DNA of 64,000 bases. It comes from Bacillota bacterium. Lineage in GTDB: Bacteria > Bacillota > DSM-12270 > Thermacetogeniales > Thermacetogeniaceae. A model generated the notes under the pieces. That model did not search any database and was not told where the DNA came from. It saw only the letters and a list, made by a program, of their open reading frames with translations. Of the stretch, positions 1-64,000 are shown piece after piece. The stretch spans positions 1-64,000 of the forward strand of contig JARYLU010000006.1 in NCBI GenBank assembly GCA_029907475.1, in the 5' to 3' direction. A program made the position numbers and the translations under genes. Position 1 is the stretch's first letter. Every line of letters begins with the position of its first letter.

Positions 1-129
1 CAACATTCACACAGTACCCACAGTACCACGACTTGCTACTTCTTGCCAGGGAAAGGGAGGTGAGGGGTCATAGAAGAATATGCCGCGTTACAAGTTCGCC
101 AGGCAATTGGGGGCTCGCTTGAGCCTTTA

Positions 130-384
130 GTGGCTTTTCGGGTTAAAGTAACAAACATAACGAGAAAACCAGGAGAGTCTTTAATATATTTGCCGACAGA
201 TGACGCACCTGACAGTGTCAGATTTTATAAATTAAACTGTGTATATGAAATACGGTTGATGCCTATACCTTTTTTGGGTTTATTGTCGATACTGGGGAGG
301 GATCAATTCACAGGTTATAGTGTTTGTTCCGGTCGAAATGACCACCAACGGAGCGAAGTGATGCTGTCATTTTTCCACAGTTAA
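130..384 (+). CDS. hypothetical protein, possibly the remnant of a longer gene
   Basis: I do not recognise this 84-residue frame, which opens with GTG. The same frame stays open upstream to about position 73 and reads as protein-like sequence, but no standard start codon is visible there, although a strong GGGAGGTGAGG purine-rich stretch lies just before it at 56-66. The N-terminal half (VAFRVKVTNITRK, then LIYLPTDDAP) looks like genuine beta-rich protein. The last 30 residues look like random read-through. It is probably the decayed end of a gene in an A+T-rich accessory region. Function is unknown and the start is uncertain. Confidence 0.25.
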   Translation: MAFRVKVTNITRKPGESLIYLPTDDAPDSVRFYKLNCVYEIRLMPIPFLGLLSILGRDQFTGYSVCSGRNDHQRSEVMLSFFHS

Positions 385-440
385 CAGCTTTGCTGTCATA
401 AAAAGGAGTCAAAAAAGATCTGCATTTAGCAAGCTAAATT

Positions 441-848
441 GTGAGGGATCTTAAGTTGATATATCTTATGTTTTTTATAGGAGTAGGCTCGGTAGTTCTT
501 GGACTTCCATATGCCTTGAAGATTTTTGGTCCCACTGAAGCTGTAGTGGCACTCTGGGGACGTACTTCTGTTTTTATCGGTATTTTACTAATAATTTCCT
601 CTTTTGCGTTACGGCCTGTTAAGACAAAAGCTATTAAGTTTTTACTGGCATTGGAGTTTTCCATTTTAGCACTTCTGCAGGTTTTTCCGATCTTTTTTTG
701 GATTGTGATGTACGGTCAAGGGATAACCGATTTGCCTTATCAACCTGGTGATTTTATTGCTCATTGGGGCTACTCTATCCCACATTTAATCATATTTGTA
801 AATGCCGTTTTGGTCATATATCTTCTTCTTCGTAATGCAAAAGATTAA
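441..848 (+). CDS. small integral membrane protein, unknown function
   Basis: This is a 135-residue, strongly hydrophobic protein with about four predicted membrane helices: roughly residues 8-27, 38-57, 66-88 and 110-130 in the long form. The helices are joined by short polar loops, and the end is short and charged (RNAKD). The frame opens with GTG at 441. A TTG at 456 sits about 8 bases after GAGGG and may be the real start. I recognise no family motif. It lies upstream of a small exported protein and a CPBP protease in A+T-rich DNA, so it may belong to an accessory membrane-protein cluster. Function is not assigned. Confidence 0.5.
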   Translation: MRDLKLIYLMFFIGVGSVVLGLPYALKIFGPTEAVVALWGRTSVFIGILLIISSFALRPVKTKAIKFLLALEFSILALLQVFPIFFWIVMYGQGITDLPYQPGDFIAHWGYSIPHLIIFVNAVLVIYLLLRNAKD

Positions 849-918
849 CGCAACTTGCTCGATATTTTAATGGAAGCCGTCAGGACGCTGATCTTATAAA
901 GAATGGCAGGTATCCTTA

Positions 919-1242
919 ATGAAAAGAAATACAACGACCACAGGTATATTGTTGTCTATCTTCTTTGTCTTAAGTGCTGCCTATTTCATAAATGCATCAA
1001 CAGACGATTTTTTTATGAACTCCTACAGTGGGACATTTAAAATTTTAAGAACTACTGCCAAGGACGTTGCAGCGCAGTTGCATTCAGTCATTTCGGTTCT
1101 CTTTCTACGCCCGTGCCTATTATCTTATGCCTATGAAAGGGGTCTCTTTCCAAAAACCCGACTAATTGAACAAGGGCAAAATCAGTTCTCTTCAACCCTG
1201 AGCACGATAGGTAACCTGTATCTCAGAAAGGGGCAGAGTTAG
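919..1242 (+). CDS. small exported or membrane-anchored hypothetical protein
   Basis: This 107-residue protein has a basic N-terminus (MKRNTTTT) and a hydrophobic stretch at about residues 9-25 ending in a plausible signal-peptidase region (SAAYFINAS). A second hydrophobic segment lies at about residues 55-70. The rest has no motif I recognise. It ends only 6 bases before the CPBP protease start at 1249, so the two are probably co-transcribed. The C-terminal half looks less protein-like, and the gene may be truncated or frameshifted. Confidence 0.4.
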   Translation: MKRNTTTTGILLSIFFVLSAAYFINASTDDFFMNSYSGTFKILRTTAKDVAAQLHSVISVLFLRPCLLSYAYERGLFPKTRLIEQGQNQFSSTLSTIGNLYLRKGQS

Positions 1243-1248
1243 TTCGCC

Positions 1249-2187
1249 ATGAAAGTAAATAAGGAATCACAACAAACGATATGTCAGAAAATTCACTCCA
1301 TCATTTCCCTGAAAGGGACAAAAACAGTAATAGGTCTTTTGTTATATTTTTCAGCGTTTATGTTTATAGATATTCCACTAGGTTATTTCCAAAATATGGT
1401 TTCATTTAGCAAATACTTTTTGGGTCAAATTTTCAACCATTTGCTATATCTAGCTGCAACTTTAGGTATAACGTGGATATTTATTAAATTTTGGGATAAA
1501 AGATCATTCGTAAATTTGGGCCTAACAATGACCAGAAAAACATGGTTTTTTCTATGTTTTGGAATTCTTGTTACAGGGATACTATTCTCACTAGTTTTTA
1601 TTATCCAACTTGGAGCCGGCTGGATTTCGGTAAAACATTTTGGTAATCTGAGCTACGATCAAATATTACCAGATAACTGCTATAACGCAACTTCGCAAGG
1701 TATATTAGGTTTCTTAGCAATGTTTGTTAGTTATTTTTTGGGATCAATGACTGAGGAAGTGATGATTAGAGGATATATCCTTCAAAGTATCGAAAGGGGC
1801 TTTGGGATCATACCGGCACTCGCCATATCATCGTTGTTATGGGGTTTCCTCCACATGAAAACTCATGTTGAATGGCTATTATGGGGTTTTAATCTTTTTC
1901 TTACCGGCCTCTTTTTTGGTTACAGTTATCTAATAACTCGCACACTTTGGGTTCCGGTCGGTCTTCATCTCTTCTATAACTTTTTCCAGGGTTCAGTATT
2001 TGGTTTTCCTGTAAGTGGTGTACATCATCCCCCTGAATTATTTCAGATAGTGTTACAGGGTCCAAATATCGTTACTGGAGGTGATATTGGTCCAGAGGGA
2101 GGAGTCTTGGTAACCATAATTACTCTACTTATAATCGTCTTGATGATAACTTTTTACCCTTTGAAAAGAAACCGTAGTAAAGCATGA
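1249..2187 (+). CDS. CPBP family intramembrane glutamic endopeptidase (Abi/Rce1-like)
   Basis: This 312-residue polytopic membrane protein has about eight hydrophobic segments. The CPBP (Rce1/Abi) core is visible. Motif 1 is SMTEEVMIRGYIL near residues 165-178, with the paired glutamates and the arginine. Motif 2 is FLHMKTH near 200-206, with its histidine. Motif 3 is VGLHLFYNFFQG near 236-248. These residues form the glutamate/histidine active site in this family. Family members cleave prenylated or membrane proteins and often serve in bacteriocin maturation or self-immunity. It follows a 107-residue exported protein by 6 bases. The substrate is unknown. Confidence 0.85.
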   Translation: MKVNKESQQTICQKIHSIISLKGTKTVIGLLLYFSAFMFIDIPLGYFQNMVSFSKYFLGQIFNHLLYLAATLGITWIFIKFWDKRSFVNLGLTMTRKTWFFLCFGILVTGILFSLVFIIQLGAGWISVKHFGNLSYDQILPDNCYNATSQGILGFLAMFVSYFLGSMTEEVMIRGYILQSIERGFGIIPALAISSLLWGFLHMKTHVEWLLWGFNLFLTGLFFGYSYLITRTLWVPVGLHLFYNFFQGSVFGFPVSGVHHPPELFQIVLQGPNIVTGGDIGPEGGVLVTIITLLIIVLMITFYPLKRNRSKA

Positions 2188-3351
2188 TTTAATTAGAAGA
2201 TGGCAAAAAGATAACAGATAATACCGTATCATTCACCGCATATTACACGGTCGCCGGGATTACCTTCGTGAATTATTTGACTAGACAGGTTTTATCAAAA
2301 AGAAAGACGCGCTGTCGCTCAACCGGTTAACGCAACGTTGGAGGTAAAATCTTTATGAAACAGGAACAAGGGTCAGGCTTTACTTTGTTCAAGCCTTATG
2401 CCTCTCTTTAAAAGCATGTCCGCAAAAAGTGCTCTCGCTGCCCTATCTTCATCGATCACTGCTTCATCTTCCTATAAATCCAGGTAATTATCGGCAGATT
2501 CTTCATGCCCCAACTTAGACTGTCAAGACAACGTGTCTATGGAATTGTTGAAACCATACTGTTTTCAGGGTGATTTTCGGAACGGTTCAGCATTCGACAA
2601 AATTTGTCAAGAATCGCTATTGACCGATTTTGTTTTTATGAAGTAGATTTTTAGAAATGGAGAAAAGTAATGGGCGCCGCCCCTCCACAGATAATTCCAT
2701 TGGTTTTCGCGGTTCGGCAGTAGGGTCGGGTAAATCTCAAAATAACTGCTGAAACTAGAATGAAAGTTCTGTTGGAAAAAATCAGGCCCCAGGCTCAAGA
2801 AAAAAAATCGTGGCGACGAGTATTCAATATCCTCTTATAACCGGGATCTCTATTCCTCTAAGTCAACACCGTACGGTAATTCGTCTGTAAGTACCAATCA
2901 GAGTGGCACAGCAAGCCGTACTGCCTATTTTACGTGCGTAGAAGATGTAGTTGAGGGGTTACAGATACCATGTGGCTTGGGACCAGCGATGGGAGGAAGG
3001 AAAAGTTAAAACCGCTGCCGTCACCAGATCATGATGCTTTAAACAAACATCCATCTTCCATTCCGGGTTTATTCCATGAGCCTAACTCCCAGTACTAATT
3101 AATACCGGATTATACCAGCCCCTTAAGGATTCATCGTAGAGGGCGGTTTGCCGTTGGTCCCAGCGTCGACCTTGCCACATAGCCGGTTATCTCCCTGGTA
3201 GTTAGTGAAACTCATATATGTGAAATGTATGTTCTTACATCCCATGATTAATGACTTTAGACTAATAATCCCAGCAGAAAAAAAGAGCTCTGGGCATCAG
3301 GTTAGTTTAAATTGTTTACTATGGCGAAATTGAGCATAACTCTTTATTATT
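2188..3351. other. long intergenic stretch with decayed coding fragments
   Basis: About 1.16 kb lie between the CPBP gene and the converging radical SAM gene with no convincing complete gene. The strand composition is irregular. One minus-strand fragment is listed separately at 2373-2520. A short plus-strand open stretch near 2205-2330 reads KITDNTVSFTAYYTVAG and then stops, and may be another remnant. No clean terminator, tRNA or repeat array was seen. The region is consistent with a decayed insertion zone inside the accessory island. Confidence 0.5.
2373..2520 (-). pseudogene. short gene fragment carrying an in-frame stop
   Basis: Read on the minus strand, this gives SKLGHEESADNYLDL, then TAG, then EDEAVIDEDRAARALFADML and onward to a TGA at 2373-2375. 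Sequence on both sides of the TAG is acidic, helical and protein-like, which suggests the 3' end of a gene killed by a nonsense change. No start or upstream domain remains. I cannot name the family. Chance coding-like sequence cannot be excluded. Confidence 0.3.
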
Positions 3352-4836
3352 TCATTTTAGAAAATGCGATGAAAGTGAGCTCTGTAACAGTCTACCATCA
3401 TTATGCTTATTCTTTTTTCTATTATTATGTTCAAGGTAGTGTGACAACGTATCTTTTACTTTACGGGGTAATTCTGAATAATTTACCGTATAGATGCGAT
3501 GATTGCATATGATATCCATGAAAATATCGCGTTCCCAACCAGATAGAGAGCATACCTGTGACCACCACAGTTCAGTTGAGCCATCTTTCTCATGTTGAAC
3601 GCGATTAAGTATATATGCTTCTGGCATCAGTAAAATTTTATGGTATTCATCCAGATTATGACCGAATGCTGCTTCGAAGTAGCCTCTACGAGTTCCAACA
3701 AGACCACGTGTTCTATTAAGGATACACCGTATAGCACGGAGATATTTCTTGTTCCAATATTTACCTACATTCCCGTTGGTACTTGTTAAACGATCCTTGG
3801 AATATAAGTCTATATAACGCATTGGGAACGAAAATATCTGAAGACCTAATTCTTCATTTAAATTTATATTTATTTTAAGTCGTTCATATAACTCATCAGG
3901 GTGGTCACGGTAATTGTAGAGAACATAATTTGAAAGGTTATTAATGCCATACTTGGCTATAAGGCGGACCTTATTTTCATACATCTCCTTATAACTAAGA
4001 TCATCGAATGCGAGGCGGAGCGGACTAATAGCTATTTCGCTAAGAAGAGCTACCTTATCCTCTGAGAGCAACCGCAGATCCAGTCCCTGATTGAAATCCA
4101 CATGACGCTTTACGATTGTAGTTCTGCCCGACTTATTTATATAGGAGTAGGTCGCGCCCTGTTCGAACCCAAGAGATTTAATATCCCCAATTATTTCTGA
4201 AAAGCGTTCAGAGGCGAGTACATTATTATCTAGAAGAATAAGGTCCCGCTTCTCACCATATAACTCCTGTATCAATTGCACCTGCCTCTTAAGTGGAAGG
4301 TAATGCACAAACTCCGGTTCAATTCGATACACAGCACAGAATGGGCATCGACGTGGACAACCTCGTGTTGCGTACCCAATATAGCAGTCCTGTAGTTTGT
4401 AATAAAAGTTGACACCAATATTATTAAGAATACTGTAATCTGGTGTTAGGGCGTCAATATTTATCTTGTCGCCAGCGTCAAGTATGCCGGGCTTATCCAA
4501 CAACCCAGGGATAACCGTAGCACCAGTCGCTGACTTGAGGTCGTCATAAAGCAACGTAGCCATCACGCCGCCAACATATATATCAGCAGGGCTGGGTACG
4601 CTCGCCTGGTAATAATATATTGTCTGTAAAGTTTCCTTCCAATAGTATGTAAAAAGAGAGCTAATGTAGATTCGATCCCAACTCTGGACCTGCATCTCGG
4701 GAATACAGCCCTTCACAAAAACAACACGGTCTCCCTTAAGCTTGTGGTATGTTGATATTTTCATTAGCCCGAGTGGTGGGTATTTACTCTTATATTTAGG
4801 CTCCACGAGCAGTATATTTCTCACCAGTTGTCTCAA
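3352..4836 (-). CDS. radical SAM protein with B12-binding-like N-terminal domain, last gene of the candidate defence operon
   Basis: This 494-residue protein has the radical SAM cluster motif C160-x3-C164-x2-C167 (RGCPRRCPFC), which should bind a 4Fe-4S cluster and S-adenosylmethionine. Residues 1-115 look like the Rossmann-type N-terminal domain of B12-dependent radical SAM enzymes (NILLVEP...PPLGLMKIS, later YVGGVMATLL). I see no DxHxxG cobalamin motif, so B12 binding is doubtful. The start is TTG at 4836, whose TTGA overlaps the TGA stop of the 151-residue gene, which points to translational coupling. The C-terminal 200 residues (with MPEAYILNR) match nothing I know. The substrate is unknown; a nucleic-acid or peptide modification would fit the operon. 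A+T content is like its operon and unlike the downstream housekeeping genes. Confidence 0.85.
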   Translation of the reverse strand: MRQLVRNILLVEPKYKSKYPPLGLMKISTYHKLKGDRVVFVKGCIPEMQVQSWDRIYISSLFTYYWKETLQTIYYYQASVPSPADIYVGGVMATLLYDDLKSATGATVIPGLLDKPGILDAGDKINIDALTPDYSILNNIGVNFYYKLQDCYIGYATRGCPRRCPFCAVYRIEPEFVHYLPLKRQVQLIQELYGEKRDLILLDNNVLASERFSEIIGDIKSLGFEQGATYSYINKSGRTTIVKRHVDFNQGLDLRLLSEDKVALLSEIAISPLRLAFDDLSYKEMYENKVRLIAKYGINNLSNYVLYNYRDHPDELYERLKININLNEELGLQIFSFPMRYIDLYSKDRLTSTNGNVGKYWNKKYLRAIRCILNRTRGLVGTRRGYFEAAFGHNLDEYHKILLMPEAYILNRVQHEKDGSTELWWSQVCSLSGWERDIFMDIICNHRIYTVNYSELPRKVKDTLSHYLEHNNRKKNKHNDGRLLQSSLSSHFLK

Positions 4837-5288
4837 CTGCCGACCTCCGACTGTTCAAGTATATAGAACAAGAAATCTTTTGGTAAAGTCTTCGAGCAAG
4901 TGGGGTCAAGTTGTGGCTCCTTCTCCTTAGAACCCGGGAGAAGGTAATTATCCAGAAAATCGTCAATGAGGATCTCCATACCAGAATTCGCATACTCCTC
5001 GATAACTCCAAGCACTTTCTTATCTTCCATGATTATCGAGAAATCATAATTATTATCTTCAAGAAGCATAGCATAATAACAACCCCATTCGGATGGAGTG
5101 ATTGTTCTTGACCAGAAACGGTCATCGCCCCTGGCGATCTTTTTGCGCTTCTTCCTGCGATACCCAATGCAGGCGCACACAAAAAACAGTTCGTGGAAAT
5201 CGCCCACCACAAAACTATTCTTCATGTTATTGTATAGCTCCTTATATCTAGCATCAGTTTTCACCCGAATCTGGCCATCCATATTCAT
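4833..5288 (-). CDS. small protein resembling a Dnd-system-associated family
   Basis: This 151-residue soluble protein has the pattern YKELYNNM, then FHELFFVCACIGYRRKKR, then IIMEDKKVLGVIEEYANSG, then MEILIDDFLD. From memory this layout (a hydrophobic block followed by G(Y/F)xR(K/R), then an EEYANxGxEIL block) resembles the small Dnd-system-associated protein family found beside phosphorothioation genes. That assignment is tentative. ATGA at 5285-5288 joins its start to the stop of the DndD-like gene, and its own stop overlaps the radical SAM start. Its role is probably as a small subunit of the complex formed by its neighbours (inference). Confidence 0.6.
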   Translation of the reverse strand: MNMDGQIRVKTDARYKELYNNMKNSFVVGDFHELFFVCACIGYRRKKRKKIARGDDRFWSRTITPSEWGCYYAMLLEDNNYDFSIIMEDKKVLGVIEEYANSGMEILIDDFLDNYLLPGSKEKEPQLDPTCSKTLPKDFLFYILEQSEVGS

Positions 5289-7327
5289 AGGTAATCCTCC
5301 TCGCTTCGGAGAATAGCATAGACAGTGTTAATGTCTTTTTCTTCAACCATAGTATTGCCGTCATCAACACCACGAAGGAAGAAAAACTTGCCCCAATTCC
5401 CGGTTGCCTTGAGCAATTGAGCTTCCTGTCGGCGGAACTCTGTATCAGTAGCAAGCATAATCCACTGCGAAGAGAGTGCCGGTAGCATTTTTATCAGGTT
5501 CTTTCTATGCTCGTACGAAAGGCGGCCAAAAGGCGTATCCATGAACAAGGGGATCTCAATCCAATTATTTCGAGAGGCTGCCATTGCCAAGGCCGCAATA
5601 AAGGCGATTGACATAATCTGTCGCTGGCCAGCCGAAATGTTTGCCAAAAACGGACGTCCCCATCGGTCGAGAACCTCTAATGAATAGTCATCGTTAACGA
5701 TAATTGTACGAAGGTTCATTCGTCCTTCGTCATCCAATAGTTCATTAAAGATTTTGGTTGCTGACTCTCCGATCACATCCTTAATCTCACGCGTGAATTC
5801 TAAATGAACAGTATTAAGCGCATCTAGCGTTTCACGGGCTAGAAGGGAACGCCGGGACAATTCATCATTTCGATTGGCTTTTAGTTTCGCTTCCTTTAAA
5901 AGTGCTAACAATCGTTCATGTTCACTCTCCAACTGCTTCAACTGCGTTTCCGAATTCTGAATAGTGGCCTCGATCTTAGTAACACTTGCTTGGAGATAGC
6001 TGCGGTGCGCGTCGAGTTCGGTAGCGTCCTGCCGTTCTGAACCACCTATCTCGCTACTAAGTCTGTTTAGTTCATGACGAATATTATCCATCTCTTGAAT
6101 TAGATTGCTATGTTCAATTATACGTTTTTGTATCAAGTCTTCATCATCACTATAGTGATGGCATATCTCACCCAGGTACCGCCAAAGATTTAGAGCAGCG
6201 TCTTGTACGTCGACATCACTTGTTCTGTCATACCACTCAAGGATATTTTTATGGGCATCTGTTCCTTCGCAAATTTCATTGCCACAGATGCACCGATGCT
6301 CATCCAGTATACGTTGAATCAGGTCCCGGCGAATCTCGGACGGAATATCACCTTTTCGTTTTTGCCTCTCAATGTACTCGAATACATTCGTTACCGTAGG
6401 AGCAATAATTAAGGCAGCACCCTTACACACCATATTGCGCATGCTACGCATAGCCTCGGAAGCCTGCTGCTCCAAAATTTGAAGCTGTTGCTCGTAAGCC
6501 TTTCTTTTTTCAAGTAAATGCCTTATCTCCTTAAATTCCTCGAGTCTTTTATCCGTAATCTCGATTTCCTTTAATGCTTTCCTCCGCTCTTCTCCTAATT
6601 GCTCCAGTTTTTTCTCGAGCTCACCCTGCGCCTCCTCATTCTCTCTAAGCCGCTGCACGAGTTGATAGAGCTGTTCTGAAGACGCCGATTTAGCAAGGTC
6701 ATCCTCAAGAAGCTTTACCACGCGCCTAACGGCTCTAATTGCACTCTCGAGCGCATCGATGTTGAGTAGGTTGCGAATACCCCGGCCTACCTCCCGGCGC
6801 TGTTCAACTCCAGCCCTTGTTAGACGCTCAATTTTTTCACCGTCGAAAAGGAAATATTCCTTCACTCTCCTATCCAGGACCCTGTCAATGACATCATTAA
6901 TATCTTTAGGATCAATCACTCTTGTATTACCGTCCACTCCAGTAATCCTCAACCTGATATCGGTAACTTCCTCAATTACATTACTTCCTTCACTCATGCC
7001 CATGATTGCTCGGCGTAGATTATAGATCTCCCCTTTATGGTTGAAAACCAATTCTACTGAAGCTTCCACAGGTTTACCCGGATTAGCCCGAATGGCTGAC
7101 ATATTAACCAGTTGTAACTCCTTATCAGGTACATCGCCATCTTGTGACAACCTGCGTTCTCCGTAAAGGCAGAATACAATCGCTCGGAAAAGACCTGTCT
7201 TGCCGCGCCCGTTCTCGCCAAATACCACAGTTACATTTCGCTTGGGTTCGCCGGAGGGTATAAATTCCAGTTCCTGTTTCCCATAAAACTGTCGGAAGTT
7301 CTCCAAAGTCATCTTCTGCAAAATCAT
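5285..7327 (-). CDS. DndD-like SMC/Rad50-type ATPase
   Basis: This 680-residue ATPase has Walker A GENGRGKT at 37-44, long coiled-coil arms at about 205-300 and 395-490, an ABC signature ISAGQRQ at 564-570 and Walker B/D-loop IPLFMDTPFGRL at 592-603. The stretch YFLFDGEKIERL at 158-169 is typical of DndD and its relatives. Between the arms, C346, C348 and C353 (RCICGNEIC) form a possible zinc-hook-like apex. DndD proteins are DNA-dependent ATPases in phosphorothioation systems, and related SMC ATPases serve many defence systems. The start overlaps the upstream stop by ATGA, and its own TGA overlaps the next ATG. No DndC or DndE accompanies it. It probably drives DNA sensing or processing with the adjacent helicase (inference). 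Confidence 0.85.
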   Translation of the reverse strand: MILQKMTLENFRQFYGKQELEFIPSGEPKRNVTVVFGENGRGKTGLFRAIVFCLYGERRLSQDGDVPDKELQLVNMSAIRANPGKPVEASVELVFNHKGEIYNLRRAIMGMSEGSNVIEEVTDIRLRITGVDGNTRVIDPKDINDVIDRVLDRRVKEYFLFDGEKIERLTRAGVEQRREVGRGIRNLLNIDALESAIRAVRRVVKLLEDDLAKSASSEQLYQLVQRLRENEEAQGELEKKLEQLGEERRKALKEIEITDKRLEEFKEIRHLLEKRKAYEQQLQILEQQASEAMRSMRNMVCKGAALIIAPTVTNVFEYIERQKRKGDIPSEIRRDLIQRILDEHRCICGNEICEGTDAHKNILEWYDRTSDVDVQDAALNLWRYLGEICHHYSDDEDLIQKRIIEHSNLIQEMDNIRHELNRLSSEIGGSERQDATELDAHRSYLQASVTKIEATIQNSETQLKQLESEHERLLALLKEAKLKANRNDELSRRSLLARETLDALNTVHLEFTREIKDVIGESATKIFNELLDDEGRMNLRTIIVNDDYSLEVLDRWGRPFLANISAGQRQIMSIAFIAALAMAASRNNWIEIPLFMDTPFGRLSYEHRKNLIKMLPALSSQWIMLATDTEFRRQEAQLLKATGNWGKFFFLRGVDDGNTMVEEKDINTVYAILRSEEDYL

Positions 7328-7524
7328 TCACGTTCACTCTCCTGTGAACGCGCCAGTTTTCGTATAAGTACCAGTAGCTGATCAGCGACCGTCGCCTCTG
7401 GTAATGTTTCTGACAACTGCACTGCACGAATAGCCAGTTCCCGCACTTCCGTGGAATATGTGCTAAGCTTCTCGACTATCAAGGCATTAATATCTTCAGA
7501 TACATTATTATCCACGTTACTCAT
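7324..7524 (-). CDS. 66-residue hypothetical protein of the candidate defence operon
   Basis: The real start appears to be ATG at 7524, in an 8-base overlap (ATGAGTAA) with the helicase stop at 7517-7519. A longer reading from 7581 would run back into helicase coding sequence without good reason. The product is acidic and mostly helical: MSNVDNNVSEDINALIVEKL, then a helix with RELAIRAVQLSETLPEATVADQLLVLIRKL. It has no membrane segment, no cysteine and no motif I recognise. Its last codons overlap the DndD-like start (ATGA). Fixed overlaps on both sides argue for a genuine small subunit, perhaps an adaptor between the helicase and the ATPase (inference). Confidence 0.6.
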   Translation of the reverse strand: MSNVDNNVSEDINALIVEKLSTYSTEVRELAIRAVQLSETLPEATVADQLLVLIRKLARSQESERE

Positions 7525-9637
7525 CCTCGTACCAATCCCATCCTTTAAGAGAATGATAGACTTGCCAAGGTTTTTCTTCAAGCAAATTAAGCATGCCTAG
7601 CTTATCAAGGATTTCAGATACAGTTGAGCGCGCATAAAACTCATTACTAGCGAGGGATGCATATTCTACAAATCGGGGCATTTCGCGTTGAAGCACACTA
7701 AGATCAGCTCTTAGTCTCATATCAATTCGGTCCAGGGGTGGAACCACAAGAAAGTCGTAAATCATCGCCCGGTCTTTATTCGGAGCTAGGCGCAGTATTC
7801 TCCCTCTACGTTGTACAAACTCACGTGGATTCGTACTACTAGCCATTATAAACGCCATTCTGGTTGAAGGTACATCAACGCCTTCATCCAGGCACCGGAT
7901 CGCTATCAAAGCCTGAATATCCCCGCTAGCAAATTGTTGAAGAAGCTTTTCCCGTTCAGGGAGACTTACGCTATGGACAAACTCATGGCACCGCAAGCCT
8001 GTACCTGAAACACGCTGTAATACTTCCTTGTGGTGGCCGGGCGAACAATATATCAGAATTCCTCTGGGTTCCTCGTTTGCTTGAATGTGTTCGGCTATTA
8101 TTTTACGCAGTAAACTAAGTAAAGCGGGGAGCTTTGCTTGCGCAGCATAGATAATACGAGAACGCTCAAGAAGCAGCGCCAGTAATTTTTGTTTAATATC
8201 TTCATCAACCTTTCCTGCCAGTGCAATGGTTAGAATTCGATGCGTCAATTCCTCGTATTGATCAATCTCGTTGTCAGTGAGGCTTACAAGCTGGGGATAA
8301 TACTCATAAGGTGTCAAGAAATTGCCAATGGCCTGCTCTAATGGGTATTCAAAGCAGACCGGCCCGAAATAGCGGAAAATAGCCTCCGTACCTTCTTCAT
8401 CAAACCAGCGTCTTGGGGTAGCTGACAGACCCAAGCGCATCCCGGCGCGTTCTAACAATGCGGAACGCAGATTGGGTGCACCAAGCGCATGTACCTCATC
8501 CCCGATAAGTAGAGTGTCTGCCAAAGGAAGATTTCTAAGTGCAGCAGCAAATTTATCTAGGGATGCTGTTTTATGAACGGCCAGCACACAGATGTTCGAA
8601 CGTACACCAAGTTTAAAATCCTGCACAGCAGCCCGTACGGCAATTTCCCAGCGGCTATGCTGGCTACTGCATAGAATAGGGTTAAATCCAAATTCCCGAC
8701 AACTTCTTCCCCATTGTTCAAGTAAGTGTAAGTACGGAACTAATACAATCATGGCAAGACGCCCATGGTTTTCAAAAACTTGAGTTGCTGCAGCTAAAGA
8801 AGTATATGTCTTTCCAGTGCCAGTTGCCATTTCAAACACACCACGGTGTCCAGCTTCATTCCATTTTTTTATGGCTAACTTCTGATAATCATAAAGTTCT
8901 ATGTTACAATGAGGTAAAACCCCGGATCCAGTCACGGCAACCGAAGGAAATCTATACGGACGCTCTGAAGTCGAGCGCAACTTAATGAATTCTTCACGAA
9001 TCGCCTCAGGGATGCAGCATACATGAAATTTCCGGTTTCTATCATTCCATAAAGCTTCAAGGCGCGAGCGATGCATGTCGACATAGGCATACTGCCCAGG
9101 CTCCCAGGACTTAAAAACAGAAAAGGCTTCACCATTTAGCGACCCTACGACAGAATCATTGAGCGACCCGTGAATAACCACCTGATCACCATTAACATCC
9201 GTAAATACAGCAACTTTGTCGTGATAATTACCTGCAGTCTCCTTGTCGCGTGGGATCGCAAAACGAAATTCGAATACATCGTCAGCCACCATCCATGCCA
9301 GTGCATTGCATGTATCCTTATCGAGTGACTTAGCCAAATTTTCAATGTTCCGTCGCAAAATGGCACGCAGTACGTTGTTCGTTTTTGCGGCTTCGCCAAG
9401 CTTTAGGGCTTCCCAGTCTGAAGCCTCAAGAATTGGTGAAACCACCACACGCGCTTTACCGCCAGCCTCAACAAAAGATACTACACCTTGGGCTGCAAGA
9501 CGTAGCCACCCTGAAGTAAAAAAACCTACCCCTCGCAAGTAGTCTCGTGAATGGGCAAGCAACGGCACCTGGAGGTCGCGGATTAAATCATATTGTTCGC
9601 TATCATATACAGGGAGAAGATTGAGGTCCCTTAACAA
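7517..9637 (-). CDS. SF2 DEAD/DEAH-type helicase with N-terminal phospholipase-D-like domain
   Basis: This 706-residue protein has two parts. Residues 30-200 look like a phospholipase-D-like fold: VGFFTSGWLRLAAQG at 37-51, then YHDK (H139, K141) and IHGSLNDS at 155-162, i.e. one HxK...N half-site. Residues 245-650 are a superfamily 2 helicase: Walker A ATGTGKT 271-277, DEVH 380-383, SATP 405-408 and motif VI QRRGRILR 609-616. Such fusions occur in restriction and defence loci. A nuclease role for the first domain would need two half-sites, probably through dimerisation (inference). The start is TTG at 9637, directly abutting the TAA of the upstream gene, so translation is probably coupled. 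Confidence 0.85.
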   Translation of the reverse strand: MLRDLNLLPVYDSEQYDLIRDLQVPLLAHSRDYLRGVGFFTSGWLRLAAQGVVSFVEAGGKARVVVSPILEASDWEALKLGEAAKTNNVLRAILRRNIENLAKSLDKDTCNALAWMVADDVFEFRFAIPRDKETAGNYHDKVAVFTDVNGDQVVIHGSLNDSVVGSLNGEAFSVFKSWEPGQYAYVDMHRSRLEALWNDRNRKFHVCCIPEAIREEFIKLRSTSERPYRFPSVAVTGSGVLPHCNIELYDYQKLAIKKWNEAGHRGVFEMATGTGKTYTSLAAATQVFENHGRLAMIVLVPYLHLLEQWGRSCREFGFNPILCSSQHSRWEIAVRAAVQDFKLGVRSNICVLAVHKTASLDKFAAALRNLPLADTLLIGDEVHALGAPNLRSALLERAGMRLGLSATPRRWFDEEGTEAIFRYFGPVCFEYPLEQAIGNFLTPYEYYPQLVSLTDNEIDQYEELTHRILTIALAGKVDEDIKQKLLALLLERSRIIYAAQAKLPALLSLLRKIIAEHIQANEEPRGILIYCSPGHHKEVLQRVSGTGLRCHEFVHSVSLPEREKLLQQFASGDIQALIAIRCLDEGVDVPSTRMAFIMASSTNPREFVQRRGRILRLAPNKDRAMIYDFLVVPPLDRIDMRLRADLSVLQREMPRFVEYASLASNEFYARSTVSEILDKLGMLNLLEEKPWQVYHSLKGWDWYEDE

Positions 9638-12600
9638 TTAACACAACTCCGTTAATACCACTGTATTTCCTTTAATAGTAACCAGGCTTTCATCGCACAG
9701 CATCATCGGGGTTAAGCTTTTTTGCAGGATACCAGCGTCCCGCATTTCTTTCTCAAAGACCGAAAGATTTGCAGCTCCTCCATAATATTCTTTAAGTATT
9801 ATATATAGTAAATCGCTAAGGCTTTTAATGCCTTTCGAATTAGACGCCGGCACAAATGCATTTCTTTGCGTACCTATAATAAGAAAGCGTCCATTCCGGC
9901 ATAACAGTTCTCCGAGCAGAGTAGTAGTCCACGGAGCACATACAGGCAATTCCGGCAGTTTTGCAAACTCATATAGATGTGTAATTAAACCATAAGGTTT
10001 TCCTGCCCGTTCCCGTTCACTACAATGCGCAGCCGCAACTTGTTCAAGTATTTGCTGCTTCTCATCTGTCCAGTTTAACGTGGCTAAGTGAACTACTGCA
10101 CCCTGGCTGTAGCAGATTACATCATCTCGACACCGGACATTATATACGGTGTTAGGCCGGTATCCGAGTTCGTCTACAAAGTGATGAAATAACTCGTCAT
10201 AGCTACACGGAGCGTCCTTCTTTCGAATATAATCCGCGATTTCTGAAGACACCCCAATAGTACGCTTCCCTTTCTTCCCTATCCCAAGTATACGAATACG
10301 TGGGAACTTCGACAAATCGTATTGCTCACTGCAAAACAACTGCAAAACTGAATATAACATGAATGGGTTCGAGATTCCGAGGAGTTTACATGTAACCTTC
10401 TTATCGTCAAAAATTTTCGTGACCGCCACATGGTTTGTACTCTTCAAAAGCGAATCAATATAGTCTAATATTGGCCGTAGCCTATCACGGTCGATATTAA
10501 GTTCATCTACATGGATAAATTGTGCCCTTTCAACCTGTATGACGTTAGGTATGTTATAAATGTATATCCACTGTAATTGCTCACTTACATAGAGCGTACC
10601 TACTAAATAATCTCTAATCTTATCCAGGCTAACAACGCCTTGTTGGTTACGAACGAACTGCTCAAGTACGAACGGGAGAGGCAATCGCTGCAACTCATTT
10701 TCCTTAAGCATTACGTAAGGGTATTCGGGGTAAGCCAACATCGCATTGCCAGTTTCACGCAGACAACTGTATAGAGCGCTTTCAGTCGGAACCCCAGACT
10801 CAACCAATCTTTCCTTAAAGCTCTTAAAGACACCGCTGACAGAAATGAAAGGAACCCCTGTATTGAGCCGCTCTAATATATAATTCTCTATTTCATGAAT
10901 CAGTCCATAAGGAATCACTACATGAGAACGATGAATAAACGTACCCCTGTCCCAGAGCAGTAAGACAGGTGAATTGCTCATACATGCGTGGATATAACGT
11001 TCAGACAATGATTCGTCGTCAGGGCGCATTTCACGTATTTTCTGGTAGACCTCAGTAAAGTGCATCGCGTGAGTGCAATTTTGCATAATGGCTTCTATCA
11101 TTTCGTTTCGCTGGCCATAGCGATATACCCAGGCTATCTGATTGTATAAATAATTCCCGTCTGTTTTGATTATGTTGCTCCTTTCGGCTATGTGAAGCAC
11201 GTACCCGCATGAAAAACTAGCCACCTCCACTGTATCGACCCGGCATTCGCACTTGCAAGACTCTAACAGGATTCGCCCAGCTTCTTGTACCGCCAGAACG
11301 CCTTGAGACTCATCAATCGCTCTAGTCAGCATTTGTTCCACTCTTAAACAATTCACGCACGGGCACGATTCCATCATTATACTCAATCGTGGTTCCCTGA
11401 TAACTTGGAAAATCTTGCTCGCGCCAACAAGCACAGCTACGCTTTCACCTGGTGGCACTGATGGCCATAACCACAGGTTGGCCAATGATTCGGCTAGTTC
11501 GCTAGCCAAGCATACCCCGCCGGAGCGTGTTAAGATATGAGAAATCACATCCCACAGAGGTTGTAATTTGTTTTTATTACTTATATGCTGCAGCTTCTTT
11601 ATGCATTTCTTCTCAATCTGGCGAACGCGTTCTCGGGTAATGCCCTCAATATTACCAAGCTCCTCAAGTGTCCACTGCCGGCCATCCAAAAATCCCAGGC
11701 GTCCTTTGAGAATTGTTTTCTGTCTTGGCGTCTTTGCTCCGAGCTCAACATAATAGTTGACTAAACTCTCGAAACTAAAATAAACTTCTTCTGGCATCAT
11801 TAGCCGTACGTCTTGAGCATATTTTTTCAGTAACCACAAACAATGTATAAAACAAAAAGATTGAGCTGAAATTCCGTACATATTGACAATATTCCGCTCA
11901 CTATGCCCTACAGTATCACGCCAGGTTATTATCCTCATACTTTGCATCAATGTGACTATGGTTTTGGGAACCCTAAAGGCATCCAAGCGTATATTTGCTA
12001 TGCCTTTAACATCCGAATCACAAATTATTGGGAAGTCATCCAGTTGTCTTTCAGTAAAATAAACCCCATGAGAATGGTGGAATACTTTACTCAAACCCAT
12101 CAAAAGTGCGGAAAAGGCTTCATTTGAGATCCCCGTTTCAATTATATAGCCAACAGTCAACGAACTGATATCCGCAAGCGAATCCTCTGGATATAACGCA
12201 ACAGCCCGTAACTTCCTAAGGTCCTGTGCCGAAAGGCCTAACTCTGATAAACGGATTCGCTCGGCACATTCATAAAACTCCACACTATTCATATTCGCTC
12301 CATCATATAACTCGCGCAACGCTTTACGAAGGATACTACTCTCTGTCGGTTCTTCCAAGTTTATCGGGTGACAAGTATATGGGGTTTCTTTTTTGTTAGA
12401 ACGTATGATTATAGTAGAATAATTAGAATAATTAGTACATTCATATTTATTCTTTCTAGTAGCTTCACCTACGCTAGTTGGATAAGAATACATTTTTCGG
12501 ACAAGCTTTTGAAATTTTAGCAATTCCTCAACAGTTTTACATCCAGCGCCTGGCAATGATATTAATTCTTGTTCACTTAAACTAAGTAGATGGCCGACAG

Positions 12601-13045
12601 TATCTATTTTTTGCCTTCTCATTACATTAGCCGTTCTGTTACTCAGTTGATTGAGCAATTCTCGTGGTATTCGGATACTCGAACAATTTAAGCCTCTTTC
12701 TGCTGTTTCTGAAGTTCTGGAATCCTTCTCCAGGCCAGTCTGTTTTGCAAAACCTTTATCTCTTTTTTGTTTCCTGGAAAACTTGTATACTTGTTGTTTT
12801 TGTCTAAGTTTATCTCTGACCTTAAGTATTTCCTTGACCGTCCCGGGTTTCACACCTTTGATCATGTACAATTGATCCTCAGAGATTGATAACATCCCAT
12901 CTAAATCGCGGATACCACACGCAATTATGACATTAAAGGCTTGGATACTAATACTTCTGAGCGTACGCTCAAATATAGCATCTATAGTAAGGTCATCCAA
13001 TACCTTTTGTTGTTGGTATAAATAATCTTTTCGCATAATCATCAC
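9638..13045 (-). CDS. large protein with alpha-CTD-like HhH units and a sigma-70 region-4-like HTH, first gene of the candidate defence operon
   Basis: This 1135-residue protein contains no obvious enzyme motif. Residues 30-80 (RSISIQAFNVIIACGIRDLD...KGVKPGTVKEIL) and 128-182 match the helix-hairpin-helix pattern of the RNA polymerase alpha C-terminal domain. Weaker copies may lie at 265-320 and 352-410. Residues 439-486 (TPRQKTILKGRLGF...WTLEELGNIEGITRERVRQIEKK) are an excellent sigma-70 region 4 helix-turn-helix. The C-terminal 600 residues read as repeated winged-helix-like segments, with a cysteine-rich patch (SCPCVNC, later SCKCECR) at about 555-605. It is probably a DNA-binding scaffold, sensor or autoregulator. 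The first start codon is GTG at 13045; ATG at 13042 and 13036 are alternatives. Confidence 0.8.
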   Translation of the reverse strand: MMIMRKDYLYQQQKVLDDLTIDAIFERTLRSISIQAFNVIIACGIRDLDGMLSISEDQLYMIKGVKPGTVKEILKVRDKLRQKQQVYKFSRKQKRDKGFAKQTGLEKDSRTSETAERGLNCSSIRIPRELLNQLSNRTANVMRRQKIDTVGHLLSLSEQELISLPGAGCKTVEELLKFQKLVRKMYSYPTSVGEATRKNKYECTNYSNYSTIIIRSNKKETPYTCHPINLEEPTESSILRKALRELYDGANMNSVEFYECAERIRLSELGLSAQDLRKLRAVALYPEDSLADISSLTVGYIIETGISNEAFSALLMGLSKVFHHSHGVYFTERQLDDFPIICDSDVKGIANIRLDAFRVPKTIVTLMQSMRIITWRDTVGHSERNIVNMYGISAQSFCFIHCLWLLKKYAQDVRLMMPEEVYFSFESLVNYYVELGAKTPRQKTILKGRLGFLDGRQWTLEELGNIEGITRERVRQIEKKCIKKLQHISNKNKLQPLWDVISHILTRSGGVCLASELAESLANLWLWPSVPPGESVAVLVGASKIFQVIREPRLSIMMESCPCVNCLRVEQMLTRAIDESQGVLAVQEAGRILLESCKCECRVDTVEVASFSCGYVLHIAERSNIIKTDGNYLYNQIAWVYRYGQRNEMIEAIMQNCTHAMHFTEVYQKIREMRPDDESLSERYIHACMSNSPVLLLWDRGTFIHRSHVVIPYGLIHEIENYILERLNTGVPFISVSGVFKSFKERLVESGVPTESALYSCLRETGNAMLAYPEYPYVMLKENELQRLPLPFVLEQFVRNQQGVVSLDKIRDYLVGTLYVSEQLQWIYIYNIPNVIQVERAQFIHVDELNIDRDRLRPILDYIDSLLKSTNHVAVTKIFDDKKVTCKLLGISNPFMLYSVLQLFCSEQYDLSKFPRIRILGIGKKGKRTIGVSSEIADYIRKKDAPCSYDELFHHFVDELGYRPNTVYNVRCRDDVICYSQGAVVHLATLNWTDEKQQILEQVAAAHCSERERAGKPYGLITHLYEFAKLPELPVCAPWTTTLLGELLCRNGRFLIIGTQRNAFVPASNSKGIKSLSDLLYIILKEYYGGAANLSVFEKEMRDAGILQKSLTPMMLCDESLVTIKGNTVVLTELC

Positions 13046-13258
13046 AGCTTTTAATTTTATTGCCCCTCACTACAGTATGGTCATTGGCTGGCTCATCTCT
13101 GCTCTCAACCGCGTACGCCAAGAACAAGATGGCGAGCGATGATGACCACTACCTATTGGCTATTGAACCAACTTTTGCTATTCGACATTATTACCGAAAA
13201 CTCCTCCTAAATGTATTGAACAATAGTTCCAACAACTTTCAGGGTCCTTTGATACATA
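13046..13258. other. A+T-rich upstream region of the six-gene operon
   Basis: This 213-base stretch between the first gene of the candidate defence operon and the tautomerase relic holds no credible gene. It should contain the minus-strand promoter of the operon, but I could not pick a -35/-10 pair with confidence. A GAGGGG purine stretch lies about 18 bases before the start cluster at 13045-13036, rather far for an ideal ribosome site. Composition changes from A+T-rich to G+C-rich at its right end near 13260. Confidence 0.4.
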
Positions 13259-13453
13259 TTAGACATCTATCCTGTGGGTGAGTTCAACCTCGCTGGCCGG
13301 TTTGCCGCCACGCACCCCGAAGTTCTCCAGGGGAGGCTCGTGTAGCACGATCATGATATCTCTCCCATTGATGCCGGGGTCCCGTGCCAGGTTGTTCACG
13401 ATGACCTGATAAAGCTTCCTCTTGGCCTCCAGGCAAACTGCTGCTGAGGATTT
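13259..13453 (-). pseudogene. 3' remnant of a tautomerase family gene
   Basis: The minus-strand reading gives LEAKRKLYQVIVNNL, then DPGINGRDIMIVLHEPPLEN, then FGVRGGKPASEVEL and a proper stop at 13259-13261. This closely follows the C-terminal half of tautomerase-superfamily proteins (4-oxalocrotonate tautomerase-like, 130-residue class). The frame is closed by a TGA immediately upstream at about 13454, so the catalytic N-terminal half, including the Pro-1 region, is missing. It is G+C-rich like the housekeeping DNA to its right and sits at the edge of the A+T-rich island. It is best read as a native gene broken at or near the island junction. Confidence 0.7.
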
Positions 13454-13587
13454 TCAGAAATAAGAAATGTAGTGACAAAATGCGCGCTTTTTAAAAAATT
13501 TTTTCGGGTTTTATGCGGGTTTGAGCAGGATCATCTGACAAACTCAGAAAAGAAACTCCAAACAGCGCGGGCTTTCGAGCCGGCGGT

Positions 13588-14586
13588 TTAGAGCTTTGCG
13601 GCAATGGCCGCCGCCATTTCCGAGGTCTTGGCGGTTCCCCCAAGATCGTAAGTGAGGGATTTGCCCTCGTTCAGGACTTCCTCGATAGCTTTCACAACCC
13701 GGCCAGCAGCCTCAAGTTCTCCTAAATGCTTCAGCATCATCACGCCGGATAAAATCGTGGCAAGGGGGTCAACCTTATCCATGCCCGCATATTTCGGAGC
13801 ACTTCCGTGTACTGGTTCAAAAACTGCAGCCTCGTCACCGATATTTGCACCGGGAGCCACCCCAAGCCCCCCGATCAGGCCGGCGCAGAGGTCGGAAACG
13901 ATATCGCCGTAAAGGTTGGGCAGAACTAAAACATCAAAATCCGCAGGGCTCTGGACCAGCTTCATGCAGAGGGCGTCAATGATCCGGTCTTCGAACTCGA
14001 TGTCCGGGTACTCCTGTGCCACTTTCCGGGCGGTTTCCAGGAACAGCCCGTCGGTGCACTTCATGATGTTGGCCTTGTGGCCTGCGGTTACCTTTTTCCG
14101 CCCCTCCCTCCGGGCAAGTTCAAAGGCGAACCGGATAATCCGTTCGGAGGCGGGGCGGGTGATGATCTTGATGCTTTCTGCGGCATCTCTTCCTACCATA
14201 TGCTCGATCCCTGCGTAGAGGTCCTCCGTATTTTCCCGCACAACAATGATGTCTACCCCTTCGTAGCGACTTGGAACCTGGGGAAGGTTCCGCGCCGGCC
14301 GCACGTTGGCGTAGAGATCGAGTTCTTTCCGCAGGGCAACGTTCACGCTGCGAAAACCGGTTCCGACAGGTGTCGTAAGGGGGCCTTTTAAAGCAACTTT
14401 GTTCCGCCGGATGGACTCCAAAACATAGTCGGGCAACGGGGTCCCGTACTTTTCAATTACCGCCTCCCCGGCCTCAACTACCTCCCATTCGATTCCGACA
14501 TTCACCGCATCGAGAACCAGCCGGGCCGCCCGCGTTACATCCGGGCCTGTCCCATCCCCTGGAATTAAAGTGATCGTATACTTCAA
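13588..14586 (-). CDS. isocitrate/isopropylmalate dehydrogenase family protein (NAD-isocitrate-dehydrogenase-like)
   Basis: This 332-residue beta-decarboxylating dehydrogenase begins with [10 protein letters not shown]. It contains [34 protein letters not shown] and the acid-rich metal site [12 protein letters not shown], and carries the nucleotide loop [12 protein letters not shown]. The [11 protein letters not shown] form is typical of NAD-isocitrate and homoisocitrate dehydrogenases rather than LeuB. I chose TTG at 14586, seven bases after GGAGGG; an upstream ATG at 14607 lacks a ribosome site. It lies downstream of hydratase and homocitrate/Re-citrate synthase genes, so it probably oxidises isocitrate to 2-oxoglutarate. 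Homoisocitrate or isopropylmalate are alternatives. Confidence 0.85.
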
Positions 14587-14819
14587 AGTTTTTCCCTCCG
14601 TTCTCATGACTATTAATACAGGTCTTTTTTAACAGCACCTTATCTGGCTAAAAAACAAAATAACAGAGATACGCAGTCAGGACTGGAAGATACCGGAACA
14701 CACAACGGGCGCTGCCTTCTACCAAAGTGACACCGGCGAGGTGCGAAGCATAAATCAAGGACAAGCGCCTACTTGCCCCGGAAACTCAACCGGTATATAA
14801 ACAACCGGCATAAATCAAT

Positions 14820-15317
14820 CTAAAAATTGAAAGTGCCGTACTTGCGAAAATGAGGAACGAGCCCCCCGTCGGCAAGCACCTTGAGCATAAAGGGGGGAAG
14901 CGGTTTGATGGGGATTTCCTTTTGCTTCGTTAAATTTTTCAAAACTCCTTTTTCCAAATCTATCAGGATTTCGTCTCCCCCTTCAATTTCACTGGTGTCA
15001 CATTCCACCACCGGAAGTCCCGTGTTAATCGCGTTCCGGTAAAATATCCGGGCAAAGGATACGGCGAGAACGGCGCCTACCCCGGCGTGAATCAAGGCAA
15101 GGGGCGCTTGTTCGCGGGATGAACCGCAGCCGAAATTGCGACCTGCAACTACAAAGTCGCCGGGCTGCACTCTGCGGGCAAATTCCGGGTCCAGGTCTTC
15201 CATCGCATGACGCGCCAGTTCCTTCATGTCCAGTGTTTTAAATTTATACTTACCCGAGATAATGTAGTCGGTATTAACATCATCACCGAAACGGTGGGCC
15301 TTACCCCGCCACTCCAT
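14820..15317 (-). CDS. LeuD/homoaconitase-type hydro-lyase small subunit
   Basis: This 165-residue swivelling-domain subunit of the isopropylmalate isomerase/homoaconitase family starts at ATG 15317 and overlaps the large-subunit gene by 17 bases. Family hallmarks are GDDVNTDYIISGKY near residues 11-24, GDFVVAGRNFGCGSSREQAP near 54-73, and ARIFYRNAINTGLPVVE. The small subunit sets substrate specificity. The YxxGRNFGxGSSRE loop occurs in both LeuD and homoaconitase relatives, so citrate, homocitrate or isopropylmalate all remain possible. Context next to an isocitrate-dehydrogenase-like gene favours an aconitase-like role in this organism (inference). Confidence 0.88.
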   Translation of the reverse strand: MEWRGKAHRFGDDVNTDYIISGKYKFKTLDMKELARHAMEDLDPEFARRVQPGDFVVAGRNFGCGSSREQAPLALIHAGVGAVLAVSFARIFYRNAINTGLPVVECDTSEIEGGDEILIDLEKGVLKNLTKQKEIPIKPLPPFMLKVLADGGLVPHFRKYGTFNF

Positions 15318-16587
15318 GACTGGAAACCTCCTTGGGTAAAAACTCCCTGAGATCTGCGATTTCCCCCGCAATTGCCGAGGCCGCGACCGTAGCAGGCGAG
15401 GCCAGGTAAATAAAAGCCTTGTTATTTGCCATCCGCCCTTTGAAATTCCGGTTTGCGGTAGAAATAACGGTCTCCCCATCCGCCGGGATGCCGTTATGAG
15501 TTCCCACACAGGGACCGCAGCCCGGAGTTACCACGGCGGCGCCCGCGCGTACCAGTTCCTGAATCACGCCCTCATCCATGGCTTCCAGGAAAACACTGCG
15601 TGAAGCAGGTGCAACGATCAAACGTACCCCCGGATGCACTTTTCTTCCGGACAGGATCTGGGCGGCAATCCGGAGATCCTCCAGCCGTCCGTTTGTGCAG
15701 GTGCCCAGGACAGCCTGCTGGATCGGAGTCCCCGCGACCTCACCTACAGGAGCCACATTGTCTACCCGGTGAGGTTTCGCTACCTGGGGCTCCAACCGGC
15801 CCACATCGTATTCCAGGATCCGGGCATAGACAGCATCCGGATCGGCACTTACCCCTTCAAAATCCCCCTTCCCGCGCTCTTTCACCCATTCCCAGACTTT
15901 TTCGTCCGCCTCCATCAGACCTGCCTTGGCACCCATCTCAATCGCCATGTTGGCAATGGTAAAGCGCGCATCGACTGAAAGCGCTTGAATGGCCTCTCCC
16001 GTATATTCTGCAGCCATATAGGTGGCGCCGTCTGCGGTCACCTGTCCGATCAGATAAAGGATGAGATCCTTTGCGGAGACTCCCGGAGGCAGGTGGCCGT
16101 GGCAGATGAATTTTATCGTTTCCGGCACCCTGAACCACATCTTCCCGGAAATTAAAGCAGCCGCCAGGTCTGTGGAACCCACACCGGTGGCAAAGGCGTT
16201 CAGGGCACCGTAAGTGCAGGTGTGAGAGTCCGCGCCGATTACCAGTGAGCCCGGCCCCACGTGCCCCTTCTCGGGGAGGAGTTGGTGGCACACCCCTTCA
16301 CCCACATCGTATAAAATCATCCCCTGTTTCCCGGCGAATTCCCGCATTAGGTGGTGGAGGGCAGAAACTCCCTCCAGCGGGCTGGGGGCACTGTGGTCGA
16401 TCACGAGGGCCGCCCTGCCTGGAGCGAAAACCTTTTTTCCGCCCATTTCTTCAAAAACGCGAATGGCTAAGGGTGCCGTCCCGTCCTGCCCCATCATAAA
16501 ATCTACCGAGGCAACCACGAGATCGTGCGCATGCGCATCTTGACCACTTTTCCTGCTTAAAATCTTTTCCGCAATCGTCTTTCCCAA
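15301..16587 (-). CDS. LeuC/homoaconitase-type hydro-lyase large subunit
   Basis: This 428-residue subunit is the length of the LeuC2/HacA class. It carries the 4Fe-4S ligands: a first Cys in VLGTCTNGRLEDL, then CGPCVG (two Cys) followed by PADGETVISTANRNFKGRM. GADSHTCTYGALNAFATGVG near residues 119-138 binds substrate. The start is TTG at 16587, about seven bases after GGAGAGGAG. Together with the small subunit it isomerises a tricarboxylic or isopropylmalate-type substrate by dehydration and rehydration. The gene is 27 bases downstream of the homocitrate/Re-citrate synthase gene, so the genes are surely one operon. Exact substrate is unresolved. Confidence 0.9.
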   Translation of the reverse strand: MGKTIAEKILSRKSGQDAHAHDLVVASVDFMMGQDGTAPLAIRVFEEMGGKKVFAPGRAALVIDHSAPSPLEGVSALHHLMREFAGKQGMILYDVGEGVCHQLLPEKGHVGPGSLVIGADSHTCTYGALNAFATGVGSTDLAAALISGKMWFRVPETIKFICHGHLPPGVSAKDLILYLIGQVTADGATYMAAEYTGEAIQALSVDARFTIANMAIEMGAKAGLMEADEKVWEWVKERGKGDFEGVSADPDAVYARILEYDVGRLEPQVAKPHRVDNVAPVGEVAGTPIQQAVLGTCTNGRLEDLRIAAQILSGRKVHPGVRLIVAPASRSVFLEAMDEGVIQELVRAGAAVVTPGCGPCVGTHNGIPADGETVISTANRNFKGRMANNKAFIYLASPATVAASAIAGEIADLREFLPKEVSSHGVAG

Positions 16588-16614
16588 GCGAAACTCCTCT
16601 CCCTTACTTTCTTG

Positions 16615-17754
16615 TTAACCGCAATTTCTCTTCAATTCACCAAGGTAATCGTCGTAAATATAAACAAGCTCCTTATCGAAAAGGGGGCGCTTGAGCTCTA
16701 CGGCCGCCTTTCTGACCCGCGCCAGAATCTCGTTTGCTTCTTCTTCGGTCAGGCTTACTCCGTATTCTTCAAACTTTGCCTTAATTGCATTGGTGCCCGA
16801 GTGTTTCCCAATTACGATCTGGCGCTCCAAGCCTACTTCTTCAGGACAAAAAACCTCATATGTACGCGGGTTTTTCAAGGCGCCGTCGGCGTGAATACCC
16901 GATTCGTGAGCAAACATATTGGAACCTACAATCGGCTTCCAGGCAGGGAGTTCCCGCTTTGAAGCCAGTGAAACGTACTCGGCCAACTCCCGGAATTTCG
17001 CGGTCTTAAAATTAAGATCGATTTCCTCCAGGTATTTTAACGCCATCACCACTTCTTCCAGTGCCGCATTGCCTGCCCGTTCCCCCAACCCGATCACGGT
17101 TACCCCTACCCAGACCGCGCCGGCCCGGACCCCGGCCAGGGCGTTGGCAGTGGCCATACCAAAGTCGTTGTGTGTATGCATTTCCACATCAATTCCAGCT
17201 TTTTCAATCAAATTCTTGACCTGTTCATATGTCGTGAACGGATCGAGGATTCCTACAGTATCGCAAAAGCGTAACCGGTCTGCCCCCACCTCTCTCGCGG
17301 CCCGGGCGAATTCAAGCAAGAAATCAGGGTCCGACCGCGAGGCATCCTCGGCGTTAACCGAAACATAAACCCCATGGCGCTTCGCGAACTGGGCAGCCCC
17401 GATCATGTTCTCGAGCACTTTCTTCCTGGTGCTCCGGAGCTTATGCTCAATGTGAATATCCGAGGTTGAAATCGAGATGGCCACCGCATCTACTCCACAT
17501 TCCAGAGAAGCTTCGATGTCCTTGATTACAGCCCGGTTCCATCCCATAATACTGGCTCGTAAACCTAACTGGCAAATCTCTTTAATGGCCTCTTTCTCAT
17601 GGCCGCCCATGACGGGAATCCCGGCCTCGATCTGGTCAACCCCGATGTCATCAAGCATCCTCGCAATCCGGATTTTTTCGTGGTTGGAAAAGACAACTCC
17701 TGCCGTCTGTTCTCCATCCCGGAGTGTGGTATCCACAATTTTAATATGTTTCAC
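16615..17754 (-). CDS. homocitrate synthase / isopropylmalate synthase / Re-citrate synthase family enzyme
   Basis: This 379-residue DRE-TIM barrel acyltransferase has DTTLRDGEQTAGVVF at 8-22 with the catalytic Arg-Asp. HTHNDFGMATANALAG carries the metal histidines, and GLGERAGNAALEEVVMAL is also present. It lacks the C-terminal LeuA regulatory domain, as in NifV-type homocitrate synthases and related Re-citrate synthases. It condenses acetyl-CoA with a 2-oxo acid. No nif or lysine genes are nearby, while the next genes encode a hydratase and an isocitrate-dehydrogenase-like enzyme. The route therefore may run from oxaloacetate through citrate to 2-oxoglutarate (inference). The start is GTG at 17754 behind GGGGAGGGG. 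Confidence 0.88.
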   Translation of the reverse strand: MKHIKIVDTTLRDGEQTAGVVFSNHEKIRIARMLDDIGVDQIEAGIPVMGGHEKEAIKEICQLGLRASIMGWNRAVIKDIEASLECGVDAVAISISTSDIHIEHKLRSTRKKVLENMIGAAQFAKRHGVYVSVNAEDASRSDPDFLLEFARAAREVGADRLRFCDTVGILDPFTTYEQVKNLIEKAGIDVEMHTHNDFGMATANALAGVRAGAVWVGVTVIGLGERAGNAALEEVVMALKYLEEIDLNFKTAKFRELAEYVSLASKRELPAWKPIVGSNMFAHESGIHADGALKNPRTYEVFCPEEVGLERQIVIGKHSGTNAIKAKFEEYGVSLTEEEANEILARVRKAAVELKRPLFDKELVYIYDDYLGELKRNCG

Positions 17755-17847
17755 GTTTCACCCCTCCCCTTGCTCGAACCAGAAATCACATAAGACACTG
17801 AAGTGCTGTTTTATCCTTGCTAGGCGGCCGCCGTAATTTAAATAATT

Positions 17848-19284
17848 TTACTGGATCTTTTCTTTAATGATTCTGTTGACCGTTTGTGGATTGGCTTTGC
17901 CGCGGGTTGCTTTCATGACCTGCCCAACTAAAAAAGCCAGTGCTTTCTCTTTTCCGTTCCTGTAATCTGTCACTACCCCGGGATGGGCAGCGAGTACTTC
18001 ATCCACTACCCGCCCCAGCTCTTCCTCATCACTGATCTGGATAAGACCCTTCGCTTCGATAATCTCCCGGGCCCTCTTCCCAGTCTGGAACATTTCTTCA
18101 AACACGGCTTTCGCGATCTTGCCGCTGATCGTCCCTTCTTTCAGGAGTTCCAGCATCTCCACCAGGTGAGAAGGCGTCAGCCTTGTTTCTGTTACTTCGA
18201 GATCAAATACTTTCAGAAGACGCAAAAATTCGCCCATCACCCAGTTGCTGACCGTTTTTGGATCCCGGTAAGCGCTCACACATGCCTCGTAAAAATCAGC
18301 GAGCGGGCGCGAGCTCGTCAGCACACCGGCATCGTAAGAGGGAAGGCCGTATTCCTTTATAAAACGCTGCCTGCGGGCCTCGGGAAGTTCGGGCAGCTCT
18401 TCCCTTATGCGGACAACAAAGTCGCGGCCGATCACGATGGGAACAAGATCGGGATCTGGAAAATAACGGTAATCTGACGCCTCCTCTTTCGTCCGCATTG
18501 CCACGGTTGTCCCCTCGGCTTCGTTCCATGCCCGGGTTTCGCGGACAACGCGGTCCCCGGCGCCCCAAATTGCACACTGCCGTTCCATTTCCGCACCCAG
18601 CGCACGGTAAACGGCACGAAAAGAATTCATATTTTTGATTTCCGTTTTCGGGTTTAAAATATCTGTTCCAGAGGGGCGAACCGAAATATTGGCATCGCAC
18701 CGGAGCGAACCCTCTTCCATTTTGCAATCAGAGACATCGATGTACTGTAAAATGGCCTTCAGTTTTTCGAGGAAGGCCCGCGCCTCCTCCGGCGATCTGA
18801 GATCGGGTTCCGTCACTATTTCCAGCAACGGCACTCCCGACCGGTTCGTGTCTACCAGAGAGTAATCCGCCTTCTCCCCCTCTCCGTGGATCAGTTTTCC
18901 CGCATCCTCCTCCATGTGAACTCGCGTGATTCCAATCCGCCTCCGGACTCCGTTCACCTCTAAATCAAGGTAGCCGTTCCGGCAGAGGGGAAGATCATAC
19001 TGGGAAATCTGATAGTTTTTTGGCAAGTCCGGGTAAAAATAATTTTTCCGGTCAAACTTGCTGAAAGAAGCTATCTCACAGTTTAAAGCCAGCCCTGTTC
19101 GTACAGCGTACTCCAAGACCGCTTGATTCAAAACAGGAAGCACCCCGGGTAGCCCCAAACAGATAGGGCAAACGTTGGTGTTCGGCTCGCTCCCGAAAAC
19201 ATTGGGGCAATTACAGAAAGCCTTGGATCTCGTGCGCAGTTCCACATGAACCTCAAGACCGATCACTGCCTCGTATTCAGGCAC
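17848..19284 (-). CDS. gatB: aspartyl/glutamyl-tRNA(Asn/Gln) amidotransferase subunit B
   Basis: This is a 478-residue GatB, the tRNA-binding and kinase-like subunit that activates mis-acylated Glu-tRNA(Gln) or Asp-tRNA(Asn). Hallmarks are [15 protein letters not shown] at the start, [15 protein letters not shown] with nearby metal cysteines (CNCPN, CPIC), [19 protein letters not shown], and a C-terminal YqeY-like domain ending in [16 protein letters not shown] at 19284 starts one base after the gatA stop. A longer frame reaches 19317 but would overlap gatA. It is the last gene of the gatC-gatA-gatB operon. Confidence 0.95.
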
Positions 19285-19285
19285 A

Positions 19286-20815
19286 TTACTTCCCCCCTCT
19301 TGACATTTCCCGGGCATGTGCGAGGCCTTTTTCCGCCGCCTCCCCTTTTAAACGAGGCCTTGCCAGGTGGTAAGGTTTACTCTGTTCAAAAGCATGGGCT
19401 ACCTTCAGGAGAGTCCCTTCACCAAAAGCAGGTGCCATGATTTGAAGCCCAACAGGCAAACCTTCTACGAAGCCGCATGGGAGCGAAAGAGCAGGAATTC
19501 CTGCCAGGTTGACCGGAATCGTATAGACATCGGAAAGATACATCACCAGTGGATTTCCGGCTTTTTCTCCAAACCGGAAAGGTGGTGTGGGAGAAGTCGG
19601 AGAAACAACGACATCAAACTGGTCAAACAGCCGGTTGAAGTCCTGCTTGATGAGAGTGCGGAGCTTCAATGCCTTTAAGTAATAGGCATCGTAATATCCA
19701 GAACTCAAGGCATAGGTGCCCAGCATAATTCGCCTCTTTACTTCGGGCCCGAACCCCTCACTCCGGGTTCGCATGTACATCTCCAGAAGATCGTAATTCC
19801 CCCCTTTTTCCGGGGTAGCGCGGAACCCGTAGCGGACTCCGTCGTAACGCGCCAGGTTCGAGCTGGCTTCGGCAGGAGCGATAATATAATAACACGGTAG
19901 AGCATATTCGGCATGGGGAAAAGAACATTCTTCAACAACCGCCCCCAGTTGTGCCAGTTGATTAACTGCAGCCTGAACAACCTCTTTTACCCCGGGGTCC
20001 AGGCCCTCCCCAAAAAACTCACGGGGTACCCCAACTTTTACACCTTTGATGTCCGATGCAAGGTAAGAGGTGTAATCGGGAACCGGACCGGGTACGGACG
20101 TGGAATCAAGCGGATCATGACCCGCAATCGCATTCAGCACCAGCGCACAGTCCCGTACATCTTTTGTGAGGGGCCCAATCTGGTCGAGGGAAGAAGCGAA
20201 AGCCACCAGTCCGAAGCGGGAAACAAGCCCGTAAGTGGGTTTCAAACCTACAATCCCACAAAAAGAGGCCGGCTGTCTGATTGACCCTCCCGTATCAGAA
20301 CCCAAGGCATAAACGGCTTCCCCTGCGGCCACGGCTGCTGCCGCTCCCCCACTGGAACCACCCGGTACACAATCCAGGTTCCAGGGGTTACGCGTTTGGA
20401 AGAAAGCCGAAGTCTCCGTCGAGGAACCCATCGCAAATTCGTCCATGTTCAATTTCCCGGTAAAAACGGCTCCGGCGGCAGCCAGTTTTTCCACTACTGT
20501 GGCACTGTAGGGAGGAACAAAGTTCTCCAGCATCCGGGAGGAACAAGTAGTGCGTACTCCCCGTGTGCAGAAGTTATCTTTCAGCCCTGCCGGAATTCCC
20601 GCAAGAGGACCTGCTCCCTTTCCTTCCCGCTTTTCCCCGTCAATCCCCCTTGCCTTCTGATAAGCCGCTTCCTCCGTAACAGTCACGTATGCCCGAACCT
20701 GGTCCTCAACCGCGTGAATTCGTTCGAAAACCGAACGCGTAATTTCCTCCGCGGAAATCTCGTTCTTTTTTAGCATTTCGGCCAGCTCGTGCGCCGTCAA
20801 CTGGAAAAGCTCCAT
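19286..20815 (-). CDS. gatA: aspartyl/glutamyl-tRNA(Asn/Gln) amidotransferase subunit A
   Basis: This 509-residue amidase-signature enzyme releases ammonia from glutamine for tRNA amidation. The Ser-cisSer-Lys triad regions are visible: Lys in [15 protein letters not shown], the serine-rich [22 protein letters not shown], and [15 protein letters not shown] place the start at ATG 20815, eight bases after GGAG. A TTG at 20821 is too close to that site. The ammonia product is channelled to GatB. It is part of the gatCAB operon, with a 15-base gap to gatC. Confidence 0.95.
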
Positions 20816-20830
20816 TGCCAAAACTCCTTT

Positions 20831-21115
20831 TTAAAGAATGCGCGGAACTTTAAAATAACCCGCTACCCGCTCCGGGGCATTTCTCAAGACCTCTTCCCGG
20901 AGAAGAGACTCTCTTGCCTTATCAGGCCGGGAAACATTCTGAAGGGGCAGGACGTGGTAGGTAGGATCTACATTGTTTGTGTCAAGACGGTTGAGCATTT
21001 CCGCGTACTCCAGAATAGAACTTAATTGCGCGCGAAATCGTTCCTTTTCTTCCTCCTTTAAGTCAAGGCGCGCGAGCAGTGCAACGTGCTCGACTTCCTC
21101 CCTGCTCAATTTCAT
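20831..21115 (-). CDS. gatC: aspartyl/glutamyl-tRNA(Asn/Gln) amidotransferase subunit C
   Basis: This 94-residue GatC belt protein wraps and stabilises the GatA-GatB interface. It has the typical N-terminus KLSREEVEHVALLARLDL, the central LSSILEYAEMLNRLDT, and PTYHVLPLQNVSRPD with the conserved arginine-proline-aspartate near the end. It is the first gene of the operon. ATG at 21115 follows AGGAGGT by nine bases. A strong promoter lies upstream at 21190-21218, between the gene and an insertion sequence. Confidence 0.95.
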   Translation of the reverse strand: MKLSREEVEHVALLARLDLKEEEKERFRAQLSSILEYAEMLNRLDTNNVDPTYHVLPLQNVSRPDKARESLLREEVLRNAPERVAGYFKVPRIL

Positions 21116-21130
21116 CTTTCACTTACCTCC

Positions 21131-21155
21131 TAAAGAGGCCGTAAAAACCCTCTTT
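21131..21155 (-). promoter_or_regulatory. small hairpin in the gatC leader
   Basis: In the leader RNA, AAAGAGG and CCTCTTT can pair over 7 bases around a 10-base loop, and the 3' arm lies directly before the AGGAGGT ribosome site of gatC. It could mask or present that site. It is short, and may be fortuitous. Confidence 0.25.
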
Positions 21156-21189
21156 ATATTGTAAATTTGAGTGCCTACTACATGCCTAA

Positions 21190-21218
21190 ATTATAACAGA
21201 ATGGCCAATACCCCGCAA
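21190..21218 (-). promoter_or_regulatory. promoter of the gatCAB operon
   Basis: On the minus strand there is TTGCGG (-35, 21213-21218), a 17-base spacer, and a perfect TATAAT (-10, 21190-21195). Transcription should start near 21183, giving a leader of about 65 bases before gatC. The insertion sequence ends 17 bases upstream of the -35 box, so the promoter is intact. Confidence 0.7.
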
Positions 21219-21224
21219 CTTTCT

Positions 21225-21234
21225 CCCCATAAAT
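21225..21234. repeat. left 10-base target-site duplication of the insertion sequence
   Basis: CCCCATAAAT here is repeated exactly at 23140-23149, on the other side of the transposase gene and immediately outside the imperfect inverted ends. That is what a duplicated target looks like. Confidence 0.7.
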
Positions 21235-23139
21235 GATGCTGTCAAGTAAAAGTAGGTCGTTCCCTGTAACCACCAAAGCAACTCAGCCAGATTAAATTTT
21301 AGAACCAAAACATGAATCAAAAAGATTAAAACATACGGTTGGCGGCCTTGACTGCTACCCATGCATGGTCTAACAAAATATGCCGACCAAGCAAGGGAAC
21401 GCGCCTACAGCGTGGCATATCCGCCGCCTCTCCTGTTATACCATGCACAGGGGGCCCGCTTTCCATAACGCTTTCCATCACGATGGATGCCCAAAAGGAA
21501 CATCCAAGGCCTGCCGGAAATATGTCTTAAAAAAGCCAGTCTAAAGTGAGCCGGCTAATCAAAAAAGCCAACTCTCGGGTTCTCTGGTCGGGTCCATAGG
21601 CTGCCGGGAGAGATGCCCGGAGCCAATCCGCAGGATCTTTTTTATCCAGGCCGTCCGTTTGTCTCCTGGCCCAGTAGCCATTTTGAACAGGCACCGGCTC
21701 CTTTCCCAGGGATAGAGGCGGCCCGGGAAGGTTGAGCATTTTGCTAAGATCACCGTTTCTCTTTGCGCAGCGGATGTGGGCAAGGTGATCTGCCCCGCTT
21801 ACCGACCAGGAAGCCCCCAGGTGTTTAAAGCGCCGGGCAATGGTGTGCCCCACGTTTGGTTCGATTACCCCCAGGCCCCGGGCCGGGGAAGGACAGGGGC
21901 AGGCTCGCTCCCGCCAGTCAGTGATTCCCTCCCAGACGCTGTTGATGAGGCTCTGAAAAGCTTTTAGTTTTTCTTTTCTGGTTTCGTTGGGTTCTGCGAT
22001 GATCAATGTTCCCAGCAACAGATTAAAAGCGGCCCGGTCGTTGGCTTTAAGGGTTTCTTTGATTTTTCCCCTCAACCTGGGGTCAAACAGGCTGGTCAGA
22101 TCTCTTTGCAAGTGAAAACGGCAGTATTGATATTCGGCCCCCAGGAGATCGGCGCCTTCCCGGATCCAATCGGAACCGTCTCCGGCGATGATTTTTCTGG
22201 AACACCCGTCGAGATCGTAGACCCGGCTCAAGTGACGTTCTAAAGCAGCCCAAAACTCTTCTCCCGTCCCGTGGTAAACAAAGTAAGTGGGGTTAATCAG
22301 TCTCGCCCTGCCGTGGGGACCTTCCTCCCATCCTTCATAAATCACCGCTGTTTTTAATTCAAAGCGTTTCTCCTGGCTTTTAGATCTACGCTGCCGCCTG
22401 ATCATCACCCCGTCCACCTCGATGATTAACAAGGGGACGATACGGGATCCGGTATTGTCCAAAGCAGTTTCTCCATCCCACTTTTTGAGGTGCTCACCGG
22501 CCACCTGTACATCCTGGTGGATGGTCTCGTGACTGATGCTTACCCCTAAAGCTTGGCTTAAGGTTTCGGCAGCCTTCCGGTAGGTTTGCTCGGCGGCCAG
22601 CATCACCGCTATTTCGTTTAGCCGGGGAGAGATGTGGACTTTTGCCGGTATGCCGAGCAGTTCATCTAACAAAAAGGCATAGGCATAAGCTCCACTTAAG
22701 GTGCGCTTTTTGTAGTAGCGTCTTCGGTAGGTGAGCACCCCTAAGGTCGTTTCGAGGGTACGCTTCCTGATCTTAACAACTTCCCATCCCTCCCGTTCTG
22801 CAGAGTAGAGGATGAGGTGATCGAGATGCTCTAAAAATGTGGCGAGCATTTGCATTAAATAGTCCCGGGCAATGGCAAAAAGCTCTTTTTCTAAGGTATT
22901 GAAATTTATTTTGCCAGCGAGTACACTTTTAATCAGAGTACTCACCCTCTTTTCTTGCAGCCAAGGGCTTTCTTTCAGATAGTCAGCAGCTGCCTGGATG
23001 GAGGGGGCAGTATTCACCAGAAGAAACCTCCTTTGTGGTTTTGGCTGGATTGCATTGGAGGTTTTCTTCTTTTCTCCAGGAAAAACTCCTTCTTTTCTCC
23101 CTGGAATTACTGGTGATACCTACACTTATTTTACAGCTA
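21235..23139 (-). mobile_element. complete insertion sequence of ISLre2 type, about 1.9 kb
   Basis: The element carries one full-length transposase gene. Its ends form an imperfect inverted repeat: GCTGTCAAGTAAAAGTAGGT at 21238-21257 against the complement of 23118-23137, with 16 of 20 positions agreeing. Both ends are bordered by the direct repeat CCCCATAAAT. Intact ends, matching flanks and an open transposase frame indicate a relatively recent insertion, possibly still active. It landed between ligA and gatCAB without breaking a gene. About 270 bases between the left end and the transposase stop hold no gene. Confidence 0.75.
21527..23017 (-). CDS. ISLre2 family (UPF0236) transposase
   Basis: This 496-residue protein has the layout of the ISLre2/UPF0236 family. 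The N-terminal half includes EREGWEVVKIRKRTLETTLG and LTYRRRYYKKR, followed by LLDELLGIPAKVHISPRLNEIA. The catalytic core has LLIIEVDGVMIRRQR (first acidic residue), IIAGDGSDWIREGA (second) and YQYCRFHLQRDL. The start is GTG at 23017, nine bases after AAAGGAGG. Length matches full-size relatives and no internal stop is present, so it should be functional. It moves the surrounding element by cut and paste or a related mechanism (family knowledge limited). Confidence 0.9.
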   Translation of the reverse strand: MNTAPSIQAAADYLKESPWLQEKRVSTLIKSVLAGKINFNTLEKELFAIARDYLMQMLATFLEHLDHLILYSAEREGWEVVKIRKRTLETTLGVLTYRRRYYKKRTLSGAYAYAFLLDELLGIPAKVHISPRLNEIAVMLAAEQTYRKAAETLSQALGVSISHETIHQDVQVAGEHLKKWDGETALDNTGSRIVPLLIIEVDGVMIRRQRRSKSQEKRFELKTAVIYEGWEEGPHGRARLINPTYFVYHGTGEEFWAALERHLSRVYDLDGCSRKIIAGDGSDWIREGADLLGAEYQYCRFHLQRDLTSLFDPRLRGKIKETLKANDRAAFNLLLGTLIIAEPNETRKEKLKAFQSLINSVWEGITDWRERACPCPSPARGLGVIEPNVGHTIARRFKHLGASWSVSGADHLAHIRCAKRNGDLSKMLNLPGPPLSLGKEPVPVQNGYWARRQTDGLDKKDPADWLRASLPAAYGPDQRTRELAFLISRLTLDWLF

Positions 23140-23149
23140 CCCCATAAAT
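23140..23149. repeat. right 10-base target-site duplication of the insertion sequence
   Basis: This exact copy of CCCCATAAAT also lies at 21225-21234 and marks the right border of the inserted element. Removing the element with one copy would rejoin the gatC upstream region to the ligA terminator region. Confidence 0.7.
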
Positions 23150-23152
23150 TGC

Positions 23153-23198
23153 AAAAAGCCGTTGACCGGTCTGAAAATAAGCGGCTGTACGGCCTTTT
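23153..23198. terminator. candidate terminator downstream of ligA
   Basis: AAAAAGCCGT and ACGGCCTTTT can pair over ten positions with one mismatch around a long internal segment. On the minus strand the stem is followed by a run of T, as expected for the end of ligA transcripts. The long loop lowers confidence. Confidence 0.4.
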
Positions 23199-23282
23199 AA
23201 CCCGCTCAGCATCTGGCGCCTGGAGGTGTTGGATATAGTCAAGCAGGCGGGCAATCTGTCTGGATGTGATATGAAAGGGGGA

Positions 23283-25292
<2,010 letters not shown>

Positions 25293-25403
25293 CTAACAGA
25301 CCCCCCTTTTGGTGCCAGGCACCAGGGAGAATTTGCCAGGTTCCGGCACCAGGATAGTTCGGTTGAATCTGCAGTACCTGCCGCCGGTTGCCACTGATTA
25401 CTT

Positions 25404-26744
25404 CTAATGAAGAGCGGCAAGCCGTGCCAGGGGGGGAACAACCTGTTTTTTGCGGGACATCACCCCGGGAAGAAAGATCCGGTTGTTACGAACCTCCTGC
25501 CCGAAAGCCTCCGCCACAAAGTTTTCCCCCGGTCCCGCCACGAGCAGCTCGGTACCTTCCTGAGTAATATCCGTCAACATCATCAGGACTAAAAAATACC
25601 CCTGTTCTCGCGCCAGCCCCTCCATCTCTTGCAATAAATTCTGCTTAACAGCTTCCAGGCCGGCTGTTCCGATCGCTTCTACCTGCCCGATCCCCACCTT
25701 TAAATTACCCAAATGAAACTCTTTAAAATCTTCGTTTAAAATCTCACTTGCGGGGCGTTCGGCAAGAGCGGAGCCGGCCCGAAAAATTTCGTACCCAAAT
25801 GTTTCCAGCTTCAGGCCTGCCAGTTCGCTTAAAGACAGGGCAACAGCGCGGTCGCGGGGAGTACAGGTGGGAGACTTAAAGATGACCGTGTCGGAAAGGA
25901 TCCCGGCACAGAGCAAACCCGCAGCCAGGGAAGATGGTTTCCTTCCCTGCTCCTGGTAAATCGCGCCGATAATCGTGCAGGTGCTTCCCACGGGCTCACA
26001 GCGGAAATAAAGGGGCTCTCCGGTCTGGACATCTCCCAACCGGTGATGGTCGATAATCTCTAAAACTTCAGCCTGCTCGATTCCCGCGACGGCCTGGGCG
26101 CGCTCATTGTGGTCCACCAGGATCACCTGCTTCCGCCTCAGGGCCAGGAGGTCGTAGCGTGCTACCATCCCCAGCAGGCGGTCATGCTCGTCCACAACGG
26201 GATAATTCCGAAATCTGGTTTCCAGCATGACCCTTTTCACCTGATCCGCCAGTTCTTCTTCATGAAAGGAAACAATCCCCTCACTCTTCATGAGGTTTTT
26301 AACGGGAGTTGCCAGGATCGCGCGCGCCCGGGATGCGCTTCCCTTTAAATCTTCGAGTCCCAGCTCTACCAAAAGGTGATGCGCCAGATCACCAATGGTA
26401 AGGATCCCTAGCAGACGCCCCCGGGGATCAACCACCGGCAGGGTTTTAATCTGGTGTTCCCGCATCAGCTTTCCGGCATCCTGGAGGGTGGTTTCCGGGG
26501 TGCAGCTGGCGATCTTGCGCCGGAGCATATCGGTAACGCGCGGGCGCACTTCTTCCACAAGGACAGGCGGTTCCACCCCGAAATGGTCTAAAACAAAGGC
26601 CGTCTCGCGGTTAATTGGGCCCACCCGCCCTGCCCGCGCCCGGCCTACCCCCAGGGCCTGCTTTAATTCGGCATAGGCAAGGGCCGCGCAAATGGCATCG
26701 GTATCGGGATTGCGGTGTCCTAAGATCCAAATCGGTTTCTCCAT
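25404..26744 (-). CDS. manganese-dependent inorganic pyrophosphatase with two CBS domains
   Basis: This 446-residue family II pyrophosphatase hydrolyses PPi to two phosphates. The DHH core begins with GHRNPDTDAICAALAYA (metal ligands His and Asp) and resumes with ILVDHNERAQ, LEIIDHHRLGD and a DHHA2 domain ending in RNNRIFLPGVMSRKKQVVP. Two CBS domains are inserted at about residues 70-200 (KIASCTPETTLQDAG, then NYPVVDEHDRLLG). In this subclass CBS domains bind adenine nucleotides and tune activity. No DRTGG domain is present. It stands as a single gene after a 220-base gap. Confidence 0.93.
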   Translation of the reverse strand: MEKPIWILGHRNPDTDAICAALAYAELKQALGVGRARAGRVGPINRETAFVLDHFGVEPPVLVEEVRPRVTDMLRRKIASCTPETTLQDAGKLMREHQIKTLPVVDPRGRLLGILTIGDLAHHLLVELGLEDLKGSASRARAILATPVKNLMKSEGIVSFHEEELADQVKRVMLETRFRNYPVVDEHDRLLGMVARYDLLALRRKQVILVDHNERAQAVAGIEQAEVLEIIDHHRLGDVQTGEPLYFRCEPVGSTCTIIGAIYQEQGRKPSSLAAGLLCAGILSDTVIFKSPTCTPRDRAVALSLSELAGLKLETFGYEIFRAGSALAERPASEILNEDFKEFHLGNLKVGIGQVEAIGTAGLEAVKQNLLQEMEGLAREQGYFLVLMMLTDITQEGTELLVAGPGENFVAEAFGQEVRNNRIFLPGVMSRKKQVVPPLARLAALH

Positions 26745-26966
26745 TAAAATATCTCTCCATTTCTTCCGCCCAACTTCACGTTTTTAAATTTAAATGAACC
26801 TTATATTTACGAGAGCCGTCTGATGGTCCGTCTTTAAAACGTCTCACGGATGGTACGTGTACTGGAAAATTGAGCGGGTCCGCCTTAGATGTCGGCATCG
26901 GGTGAAGGACCGGGAAAGCAAGAACCGCCAGGAAGCCCGGGTACAGGTGTCAGGAAAAAATAGTGG

Positions 26967-29225
26967 TTAAAGGCGACGCAGGGGAGCGTACTTTACCAGA
27001 AGGTGTTTCGCGCCCACCTTTTCGAAAGTAACAAAAATTTCCAAATCACCCCCGGGACCCACCCTGGTTTCCGTTACGATACCCAACCCGAATTTCTTGT
27101 GTTCGACACGGTCCCCGGCTTTGAGGTCTCCTTGCGGTTCGTTGAAGCCGGCCTCCTGATCCTCTGCCGCCGCCTGGTTCCCCCCCGCGGCCGCTTCCAG
27201 TAAAGCGCGCCCGGTAAAGACCGGGGGAAGTTTTTCCCTCCCGTTCTGCGCGGGCTGGTCCCAAGCCGGTGCCGGACGTGCCGGGAAAGCTTCTCCCCTG
27301 CCTGGAAGAACCGGGTAAAGAAGCTCCTGCGGGGCCTCCTCCAAAAAGCGCGAGGGTTCCCGGACCGCGCTGCCGCCCTGAAGGTAGCGCCGGCAGGCCC
27401 AGGAAAAAAAGAGCCTTTCCCGCGCCCGGGTGATCCCTACGTAACAGAGCCGTCGTTCTTCCTCGAGTTCTTCCTCTTCTCCAAGAGCGTGTGCATGGGG
27501 GAAGAGGCCCTCTTCGAGACCTGTGAGAAAAACAACAGGGAACTCCAGACCCTTCGCGCTGTGGAGAGTCATCAAGACAACCGCGTTCTCTTCGGCCCTG
27601 TAATTATCGATTTCAGCCACCAGGGCCAGCTGCTCCAAAAACCCAGCCAGGGATTGATCAGAGCTCTTTTCGTCGTATTCCCGCGCCAGCCCTAAAAATT
27701 CGTTTAAGTTTTCCAGTCTCGTCTCCGCCTCAACCGTTCGCTCCGCCTCCAGGAGGGAACGGTATCCCGTTTCCTCTAAAATTTTTTCCGCCAGTCCGGC
27801 GACAGTCAGCTCCTTCTGCTCCTGCCGCCAACGGTCCACCATCTCGAAAAAGGCTTGCAGCACCCGCACGGAACGCGTTCCCAGACCGGGAATCTTCTTC
27901 ACCTCTCTGAGAGCTTCTCCAAAACTTATATCATTGTATAACGCGAACTCTTCGGCACGGGCGAGGACCGTCTCCCCGATCCCCCGGCGGGGCACGTTGA
28001 GGATGCGCCGCAAAGAGGTTTCGTCTGCAGGATTAGCTACAAATCGCAAGTAAGCCAGCACGTCCCTGATCTCCTTGCGTTCGTAAAACCTGATCCCCCC
28101 GAAAATCCGGTACGGAATTTGATTTTTAATAAATTCTTCTTCAAAGACGCGGGACTGGGCGTGCGTCCTGTAAAAAACAGCAAAGTCCCTGTAGTCCAAC
28201 TCCTTTTCCCGGCGGAGTTTTTCAACCGTAGTAAGTACAAACCGCGCCTCATCCCGCTCGTCAACCGCCTGATAAAAATGAACCGGTTCCCCGATGCCGT
28301 TAGAGGTCCACAACAGCTTCGGCTTCCTGCTCCGGTTATGAGCAATCACAGCATTGGCCACAGTCAGGATGCGCTGCGTAGAACGGTAGTTCTGTTCCAG
28401 TTTAATGACCCGCGCTTCGGGGTAATCCTTTTCGAACTCCAGGATGTTCCTCAAATCGGCACCGCGCCACCCGTAAATACACTGGTCGTCATCTCCGACG
28501 ACGCAGAGGTTCCGGTAGCTGCCTGCAAGCTGGCGTACGAGTGCGTACTGAGCATGATTGGTATCCTGGTACTCATCAACCATGATATACTGGAAACGGT
28601 GCTGGTAATTTTCCAGGACAGAGGGTTCGGCCCTGAAGAGTGCTACAGTTTGAAAAAGAAGGTCGTCAAAATCTAAGGCGTTTTGCTGCAAGAGCTTCGC
28701 CTGGTAGTAAGCGTAAAGGCGAGCCACAGCCTGCGCCCAGGCGTCCCGGGCGTGGGGGGTATATTCCTCGGGAGCCATCAACTCGTTCTTCAGGCTGCTG
28801 ATTGCGGCGAGGACACTCCGGGGCCGGTACTTTTTTTCGTCCAAATCCAGTTCCCTGATGGAATTTTTAATCAGCGTCAACTGATCGGCTTCATCATAAA
28901 TAACAAAGTTGCGGTCGTACGGGAGGTGGCGAACCTCCTGGCGGAGGATCCGGACCGCAAGGGAATGAAAGGTGCTGATCCAGACATCCCGCGCTTCAGC
29001 ACCAGTCAACTGCTGGACCCGCTGGCGCATTTCGGCAGCAGCACGGTTCGTAAAGGTAACGGCCAGGATTCTAAAGGGAGATACCCCTAACTGTAAAAGG
29101 TGGGCAATCCTGTAGGTAAGCACCCGCGTCTTACCGCTTCCCGCCCCAGCAAAAATAATCAAAGGGCCTTCAGTATGGCGAACCGCCTCCTGCTGAACCG
29201 GATTCAAATCTTGCCAGAAACCCAC
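26967..29225 (-). CDS. pcrA: ATP-dependent DNA helicase PcrA/UvrD
   Basis: This helicase of about 750 residues is superfamily 1A. It has Q motif LNPVQQEAV, Walker A FAGAGSGKT, motif II VDEYQDTN, YGWRGAD (motif III), LEQNYRST (IV), VVLMTLHSAKGLEFP (V) and CYVGITRARERL (VI). The C-terminal region ends with GDRVEHKKFGLGIVT, the PcrA RNA-polymerase-binding fold. It acts in repair and in clearing stalled polymerases. GTG at 29225 has the best ribosome site (AGGTGA); GTG 29234 and ATG 29231 in the same frame are alternatives. It follows hisIE directly, so it may be read from the his operon. Confidence 0.95.
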   Translation of the reverse strand: MGFWQDLNPVQQEAVRHTEGPLIIFAGAGSGKTRVLTYRIAHLLQLGVSPFRILAVTFTNRAAAEMRQRVQQLTGAEARDVWISTFHSLAVRILRQEVRHLPYDRNFVIYDEADQLTLIKNSIRELDLDEKKYRPRSVLAAISSLKNELMAPEEYTPHARDAWAQAVARLYAYYQAKLLQQNALDFDDLLFQTVALFRAEPSVLENYQHRFQYIMVDEYQDTNHAQYALVRQLAGSYRNLCVVGDDDQCIYGWRGADLRNILEFEKDYPEARVIKLEQNYRSTQRILTVANAVIAHNRSRKPKLLWTSNGIGEPVHFYQAVDERDEARFVLTTVEKLRREKELDYRDFAVFYRTHAQSRVFEEEFIKNQIPYRIFGGIRFYERKEIRDVLAYLRFVANPADETSLRRILNVPRRGIGETVLARAEEFALYNDISFGEALREVKKIPGLGTRSVRVLQAFFEMVDRWRQEQKELTVAGLAEKILEETGYRSLLEAERTVEAETRLENLNEFLGLAREYDEKSSDQSLAGFLEQLALVAEIDNYRAEENAVVLMTLHSAKGLEFPVVFLTGLEEGLFPHAHALGEEEELEEERRLCYVGITRARERLFFSWACRRYLQGGSAVREPSRFLEEAPQELLYPVLPGRGEAFPARPAPAWDQPAQNGREKLPPVFTGRALLEAAAGGNQAAAEDQEAGFNEPQGDLKAGDRVEHKKFGLGIVTETRVGPGGDLEIFVTFEKVGAKHLLVKYAPLRRL

Positions 29226-29234
29226 TTGCATCAC

Positions 29235-29909
29235 CTACCGTCGCCGTTGCGCCAGTTTCGCCCGGACCTCACCGGGACTCACGTTGCACTCCGCCAGTAA
29301 AACCAGGAGGTGGTAAATTAAATCCGCAGCCTCTTCTACAAGTTCGGCACGGTCCCGGTTTTTCCCCGCAATCACCACTTCCACCGCTTCTTCCCCCAGC
29401 TTTTTCGTTATTTTATCAATTCCTTTCCGGAACAATTTTGCGGTATAAGAATCCTCGGGGAGAGTTTCCTGCCTCTCCTTAATTACCGCAAACAGCTCAT
29501 CGATAATACCCGCCCCGGAAACCTCCTGCCGCTCCCCTTCAACCAGAGGCATACCAAGACAGCGGAAAAAACAGGAGCGGTACCCTTCGTGACAGGCCGC
29601 GCCCAACTGCTCGACCTTGAAAAGCAAGGCATCCCCGTCACAGTCGATCCGTACCTCCCGGATGTACTGGTGATTTCCGCTGGTTTCGCCTTTCAACCAG
29701 AGGCGCTGCCTGCTCCGGCTGTAAAACCAGGTCCGCCCTGTCTGAAGGGAACGGATCAGGGATTCCCGGTTCATGTACGCCACCATTAAAACCTCTCCGG
29801 TTGCAACGTCCTGTACTACCGCCGGAATCAAGCCGTCTTCATTAAATTTTACCCCGCCGAGAACCGCCTGAATCTCTTTTTCATCTCCTAAAACCGGACT
29901 TCCTTTCAT
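29235..29909 (-). CDS. hisIE: bifunctional phosphoribosyl-AMP cyclohydrolase / phosphoribosyl-ATP pyrophosphatase
   Basis: This 224-residue fusion performs steps 2 and 3 of histidine synthesis. The HisI part (residues 15-120) has [35 protein letters not shown], and metal-site DCDGDALLF with [11 protein letters not shown]. The HisE part (130-224) has [12 protein letters not shown] and [18 protein letters not shown]. The start codon overlaps the hisF stop by ATGA. It is the last his gene in the operon, and pcrA follows immediately. Confidence 0.95.
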
Positions 29910-30664
29910 GGGCGCACGGGCACTCCTCTCTCCGCCAGATACTCCTTCGCCTCTCTGATCGAATACTCCCGGTAGTGGAAGATCGAAGCCGCCAGGGCCG
30001 CATCTGCCGCTCCGAGCGTCAGGCCCTCCCAGAGATGCTGGAGGCTGCCGGCACCGCCGGAAGCGATCACCGGAATCCTTACGGCCTCACTCACCTCCCG
30101 GGTCAATAGAAGGTCATAGCCATCCTTGGTCCCGTCACGGTCGAGGCTGGTTAAAAGGATTTCTCCCGCTCCCCGCTGCTCCACTTCCCGTGCCCACGCA
30201 AGGGCATCAATTCCGGTCCCCCGCCTTCCCCCATGCGTGAGAACCTCCCACCGCCCGGGGGAAACCTGGCGGGCGTCGATGGCTACAACAATACACTGGC
30301 TTCCGAATTTTCGCGCTCCCTCCGTAATCAGCCCGGGCTCCAGCACAGCCGCGGTATTGATGGCGATTTTATCGGCACCTGCCTGCAGCAGTTTCCTGAT
30401 GTCTTCAAGTGTCCTGATGCCTCCGCCGACCGTAAATGGAATAAAGACGTTTTCCGCCGTCCGCCGCACGACATCCACCATGGTTTTGCGCTCTTCATAA
30501 GATGCCGTGATATCAAGAAAAACCAGTTCATCGGCCCCCTCCGCATCGTAAAAGGCGGCCAGCTCCACCGGATCCCCGGCATCTCTTAAGTCAACAAATT
30601 TTACCCCTTTTACAACCCGTCCCGCATCAACGTCAAGACAGGGAATAATTCGTTTCGCCAGCAC
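29906..30664 (-). CDS. hisF: imidazole glycerol phosphate synthase cyclase subunit
   Basis: This 252-residue HisF is a (beta/alpha)8 barrel that joins ammonia from HisH to PRFAR, producing imidazole glycerol phosphate and AICAR. Catalytic Asp sits in [15 protein letters not shown] near residue 11, and the second in [16 protein letters not shown] near 130. Phosphate-binding loops [10 protein letters not shown] and [11 protein letters not shown] are present. The AICAR by-product feeds the purine pathway encoded about 15 kb away. The start is GTG at 30664, and the gene lies 6 bases after hisA. Confidence 0.96.
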
Positions 30665-30670
30665 CCGACA

Positions 30671-31423
30671 TCACCCCCTGGTTCCTTCAATAGCCCTTCC
30701 GGCAGCAACGGCAAGGGCCTCTTCGAGCCGGATTCTTCCTTCGTAAAGGGCTTTTCCCAGAATTACCCCTTCAACTCCCTGTCCTTCCAGTTCCCGTAAT
30801 TTCACCAGATCCTGGAGAGAACCGATCCCTCCGGAGGCAATCACACGTAAACCCGATTCCCGCGCAAGCTCTTGAACCGCCTTAAAATTTGGCCCCGTCA
30901 GCATTCCGTCCCGGGCGGTATCGGTGAAAATCACGCGTTCTCCTCCCCGGCTCTTGATCTCCCGCGCCACCTCCAGGACATGCCTGGTCGTTACGTTTTT
31001 CCATCCCTTGACTGCCACAAAACCGTCCCGTGCGTCGAGGCCCACCACAATCCGGTCTTGCCCGAACTCCCGGCAGGCGGCTTCTACAATTTCGGGATTC
31101 GTGATGGCAACCGTTCCCAGGATAACCCGCGTTACCCCCAGGGAAAGCGCCGCCCCGATCTGCTCCAGATCCCGGAGGCCGCCTCCCAACTGGACGGGTA
31201 CTGCAACATTTGCCACGATCTCCCCAACCACCTGCAACTGGCGTGGTTCCCCGGCGAAGGCTCCGTCCAGGTCGACCACGTGGAGCCAGGGTGCTCCCTT
31301 TTCCGCCCACGCACGGGCTACAGCTACAGGATCCCCGGCATAAACCGTTTCCGCATCCTCCCGCCCCTGGGTGAGGCGCACACACTTCCCTTTTCTGAGG
31401 TCAATGGCGGGAAAAATCAGCAC
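30671..31423 (-). CDS. hisA: phosphoribosylformimino-5-aminoimidazole carboxamide ribotide isomerase
   Basis: This 250-residue barrel isomerase turns ProFAR into PRFAR. It opens with IFPAIDLRKGKCVRLTQG (catalytic Asp), followed by the phosphate loops QLGGGLRDLEQI and ASGGIGSLQDL, and the second acid in FTDTARDGMLTGPN. It overlaps the hisH stop by seven bases, so the two are translationally linked. The sequence is typical in length with no oddities. Confidence 0.95.
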   Translation of the reverse strand: MLIFPAIDLRKGKCVRLTQGREDAETVYAGDPVAVARAWAEKGAPWLHVVDLDGAFAGEPRQLQVVGEIVANVAVPVQLGGGLRDLEQIGAALSLGVTRVILGTVAITNPEIVEAACREFGQDRIVVGLDARDGFVAVKGWKNVTTRHVLEVAREIKSRGGERVIFTDTARDGMLTGPNFKAVQELARESGLRVIASGGIGSLQDLVKLRELEGQGVEGVILGKALYEGRIRLEEALAVAAGRAIEGTRG

Positions 31424-32028
31424 GCCGCCACCAGCCTTCCGAAATTGGCGAGGACTTCAAGACCGAGGCGGCTGCTTTTTTCGGGATGAAACTGGACCCC
31501 GAAGAGATTCCCCCAGGCCACCATGCTGGTAAATTCGATCCCGTACCCGGTCACCCCGCCGATCACATCCTGGGGGGCAGGCTCTACGTAGTAAGAATGT
31601 ACAAAATAAAAATAAGCACGGTCGGGGATCCCGGTAAAAAGGAGGTTGGCCTGCTTCAATTCCACCTGGTTCCAACCCATATGGGGGACCTTCACGTTGC
31701 CCGGAAGGCGCCGCACCTTGCCCGGGATCAGATCCAGACCCTCGTGCCGGCCCCCCTCCTCGCTCCAGGTAAAAAAGAGTTGCAGGCCGAGGCAGATCCC
31801 CAGCAAGGGTTTTCCCTGCGCAACCGCCTCCCGGAGGGCGCGGTCCAGGCCCTGCGCCCGGAGATTCTTCATTGCGTCTCCAAAGGCTCCCACCCCGGGC
31901 AAAATAACTCCCCGCGCCTGCTCCAACTGTTTTGGATTTACCGCGATTGCAGCCTGAAACCCTACCTTTTCTAAGCCCTTCTGGACACTCCGGAGGTTCC
32001 CCATCCCGTAATCGATAATCACAATCAT
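31417..32028 (-). CDS. hisH: imidazole glycerol phosphate synthase glutamine amidotransferase subunit
   Basis: This 203-residue class I glutaminase supplies ammonia to HisF. It has IDYGMGNLRSVQKGL at the N-terminus, LPGVGAFGDAM, the nucleophile Cys in LLGICLGLQLFF, and the His-Glu pair in FGVQFHPEKSSRLG near residues 180-190. All three triad positions are present. It lies between hisB and hisA in the operon. Confidence 0.95.
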   Translation of the reverse strand: MIVIIDYGMGNLRSVQKGLEKVGFQAAIAVNPKQLEQARGVILPGVGAFGDAMKNLRAQGLDRALREAVAQGKPLLGICLGLQLFFTWSEEGGRHEGLDLIPGKVRRLPGNVKVPHMGWNQVELKQANLLFTGIPDRAYFYFVHSYYVEPAPQDVIGGVTGYGIEFTSMVAWGNLFGVQFHPEKSSRLGLEVLANFGRLVAAC

Positions 32029-32050
32029 CTCTTTCCGGTTCCTCTCTCCA

Positions 32051-32641
32051 TTAAAGTTTTCCCTTTGTAGAAGGGATTCCGGTTTCCCGGTTATCTCGCG
32101 CCACTGCCTGGCGGAGAGCGCGGGCGCATCCCTTAAAAAGGGCTTCGATGATGTGATGGGTGTTCTTCCCGCTGATCAGGCGAAGGTGCAGCGTGAGCGC
32201 CGCGTGATAAGTAAAGGCACGGAAAAATTCCGGAACGAGTTCGAGGGGCAAATCACCCACTGCCCACCCCTCTGCCGGGACATCATAGCCGAGATAAGGT
32301 CTCCCGCTAAGGTCGACGGCAGCCAGCACCAGCGCTTCGTCCATCGGGAGCAGGGCCGCACCGTACCGGTTGATCCCCTCTTTTTCGCCCAGGGCTTCCC
32401 GGACAGCCTGCCCTAAACAGATCCCAACGTCTTCAACCGTATGATGGGCGTCGACCTCGAGGTCACCCTTCGCCTCGAGAAAAAGATCGAAAAGGGCATG
32501 GCGCGCCCAGAGGTTGAGCATGTGATCCAGGAACCCGATTCCCGTTCCACCCTGAAAAGCTCCCGTCCCGTCAAGATTCAGTTTGACCTGCACCCGGGTC
32601 TCGCCTGTTACCCGTTCCACCCCGGCAGCCCGCGCCTCCAC
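32051..32641 (-). CDS. hisB: imidazoleglycerol-phosphate dehydratase
   Basis: This 196-residue monofunctional HisB removes water from imidazole glycerol phosphate. Duplicated metal motifs are HTVEDVGICLGQAV and HHIIEALFKGCARALRQAV, plus GIGFLDHMLNLWARHALFDL. There is no histidinol-phosphatase domain, so that step must come from elsewhere in the genome. The start is GTG at 32641, seven bases after GGGAGAG. It is separated by 66 bases from hisD. Confidence 0.95.
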   Translation of the reverse strand: MEARAAGVERVTGETRVQVKLNLDGTGAFQGGTGIGFLDHMLNLWARHALFDLFLEAKGDLEVDAHHTVEDVGICLGQAVREALGEKEGINRYGAALLPMDEALVLAAVDLSGRPYLGYDVPAEGWAVGDLPLELVPEFFRAFTYHAALTLHLRLISGKNTHHIIEALFKGCARALRQAVARDNRETGIPSTKGKL

Positions 32642-32707
32642 CCGCTTTCTCTCCCTTCCTTGACTAAATTATTTTAAAAACCCGTTTTCCGCACTTAGAA
32701 AAACCTG

Positions 32708-34003
32708 TTACCTATTTACCCTGCGGCGCTGCAGTCTCAGGGCAACAGCGCGGGCATGCGCCGCAAGCCCTTCCGCTTCAGCCAGTCTCACGATCTCGGG
32801 CCCCCAGGCCTGGAGGGCATCCCCTGTTACGTAGATCAGGCTTGTCCGCTTGAGAAAATCCTCTACACTGAGGGGCGAGAAGAAGCGGGCCGTACCCCCG
32901 GTTGGTAATACATGGTTTGGCCCCGCCAGGTAGTCCCCTACGGGTTCCGAGGCGTAGGCCCCTAAAAAAACCGCCCCGGCGTTTTTAACCTGACCTAACC
33001 ATGCAAAGGGTTCCCGCAAAAAGAGCTCAAGGTGCTCAGGGGCCAGCTCATTAGCCAGCTGCAGTGCCTCCGTAAGATGCTCCGTAATCACCGCGGCCCC
33101 GTAATCGGTCAAGGCCTGCGCGGCGATTTCTCGCCTGGGCAGGTCGGCCAACTGTTTTTCTATTTCCGCCTGGACGCGGTAGGCAACCTCCGCCTCAGGT
33201 GTCAGCAGAATGGCCGCTGCCCGGGGGTCATGCTCCGCCTGGGAAAGGAGATCTGCCGCGATCAGCTCGGGATCGCCGGTTTCATCCGCAATCACTACAA
33301 TCTCGCTGGGCCCCGCCAGCATATCAATATCCACCAGTCCAAAGACCAGGCGCTTGGCAATTGTCACATAAATGTTGCCCGGCCCCACGATCTTATCAAC
33401 GCGGGGAATTGTCTCCGTCCCGTATGCCAGGGCGGCGACGGCCTGAACTCCGCCTGCTTTGTAAATTTCAGTCACACCGGCCTCAGCCGCTGCGACAAGA
33501 ACCAGCGGGGGGACCTTCCCGTCGGGCCCGGGAGGAGTGACCATCACGATTTCCGGGACCCCGGCAACCTTTGCCGGAAGAGCGTTCATCAAAACTGAAG
33601 AGGGGTAAGCCGCGGTTCCTCCCGGCACGTAAATTCCCACCCGCCTCAGGGGCTGGTAAATTTGACCCAGTATTTCTCCCATCGCACCGGGTTCAAACCA
33701 GGTCTGAAAATGCTGTCTTGCGTGAAAAGCTAGAATCCGGTCCCGTGCCAGGCGCAGGGAAGCAAGAAGCTCGGCAGAAATCTCTTCGTAAGCAGCCCGG
33801 ATTTCCGCCTCCGTCACCCGTAATTCCGCAGCGGTGAGTTCCGCATGGTCGAATTTCCGGGTATAGGACAGAACAGCTTGATCGCCCCGGTCCCGGACCG
33901 CTTCGAGAATAGCACGTACCGCAGGTTCCAGGTCCTCACCGCGGTGCTCCCGCTCCCGCAGCCGGGAAACCAGTTGGTCTTTACTCGATACTACCTGAAA
34001 CAT
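32708..34003 (-). CDS. hisD: histidinol dehydrogenase
   Basis: This 431-residue zinc enzyme catalyses the last two oxidations to histidine. It contains [67 protein letters not shown] (Gln and His zinc ligands) and [21 protein letters not shown] at 34003 has AAAGGAGC upstream. The frame stays open to 34081 but would run deep into hisG. It overlaps the 3' end of hisG by 23 bases. Confidence 0.95.
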
Positions 34004-34682
34004 TATTCCTGCTCCTTTCCAATGCCCCCCGGAGAGCCGCCACGACCGGGGCCAGCCGGTCGTACTTGAGGCGGTAGGCAACCCGGTTGGCCACCAGCCT
34101 TGCCGTGGCCCGGGTTATCTCTATGAGAGGGGTGAGATTATTTTCCTTGAGGGTCCTTCCGGTAGAAACAAGGTCGATGATCACTTCGGCCAGGCCAACC
34201 AGGGGTGCCAGCTCAATGTTTCCGGAGAGCTTGATGATTTCGCCGGGTAAACCCTGACTGCGCAAAAAAGCCTCCGCAACGCGGGGGAATTTCGTGGCTA
34301 CGCGGAGTTGCCCGGAGCGGGCAAGGTATCCGGAAAGCCCTCCTCGAAACTCTCCCTGTTCAAACTTCGCGGCCGGCACGGCAACCACAAACCTGCAGGC
34401 TCCAAACCCGAGATCGAGCAGTTCGCAAATATCTTTCCCCTGCTCCAGGATCACATCTTTTCCTGCAATCCCCAGGTCGGCCGCCCCGTATTCTACAAAA
34501 GTGGGGACATCGGCAGCGCGGCAAATAAGATAGCGTAAGCCGCTTTTTTCATCAACACTGATCAGCCGCCGCCCGTTTTCTTCGAGGGGAACCTCTCCTA
34601 ACCCCGCCTCCCGCAAAAGGGAAACCGCGGACGAAAAAAGGCGTCCTTTTGGAAGCGCAAAAGTAATGAAATCCCGGTTCAT
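33981..34682 (-). CDS. hisG: ATP phosphoribosyltransferase, short form
   Basis: This 233-residue catalytic subunit of the first histidine step lacks the C-terminal regulatory domain and so needs HisZ. It has ITFALPKGRLFSSAV at the start, VEYGAADLGIAGKDVILE, and the PRPP-binding ELAPLVGLAEVIIDLVSTGRTLKENNL. ATG at 34682 follows GGGAGAGG by seven bases. HisZ lies just upstream in the same operon, matching the short-form HisG. Confidence 0.95.
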   Translation of the reverse strand: MNRDFITFALPKGRLFSSAVSLLREAGLGEVPLEENGRRLISVDEKSGLRYLICRAADVPTFVEYGAADLGIAGKDVILEQGKDICELLDLGFGACRFVVAVPAAKFEQGEFRGGLSGYLARSGQLRVATKFPRVAEAFLRSQGLPGEIIKLSGNIELAPLVGLAEVIIDLVSTGRTLKENNLTPLIEITRATARLVANRVAYRLKYDRLAPVVAALRGALERSRNNVSGSIE

Positions 34683-34726
34683 TGATTAACCTCTCCCTGT
34701 TTGTGCGAAAAATTCTCATGGGAACA

Positions 34727-35896
34727 CTATTCCAGCACAAGGATTTGGGGAATTCCCTTCCGGGAGGCGTAAGCAAGTGATTCTTCCAGGCAGCGGCCGG
34801 TAACCTCAATCTCAACGGCGAGTCCTTCCTGGCGGAGAGCCCGCGCCTTTTGAACGATCTCCCGGGGGTCGCCTCCGGTGATGAAGCAATCCGGCACCCG
34901 ATGGTGAGGGGCGGCCTCTTTTTCCAGAGCTGCCAGGACCCGCTCGATACTCAAGGCAAAACCTGTCGCAGGACAGGGGAAACCGAATTTGGCCAGGAGT
35001 TTGTCGTACCGTCCTCCCCCGCAGAGGGGATAGCCAACCCCCGGCGCGTACCCTTCGAAAACAATCCCTGTATAATAAGCCAGCCCCCGGAGGAGGGTGA
35101 GGTCAATGCTAACCCGATCCTGAAGCCCGTAATCGGCCAGCCTATCCCAGACCTTGCGGAGGCCTGCAAGACCCTGCCACGCCTCCCCATCCCGGATCAG
35201 GTCGGCAACCCCGTCCAGGACTTCAATTCCCCCATGCAGGGAAGGCAAAGCGGCCAAAGCTTTCTTGCGGCTCCGCGCAAGGTGGGAAGCAGCGATCAGT
35301 CGGTCCCACGCTACGAGATCCTTTTTATTTAAAGCAAGCTTCGCCTGCTCCAGTGCCGGGGCCGCAAAACCGGCTCCCGCGAGAACCCCTGTCAGTATCT
35401 CGACCTGGCCGAGCGTAATCCGAAAATCCTTAATTCCCGCAAGCTTGAGAGCTTCCCCCGCCAGCCCGATTACCTCGGCATCAGCCTCGGGGCCCGGGGC
35501 ATCCAGCAGTTCCACTCCCGCCTGGTAAAATTCGCGTTCCCGCCCGCCGTGGTTTTCCCGCCGGAAAACGTTCGCAACGTAACAGAGCCGCAAAGGAAAG
35601 GTTTGTTCCCTCAAGCGCGTACTCACAAGGCGGGCAATGGGAGTCGTCATATCCGGCCTGAGCACCATAATCCTCCCCCGGTCATCGATAAACCGGTAGA
35701 GTTGGTCATGCAGCATTTCTCCCAGGGCCGGAGCCAGCACTTCGTAAAACTCAAAGGTCGGGGTGATTACCTCCTGATAGCCCCAGGTTTCGAATAATTT
35801 TAACAGGCCGGCCTCGAGTTCTCGCTTGCGCCGGGCTTCCCCGGGCAGGAGGTCCCGGACTCCCCCCGGCATCAAAACCATCCCCGAATTTTCCAT
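34727..35896 (-). CDS. hisZ: ATP phosphoribosyltransferase regulatory subunit
   Basis: This HisZ of about 389 residues is a catalytically inactive histidyl-tRNA-synthetase-like protein that activates short HisG and gives histidine feedback. Class II synthetase motifs persist: MPGGVRDLLPGEARRKREL, FEFYEVLAPALGE, VLRPDMTTPIARLV (motif 2) and GLAYYTGIVFEGYAPG. There is no anticodon-binding domain. I prefer ATG at 35896 behind AGGTAGGGG; ATG at 35926 would leave only about 17 bases of leader from the predicted promoter. It is the first his gene. Confidence 0.92.
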   Translation of the reverse strand: MENSGMVLMPGGVRDLLPGEARRKRELEAGLLKLFETWGYQEVITPTFEFYEVLAPALGEMLHDQLYRFIDDRGRIMVLRPDMTTPIARLVSTRLREQTFPLRLCYVANVFRRENHGGREREFYQAGVELLDAPGPEADAEVIGLAGEALKLAGIKDFRITLGQVEILTGVLAGAGFAAPALEQAKLALNKKDLVAWDRLIAASHLARSRKKALAALPSLHGGIEVLDGVADLIRDGEAWQGLAGLRKVWDRLADYGLQDRVSIDLTLLRGLAYYTGIVFEGYAPGVGYPLCGGGRYDKLLAKFGFPCPATGFALSIERVLAALEKEAAPHHRVPDCFITGGDPREIVQKARALRQEGLAVEIEVTGRCLEESLAYASRKGIPQILVLE

Positions 35897-35949
35897 AGAT
35901 TCCCCTACCTCAAATTTTTGAAGCATCGAAGATCCCCTGCACTGTGCTC

Positions 35950-35978
35950 ATCATAACAGGAATCTCAACTGCGGTCAA
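35950..35978 (-). promoter_or_regulatory. promoter of the his operon
   Basis: On the minus strand there is TTGACC (-35, 35973-35978), a 17-base spacer and TATGAT (-10, 35950-35955). Transcription should begin near 35943, about 45 bases before hisZ. The leader is too short for a T-box or an attenuator, so histidine control is probably enzymatic through HisZ. Confidence 0.7.
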
Positions 35979-36104
35979 TACACTCCGGCGACCCATGCAT
36001 ATTTCAGCTAAATCTCTCAAATAATAGGGTCGTGGGGGTAAAACCGGTGAACAAGAACAAAAGGAAAGCGAATCTGGGAAACTTAAGGAGGTCAACAAGG
36101 TTCC

Positions 36105-36653
36105 ATGTACGTACAAACAACGAATCCCTTAGGAATGGCCGTATCACCTGCGGCAGGTACAGCCGGAATGTTCCCGGCCAGCCCGGTTGCCTTTAATTAT
36201 ACCTTCGCCCCGGCAGGTGCAGGAGCCTGGCAGGGAATAGTGAATCCGGCATTTTGGGGGGCCGTCAACCCGGCTGCAGGCTGGCAGGCCGCGGTTAACC
36301 CGCTCAACTGGGCAATCACCCCTCAAAATGTCGCTTTCGCGCCCACGCCGGGACTCGCCCAGCCCCGGGTAGACCTCTTTGAAACCAACAGCGATGTAGT
36401 TGTAGCAGCAGAACTACCGAACATCAACCCCAACAACCTGAACCTCACCGTAACCGATGACTCCATTACCATTAGTGCCAGCACAATCGGAATGCCCGGC
36501 ATGGGAGTCACCAGCATCTACCGGACGATCTCTCTTCCGACGAACGTCCGGGCCGAGCATTGCTCTGCATCGTACAACAACGGCATCCTGGAGGTCCGGC
36601 TCCCCAAGGCAGACCTCGCGGCAAGGCGCCGCATCCAGGTTACCAGCCGGTAA
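36105..36653 (+). CDS. Hsp20/alpha-crystallin family protein with a Trp/Asn-Pro-rich N-terminus
   Basis: This 182-residue protein carries an alpha-crystallin domain at about 85-180. PRVDLFETNSDVVVAAELP opens the domain, followed by TDDSITISAS and the NNGILEVRLPK strand with the GxL core. The first 80 residues are unusual: hydrophobic, Gly/Ala-rich, with repeated VNP and W residues (GIVNPAFWGAVNPAAGWQAA, then VNPLNWAI). The usual C-terminal IxI anchor is weak or absent. Small Hsps hold unfolding clients. In spore formers, similar two-gene sets can be coat or sporulation proteins, which may apply here (inference). It is divergent from hisZ, with AAGGAGGTC 11 bases before the ATG. Confidence 0.85.
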   Translation: MYVQTTNPLGMAVSPAAGTAGMFPASPVAFNYTFAPAGAGAWQGIVNPAFWGAVNPAAGWQAAVNPLNWAITPQNVAFAPTPGLAQPRVDLFETNSDVVVAAELPNINPNNLNLTVTDDSITISASTIGMPGMGVTSIYRTISLPTNVRAEHCSASYNNGILEVRLPKADLAARRRIQVTSR

Positions 36654-36711
36654 ACAAGATCCGATCAACACCAAATTTTACCCCCACACTTGTTTTAAAG
36701 GAGGTCTTGAA

Positions 36712-37200
36712 ATGTCCTACGATCCGACTTTTAATTTTTCCGCCCCCCAACCGGGTTCTTACCCTGAGAATCCAGGCGGGCAAATGCACGGTCAGGAAAC
36801 TCCTCCGCGCGAAAATCCGGAACCTGCGGGAGAACCTCCAACCGACCCGGGCGCTGTTCCGGGCTACGTTCCCTATTTTCAACCCCTGGGCTTAACCTGG
36901 CAGCCCCGGATTGACATTTTTGAGGATCACGAAAATATCCTGATTGTTGTAGAGATTCCCGGGGTGAGACCGGAACAACTCAACGTTGAAAGTGCCCCCA
37001 GCTTGCTGGTTATCCGGGGAGAAATCAGACAAAACGAAGGCCAGATGGTCCCCCGCTACCGGGAAAGAAACCTCGGCACCTTTTACCGCCAGATTCCACT
37101 CCCTCCCCAACTCAACCTCGACCAGGCCCAGGCGTTTTATGAAAACGGCTTGTTGGAAATAAAAATTCCAAAAGGCTGGCCACCGCAAGGCCAGCATTAG
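36712..37200 (+). CDS. Hsp20/alpha-crystallin family protein with a proline-rich N-terminus
   Basis: This 162-residue protein is the second member of the pair, 58 bases downstream. An AAAGGAGG site precedes ATG 36712. Residues 1-60 are Pro/Gly/Glu-rich and probably disordered. The alpha-crystallin domain runs from PRIDIFEDHENILIVVEIPG to YENGLLEIKIPKGW. It resembles a CotM/Hsp20-type spore or stress protein. It ends 40 bases before a strong hairpin terminator, so the two genes form one transcription unit. Role and partner are inferred from family only. Confidence 0.85.
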   Translation: MSYDPTFNFSAPQPGSYPENPGGQMHGQETPPRENPEPAGEPPTDPGAVPGYVPYFQPLGLTWQPRIDIFEDHENILIVVEIPGVRPEQLNVESAPSLLVIRGEIRQNEGQMVPRYRERNLGTFYRQIPLPPQLNLDQAQAFYENGLLEIKIPKGWPPQGQH

Positions 37201-37239
37201 AAATTCAGCATTAACTCCAACCGCTAAGCGCTCCAAAAA

Positions 37240-37268
37240 AGCTGCTGCCCGTGCAGGAGCTTTTTTTG
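37240..37268 (+). terminator. rho-independent terminator after the hsp20 pair
   Basis: AGCTGCTGC and GCAGGAGCT pair around CCGT with one mismatch, followed by seven T on the plus strand and preceded by A-runs. It can also serve the converging germination operon on the minus strand. Confidence 0.8.
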
Positions 37269-37319
37269 AAGTACGGGAGCGAGCGCAAGGATAAATCGGG
37301 ATAAATTTTTTAAGGCTAA

Positions 37320-37610
37320 TCAGCGGATTTGTACGGGGTCGGCAGTTTCCCCGGTGCGCCGGAGTTCGCAGGTTACTTTTAGATCAACCTCCACGCGAGG
37401 GAACCAGCGGGTGTTCCAGTCGTCCTTCACCTTCATCCAGACATCCGGTTTTTCCCGGTAAAGCCTGTCGCCAAGACCGAAAAAATCGCTCTGCAGTTCC
37501 TGCGCCTTTTTCAACGCGGCCATTACTTCCCGCTTGATTGCCTTTTCCTTTTCCTGCTCCAGCATCCGCAAAACCTCCGGCCTGCTGACCGCAAGCCCCT
37601 TTTTCATCAC
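37320..37610 (-). CDS. gerKC: C-terminal part of Ger(x)C germinant-receptor lipoprotein, split off by a stop
   Basis: This frame is the last 96 residues of a GerKC-type protein: SRPEVLRMLEQEKEKAIKRE, LKKAQELQSDFFGLGDRLYR, then WFPRVEVDLKVTCELRRTG. These match the C-terminal domain of the Ger(x)C family. It is in exactly the same frame as the upstream gerKC part and is separated from it only by TGA-TGT. Any separate start would be GTG at 37610 or ATG at 37607, with a poor ribosome site. It is probably a broken piece rather than an independent gene. Confidence 0.7.
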   Translation of the reverse strand: MMKKGLAVSRPEVLRMLEQEKEKAIKREVMAALKKAQELQSDFFGLGDRLYREKPDVWMKVKDDWNTRWFPRVEVDLKVTCELRRTGETADPVQIR

Positions 37611-37613
37611 ACA

Positions 37614-38576
37614 TCAGACGAAACCCTCTTCTTTAATTTCAACTTGAAAACGGATTTTATCTTGTGTCACCTGCGGCTTTACCTTCGTCGCAGTGCGGGA
37701 AACCACCAGCGAGGCCCAGTCCCCCCGCGCCGGGGTCGGGACATTGATAACTCCCCCCTTCACCTTTCCCTGCACCCAGAGCACTCCCCGCGTCTCGCGG
37801 GGGCCCAGGAAATCCAGGAGCTTGTCGTTCCGGAAAACAACCGCTCCCTTGAAGGCAAGCTCTCTGTTCTCTTCTGCCCCCCTTCCCTCGGCAACCGCGC
37901 CCCCTTCACCGTCGGAGCCCCCGCCGGAGGCTGCCTCCCGCATCGGGTAAACCTCAACAGAAGAGGCTACCGGCTCTCCTCCCAGGCTGTTCAAGGCGGT
38001 CAGAAAATCCCCCAGCACCACCGGGAAGCGCGTGGAGGTATAGACAGGGTGCCGCTCCATGATAAATCTGATCCCGGTTCCCGGGACACGCTCCAGCGCA
38101 GGGCGCCCCCTCACCAAAACGTCCTGCGCCCGCCCTTTCGCCACGAGAACCCAGACAGAGCGCCGCACCTCCCAGTGCCGGCTGAAAAAATCGAGGGCAG
38201 GGCCCACTCCTTCCCGCGCCAGGTCCTCCCCCAAAACGATGGCTTGAAGCTGCTTAAAACGCACTCTCCGGGGAGCTGCTTCGGAAAACCTTGCCAGGGC
38301 CTCGGAAACATCCCGCGCCCGTACGCTCGTTACGACAACCGGTGGGGCCTGTCCGGCCGCCCCTCCCTGCCTCATAGCAAGGGCGCGGGGAACCACAACT
38401 TGAAAAGAAACGAGCACCCCCCGGGGGCCGGCCCGGTCCACCCCAACCACCGAAACGAAGGCCATCTGGTCGATTTCGAGCCTGCTCCAGCAGCCGCTAC
38501 TCATACTGGCCAAAAAGACCGCCAGGAAAAGAACGCAGGCCGGCTTGAGCCCGGGCTGCTTAAATATTTTCTTCAT
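37614..38576 (-). CDS. gerKC: N-terminal part of Ger(x)C germinant-receptor lipoprotein, truncated by in-frame TGA
   Basis: These 320 residues start with a lipoprotein signal (lipobox SMSSGCW, Cys near 29) and continue as LEIDQMAFVSVVGVDRAG, typical of GerAC/GerKC. Ger(x)C proteins are usually near 400 residues; this part plus the following 96 totals 416 if the TGA at 37614-37616 is read through. GerC subunits sit on the outer face of the spore inner membrane beside the A and B subunits. The gene overlaps gerKB by 17 bases. It is either a nonsense-mutated pseudogene, recoded, or an assembly error. Confidence 0.8.
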   Translation of the reverse strand: MKKIFKQPGLKPACVLFLAVFLASMSSGCWSRLEIDQMAFVSVVGVDRAGPRGVLVSFQVVVPRALAMRQGGAAGQAPPVVVTSVRARDVSEALARFSEAAPRRVRFKQLQAIVLGEDLAREGVGPALDFFSRHWEVRRSVWVLVAKGRAQDVLVRGRPALERVPGTGIRFIMERHPVYTSTRFPVVLGDFLTALNSLGGEPVASSVEVYPMREAASGGGSDGEGGAVAEGRGAEENRELAFKGAVVFRNDKLLDFLGPRETRGVLWVQGKVKGGVINVPTPARGDWASLVVSRTATKVKPQVTQDKIRFQVEIKEEGFV

Positions 38577-39687
38577 TTTTTCGCCCTCCCTGATTGGTAA
38601 TACCCTTCTTCCGGATCAAGGCAAGGAAAAAAAGAAGGAGGGGGATCCCGCCCTGGACCGTGATCCCAAGAGGGCCCCAGAAACGGGCGAGGAATTCCCG
38701 GAGGTGAATGATATCCGTGAACTCCAGGATCGACAAGGCAACGAGAATCACCCCGCCGGGGAGCACGAGCGGCCGGTAGTCGCTGAGGTTAAAGGACTGG
38801 GCAAAAGCCAGCGCAGCCGCGTAGTAAATCACCATCACCTTCAGGCCTACGGCAGAGACCCAAACCCCCACAACCAGAGATTCCATCCGCTCCAGAAACC
38901 CGCCCAGGCGCACCGTTTTTGCGAGATCAAAAGTCGGAAAAACGAGCCGGGCGGTTTCTTCGGCGCCAAATAAGGCGGTCACCCCGAGCACAGTCAAAGA
39001 TATCATCACGACCAGGAGAAATATGACCTGGAGGTTGACCCGGCGCGCATCCTCCGGCCGGCGGAGGTAGGGGAGAAACATCGCAAAAACAATCCCTTCC
39101 CCGAAAAAAGCAAAGAGGCTCCCTGCTCCCCGCAAGATGTGAGAGAAGGAGTGGACAAGCACCGGCTTGAGCTGGAAAAAATCCATCTCCGGCAGGGCCA
39201 GAGACAGCATAAACAAACTTACCAGAAGGGAAAAGGGAAAGACGATCTCGCTCACCCGCGCGAAAACCTCCAGCCCCAGGTAAACCCCGTATACAGCCAT
39301 GGCGACCAGTAAAGCGTTGAAAACAACAAGCGGGGTCTCCGGCATCACGACACTCACCAGGAGCTCGCCGAATTCCCGGATGATGATGCCGTTTAGATAA
39401 AAGAAAAAAAGGCCGAACAGGATACCCAGCGCCCTTCCGCCCCAGGGGCCCAGCAGTTCTATCGCATACTCCACGAGGTTCTTCTCAGGGAAGCGCAGGC
39501 CCAGGGAAACCACGAGGGCGCCCAGGACCAGCCCGAAAACCGCTGCAATCAGCACCGAGGCCCAGGCATCGTGCCCCGCCTCGCGCGCCATCAAGGCGGG
39601 AAGAAATAAAATTCCGGTTGCCAGAATCTCATTGGCGATTAAAAAGGTTGCCTGGCGGGAGGAAATCCTTCCCTTTTCAATACTCAT
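38560..39687 (-). CDS. gerKB: spore germination permease GerKB/GerAB family
   Basis: This protein of about 375 residues has ten hydrophobic segments and is of the APC-like GerAB family, which binds the germinant in spores. It starts ISSRQATFLIANEILATGILFLPAL and has the typical ISLTVLGVTALFGAEETARLVFP and FTDIIHLREFL. ATG at 39687 begins one base after the gerKA stop; the frame also opens farther upstream at 39714. It is the second gene in the receptor operon order A-B-C. Confidence 0.93.
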   Translation of the reverse strand: MSIEKGRISSRQATFLIANEILATGILFLPALMAREAGHDAWASVLIAAVFGLVLGALVVSLGLRFPEKNLVEYAIELLGPWGGRALGILFGLFFFYLNGIIIREFGELLVSVVMPETPLVVFNALLVAMAVYGVYLGLEVFARVSEIVFPFSLLVSLFMLSLALPEMDFFQLKPVLVHSFSHILRGAGSLFAFFGEGIVFAMFLPYLRRPEDARRVNLQVIFLLVVMISLTVLGVTALFGAEETARLVFPTFDLAKTVRLGGFLERMESLVVGVWVSAVGLKVMVIYYAAALAFAQSFNLSDYRPLVLPGGVILVALSILEFTDIIHLREFLARFWGPLGITVQGGIPLLLFFLALIRKKGITNQGGRKNEENI

Positions 39688-39688
39688 C

Positions 39689-41329
39689 TTACTGCGCCCC
39701 TTCCCTGTCTGCACCCGGCCCCCGGCGGGGGCGTACAGGAGGAGGTTCCGGGCGCTGTTCAGGGGCCTGCCGGATCGGGTCCGGGGCGCGCAAAAGGCGC
39801 GGCCTGCGCTCCATCGCCCACCAGGGCACCCGGATGAAAACGTCCCCCCAATCCCCGGGCACCGCTGGCGCCAGCGGGTAGAAGTAGGGAACCCCGAAGG
39901 AACGCAGGGAGGTGAGGTGGAGCAAAAGGAACATCAAGCCCCAGGCAACGCCCACCAGTCCAAAGGCCCCCGCAAGAAAGAGCAGCGGGTAGCGCAGGAT
40001 CCTGATGGCGAGGGAGGCTGAAAAATTCGGAATCAGGAAAGAGACGATCGCGGTGAGGGCAACCACAATCACCATAAAAGGACTTACAACACCGGCCGTC
40101 ACCGCGGCCTCCCCCAGGACAATCGCCCCTACAATTCCCACCGCCTGCCCCACCGGGCGGGGCATCCGGATTCCCGCCTCCCGGAGGAAGTCAAAAGTCG
40201 CCTCCATCATGAAGGCTTCTACGCTGGCAGGAAAGGGGACCCCTTCCCTCCCGGCGGCGATGCTCAAAGCAAGGCTGGAGGGGATCATTTCCTGGTGGAA
40301 AGAGGTGAGGGCGACGTACAAAGAAGGAAGGGTGAGGGCAAGTAAAAGGGCGGCCCACCGGAAGGGACGGATAAACTCCATCCCCTCGTAGTAGTCTTCC
40401 GCAGACTGGAGGAAACCGCTGAAAAAGGCAGGAACGACGAGGGCGAAAGGGGTGCCGTCGACCAGGATCGCCACCCTCCCCTCCAGCAATGCTCCGGCCA
40501 CCTTGTCCGGCCTTTCGGTACGGTCTGTCAAAACAAAAGGAGTGCGGTAGTTGTCTTTGATGAAATCCTCGATGTACCCTGATTCTAAAATGCCGTCCGT
40601 GTCAATGGCTTGGATCCGCCGCGCCACCTCTTCTACGGTGGCGGGATTTGCCAGGCCGTCAACATACATCACGCAGACATCGGTTTTCGTGAGCCGCCCT
40701 ACAGGGTAAGTTTTGCACCGGAGGCGGGGGGTTTTGATGCGACGCCGCACGAGGGCCGTGTTCGTGCGGAGGGTTTCGATAAAGCCATCGCGGGGACCGC
40801 GGATAAAGCATTCGGCTTCGGGCTCTGAAACCGCCCGGTCCTTCCAACCCTTCGTGTCAAGCAGGAGGGCTTTCTCGCTCCCCTCGATAAAAAGGGTGAG
40901 GTTCCCCGCGAGCACCAGATCTAGAACATCTCCGAGATGATCCGCTTCTTTGACATCCGCCGCGGTAACCAGGTGGTTCCGGATGAATTCAAAGGCGTTT
41001 CCCGGCAGGATCTTGCTCCGGTCCTCCCCCAGGGAGCGGAAAAAGAAGGGCTTGAGTACCGCTTCGCTCACCGCTCCTTTATCCACAAGACCGTCGATGA
41101 AAATTAAGACCACCCTGATTTCCTGCCGGGTTCCCAAACAGAACTCCCGCGTCACGAGATCCGAGGCTTCACCGAAAAGCTCCTTGAACCGCCGCAGATT
41201 TGTCTCTAAATCGGGGGTCAGGGGTTGTGCCAAAACTTCCGGGGCGGGCTGGAGCCGGGCGAGCTGTTCCTCCTGCCGGCGCATTTTGAGCACTCCGGGT
41301 TTTAAGGGTTTTTTGAGTTGCCGGAACAA
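39689..41329 (-). CDS. gerKA: spore germination protein GerKA/GerAA family
   Basis: This 546-residue A subunit of the nutrient receptor has a soluble N-terminal domain to about residue 300, then five or so membrane helices. Family signatures: GTRQEIRVVLIFIDGLVDK, YVDGLANPATVEEVARRI, VAILVDGTPFALVVPAFF and FLREAGIRMPRPVGQAVGIVGAIVLGEAAV. The C-terminal tail is Pro/Arg-rich (about 40 residues) and looks variable. The start is TTG at 41329, after AGGAGGTG. The presence of this operon implies the organism forms spores. Confidence 0.94.
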   Translation of the reverse strand: MFRQLKKPLKPGVLKMRRQEEQLARLQPAPEVLAQPLTPDLETNLRRFKELFGEASDLVTREFCLGTRQEIRVVLIFIDGLVDKGAVSEAVLKPFFFRSLGEDRSKILPGNAFEFIRNHLVTAADVKEADHLGDVLDLVLAGNLTLFIEGSEKALLLDTKGWKDRAVSEPEAECFIRGPRDGFIETLRTNTALVRRRIKTPRLRCKTYPVGRLTKTDVCVMYVDGLANPATVEEVARRIQAIDTDGILESGYIEDFIKDNYRTPFVLTDRTERPDKVAGALLEGRVAILVDGTPFALVVPAFFSGFLQSAEDYYEGMEFIRPFRWAALLLALTLPSLYVALTSFHQEMIPSSLALSIAAGREGVPFPASVEAFMMEATFDFLREAGIRMPRPVGQAVGIVGAIVLGEAAVTAGVVSPFMVIVVALTAIVSFLIPNFSASLAIRILRYPLLFLAGAFGLVGVAWGLMFLLLHLTSLRSFGVPYFYPLAPAVPGDWGDVFIRVPWWAMERRPRLLRAPDPIRQAPEQRPEPPPVRPRRGPGADREGAQ

Positions 41330-41401
41330 CCCTTTTCACCTCCTGCCTTTGCATTTAGCATGAGCAGGATTAGATAAATTTATGTTCCTGGTTCACCTCT
41401 T

Positions 41402-41632
41402 TCAGCGGGGATAGATCAGCCTGCTCAAAGGGCCGAAGATGTATTCCACACCCCGCGTCGGGTTCGGGACGGGGAGGCCCAGCGCCAGGGCAAGGGCAAG
41501 GGCGAGCCCGATCAAGAGGAAACCGCTAAAGGCGGTCAACTCCCGCCACATTTTCTGACGGGTCAGTTTCGGTACTTCGTAGAGGGCGATCCCCGCTCCT
41601 GCCAGGAGAATCAACAAGACATGCCAGAACAC
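41402..41632 (-). CDS. small membrane protein upstream of gerKA
   Basis: This 76-residue protein has two hydrophobic helices at about 3-20 and 34-55 with a basic linker (PKLTRQKMWRE) and a C-terminal tail NPTRGVEYIFGPLSRLIYP. The start is GTG at 41632, seven bases after GGGAGGG. Similar small proteins sit beside gerK operons in related spore formers (from memory). It precedes gerKA by 72 bases and is probably transcribed with it. It may be an accessory (GerD- or GerXD-like) component, but this is not demonstrated. Confidence 0.7.
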   Translation of the reverse strand: MFWHVLLILLAGAGIALYEVPKLTRQKMWRELTAFSGFLLIGLALALALALGLPVPNPTRGVEYIFGPLSRLIYPR

Positions 41633-41783
41633 ATTGTAACCCTCCCCAATCTACATCCAAGGGCTCAAGGGGCCAAAGCTCAACTGCCCTCCAGGAGAAG
41701 GACAGGTCAAGCAACATTTTCCCTTCTCACTATTTTTTAACCTGCTCCCCAATTTATACCCGGCCCCACACTGAATAAAAATA

Positions 41784-41811
41784 AAAAACCCCTCTCGCGA
41801 GGGGTTACAAT
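41784..41811 (-). terminator. rho-independent terminator of the purine operon
   Basis: On the minus strand AACCCCTC pairs with GAGGGGTT around a GCGA loop, followed by a T-rich tract (TTTTATTTTTAT). It lies about 50 bases beyond the HD-domain gene, the last of the purine operon. Confidence 0.85.
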
Positions 41812-41860
41812 TTCAGCCTCCCCATGTCGCGGCACCAGGAGAGGGCCGGGTCAGAACTAT

Positions 41861-42520
41861 TTAAAGCAAGCGGGCGCCGTTGATGACCAGGCCAAAGCGG
41901 CATTTCAGGAAGTTGGCCGCCCGCCGGCAGAGAAGCATCTTGGTCAAAAAGATCTCAAAGTAGTCCATCACCGAACAGATGCCGGTGTCGATTTCCAGGT
42001 GCATCACGATTTCCCGCCGGTCCGGGTTCACTTCCAGGTACGACTTCTCCGCGGCGTAGTTGACCCGGTCCCTGGTGGTGAAGGAAGCAGCATCCTCTTT
42101 CCGGACGCGCGAGCGGTGGACATTGGATTTATCGGCAAGGATCACGGCAGCCGCGATGTTGCTCACCGTGTAACCGGAGCGTTCTTCGTGGTTTCCGATG
42201 GCAGCAACGACCGCAGCCACCTCCTCCGGAGGCATTTCCAGGCGGGTCAAAAAATGATAGGCAAGGAGCGCCCCCGTGCGCCCGTGCTCGTACCGGTTGA
42301 CGACGTTTCCAATATCGTGCAGGTAGCCGGCAATCGCTGCCAGCTCGACCTCGCGCTTAGGGTAACCCAGCACGTCCAGAATGTGGTAACTCAAGCGCGC
42401 CACGTGCCGGGCGTGTTCTTGATCGTGCGTAATCGCTCCCATCGTGCCCAGGTACTCGTGGACCTTTTCCATTAAACTCTGGAGTTCCCGGCTGCCCTGA
42501 ATATCCTCAAGCTTAAGCAT
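41861..42520 (-). CDS. HD domain phosphohydrolase
   Basis: This 219-residue HD-superfamily protein has metal ligands in HARHVARL (His), then GYLHDIGNVVNRYEHGRTG with the HD pair near residues 75-76, and IGNHEER. HD enzymes of this kind act on nucleotides or (p)ppGpp/cyclic dinucleotides. Its position as last gene of the purine operon suggests nucleotide turnover (inference). ATG at 42520 has GGGAGAGG before it. It overlaps the 3' end of purD by eight bases. Substrate is unknown. Confidence 0.85.
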   Translation of the reverse strand: MLKLEDIQGSRELQSLMEKVHEYLGTMGAITHDQEHARHVARLSYHILDVLGYPKREVELAAIAGYLHDIGNVVNRYEHGRTGALLAYHFLTRLEMPPEEVAAVVAAIGNHEERSGYTVSNIAAAVILADKSNVHRSRVRKEDAASFTTRDRVNYAAEKSYLEVNPDRREIVMHLEIDTGICSVMDYFEIFLTKMLLCRRAANFLKCRFGLVINGARLL

Positions 42521-43799
42521 TTTCACCTCTCCCTTCGCGCCGGAGGGCACGGTACGCAATGTCCCGCCGGTAGTGCATCCCCTCGAAAGAGATTTTCCCT
42601 ACTCCTTTGTAGGTCCGGGCAACCGCCTCTTTAATGGTCTTACCAAACCCGGTAACCCCAAGCACCCTTCCGCCGGAGGTGACGATCTCTCCGTCCTTCT
42701 TTACCGTCCCGGCGTGGAAAACAAGCAGATCAGAGGGGACTTCATCCAGGCCCGAAATGGTTTTTCCCTCGTCGTAAGCCCCGGGGTAACCCCCGGAGGC
42801 AAGCACCACGCAAACTGCGGCCCGTTCATCCCACTCCAGCTCCACTTCCTCAAGCCTTCCTTCCAGTACGGCAAGCATGACCTCGAGCAAATCGGAGCGG
42901 AGGCGCGGGATTACCACCTGGGCTTCCGGGTCACCGAAGCGGCAGTTAAACTCCAGAACGCAGGGACCCTTTTCGGTGATCATCAAACCGGCATAGAGCA
43001 CCCCCTGGTACTCTCGCCCCTCCCGGGCGAGGCCCTGAATCAAAGGGTTCAAGATTTCGGAGCAGACCCGGGCGTGGATTTCTGGGGTGTAAACGGGAGG
43101 GGGAGAATAAGCCCCCATCCCTCCGGTATTGGGGCCCTCGTCGCCATCGAAAACGCGCTTGTGGTCCTGGGAGGCTACCATGGGGAGAACTGTTTTGCCG
43201 TCGGTAAAGGCTAAAACGCTGACCTCTTCTCCCTCCAGGCGCTCTTCAATCACAACCGCCTCCCCGGCCCTCCCAAAAACCTTTTCCTCCATGATGAGGC
43301 GAACGGCACTCTCAGCTTCGCCCCCATCGCGCGCCACAATAACTCCCTTTCCTGCTGCCAGGCCGTCCGCTTTAACCACACAGGGACCTTCCAGTTCACG
43401 CACCCAGGCAAGGGCTGCCGCGGCATCTGTAAAAATTTGAAAATCCGCCGTCGGAATTCTGTACTTCGCCATCACCTGCTTGGCAAAGACCTTGCTTCCT
43501 TCGATTACGGCCGCCCCGGCCCTGGGGCCGAAGACCTTCAGCCCGGCGGCTTCGAAGCGATCCCTGATTCCCGCCACAAGGGGGGCTTCGGGGCCCACTA
43601 CCGTCAGGTCGATTTTTTCCCGCCGGGCAAAGTTCACTAAACCCTCAATATCCTCTGCCTTGCAGGGGATACATTCGGCATCCCGGGCGATTCCGCCGTT
43701 GCCGGGAGCACAATAGATTTTCGCCACGCGGGGACTTTGCTTAAGCTTCCAGATCAGGGTATGTTCACGCCCTCCCCCGCCAACAACCAGCAACTTCAT
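42513..43799 (-). CDS. purD: phosphoribosylamine-glycine ligase
   Basis: This ATP-grasp enzyme of about 428 residues makes GAR from phosphoribosylamine and glycine. It has MKLLVVGGGGREHTLIWKL, VGPEAPLVAGI, VVKADGLAAGKGVIVA, KVFGRAGEAVVIEERLEGEEVS, VLEFNCRFGDPEAQVV and AVCVVLASGGYPG. I start at ATG 43799 because MKLLVVGGGG is the family N-terminus; ATG at 43814 is in frame but its ribosome site is only two bases away. It is the next-to-last gene of the purine operon. Confidence 0.95.
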   Translation of the reverse strand: MKLLVVGGGGREHTLIWKLKQSPRVAKIYCAPGNGGIARDAECIPCKAEDIEGLVNFARREKIDLTVVGPEAPLVAGIRDRFEAAGLKVFGPRAGAAVIEGSKVFAKQVMAKYRIPTADFQIFTDAAAALAWVRELEGPCVVKADGLAAGKGVIVARDGGEAESAVRLIMEEKVFGRAGEAVVIEERLEGEEVSVLAFTDGKTVLPMVASQDHKRVFDGDEGPNTGGMGAYSPPPVYTPEIHARVCSEILNPLIQGLAREGREYQGVLYAGLMITEKGPCVLEFNCRFGDPEAQVVIPRLRSDLLEVMLAVLEGRLEEVELEWDERAAVCVVLASGGYPGAYDEGKTISGLDEVPSDLLVFHAGTVKKDGEIVTSGGRVLGVTGFGKTIKEAVARTYKGVGKISFEGMHYRRDIAYRALRREGRGENA

Positions 43800-43898
43800 C
43801 CCTTTATCTTCCATGTTCCCTCAATCCTTGTCATTTTTTCGCTTTCCCCTAAATGTACCCCCGCATTCCTGGAGAACTTCAAAGTGTTCCCGGTATTT

Positions 43899-45521
43899 TT
43901 AATGTTTAAAGTGGCGCCGGCCGGTAAAGACCATCGCCATTCCCGCCTCATCTGCGGCGGCAATCACATCGGAATCCCGGATGGAGCCCCCCGGCTGGAT
44001 GATTGCCGTTATTCCTTCTTTTGCTGCAATTTTTACGGTATCGGGAAAAGGAAGGAAGCCATCCGATGCCAGCGCGGCGCCCCTTGCCTTCGGCCCCGCT
44101 TTTTCAAGCGCTATGCAGGCGGCATCAACCCGGCTCACCTGCCCACCCCCAATCCCTACCGTTTCCCTCTCCCGGGCGACCACAATTCCGTTGGAAAACA
44201 CGTGCTTAACAACGATCCACCCAAAAAAGAGGTCTTGCCACTCGTTTTGCGCCGGTTTCCGCTTTGTTACGACCCGGCTCTCCCGTACCAATTTTTCAAA
44301 ATTATTTTCAGCCGCGTCGGGTTCCTGGATCAAAAAGCCCCCACTGACACGTTTGACATCCAGTCCCCTGCCGCGCTCGGTAAACTCGCCGGAACACAGA
44401 ACCCGCAAGGCCGGCCTGGTTTTTAAAACAGTGAGGGCCTCTTCGCTGTACGCCGGGGCAATCACGGCCTCGAAAAACGTCTCTGTCAGCACCAGTGCTG
44501 TTTCCCTGTTAACGGTCTGGTTTAAACCCACTACCCCTCCGTAGGCGGCAACAGGATCGGCATCCCGTGCCCTTCTCAAGGCATCCTCAAGGTTCGGCGC
44601 ACAGGCTACTCCCGCCGGTGTATTGTGCTTGATGACAACTGCGGCGGGCACTTCAAACTCCGACACGATCCCGAGGGCAGCGTTGAGATCTAAAATGTTA
44701 TTAAACGAAAGCTCTTTGCCGTGAAACTGGCGGGCGCCCGCAACCCCATACGGCCTTCCCGTGTCTTCCCGGTAAAAGCCCGCCTCCTGGTGGGGGTTTT
44801 CTCCGTAGCGCAGGTTACTCAGTTTGACCAGCGGAAGCATTACCCTGGCCGGGAATTTCTGGAGTTGCGGGTTTTGCGTAAGCTTGCAAGCTTCATCTTC
44901 CTCCAACTCGTTGATTCCATAGAGATAATTAGAAATTGCAGCATCATAACCCGCCGTATGCCAGAAAGCCTCCCGCGCCAGTTCCAGGCGGGTTGTAAGG
45001 CTGACCTCCCCTTTTTCGCGCAGTTCCTGGACTATTTGAGGATAACGGTTCGGATTTACGACCACCGTAACCCTGGGAAAATTCTTTGCAGCAGCGCGGA
45101 GGAGGGTAGGACCTCCAATGTCAATTTGCTCCAGGGCCTGGCTCAGGGTAACCCCGGCCTGCGCCACGGTTTCCCGGAAAGGATAGAGGTTCACGACTAC
45201 AAGCGCGATCGGTGGGATATCCAGTTGCTCCAGCTGTGCCCGGTCTTCCGGAAGGTCGCGGGCAAGGATTCCGGCGTGAATCTTGGGGTGGAGCGTTTTC
45301 ACCCTTCCGTTTAAAATCTCCGGGAAGCCCGTCAGGTCTTCAACCCGCTCCACCTCGACTCCGGCCTGTGCCAGCGCCTTTGCTGTCCCACCGGTGGAAA
45401 TCAAATGGTAGCCCAACTCCTTTAACTGCCGGGCAAAGGCTCCAATTCCCTCTTTATCGGAAACGCTGATCAGTGCCCTTTTGATCTTGTGCCGGGGCCC
45501 GCTAAATAACCTTTCACTCAA
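43899..45521 (-). CDS. purH: bifunctional AICAR formyltransferase / IMP cyclohydrolase
   Basis: This 540-residue PurH catalyses the last two steps to IMP. The N-terminal IMP cyclohydrolase (1-200) has ALISVSDKEGIGAFARQL and LTGFPEILNGRVKTLHPKIHAGIL. The C-terminal AICAR transformylase has LRYGENPHQEAGFY, FNNILDLNAALGIV, VIKHNTPAGVA (Lys-His catalytic) and SDGFLPFPDTV. The start at 45521 overlaps the purN stop by eight bases. It uses 10-formyl-tetrahydrofolate. Confidence 0.96.
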   Translation of the reverse strand: MSERLFSGPRHKIKRALISVSDKEGIGAFARQLKELGYHLISTGGTAKALAQAGVEVERVEDLTGFPEILNGRVKTLHPKIHAGILARDLPEDRAQLEQLDIPPIALVVVNLYPFRETVAQAGVTLSQALEQIDIGGPTLLRAAAKNFPRVTVVVNPNRYPQIVQELREKGEVSLTTRLELAREAFWHTAGYDAAISNYLYGINELEEDEACKLTQNPQLQKFPARVMLPLVKLSNLRYGENPHQEAGFYREDTGRPYGVAGARQFHGKELSFNNILDLNAALGIVSEFEVPAAVVIKHNTPAGVACAPNLEDALRRARDADPVAAYGGVVGLNQTVNRETALVLTETFFEAVIAPAYSEEALTVLKTRPALRVLCSGEFTERGRGLDVKRVSGGFLIQEPDAAENNFEKLVRESRVVTKRKPAQNEWQDLFFGWIVVKHVFSNGIVVARERETVGIGGGQVSRVDAACIALEKAGPKARGAALASDGFLPFPDTVKIAAKEGITAIIQPGGSIRDSDVIAAADEAGMAMVFTGRRHFKH

Positions 45522-46212
45522 AGGGAAGCGCCTCCTTTCGCCAATCTTTTATTTCTTCCCACTCCTCCACGCAGTCCCTGGGACGCCGGGGGGTACGCCC
45601 ATCCCGGTTAATGAAGACCCGCCGCCCCGCGATCCGAAGCCTGCCCTCGGCAAGGAGCTGGAGGGCGGCCGGGTAGGTCAGGTGCTCCTTCGCCAGGATG
45701 CGCGCCGCCAGTGTTTCCGGCGTATCGTCCTGGTAAACGGGCACCACTGCCTGGAGGATGATGGGTCCGGTATCTACTCCCGCATCTACAAAATGCACCG
45801 TACATCCGCTGAAGCGAACCCCGTGCACTAAAGCCTGACGCTGGGCGTTCAGGCCTGGAAAGGCAGGTAAAAGGGCGGGGTGAATGTTGACGACGCGCCC
45901 GGGAAAAGCATTCAGGAAAACCGGAGTCAGAACCCGCATAAACCCGGCAAGGGCAACAGTATCTGCCTGGAAGCACCGGACCTCCCGGGCAAGAGCCGCA
46001 TCGTAATTCTCCCGGCTGGAAAACCGGCCGGGATCCACAAAAACCGTTGGAATCCCCTTTTCCCGCGCCCACCGGAAGGCCGGGGGGTCCGCGCGGTCGC
46101 TGAGAACCGCAACAACTTCAGCAGTTAAGGCACCGCTTTCGATTGCATCCAAAATCGCCTGCAGGTTTGTCCCCCGCCCGGAGACCAGCACGGCAAGCCG
46201 GAGTGCGTCCAT
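45514..46212 (-). CDS. purN: phosphoribosylglycinamide formyltransferase
   Basis: This 232-residue folate-dependent GAR transformylase has LRLAVLVSGRGTNLQAILDAIE at the start. The catalytic Asn-His region is VVNIHPALLPAFPGLNAQRQAL, and Asp is in FVDAGVDTGPIILQ. It lies between purM (178 bases away) and purH (overlap). The C-terminus extends about 25 residues past the usual end, with basic/acidic composition (RRPRDCVEEWEEIKDWRKE). Confidence 0.94.
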   Translation of the reverse strand: MDALRLAVLVSGRGTNLQAILDAIESGALTAEVVAVLSDRADPPAFRWAREKGIPTVFVDPGRFSSRENYDAALAREVRCFQADTVALAGFMRVLTPVFLNAFPGRVVNIHPALLPAFPGLNAQRQALVHGVRFSGCTVHFVDAGVDTGPIILQAVVPVYQDDTPETLAARILAKEHLTYPAALQLLAEGRLRIAGRRVFINRDGRTPRRPRDCVEEWEEIKDWRKEALPFE

Positions 46213-46389
46213 TTTCCCTCATTCCTTTTCGCAGATTTCCTTATCATAAGCCCTTCCTCCCGGCTCCTCTGTTCGCTCCAGAATAAAGACGGTGGAACTG
46301 GCCATCTGGACGGCCGGATACCGTGAGCTCGCGAGTTCGGGCCGCGCGGACCCGGACCTGTCCCTAGCTTGACGGCCGGGTTAGGAACA

Positions 46390-47445
46390 TCAAATCAGGG
46401 TAACACCGGAACCCGGCTGGACCTCCCCGAGAAAGAATACTGTTTCTCCCATCTCCTGGAGGGCGCGCTTTACCGCCCCGGCCTCGCTTGCCCGGGTAAA
46501 TAAAACAAATCCGATCCCCATGTTGAAAACCCGGTACATTTCCCCGGAGGGAACCTTTCCCCTCGCCTGAATGAGTTCAAAAACAGGGGGAACCCGCCAG
46601 CTTTCCCGCCGGATTACAACACCCAATCCGCCGGGAAGCACCCGGGGGATGTTTTCAAGCAATCCCCCTCCTGTAATGTGGGCGGTACCTTTTACAACTC
46701 CCGGCCCGAAGGTTTCTTTCAACCCGAGCACTGTTTTTGCGTAGATCCGGGTGGGAAGCAAAAGCTCCTCTCCGACGGTGCGCCCCAGTTCGGGAAGAAA
46801 AGTGTCAACCTGATAGCCGCTCTCTTCAAAAAGGACGCGGCGTGCCAGGGAATAACCGTTGCTGTGAAGTCCTGTTGAGGCGATGCCCAGGACGGCGTCT
46901 CCTGCCAGAATATTTCCACCATCCCAGATCTGGTCCCGCTCGACGACGCCAACCGCAAATCCGGCCAGATCGTATTCCCCTGCCCGGTAAAAGCCGGGCA
47001 TCTCCGCGGTTTCACCCCCGATTAAAGCGCAGCCCGCCTCCCGGCAGCCGGCTGCAATCCCCGCCACTACCTCGGCCACCTGTTCGGGAACAAGTTTGCT
47101 GCATGCCAGGTAATCCAAAAAGAAGAGGGGTTCGGCGCCGCAGACGAGAATATCATTCACGCACATCGCCACCAGGTCGATTCCGACCGTATCGTGCTTC
47201 CCCATCATCTGGGCAACCCGGAGTTTCGTTCCCACTCCGTCGGTACCAGATACCAGGACCGGCTCGCGGTAGCGCCCCGGATCCAGCGCAAAAAGCCCGG
47301 CAAACCCTCCGATTCCTCCCAGCACCCCGGGCCGCCGGGTTGTTGCGGCATGTTTTTTAATCAGTTCCACGGCCCGGTTTCCGGCATCAATGTCCACGCC
47401 TGCAACCTGATAAAAAGATTTTTTCACCAGATCTTTTTCTTTCAT
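46390..47445 (-). CDS. purM: phosphoribosylformylglycinamidine cyclo-ligase
   Basis: This 351-residue AIR synthetase uses ATP to close the imidazole ring of FGAM. Motifs: [49 protein letters not shown] (ATP/phosphate loop), [24 protein letters not shown] and [19 protein letters not shown]. Length is standard. It is preceded by a 262-base gap from purF that contains a short G-rich repeat, unlike the tight spacing of the rest of the operon. Confidence 0.96.
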
Positions 47446-47707
47446 TAAAGTATCTCACCCTGGTAATCTCATGTAATCCAACGCTGTCTTTTTTTACCCA
47501 TTTATTTTAGCGGTACTCGGGGCTATCCCCGGTCATTTCCGGCAAGCCCTTCGGGCGGAGAACGGGGAATTCGGGGGAATTCGGGGGACACCATACTAAA
47601 TTTCTCTCGACTTCCTGTCTCGATTCGGCTGCCGTTAGCTGCTCCTCGTCAAGGGCGAGATAACAACCTCCGTAAGGTCGCTGCGCCTGCAAGATCAACC
47701 CCTGTTT
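47446..47707. other. purM-purF spacer with a G-rich tandem repeat
   Basis: This 262-base gap breaks an otherwise tightly packed operon. It holds a tandem of GGGGAATTCGGGG units at 47564-47588 followed by GGGACACCATAC, and a GCCC-TTC-GGGC hairpin at 47546-47555. The GGGGACACCATAC wording reminds me of sequence next to IS200/REP-type transposases, so it may be the relic of a small mobile element. An open minus-strand frame of 63 codons at 47507-47698 crosses it, but I see no reason to call it a gene. Confidence 0.4.
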
Positions 47708-49138
47708 TCACTCTGCTGGTGGTGCCATGGGATAGCACCCGTTGAAACAGGCAACACAGAAATCCCGGGAGGCCAGGGGTGCCATCGCCGCGAAAAGCCC
47801 TTCGAGACTCAGGTAGTTAAGGCTATCAGCCCCGATGAACTCCCGGATCTCGCTCAGCCCATGCTGGGCGGCGATCAGTTCCCCCCGCCGGGAAGTATCG
47901 ATCCCGTAATAGCACGGATAAAGGATAGGGGGTGAGCTCACCAGCATGTGGACCTCCCGTGCTCCCGCCTCCCGGATCATCTGGACGATTTTGCTGGAGG
48001 TCGTTCCCCGAACAATGGAGTCATCGATCATGATCACCCTTTTGCCGTCCAGCACCTCCCGCACGGGGTTGAGCTTCAACCTCACCCCCAGGTCGCGCAT
48101 CTCCTGGGTGGGCCGGATGAAAGTGCGCCCCACATAACGGTTTTTGATCAGCCCCTCACAGAAGGGGATCTGTGTCGCAGCAGCATAAGCCAGGGCAGAA
48201 CTGGTTGCGGAATCCGGGACGGGAACCACCAGGTCCGCCTCGATCCGGTATTCCCGGGCCAGCTCCCGGCCCAGGGCGTGACGGGCTTGATTCACGCCAA
48301 GGCCGTCAATCACGCTATCCGGCCGGGCAAAGTAGACAAATTCAAAAATACACAGGGCACGCCGGGTGAGGTTAAGGGCGCGCAGGCTTGTAACGCCATT
48401 TCCATCGATGAGCACCACCTCCCCCGGCTCAAGGTCTCTGACAAACTGTGCCCCAACCGTGTCCAAAGCGCACGACTCGGATGCCAGGACATACCCCTGA
48501 TCCAACCGGCCCAGGCAGAGGGGGCGCACTCCGTAGGGATCGCGAATTCCGTACAACTGGCTTTCAGTCATCACCACGAGAGAGTAAGCCCCTTCAATTT
48601 CCCCCATGGTTTTTAAGATTCCCTCGGCTAAACTATGATTACAGGTGCGGGCCAGGATACTTACAATCAGTTCACTGTCGGTGGTCGACTGGAAAACCGC
48701 CCCCGCTTCGGCCAGTTTCTTGCGGAGCACGGCGTAATTGGTTAAATTCCCGTTGTGACCCAGGGCGAGCATCCCCTGCTGGTAGTGGAAGACGAGAGGC
48801 TGAGCATTTTCAACGGTGCTCTCTCCCGTTGTGGAGTACCGGACATGGCCGATGGCCAGGGGTCCATGCATCCTGCCAAGCAGGTCTTCGGTAAAAACCT
48901 CGCCAACCAGACCCATGCCCCGGTGGCAGTTGATCCTTCTGCCGTCGCTTACAGCAATGCCTGCGCTTTCCTGACCCCGGTGCTGGAGGGAATACAGGCC
49001 AAAATAAGTAAGACGCGCTACATCAAGCCCCGGGGCGTAGATGCCAAAAATACCGCACGCCTCACGGGGTTTGTCATCTTCAAGCATCTGGTTACAATCC
49101 CTGACTACTCCATCATCCTGGAAATGCTCCCCCGCCAT
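47708..49138 (-). CDS. purF: amidophosphoribosyltransferase
   Basis: This 476-residue first enzyme of purine synthesis converts PRPP and glutamine to phosphoribosylamine. CGIFGIYAP follows a propeptide of 27 residues, and the Cys becomes the N-terminal nucleophile after cleavage. Other motifs: [23 protein letters not shown], and the PRPP loop [16 protein letters not shown]. Late cysteines (about positions 400 and 457-461, [11 protein letters not shown]) fit the Fe-S-containing Bacillus type. ATG 49138 follows GGAG; ATG 49087 would shorten the propeptide. Confidence 0.95.
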
Positions 49139-51312
49139 CTTTTCTCCATCTCCTTAACTGCCAGATTAACCAGAACCCGCTTCGTTGCAGCATCTTGAAT
49201 GATGAGGCAGTTGCCCCCCACTTTCCCCAGCACCCTGCAAGGAACACCTGCTTTCTGAGCCAGTTCTTCAACCTGGGAGAGATGGCGCGGGGTGCATGTA
49301 ACAATCACGCGAGACTGGGCCTCCCCGAAAAGAAGGGCATCCTCCCGCCCCTCCAGGGGAATTTCCACCCGCGCCCCGGCTTCCCCCGCAATGCAGCACT
49401 CCGCAAGAGCAACGGCAAGGCCGCCTTCGGCGCAGTCGTGAGCAGATTTTACCAGCCCCCGGCCAATCAGTTCGCGGCAGCAGCCCTGAAGCGCCTTCTC
49501 CCGGAAAAGGTCGATTTCCGGCACAGGCCCAACCTCCCGCTCGTGAATTACGGCAAGGTACTCGCTTACCCCGAGGTGGGGCGCAAGCTCCCCGAGCAGA
49601 ACGATTTCATCTCCGGGGTCCCGAAAGGCGGTGGTACAGTGTTTTTCCGCATCGGGCAGAAGACCGACCATCCCTACCACAGGGGTGGGGTAAACGGCTT
49701 CCCCTTCGGTTTCGTTGTAAAAACTGACGTTCCCGCTCACCACCGGGATCTCCAGTAAGCGGCAGGCTTCACTCATCCCCTTGACGGCTTCCTGGAACTG
49801 CCAGAAAATCTCCGGTTTCTCGGGATTCCCGAAGTTCAAGCAGTCCGTAACCCCCAGGGGCTCCGCCCCGGTGCAGGATAAATTCCGGGCCGCCTCCGCA
49901 ACAGCGATCATTCCCCCCCGGCAGGGGTCGAGGTAGCAGTAGCGGGAGTTCCCGTCGGTGGTTAAAGCAATCCCCTTTTTCGTCCCTTTGATCCGGAGCA
50001 CTACGGCATCCGCTCCCGGCCTCACGACGGTGTTGAGCATCACCATATGGTCGTACTGGCGGTAAACCCACTCCTTGCTGGCAAGAGTCGGGCTCTCCAG
50101 AAGACAGGTCAGGACCCAGTTGAAATTCCCAGGTACCGGAAGGGTCTCCACCGGCCAGTCGCGGCGGGCTTGATAATATTCAGGAGCGCGAGGTATCCGG
50201 TGGTAAACCGGGGCCTCCTCCGTGAGGGCGCGCACCGGGACCTCGGCAACGATATCATCCCCATCCCGGACCCGGAAGATCCCGTCACCCGTGACCCGCC
50301 CGATCACAACCGCATCGAGGCCCCACCTTCGAAAAATCTCCCGGACCAATTCCTCTTTCCCCCGTTCCGGGATCAGAAGCATCCGCTCCTGGGACTCCGA
50401 AAGCATCACCTCGTAGGGGGTCATCCCCTTCTCCCGCCGGGGGACCAGGGAAACGTCGATCTCGATCCCGGTTCCGGCCCGCCCCGCCGTCTCGGCGCAG
50501 GAGCTCGTTAACCCCGCAGCCCCCAGGTCCTGAATCCCCACCAGGCAACCCGCCCGGATCACCTCAAGGCAGGCCTCGATGAGCAGTTTTTCCATAAAGG
50601 GGTCCCCCACCTGAACCGCCGGCCGCCGCTGTTCGCTCTCCTCGCTCAGTTCTCCAGAAGCGAAGGTTGCCCCGTGGATCCCGTCCCGGCCGGTCTTTGC
50701 TCCTACCAGCATGACCGGGTTTCCAATCCCTGCGGCCCTTCCCTTCATAATCTGGTCGTGCTCTACCAGGCCGGCGCACATGGCATTGACCAGCGGATTC
50801 CCGGTATAACAGGGGTGAAAATAAACCTCCCCGCCGACGGTCGGGATTCCCAAGCAGTTCCCGTAACCGGCGATCCCGGCCACGACCCCTCCGAACAAGT
50901 AGCGCACCCTGGGGTTGTCCAGATTTCCGAAGCGCAGGGAATTCAGGAGGGCAATCGGGCGTGCCCCCATGGCAAAGATATCCCGGACGATCCCTCCTAC
51001 CCCGGTGGCAGCCCCTTGATAGGGTTCAATCGCCGAAGGGTGGTTGTGGCTCTCGATTTTAAAGACCACCGCCTGGCCGTCGCCGATGTCTACAATCCCG
51101 GCATTCTCCCCGGGCCCCTGCAAAACGCGCGGTCCTGTTGTGGGAAAAAGCTTGAGCACAGGCCGGGAATTCTTGTAGGCACAGTGCTCGGACCAGAGAA
51201 CGGCGAACATACCCGTTTCCAGATGGTTAGGCTCCCGCCCCAGCAGTTGGCAGATCCGGTCGTACTCTTCCCGCGTCAAACCCATTTCCGCCCAGGCCGG
51301 CCCTTTAGCCAC
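49105..51312 (-). CDS. purL: phosphoribosylformylglycinamidine synthase subunit PurL (small type)
   Basis: This 735-residue PurL is the catalytic subunit of the three-part FGAM synthase. It needs PurQ for ammonia and PurS as bridge, both encoded just upstream. It contains [45 protein letters not shown]-like ATP sites, [12 protein letters not shown]-type region ([15 protein letters not shown]), and [16 protein letters not shown]. The start GTG at 51312 overlaps the purQ stop by eight bases. The 3' end overlaps purF by 34 bases. Confidence 0.96.
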
Positions 51313-52027
51313 AGCTAGCCACCCCCTTTTCCTGTTCCAGCTCCCACCAGGCTAAAACCGAGCGGAAGAGCCGCAGCCCGTCGGCATTTCCTAAAATTTT
51401 TTCAGAACAACGCTCCGGGTGAGGCATTAAACCGAGAACCGTCCCCGTCCGGTTGCAGATCCCCGCAATGTTGCCCAGGGAGCCGTTCGGATTGGCCTGG
51501 GGTGTAATTTCCCCTTCCGGGGTGCAGTACCGGAAGACGATCTGTCCTTCCTGCTCCATTCGAGCAAGGGTCTCGGAATCTGCGTAGTAGTTTCCATCTC
51601 CGTGGGCAATGGGCATCCTGATCACTTCCCCCGGCCGGTACCGGCGGGTAAAGGGAGTTGCAGCATTTTCCACCCGGAGGTGCGTATCCTGACAGCGAAA
51701 CTGGAGGGATTCGTTGCGCCGCATCGCCCCGGGGAGCAAACCGGCCTCCAGCAGGATCTGAAAACCGTTGCAGATCCCCAAAACCAGCCCTCCCCGCTCG
51801 GCGTGTGCCGCGATCGACTCCATCACCGGGGAAAACCGGGCGATCGCCCCGGTTCTCAAGTAGTCCCCGTATGAAAAACCGCCGGGCAAAATGATGCAGT
51901 CATAACCCTTGAGGCTCTTTTCTTGGTGCCAGATATAGGAAACAGGGTGGCCGAGGACCTGGTCGATCACATGGTAGCAGTCCGTGTCGCAGTTGGAACC
52001 TGGAAAAACAACCACCCCAAATTTCAT
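51305..52027 (-). CDS. purQ: phosphoribosylformylglycinamidine synthase subunit PurQ
   Basis: This 240-residue class I glutaminase feeds ammonia to PurL. It shows [38 protein letters not shown], nucleophile Cys in [21 protein letters not shown], and the triad His/Glu in [15 protein letters not shown]. All three residues are present. Its ATG overlaps the purS stop (ATGA at 52024-52027). Confidence 0.96.
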
Positions 52028-52278
52028 ACAGAAACCTCCTGCAATTCATAAGTATAATCTTCAATGACGGGATTGGCGAGAAGCCGCGCGCACATCTCCT
52101 GTACCTCTTTTTCCGCCCCGGCACGGTCGGAGCGGCTGAGAGAAAGCACGAGGTACTTCCCCACCCTCACCTCCTCGACATTTTTGTAGCCCAGGCTGGC
52201 GAGGGCGCCCTTTACCGCATTTCCCTGGGGATCAAGAATTCCCTTTTTCAGCGTAACATAGATCCGGGCCTGAAACAA
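52024..52278 (-). CDS. purS: phosphoribosylformylglycinamidine synthase subunit PurS
   Basis: This 84-residue PurS joins PurL and PurQ. It has the typical [24 protein letters not shown]-terminus, then [20 protein letters not shown] and a C-terminal [17 protein letters not shown]. The start is TTG at 52278, directly after the purBC TAA and 8 bases beyond AGGAGGGG, so translation is coupled. Confidence 0.95.
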
Positions 52279-54414
52279 TTATTCTTCCCCTCCTTGCAAC
52301 CTTTTCCAAACTTCTTCGTAAGCGGGAATGAGGCTTCCCAGATCGCGCCGGAAGCGGTCCTTGTCCAGCTTTTCCCCGGTCCGTACGTCCCAAAAACGAC
52401 AGGTATCGGGCGAGATCTCATCGGCCAGGATTAGAGCCCCCCGGTGCAAACCGAACTCCAGCTTAAAATCCACCAGTTCCAAACCCTTTGTTCTCAAGTA
52501 CGCCCGCAGCACCTCGTTGCAGCGGAGGGCGGTCTCCCTTAAAGCCCTCACCTGCTCCGGAGTTGCGAGGCCGAGCGCCAGGATCTGGTCTTCGGTCACC
52601 AGCGGGTCATGGAGTTCGTCGCTCTTGTAACAGAAATCCACGACCGGGGAAAGGAGGGCCTTTCCCTCGGGAAGCCCGAGCCTTCTAGCCAGACTTCCCG
52701 CCGCAAGATTCCGCACGATCACCTCCAGGGGAACAATATCCACCCTTTTCACCAGCATCTCCTGCGGCCCCAGCAATCTGACAAAGTGGGTTGAAATCCC
52801 CGCCGCTTCGAGAAGGGCGAAGAGGTGGGCGGAAATCAGGGTGTTCAATTCTCCCTTGCCGGGAATCACATCCTTTTTCAGACCGTCAAATGCCGTCGCC
52901 TCATCCTTATACTCCATCCAGAGCAGGTCAGGGTCCGGGGTCAGGTAAAGTCTTTTCGCCTTCCCTTCATAAAGAGGGTCTCCCTTTTCCGGAACTCCCT
53001 CGCTTCGAGGGGGAACGGTACGCTTTTTCACAATCTCCTCCCAGGTGTGAACGGGTGGAGAGCCCAATCCCGCCTGCCAGAAAATGTAACCCACCTTATG
53101 CAAATAAGGCCGGTAGTCGAAAAGCGCCTCGATTTCTTCTTGCGAAAGGTAGCGCCCGATTTCAGGATCACCTTTCACGAGCTCTATAAAGTCACCTTCC
53201 GGCCAGGCCCGGAGTGCCTGGCGCTGGACAAGGGCATAGGCGTCTTCTCTGCGCAAACCCTTCTCTACCAGGGCCAGCAACAGCCGCTGGCTGAAAATCA
53301 AGCCGCGCGTCCGGTAAAGATTTTTCTCCATTTGTTCCGGGTAAACCTGTAACCCCCGGACGATTTCCGTGAATTTCACAATCATGTAGTAGAGGAGAGT
53401 CGTGCTGTCCGGAATGATAATCCGCTCCACCGAGGAGTGAGTGATATCCCGCTCGTGCCAGAGAGCGACATTTTCCAGAGCGGCCTGGGCGTTCCCCCGG
53501 AGAACCCGGGCAAGCCCGCTGATCCGTTCGCAGGTAATAGGGTTGCGCTTGTGGGGCATCGCCGAGGAGCCCTTTTGTCCGGCCGCGAAACCCTCTTCCA
53601 GTTCCAGGACCTCAGTCCGCTGCAGGTGCCTGATCTCAGTGGCGAACTTTTCCAGGGAGCTTGCAGTAACCGCGAGGGCGGCCAGGTAGTCGGCGTGGCG
53701 GTCGCGCTGGAGCACCTGGGTGGAAACCCGTGCCGGGGTGAGCCCCGTCGCCCGGCAGACATATGCCTCCACAAAGGGATCGAGGTGGGCGTAAGTACCC
53801 ACCGCCCCGGAAAGGCGGCCCACATTGATCACTTCACGCGCCCGCTCCAGCCGGGCCCGGGCACGGTCCATCTCTACATACCAGAGGGCGAATTTGAGGC
53901 CCAGGGTGATGGGTTCTGCGTGGACCCCGTGCGTCCGCCCGATCATCACCGCGTCCCGGTAAGCGCGGCCCTTTTCCGCGAGGGCCGCCTGAAGTTCTGC
54001 AAGAGCCCTTAAAATGAGATCGAGGGCATCCCGCATCAGAAGGGATAACGCAGTATCTACAATGTCATAGGAGGTGAGGCCGAAGTGCAGGTACTTCCCC
54101 GCATCTCCCACGGATTCCTCAACACAACTGACAAAAGCGATCACGTCGTGCTTCGTGACCTCCTCGATCTCGGCAATCCGCCTTACATCAAAGCGGGCGC
54201 GCGCTTTGATTTCTTCTACGGCTGCCGGAGGAATCCGGCCCAGCTCGGCCCAGGCCTCGCAGGCGAGAATTTCTAATTCGAGCCATTTCTGAAAACGATT
54301 CTCCGGGGCCCAGAGGGCCCTCATTTCGGGTAAGGTATATCGCTCTAGCAAACGCTCGTACCTCCTTCGTTTCAATGGCTGACAGGCGGGATCCCCTACT
54401 TCATCCCCTGTCAT
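52279..54414 (-). CDS. purBC: adenylosuccinate lyase - SAICAR synthase fusion (PurB-PurC)
   Basis: One 711-residue polypeptide holds two purine enzymes. Residues 18-460 are adenylosuccinate lyase: TSYDIVDTALSLLMR, IGRTHGVHAEPITLGLK (catalytic H162), and the signature GSSAMPHKRNP at 282-292 with the mobile catalytic serine. After a short linker (about 465-478), residues 478-705 are SAICAR synthase: LYEGKAKRLYLTP, KGELNTLISAHLF, VPLEVIVRNLAAGSL and LVDFKLEFGLH. PurC makes SAICAR and PurB cleaves it to AICAR, so the fusion could channel the intermediate. Separate purB and purC genes are the rule in Firmicutes. ATG 54414 lies inside the end of purE. Confidence 0.95.
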   Translation of the reverse strand: MTGDEVGDPACQPLKRRRYERLLERYTLPEMRALWAPENRFQKWLELEILACEAWAELGRIPPAAVEEIKARARFDVRRIAEIEEVTKHDVIAFVSCVEESVGDAGKYLHFGLTSYDIVDTALSLLMRDALDLILRALAELQAALAEKGRAYRDAVMIGRTHGVHAEPITLGLKFALWYVEMDRARARLERAREVINVGRLSGAVGTYAHLDPFVEAYVCRATGLTPARVSTQVLQRDRHADYLAALAVTASSLEKFATEIRHLQRTEVLELEEGFAAGQKGSSAMPHKRNPITCERISGLARVLRGNAQAALENVALWHERDITHSSVERIIIPDSTTLLYYMIVKFTEIVRGLQVYPEQMEKNLYRTRGLIFSQRLLLALVEKGLRREDAYALVQRQALRAWPEGDFIELVKGDPEIGRYLSQEEIEALFDYRPYLHKVGYIFWQAGLGSPPVHTWEEIVKKRTVPPRSEGVPEKGDPLYEGKAKRLYLTPDPDLLWMEYKDEATAFDGLKKDVIPGKGELNTLISAHLFALLEAAGISTHFVRLLGPQEMLVKRVDIVPLEVIVRNLAAGSLARRLGLPEGKALLSPVVDFCYKSDELHDPLVTEDQILALGLATPEQVRALRETALRCNEVLRAYLRTKGLELVDFKLEFGLHRGALILADEISPDTCRFWDVRTGEKLDKDRFRRDLGSLIPAYEEVWKRLQGGEE

Positions 54415-54949
54415 GCAGCAGTCTTTCCTGGAGTGCTGTGGATTTGGCGGCCACTTCTGCGGCCATCCTCGCTTTATAAACCCGAAGCTTTGCGCGCAGA
54501 TCGGAATCCCTTAAACTGAGCATCTGGACGGCGAGGAGGGCGGCGTTGCGCGCCCCGTTAATGGCTACAGCAGCCACAGGGACCCCGGGCGGCATCTGAA
54601 CGACGGAATAAAGGGCATCGACGCCGTTGAGGGCTCCTCCCTGCAGGGGAACGCCGATCACGGGAAGGGTGGTGTAAGCGGCAAGCACACCCGGCAGGTG
54701 GGCCGCCATCCCTGCCCCTGCGATGAGGACTTCGATCCCCCGCCCTTCCGCCTCCCGGGCGTAGTCCGCGGCCCGTTCCGGACTGCGGTGAGCTGAGGCA
54801 ATCGTTACTTCGTAAGGAACCCCAAAATCATCCAGGACGCGAATCGTTTCTTCCATCATCCCGAAGTCGGAATCACTTCCCAGCACAATCCCGATGCGCG
54901 GCTCCTGCTGCGCCAACACATTGTTACCCGCTTCTCTTTCGATCCCCAT
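54401..54949 (-). CDS. purE: 5-(carboxyamino)imidazole ribonucleotide mutase
   Basis: This 182-residue PurE has RIGIVLGSDSDFGMMEETI, VPYEVTIASAHRSPERAADYA (catalytic His), IAGAGMAAHLPGVLAAYTTLPVIGVPL and ALLAVQMLSLRD. It isomerises N5-CAIR to CAIR if PurK is present, or carboxylates AIR directly. No purK is found in this operon, so a class II use of CO2 is possible in an anaerobe (inference). The first 15 residues are an extra extension. Its 3' end overlaps purBC by 14 bases. Confidence 0.95.
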   Translation of the reverse strand: MGIEREAGNNVLAQQEPRIGIVLGSDSDFGMMEETIRVLDDFGVPYEVTIASAHRSPERAADYAREAEGRGIEVLIAGAGMAAHLPGVLAAYTTLPVIGVPLQGGALNGVDALYSVVQMPPGVPVAAVAINGARNAALLAVQMLSLRDSDLRAKLRVYKARMAAEVAAKSTALQERLLHDRG

Positions 54950-54994
54950 GGTGTAACCACCCTCTTTATCGAGAACTTTTGAACTGAATATCTT

Positions 54995-56533
54995 TTACTC
55001 CCATTCGATGGTCGCAGGGGGCTTCGAGGTAATATCGTAAAGAACCCTGTTGACGCCCGGGACCTCATTTACGATCCTGCTGGCGATCCGTGCCAGCACT
55101 TCAAAAGGAATGCGTGCCCAGTCGGCGGTCATGGCATCCTCGCTGGTGACCGCCCGGATAACAACAGGATGGGCGTAAGTCCGCCCGTCTCCCATCACCC
55201 CGACACTCCTGACAGGAAGAAGTACCGCAAAGTACTGCCAGATGTCGCGCTCCAGACCGGCACCTTTGATCTCCTCTCTGACAATCCAGTCGGCATCCCG
55301 CACGATTTCCAGCTTTTCCCCGGTGACTTCGCCCAGGACCCGCACCGCAAGGCCGGGCCCCGGGAAGGGTTGGCGCCAGATGATCGCTTCCGGCAGGCCG
55401 AGTTCCAGACCGACCTGCCTGACTTCGTCCTTAAAGAGCAAGCGCAGCGGCTCAAGGAGGCGCAACTTGAGATCTGCGGGAATCCCCCCTACGTTGTGGT
55501 GGGTTTTGATCGCCGCCGCAGTCTGGGTCCCGGATTCAATCACATCGGGGTAGAGGGTACCCTGCAGGAGAAATCCTGCCTCACCGAGCCGGCCGGCTTC
55601 TTCCTCAAAGACCCTGATGAATTCGTGACCGATGACCCTGCGCTTCGCCTCGGGGTCTGTCACTCCCGCCAGTTTTGTCAAGAACCGGTTCCGCGCCTCC
55701 ACAACAACGGTCCGGATGCCGAGATCCCTGCGGAAGGTTTTTTCAACCTCGTCCCTTTCTCCTTTCCGGAGCAGGCCGTGGTCGACAAAAATACAGGTGA
55801 GCCGGTCCCCTACCGCGCGGTGGACAAGGGTAGCCGCAACAGCAGAGTCCACACCGCCGCTCAAGGCCCCGATCACCCTTTCGTTCCCGACGGTTTGCCT
55901 GATCGTTTCCACCTGTTCGGCAACAAAGGAGACGGGGGTCCAGTCCCCCCGGCAGCCGCAGACATCGTAGAGAAAGCGGGCCAGGATCTCCCTGCCCTGA
56001 GGGGTGTGATGGACCTCCGGGTGAAATTGAACCCCGTACAGTTGCCTTGCTTTGTCAAACATTGCCGCCACAGGGGTTTGGGGAGTGGTTGCGGCAACAA
56101 GAAAACCGGGCGGAGGGCTCTCGACAAGATCCCCGTGGCTCATCCAGACAGAATTTTCCTCTGGCAGGCCCCGGAAAAGGGAATCTTCCCGGAGCAGGGT
56201 AAGCCGGGCGGGACCGTACTCCCGCTTTTCCCCCTGCTTCACCTTTCCTCCCAGGAGATATGCCATTAACTGCATCCCGTAGCAAATTCCGAGCACCGGT
56301 ACTTCCCCCGCGAGGAGCCCGGGATCGCAGCGGGGCGCTCCGGGAGCGTAAACACTCGCAGGACCCCCTGAGAAAACCAACCCGCAGGGGCTGCGCTTTC
56401 GGAGTTCCGCCCAGGTTATCGAGTACGGGACGATCTCGCAGTACACTTTCAGCTCCCGGATGCGCCGCGCAATCAATTGGGTGTACTGGCCCCCGAAATC
56501 TACAACATAAATTAAATCCCGCTTTTCCGTCAA
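54995..56533 (-). CDS. guaA: GMP synthase (glutamine-hydrolysing)
   Basis: This 512-residue GuaA converts XMP to GMP. The class I glutaminase half has [20 protein letters not shown], nucleophile Cys in [19 protein letters not shown] and [11 protein letters not shown]. The ATP-pyrophosphatase half has the P-loop [19 protein letters not shown], and the C-terminal dimer domain ends in [16 protein letters not shown]. The start is TTG at 56533, six bases after AAGGAGG; the frame extends to 56677 but without a site. No guaB is nearby. Confidence 0.96.
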
Positions 56534-56552
56534 TTTGAGCCCTCCTTTCGCG

Positions 56553-57122
56553 TCACCCGCACCCGGCACCCTCCCCCGACGTATCGCTCCGACCGGCCGG
56601 GCCTTCCGGGTTGTAAACGTAGATCCCCGGCAGATTGCGGTAACGCTGCCCGCAATCCAACCCGTATCCCACCACAAAATAATCGGGGATCGTAAATCCG
56701 TTGTAATCGGGCTGAAGGTTCACCTTGCGGCGGTCGGGCTTGTCCAGCAAGGTGCAGACCCGCAGGCTGGCGGGGCCGCGCGCCTGGAGGTAGTCGCATA
56801 AATACTTTAAAGTAAGACCTGTGTCGATAATATCTTCCACGAGCAGGAGGTGCCGGCCGGCCACACTTTCATCCAGGTCCTTCAAAATCCTGACAATACC
56901 CGAACTCCGGGTTGCGTTCCCGTAGCTGGAAACAGCAATAAAATCTACGGTTACCGGAACCTCGAGCCGGCGGACCAGATCTGCCATAAAGATAAAAGCA
57001 CCCCGCAGGATGCCGATAATCAGAAGTTCCTTTCCCGCATAATCTTGATTAATCCGCGCGGCCAGTTCCCGAATCTTTGCCTGTACCTGATCTTCCGGCA
57101 GTAAACATTCGAGTTTCTCCAC
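56553..57122 (-). CDS. hpt: hypoxanthine phosphoribosyltransferase
   Basis: This 189-residue salvage enzyme turns hypoxanthine or guanine plus PRPP into IMP or GMP. The PRPP loop is [18 protein letters not shown] near residues 92-109, with [21 protein letters not shown] before it and [22 protein letters not shown] near the end. The C-terminal tail of about 15 Gly-rich residues is extra. GTG at 57122 has GGAGGAAG upstream. It leads the purine operon from its own promoter at 57155-57163. Confidence 0.94.
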
Positions 57123-57154
57123 AAACCTTCCTCCATTGCTTTCTTAATACACTC

Positions 57155-57163
57155 ATTATACCA
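57155..57163 (-). promoter_or_regulatory. extended -10 promoter before hpt
   Basis: On the minus strand TGGTATAAT combines a perfect -10 hexamer with the TG extension. Transcription should begin near 57148, about 25 bases upstream of hpt, leaving no room for a purine riboswitch. The -35 region is weak (TAGGAG at 17 bases). Confidence 0.65.
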
Positions 57164-57188
57164 CAGCAAACGACAATCTCCTACATTT

Positions 57189-58454
57189 TCAGGTGCCGGA
57201 CTCCCAAGATCCAAGGTATCTTTTTTGCTCTCCGGTCAGCTCTTCCAGCTTCACTCCAAAGGCCGCAAGTTTTAGACGAGCTACACGCTCGTCAATTTCC
57301 CGCGGCACGCGGTAGACATCGGGCTTTAAGCTTCCCTCCTGTGAGACCAGCCAGGCGGCGGATAGGGCTTGATTCGCAAAGCTCAGGTCCATTACCTCGA
57401 CAGGGTGACCCTCCCCGCAGGCGAGGTTGACGAGCCTCCCTTCACCCAGCAGGTAAATCCTTCGCCAGTCCTGTAAAACAAATTCCTCTACATTTTCCCG
57501 GACGACCCGCCGCGTTCGTGCCTGGGCTTCTAACGCCGGGATGTCGATCTCCACGTTGAAGTGCCCGGCGTTGGCAAGGATCGCACCATCCTTCAAAGCG
57601 GCGATGTGCTCCTCCCCTAAAACGTGGATGTTACCGGTTGCAGTCACAACGAAGTCGGCCCTTGATGCCGCGTCCCTCATGCTGGTGACCTCGAACCCGT
57701 CCATCCAGGCTTCCAGCGCCTTGAAGGGGTCGACTTCAACCACCATCACCCGCGCCCCCATGCCGCGCGCCCTGGCGGCGATCCCCCTCCCGCACCAGCC
57801 GTAGCCTACAACCACGAAAACGGAGCCTGCCAGGAGGTAATTGGTGGCCCGCAGGATCCCGTCGATGGTCGACTGCCCGGTGCCGTACCGGTTGTCGAAG
57901 AAATGCTTGGTCAAGGCATCGTTGACGGCCACCAGTGGGTACTTTAAAGCGCCGTCCCGCGCCATCGCCCGGAGTCTTACCACGCCGGTGGTGGTTTCCT
58001 CGGTCCCACCGATTACCCGGAGCGCCTGGGCGGACCGCTCTTTGTGCAGCGTTGTGACCAGGTCCGCCCCGTCATCGATGGTAAGCTGCGGTTCGCTGTC
58101 AAGGGCAGCGTAAATCTGCTGGTAGTATGTTTCTTTGTCTACCCCCCGCCGGGCATAAGTGGGAATCCCGTAAACCACGTTGAGGGCGGCGGCGACGTCA
58201 TCCTGGGTGCTGAGCGGATTGGAAGCGCAGAGCACAACCTGCGCCCCCCCGGCTTTAAGCACCCGCGCCAGGTTGGCAGTTTTGGCAGAGATGTGAAGGC
58301 AGGCCGCGAGCCGGATCCCCTGGAGCGGCCGGGAGTTTTCCCACCCCTTTTGGATTTGTCGGAGGACGGGCATTCTTCGCCAGGCCCACTCAATCCGCTG
58401 CTCCCCTCTTTTGCTCAGATCTTCGTCCTTCAATGTCAAACACTCAGGATTCAT
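57189..58454 (-). CDS. ahcY: adenosylhomocysteinase
   Basis: This 421-residue enzyme splits S-adenosylhomocysteine into adenosine and homocysteine using bound NAD. Motifs: IRLAACLHISAKTANLARVL, CASNPLSTQDDVAAAL, TIDDGADLV, FDNRYGTGQSTIDGILRATN and the NAD loop VVVGYGWCGRGIAARARGMGA, ending in KRYLGSWESGT. The tail is shorter than the C-terminal KPDHYRY type and follows the bacterial/archaeal short form. ATG at 58454 lies behind GAGGAGGG. The adenosine product may link to the purine genes downstream. Confidence 0.95.
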   Translation of the reverse strand: MNPECLTLKDEDLSKRGEQRIEWAWRRMPVLRQIQKGWENSRPLQGIRLAACLHISAKTANLARVLKAGGAQVVLCASNPLSTQDDVAAALNVVYGIPTYARRGVDKETYYQQIYAALDSEPQLTIDDGADLVTTLHKERSAQALRVIGGTEETTTGVVRLRAMARDGALKYPLVAVNDALTKHFFDNRYGTGQSTIDGILRATNYLLAGSVFVVVGYGWCGRGIAARARGMGARVMVVEVDPFKALEAWMDGFEVTSMRDAASRADFVVTATGNIHVLGEEHIAALKDGAILANAGHFNVEIDIPALEAQARTRRVVRENVEEFVLQDWRRIYLLGEGRLVNLACGEGHPVEVMDLSFANQALSAAWLVSQEGSLKPDVYRVPREIDERVARLKLAAFGVKLEELTGEQKRYLGSWESGT

Positions 58455-58864
58455 CTCATTTCCCTCCTCAGCTTGATTGTAAGTTGCGACAGGTTCCTTA
58501 TCCCCCTTGCTGCCTTCCTTGCAATGCAAATCTACCAGCCTCTCCGGTCCTGTCCCCGTATATCATACCATAATTTTACCCGCGCCTCCCTCCTTCCTCA
58601 ATTACCAAAAGTTCGGGTACTTCCTCCGCAACTTCCGAAAGTCCAAAGCGCGGGCAGTTCCTTTTTTGTTTGGCTGCCGGACAGTGTGGGAGACAGGGAT
58701 GAAGCCAGTCCTGCCATCCGCTCGAACAGCGGCTTAGATCCATCATGCGGAGCCAAGGCCAGGTTGGTACCGTGTTGAGGGGTGGGCAAGCTGCTTCTCT
58801 TGTGCTACACTGAAAAAAAGATCGAGATCCTAACAAAAAACCGGAGAAAAGGGAGAGGAAAACC
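58455..58864. other. intergenic region between ahcY and the divergent DUF362 gene
   Basis: This 410-base region holds the minus-strand promoter of ahcY (58573-58601) and, at its right end, the leader of the DUF362 gene. No SAM or SAH riboswitch fold could be recognised. G-rich inner sequence near 58640-58780 has open frames on both strands, but none resembles a known protein. Confidence 0.4.
58573..58601 (-). promoter_or_regulatory. candidate promoter of ahcY
   Basis: On the minus strand there is TTGAGG (-35, 58596-58601), a 17-base spacer and TAAAAT (-10, 58573-58578). A second -10-like TATGAT lies 11 bases further downstream. The leader would be about 110 bases. Confidence 0.45.
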
Positions 58865-59962
58865 TTGCCGGCAGAAGTATTTTACGCAGACTTGAGAGCA
58901 AAAAGTGGGGAAAACTTACTGGATAAAGTTGGACTGCTCTTCGACCGCGCCGGTTTCGGTTCGCTGATCAAGCCGGGAGAGCTGGTAGCCGTCAAAATCC
59001 ACTTCGGGGAAAAGGGAAATACCGCCTTCATCCGCCCGCAGTACGCCCGTCAGGTAGTCGAGAAAATTAAGGAGGGCGGGGGGAGGCCCTTCCTGACAGA
59101 TGCCAATACCCTTTACGTGGGAAGCCGGGCCAACGCCGTAGACCACCTGGAAACCGCCCTGGCAAACGGCTTTGCCTACGCCACCGTCGCGGCGCCGCTG
59201 ATCATTGCCGACGGTCTCCGGGGGCGTGATTTTGTCACTGTAGAAATCAACCAGAAGCATTTCCGGGAGGCGAAGGTGGCAAGCGCCTCCTATTACGCTG
59301 ATGCCTTAATCGTCCTCACCCATTTTAAGGGGCACGAGATGACGGGGTTTGGAGGAGTTCTAAAAAACATCGGGATGGGCCTGGGGTCGCGTGCCGCCAA
59401 GCGGGCCATGCACTCGGACGCTCTGCCCAGCGTGAATCCCAAAAAATGCGTGGCCTGCGGGCGCTGCACCAGGTGGTGCCCGGCAGACGCCATCAGGGTA
59501 GAAGAGGTTGCGGTAATCGATCACAGGCGCTGCATGGGGTGCGGGGAGTGTACCATCACATGCAGGGAAAGGGCGATTACCGTGAGCTGGAAAACGGGGC
59601 CGGAGGCGATCCAGGAGAAGATCGTCGAGTACGCTTACGCGGTTTTGAAAAACAAAAAAGGAAGGGCGGGGTACATCACCTTCCTTGTTGATATCACCCC
59701 TGAATGCGACTGCTGCAGTTACAACGACGTTCCCATTGTCCAGGACATCGGGATCCTGGCAGGTACAGACCCCATCGCGCTCGACCAGGCCTGCGTTGAT
59801 CTTGTAAATACGCTCGCGACACTCCCGGGAGGCAAGATCGAACTCCCGGCAGGGGCTGATAAATTCCGGGGGCTTTACCCCGGCGTTGACTGGACGGTGC
59901 AGCTGGCTTATGGTGAAAAAATCGGGCTGGGCACCAGAAGTTACCGATTGATCCGGGTGTGA
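58865..59962 (+). CDS. DUF362 domain-containing 4Fe-4S protein
   Basis: This 365-residue protein has a DUF362 domain (residues 20-190 and 250-350: VAVKIHFGEKGN, LIVLTHFKGHEMTGFGG, LKNIGMG). Inserted in it is a two-cluster ferredoxin segment: CVACGRCTRWCPADAI near 197-212, then CMGCGECTITC near 224-234. A further CDCC motif lies near 280. Such proteins occur in anaerobes, with roles proposed in cluster or iron-related redox. The start is TTG at 58865 after GAGAGG. It stands alone on the plus strand among minus-strand genes. Reaction unknown. Confidence 0.85.
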   Translation: MPAEVFYADLRAKSGENLLDKVGLLFDRAGFGSLIKPGELVAVKIHFGEKGNTAFIRPQYARQVVEKIKEGGGRPFLTDANTLYVGSRANAVDHLETALANGFAYATVAAPLIIADGLRGRDFVTVEINQKHFREAKVASASYYADALIVLTHFKGHEMTGFGGVLKNIGMGLGSRAAKRAMHSDALPSVNPKKCVACGRCTRWCPADAIRVEEVAVIDHRRCMGCGECTITCRERAITVSWKTGPEAIQEKIVEYAYAVLKNKKGRAGYITFLVDITPECDCCSYNDVPIVQDIGILAGTDPIALDQACVDLVNTLATLPGGKIELPAGADKFRGLYPGVDWTVQLAYGEKIGLGTRSYRLIRV

Positions 59963-59970
59963 AATCAACC

Positions 59971-60651
59971 TTACTCGGGAGGCCTGATCTCGATCTTTTT
60001 GTTAAAGTCCTGGAGTTGTACAGTCAGCGAGAGGAAAGTGCCGGGGCTGTTTTTATTCTCTGCGGTGGCCCGTGCTTTCAGGAGCATCCGGCTCCTTTTC
60101 TCGACCCAAAAGCGGTAGGTAAAACTCTTCCACCACATTTCTAAATATTTGCTCTCGACCTCGGGCCGGAACTCCACAACCCAGCATTTCCGTTTTCCCA
60201 CCTTTTCGGTACCCAGCAGCTTGGGGTTACCGATGGTTTTGAACTGAAAGTTGCTCAGGGGATTGATTTCAGCCCAGAACACCTGTTGCTGGGTGAGGTC
60301 GTTTCCCTCAAGGATTACCCATTTTTCGGAAACGGGGTCCCTTGTATAGGTGCTCCTTCCGATCTGAAAAATTTCAACCGGAGTGCCCAAAATCGTTCCT
60401 TTAATATGAAAATTTTCGGCTGCCTTTTCCCCCAACACCTGACTCCAGATTTGCCTTTTTCCCTCAACATTGTACTCTGCGGCAACCTGGTAGCGGTAGG
60501 CCCGGGCCTGGTGCGCCCGTTTTACCGTCTCCCGGATCAGCTCTCCCGGTTCGACCGTTGTTTGGAGCCGGTAAAAATAAAAACCCCCGGCTACCAGCAT
60601 TAAAACAAATAAAAATAACCCAACGCGCCAGAAGGCTTCTTTCTTTTGCAA
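59971..60651 (-). CDS. membrane-anchored LolA/LppX-like protein
   Basis: This 226-residue protein has one N-terminal membrane helix (residues 10-27, WRVGLFLFVLMLVAGGFYFY) and an extracytoplasmic domain with the half-barrel LolA-like pattern (VKRAHQARAYRYQVAAEYN, then GKRKCWVVEFRPEVESKYLEMWW, then KARATAEN). Gram-positive relatives are annotated as outer membrane lipoprotein-sorting proteins, although the function in a monoderm is unknown. The start is TTG at 60651. It converges with the DUF362 gene, with only 8 bases between. Confidence 0.7.
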   Translation of the reverse strand: MQKKEAFWRVGLFLFVLMLVAGGFYFYRLQTTVEPGELIRETVKRAHQARAYRYQVAAEYNVEGKRQIWSQVLGEKAAENFHIKGTILGTPVEIFQIGRSTYTRDPVSEKWVILEGNDLTQQQVFWAEINPLSNFQFKTIGNPKLLGTEKVGKRKCWVVEFRPEVESKYLEMWWKSFTYRFWVEKRSRMLLKARATAENKNSPGTFLSLTVQLQDFNKKIEIRPPE

Positions 60652-60839
60652 CCAGAGATCCCCCTAGTCCACATTCACAATTGGCCTTGCTACCTCCAGT
60701 TTATGCCGAACATTTAATCCTTATGCGCCCCTCTCCCGTCCTCTCTTGCTTAAATTGTTACCATGTCCTTACATTCAAGATTCGGGCAACGGTTATGGGT
60801 TTATAGTGCCGGATTTCAAGGGGCAAGCCCAGAAAGCAC

Positions 60840-60872
60840 GAAGAGGGATTCACCTCTCGCAAATCCCTCTTC
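60840..60872 (-). terminator. hairpin downstream of groEL
   Basis: A perfect 11-base stem (GAAGAGGGATT with AATCCCTCTTC) closes an 11-base loop, 38 bases after the groEL stop. The T-tract after it on the minus strand is poor, so it may act as a processing or stability hairpin as well as a terminator. Confidence 0.6.
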
Positions 60873-60909
60873 CTTTCTGTATATCCTTAATTCAGCACAG
60901 CCCTTAACT

Positions 60910-62553
<1,644 letters not shown>

Positions 62554-62841
62554 TTAGTCAACTACTGCAAGAACATCTCGTTCGTTGACGATCAAATACT
62601 CTTCACCGGCAACCTTAATTTCAGTCCCGGCATAACGGGAGAAAATCACCCGCTGTCCCACTTTTACCTCCAGGGGAGCTTTTTCTCCATTTTCAAGGAC
62701 CCTTCCCGTTCCTACCGCGACGATTTCCCCCTGCTGAGGTCTTTCTTTTGCAGTATCCGGCAAAACAATTCCACCCCTTGTTTTCTCTTCTGCTTCTACA
62801 ACCTTAAGTACGACTCGATCGCCTAGTGGCTTCAGATTCAC
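62554..62841 (-). CDS. groES: co-chaperonin GroES
   Basis: This 95-residue GroES caps the GroEL ring. It begins [26 protein letters not shown], has the mobile loop at about residues 17-34, then [19 protein letters not shown] and [14 protein letters not shown]. It is first in the operon, behind a CIRCE element. Confidence 0.97.
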
Positions 62842-62898
62842 AGTTAAACCTCCTTTTGAATTTAAGCCTGCTTTTTTCTTAAATTTTCTTAAATTTTA

Positions 62899-62925
62899 TT
62901 AGCACTCTCTTAAATTGAGTGCTAA
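62899..62925 (-). promoter_or_regulatory. CIRCE operator (HrcA binding site)
   Basis: A perfect inverted repeat TTAGCACTC-N9-GAGTGCTAA lies 58 bases upstream of groES, just after the promoter. HrcA binds it to repress groESL until heat stress. Confidence 0.95.
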
Positions 62926-62936
62926 GGCTTATCTAT

Positions 62937-62965
62937 ATAATAATTTCAGCCATTAAGAAACGCAA
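62937..62965 (-). promoter_or_regulatory. promoter of groESL
   Basis: On the minus strand there is TTGCGT (-35, 62960-62965), a 17-base spacer and TATTAT (-10, 62937-62942). The CIRCE operator begins 11 bases downstream, at the expected transcription start. Confidence 0.65.
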
Positions 62966-63135
62966 ACCATTTAGAAGGTCTAAGGACTGAATAAAGTGCT
63001 TGTACCTGAAATTATCCCCAAAAATCTCCCCCATTAATTCTTTTTCAGGAAATTTAGTATTTTTCAGGATGCACGGGATTTTATCATAATTTTTTCCTTC
63101 TGTCCTACAAATTATACAAAAACAACCAACATTTT

Positions 63136-64000
63136 TTAGACCCACCTGCCTAAAACCAGCAAAAAGTAGAAGCCGGCGCCGATCAAGCCGCTCAACGGGA
63201 TGGTCAGCAACCAGGCAACGCCGATTTCCCGGGCAAGATTCCAGGCGACATTTTTTCTACCCTGCGATGCTCCTACACCGATGATCGCTGCAGCCACAAC
63301 ATGGGTTGTGCTGACCGGGGCACCGCTTAAGGTTGCCGCATAAATCACGAGAGCGGCGGCCGTTTCCGCGGCAAACCCGTGCTCCGGAAAGAGCTTCGTC
63401 AGGCGCGTCCCCAGGGTTGCAATGATCCTCCACCCCCCGGCCGCAGTCCCTAAAGCCAGGGTCAGGGCCGAGATCAGCATCACCCAAACGGGTACCTCAA
63501 AAGAGGGCAAGAGGCCGATACCAAAAAGGGTCATGGTGATGATCCCCATCACCTTCTGGGCGTCATTAGAGCCATGGGTGAGGGCAACCAAAAAAGCGGA
63601 AATCAACTGGAGACGGCGAAATACCCGGGCGTAGTCCCCGGACCGGGGCAAGCAGAACCGGAGGCAGGAGAAAAACAGGATACCCCCTGCAAGCCCTAAA
63701 ACAGGGGATAACAGGAGGAAGCAAAAGATCTTTGCCAGGCCCGACCAGTTGAGAGCAGGTAATCCGAAGGCGGCGAATGCGGCGCCGGCAAGCCCCCCTA
63801 TCAAAGCATGAGAAGAACTGGTAGGCAGAGCCAGGTACCAGGTAATCAAATTCCAGGCCAGAGCACCCAGCAGTCCGGCGAAGATAATCGGGAGAAAAAC
63901 GTATTCCTCCCTGAGAATACCTTTTCCTACTGTTTCAGCAACCCTTGTACTCAAAAAAGCACCACAAAAGTTCCCAAACCCTGCCAGGAAAAGAGCGCCC
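63136..64000 (-). CDS. PiT family inorganic phosphate transporter, 5' end beyond the window
   Basis: The coding frame stays open to the window edge, so only the last 288 residues or so are visible. It is a polytopic membrane protein of the phosphate permease family. GFGNFCGAFLSTRVAET, LPTSSSHALIGGLAGAA and ALTHGSNDAQKVMGIIT are the repeated PiT signatures, followed by a second repeat with GAPVSTTHVVAAAIIGVGAS. It imports phosphate by cation symport. A TTG at 63954 is not the real start because the family sequence continues upstream. It transcribes toward groES. Confidence 0.92.
   Translation of the reverse strand, partial: GALFLAGFGNFCGAFLSTRVAETVGKGILREEYVFLPIIFAGLLGALAWNLITWYLALPTSSSHALIGGLAGAAFAAFGLPALNWSGLAKIFCFLLLSPVLGLAGGILFFSCLRFCLPRSGDYARVFRRLQLISAFLVALTHGSNDAQKVMGIITMTLFGIGLLPSFEVPVWVMLISALTLALGTAAGGWRIIATLGTRLTKLFPEHGFAAETAAALVIYAATLSGAPVSTTHVVAAAIIGVGASQGRKNVAWNLAREIGVAWLLTIPLSGLIGAGFYFLLVLGRWV

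Follow-up and report, generated by a model that had tools for sequence, protein, structure and literature searches.

A PbeABCD-type operon with two additional genes, one of them encoding a radical SAM enzyme that may mark DNA

Here we report a six-gene operon from a Bacillota bacterium (Thermacetogeniaceae) in which, judged by sequence match and gene order, four genes are those of PbeABCD, a CxC-type ABC-ATPase/DndE-cognate system of phosphorothioation (PT) defence present in bacteria and archaea (PMC6459918; PMC10853773). The two outer genes, encoding a protein here called p1135 and a radical SAM enzyme, belong to no named system that we found; any novelty would lie with them. The operon is very probably a restriction or defence system, a variant of Pbe. 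We give an even chance to the more specific proposal that it is a six-gene form, not described before, of PbeABCD-type restriction, in which the radical SAM enzyme would replace self-marking by PT or by a methylase. The operon thereby offers a specific candidate for the enzyme that makes the self mark of 'solitary' Pbe systems, the evidence being that its gene was recruited independently more than once.

The window analysed, 64,000 nucleotides in length, is the start of contig 6 (JARYLU010000006.1) of an assembly (GCA_029907475.1) that is 99.65% complete, and the sequence left of the operon is readable only to base 1. The original prediction, made from the letters alone, placed six genes in one operon at 3352-13045, and a check of the open reading frames (ORFs) of the window confirmed all six on the minus strand (Table 1). 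The overlaps said to join them were present between PbeA and PbeB (8 bp) and at the PbeB/PbeC, PbeC/PbeD and PbeD/radical SAM junctions (4 bp each), except that p1135 and PbeA abut at 9638/9637. The A+T-rich, foreign-looking composition was also borne out, with 43.3% GC in the operon versus 56.4% at 13046-64000 and 39.7% at 1-3351. A truncated tautomerase-like reading frame lies at the 5' edge of the island. In a search for an empty site, PbeA was not found in the sister genome G198, but the genes flanking IDH on the corresponding side are ordered differently there, which leaves no clean island boundary to draw.

Table 1. Genes of the operon, listed in the order of transcription
Gene	Coordinates	Strand	Length (aa)	Description
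p1135	9638..13045	-	1135	First gene of operon
PbeA	7517..9637	-	706	HKD (PLD) endonuclease fused to SF2 helicase
PbeB	7324..7524	-	66	Small protein
PbeC	5285..7327	-	680	CxC-clade ABC ATPase with CICG zinc hook
PbeD	4833..5288	-	151	Small protein, putative DndE cognate
Radical SAM enzyme	3352..4836	-	494	Last gene of operon

The published Pbe order is pbeA (PLD, ResIII, helicase C), pbeB (66 aa), pbeC (AAA) and pbeD (152 aa), and the system, provided that DndCDEA was present, protected its host about 10^4-fold from a haloarchaeal virus (Xiong et al. 2019, PMC6459918); PbeC is a CxC-hook ATPase and PbeD a DndE cognate, defined in the CxC systems by two ribbon-helix-helix domains (Rakesh et al. 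2024, PMC10853773). In the window, the 706-residue protein matched PADLOC PbeA at 5e-218, and the 680-residue protein matched PbeC at 1e-174 versus 4e-65 for DndD. The domain calls made from the letters alone held in each case: AAA_23/DndD for PbeC (Pfam and NCBIfam), a TIGR04095-type PLD-SF2 helicase for PbeA (473 bits, below the family cut-off of 600), sigma region 4 and alphaCTD for p1135, Radical_SAM for the last gene, and for PbeD a weak TIGR04062 (dnd_assoc_4) match at 6e-5, which is under the cut-off, with a position that fits and a length one residue short of the published one. Together, the PbeA and PbeC matches, and PbeB and PbeD in published order and sizes, place four of the six genes in the named system. 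The HxK, GSxN, Walker A/B and QRRGR motifs of PbeA are conserved across nine related loci, as are the Walker A, signature, Walker B and CxC motifs of PbeC, the hook reading CICG in the window. In all nine loci that combine Pbe with the radical SAM gene, a small ORF of 53-86 aa occupies the PbeB position between PbeA and PbeC, and PbeD is kept in order.

The statement that no named system is known is wrong for these four genes; for p1135 and the radical SAM gene no named system was found, the match covering four of the six genes and not all. That the operon is not the classic Dnd set (DndABCDE) was correctly predicted: PbeC scores 172 bits against the DndD equivalog TIGR03185, whose cut-off is 246, and DndC was not found. 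Neither DndC nor DndB, predicted to be absent from the operon, was found genome-wide, but the accompanying statement that DndE is absent was misleading, PbeD being its cognate in CxC systems (PMC10853773).

To survey related loci, a PbeA alignment was scanned against one genome per species, followed by annotation of the neighbourhoods. In line with their having been predicted to form one system, homologues of all six genes co-occur elsewhere: the order p1135-PbeA-B-C-D-radical SAM recurs, with catalytic motifs intact, in seven other genomes from several phyla, namely a metagenome-assembled genome (L051), Desulfofustis (L052), Desulfocapsa (L060), a member of the Bacillota (L053, equivalent to L043), Ca. 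Mcinerneyibacterium (L093), a member of the Elusimicrobiales with a more distant radical SAM enzyme (L063), and genome G321 (L033). A further locus from the Bacillota (L055) holds the six genes with that of the radical SAM enzyme inverted. A search of 395 genomes from the Desulfofustis phylum gave three instances of the close PbeA type (>900 bits), each with the radical SAM gene. In the window's phylum, this radical SAM family was detected at E < 1e-40 in seven of 398 genomes, and in four of the seven, the window's included, the gene is adjacent to PbeABCD. With one gene order shared across phyla, the adjacency cannot reasonably be put down to chance. A literature search covering the main texts of openly accessible papers found none linking radical SAM enzymes to Pbe, DGQHR or HerA defence loci.

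The first gene encodes a protein with Pfam matches to Sigma70_r4 (5e-12) and RNA_pol_A_CTD (6e-10). Its AlphaFold model, compared with PDB folds, adds HhH-like helices, places sigma region 4 at residues 423-493 (Z 9-10), and predicts in the C-terminal half about eight tandem winged helices resembling the arrays of SelB and UFL1. Because no enzymatic domain was found by Pfam, in the model or in the fold search, p1135 is probably a non-enzymatic DNA-binding scaffold. A bona fide sigma factor is not supported, with region 4 alone seen and no region 2 reported by Pfam; the fold search is compatible with either reading. In each of the eight further strict radical SAM-Pbe loci the gene directly precedes PbeA, and it encodes the fastest-diverging subunit, its product sharing 36-37% identity with nearest relatives versus 63-68% for PbeA, PbeC and the radical SAM enzyme. 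Its distances track those of PbeA and PbeC (r 0.93-0.94), with r about 0.8 for the radical SAM enzyme. Within one PbeA clade, p1135 recurs as a fifth gene that has no name.

The last gene matches Pfam Radical_SAM at 9e-6, and its product carries an invariant C160xxxC164xxC167 (CxxxCxxC) motif, which holds the only invariant cysteines among aligned relatives. The AlphaFold model predicts an N-terminal Rossmann domain (residues 2-114) that resembles cobalamin-binding proteins in fold (Z 10-11; 105 residues at an rmsd of about 3). A radical SAM barrel follows, its nearest folds being those of AprD4, MgmA, MiaB, TsrM and OxsB, with an overall rmsd so large that the relation is one of domains only. 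The Pfam B12-binding family scores above its cut-off only in the relative from L041, and the radical SAM profile matched no sequence in the PDB. Sulfur insertion of the MTTase type (MiaB/RimO) is unsupported, as the protein has no conserved N-domain Cys triad for a second 4Fe-4S cluster. Truncation of the gene (494 aa, as against 677-685 in L033/L043) was considered and rejected, the relatives in L051, L052 and L060 being 460-480 aa long.

A single origin of the link between Pbe and radical SAM genes was rejected by the AU test (p 4e-70), at least five changes being forced by the starred branches. Because the Pbe-linked enzymes are polyphyletic among their relatives, we conclude from the phylogeny that radical SAM genes joined Pbe loci several times. 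At one locus (L054), a different radical SAM gene and a GHKL ATPase stand beside p1135-Pbe. Relatives of the enzyme are often on mobile elements, and some viral members have no recognised partner. Elsewhere, the family follows ParB-helicase-ParB and precedes GHKL on viral contigs, follows NurA-HerA-GHKL in Bacillota and on viral contigs, and on alphaproteobacterial plasmids sits in operons of the order DGQHR (DndB-like, PF14072; DpdB-like)-radical SAM-GHKL, often adjoining helicase, ParB-like or PIN-like genes. The locus L043 unites PbeABCD, the radical SAM gene, GHKL and a DndB-like gene. These DNA-handling settings of the relatives favour DNA as the substrate of the enzyme.

A whole-assembly search of the window's genome found no DndC, DndB or SspC; DndC occurs in no genome of the radical SAM group, and an SspC-like gene was detected in just two of them, the genomes of L041 and L055, at sites away from the fetched Pbe loci. 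Of the remaining Pbe loci in the window's phylum, the majority adjoin SspABCD-like PT modules, and others adjoin DndCD; the Ssp genes sit before PbeA, and the radical SAM gene sits after PbeD. A PT module is present in 2 of 11 genomes with the radical SAM gene adjacent to Pbe, versus 24 of 30 without it (Fisher p 5e-4), but shared ancestry confounds this contrast: the PbeA tree offers five independent pairs, on which the association loses significance, and having failed as a phylogeny-independent statistic it is kept as a descriptive count. It is suggestive of replacement, for which the polyphyly of the radical SAM genes is the stronger evidence. Three p1135-Pbe loci (L042, L056 and L057) have neither the radical SAM gene nor PT genes, which, like the SspC-like genes kept in the L041 and L055 genomes and the position of the radical SAM gene after PbeD, speaks against replacement.

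Published work describes Pbe as a defence against viruses that works only in conjunction with a mark on DNA (PMC6459918, PMC10853773). We propose that PbeC, with PbeD, would scan DNA, and that PbeA would translocate on, and cut or block replication of, DNA without the self mark, with PbeB restraining or licensing PbeA. The fast-diverging array of DNA-binding domains in p1135 could be a target-recognition or assembly scaffold, and the radical SAM enzyme, in place of a PT or methylase module, would put the self mark on host DNA. We infer the role of p1135, the action of the enzyme on DNA and the identity of its product with the mark. That the enzyme is the DNA-marking component is, on sequence grounds, quite plausible, though a little short of evenly balanced. 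More tentatively, it is possible that the cobalamin-domain radical SAM family as a whole, in PbeABCD, DndB-like/GHKL and HerA-NurA loci and in some phages, installs an undescribed base or backbone modification of DNA as a self mark that replaces phosphorothioation or methylation; some CxC systems have been proposed to mediate entirely different modifications (PMC10853773).

The main rival holds that this is PbeABCD of the ordinary kind and that a methylase or another enzyme encoded elsewhere in the genome supplies the self mark in trans, with p1135 and the radical SAM enzyme as accessory regulators. We regard it as unlikely. Several DNA methylases that could serve in trans are encoded elsewhere in the window's genome, and methylases occur in most genomes of this locus set; CxC systems are often paired with cytosine methylases, and 320 of 553 PbeAC pairs (about 58%) have no dndCD nearby (PMC6459918, PMC10853773). 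Moreover, two of the loci lacking both radical SAM and PT genes (L056, L057) adjoin ordinary R-M genes. However, a motif scan of the strict radical SAM loci and their flanks detected no methylase, save a match inside the GHKL gene of L055. The genome G321, a single contig that carries the complete operon, lacks a C5 methylase and shows only one N4/N6 (PF01555) match, which is stop-riddled, although weak N6_Mtase matches remain there. A mark made in trans would also leave the repeated recruitment of radical SAM genes unexplained.

The viperin family includes radical SAM enzymes that act in defence by producing nucleotide analogues. The enzyme could accordingly be pictured as an effector or maturase that makes a viperin-like antiviral small molecule or modifies a subunit such as PbeB, small, rapidly evolving and present in every locus, with DNA not its substrate. 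This is improbable: the predicted fold is of the cobalamin-domain/MTTase type and not the compact viperin one, the relatives stand beside DndB-like, ParB, HerA-NurA and GHKL genes and not beside nucleotide kinases or peptide substrates, and the family also occurs without PbeB. Phages often deplete SAM, a behaviour that would suit a suicide system without a self mark, in which PbeB (or p1135) would keep the nuclease switched off until a phage interferes, and the state of SAM, Fe-S or oxygen would be sensed by the radical SAM enzyme. PbeB has been proposed as the negative regulator in a suicide mode of action (PMC10853773), but Pbe of H. jeotgali needs PT, and loss of PT there has no apparent growth defect (PMC6459918), and we consider such a system a distinctly poor prospect. 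A degraded or inactive island remnant, suggested by the foreign composition and the tautomerase-like fragment, is hardly credible given six intact overlapping ORFs with all motifs kept and homologues of similar length in other phyla.

The proposed form, in which the radical SAM enzyme would provide the mark, can be set beside known systems. DndCDEA-PbeABCD and other CxC systems share with it PbeA, a 66-aa PbeB, PbeC and a PbeD of about 150 aa in the same order and one transcription unit; the window differs in having no PT genes in locus or genome and in adding p1135 upstream and the radical SAM enzyme downstream, neither of which appears as a Pbe gene in the main texts of PMC6459918 and PMC10853773. 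Pbe loci that are linked to SspABCD in the same phylum (L034, L035, L037, L040 and L048) have the PbeA-B-C-D core in common, but in these the Ssp PT genes precede PbeA (in L034, SspC at 1e-125 and SspA at 2e-29), PbeA is about 33-34% identical to the window's, and there is neither p1135 upstream nor a radical SAM gene. With class B radical SAM enzymes and MTTases (AprD4, MgmA, TsrM, OxsB, MiaB) the enzyme shares, by predicted fold, the Rossmann cobalamin-binding-like N-domain and the barrel, and differs in having no PDB sequence match and no extra conserved Cys triad. In MZA, the sigma region 4 part of MzaA is common with p1135, and MzaB is similar to a GHKL protein that L054 encodes upstream of p1135; the MzaA match, however, covers about 60 residues at 51.6 bits against a cut-off of 800 and is the only Mza match in the window locus, and membership in MZA was rejected. 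Finally, the DGQHR (DndB/DpdB-like)-radical SAM-GHKL operons, which have no PbeABCD and are unnamed in PADLOC except for a DpdB-like match, encode a homologous radical SAM enzyme (40-41% identity), and their GHKL ATPase is a relative of the one in L033/L043.

The radical SAM family to which the enzyme of the Pbe operon belongs is also encoded by Marinitoga camini virus 1 (L172), by viral contigs L140-L164 and by phage record MT836743. Some of these phage and viral members stand without recognised partners, and they may serve in phage DNA modification or represent carried defence.

An operon of a DGQHR (DndB/DpdB-like) protein, a radical SAM enzyme and a GHKL ATPase is conserved on plasmids of Novosphingobium, Mesorhizobium, Roseomonas and Bradyrhizobium (L123, L124, L125 and L128), neighboured by a helicase, ParB-like proteins or a PIN-like/GHKL pair. 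This gene set looks like a distinct, unnamed system for defence or DNA modification. A further set, NurA-HerA-GHKL-radical SAM, forms operons at L129, L130, L131, L144 and L155, HerA and NurA having been assigned by their resemblance to proteins of Marinitoga camini virus 1.

In the window, the open stretch at the operon's edge, which ends ...GVRGGKPASEVELTHRIDV at its stop, appears to be what is left of a tautomerase-family gene. Elsewhere in the window, one segment differs from the remainder in its pronounced AT skew (+0.27 to +0.35).

Locations of border, compositional and upstream features
Feature	Locus	Positions	Strand	Context
Truncated, host-like open stretch	window	13258-13450	minus	5' border of Pbe operon
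AT-skewed segment	window	38001-40000		
Second PLD-SF2 helicase/~105-aa gene region	L033	2725-4932		radical SAM-Pbe locus
Second PLD-SF2 helicase/~105-aa gene region	L043	15011-17374		radical SAM-Pbe locus
Genes preceding p1135-PbeABCD	L054	1142-6363		Aneurinibacillus terranovensis

On a Lactiplantibacillus plantarum plasmid (L127), a short PbeA (457 aa) lies between an upstream gene resembling that of the scaffold-like protein p1135 and downstream PbeC and PbeD; its match to the window PbeA begins only at residue 246 of the latter, so that the HKD nuclease portion is apparently missing. At L054, p1135-PbeABCD is directly preceded by genes for a GHKL ATPase, a 436-aa protein and a radical SAM protein of a different sort; the 436-aa protein is weakly similar to this radical SAM protein. 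In the two other tabulated loci, p1135 has the ~105-aa gene and the second PLD-SF2 helicase, which resembles a type IV modification-directed enzyme, immediately upstream of it.
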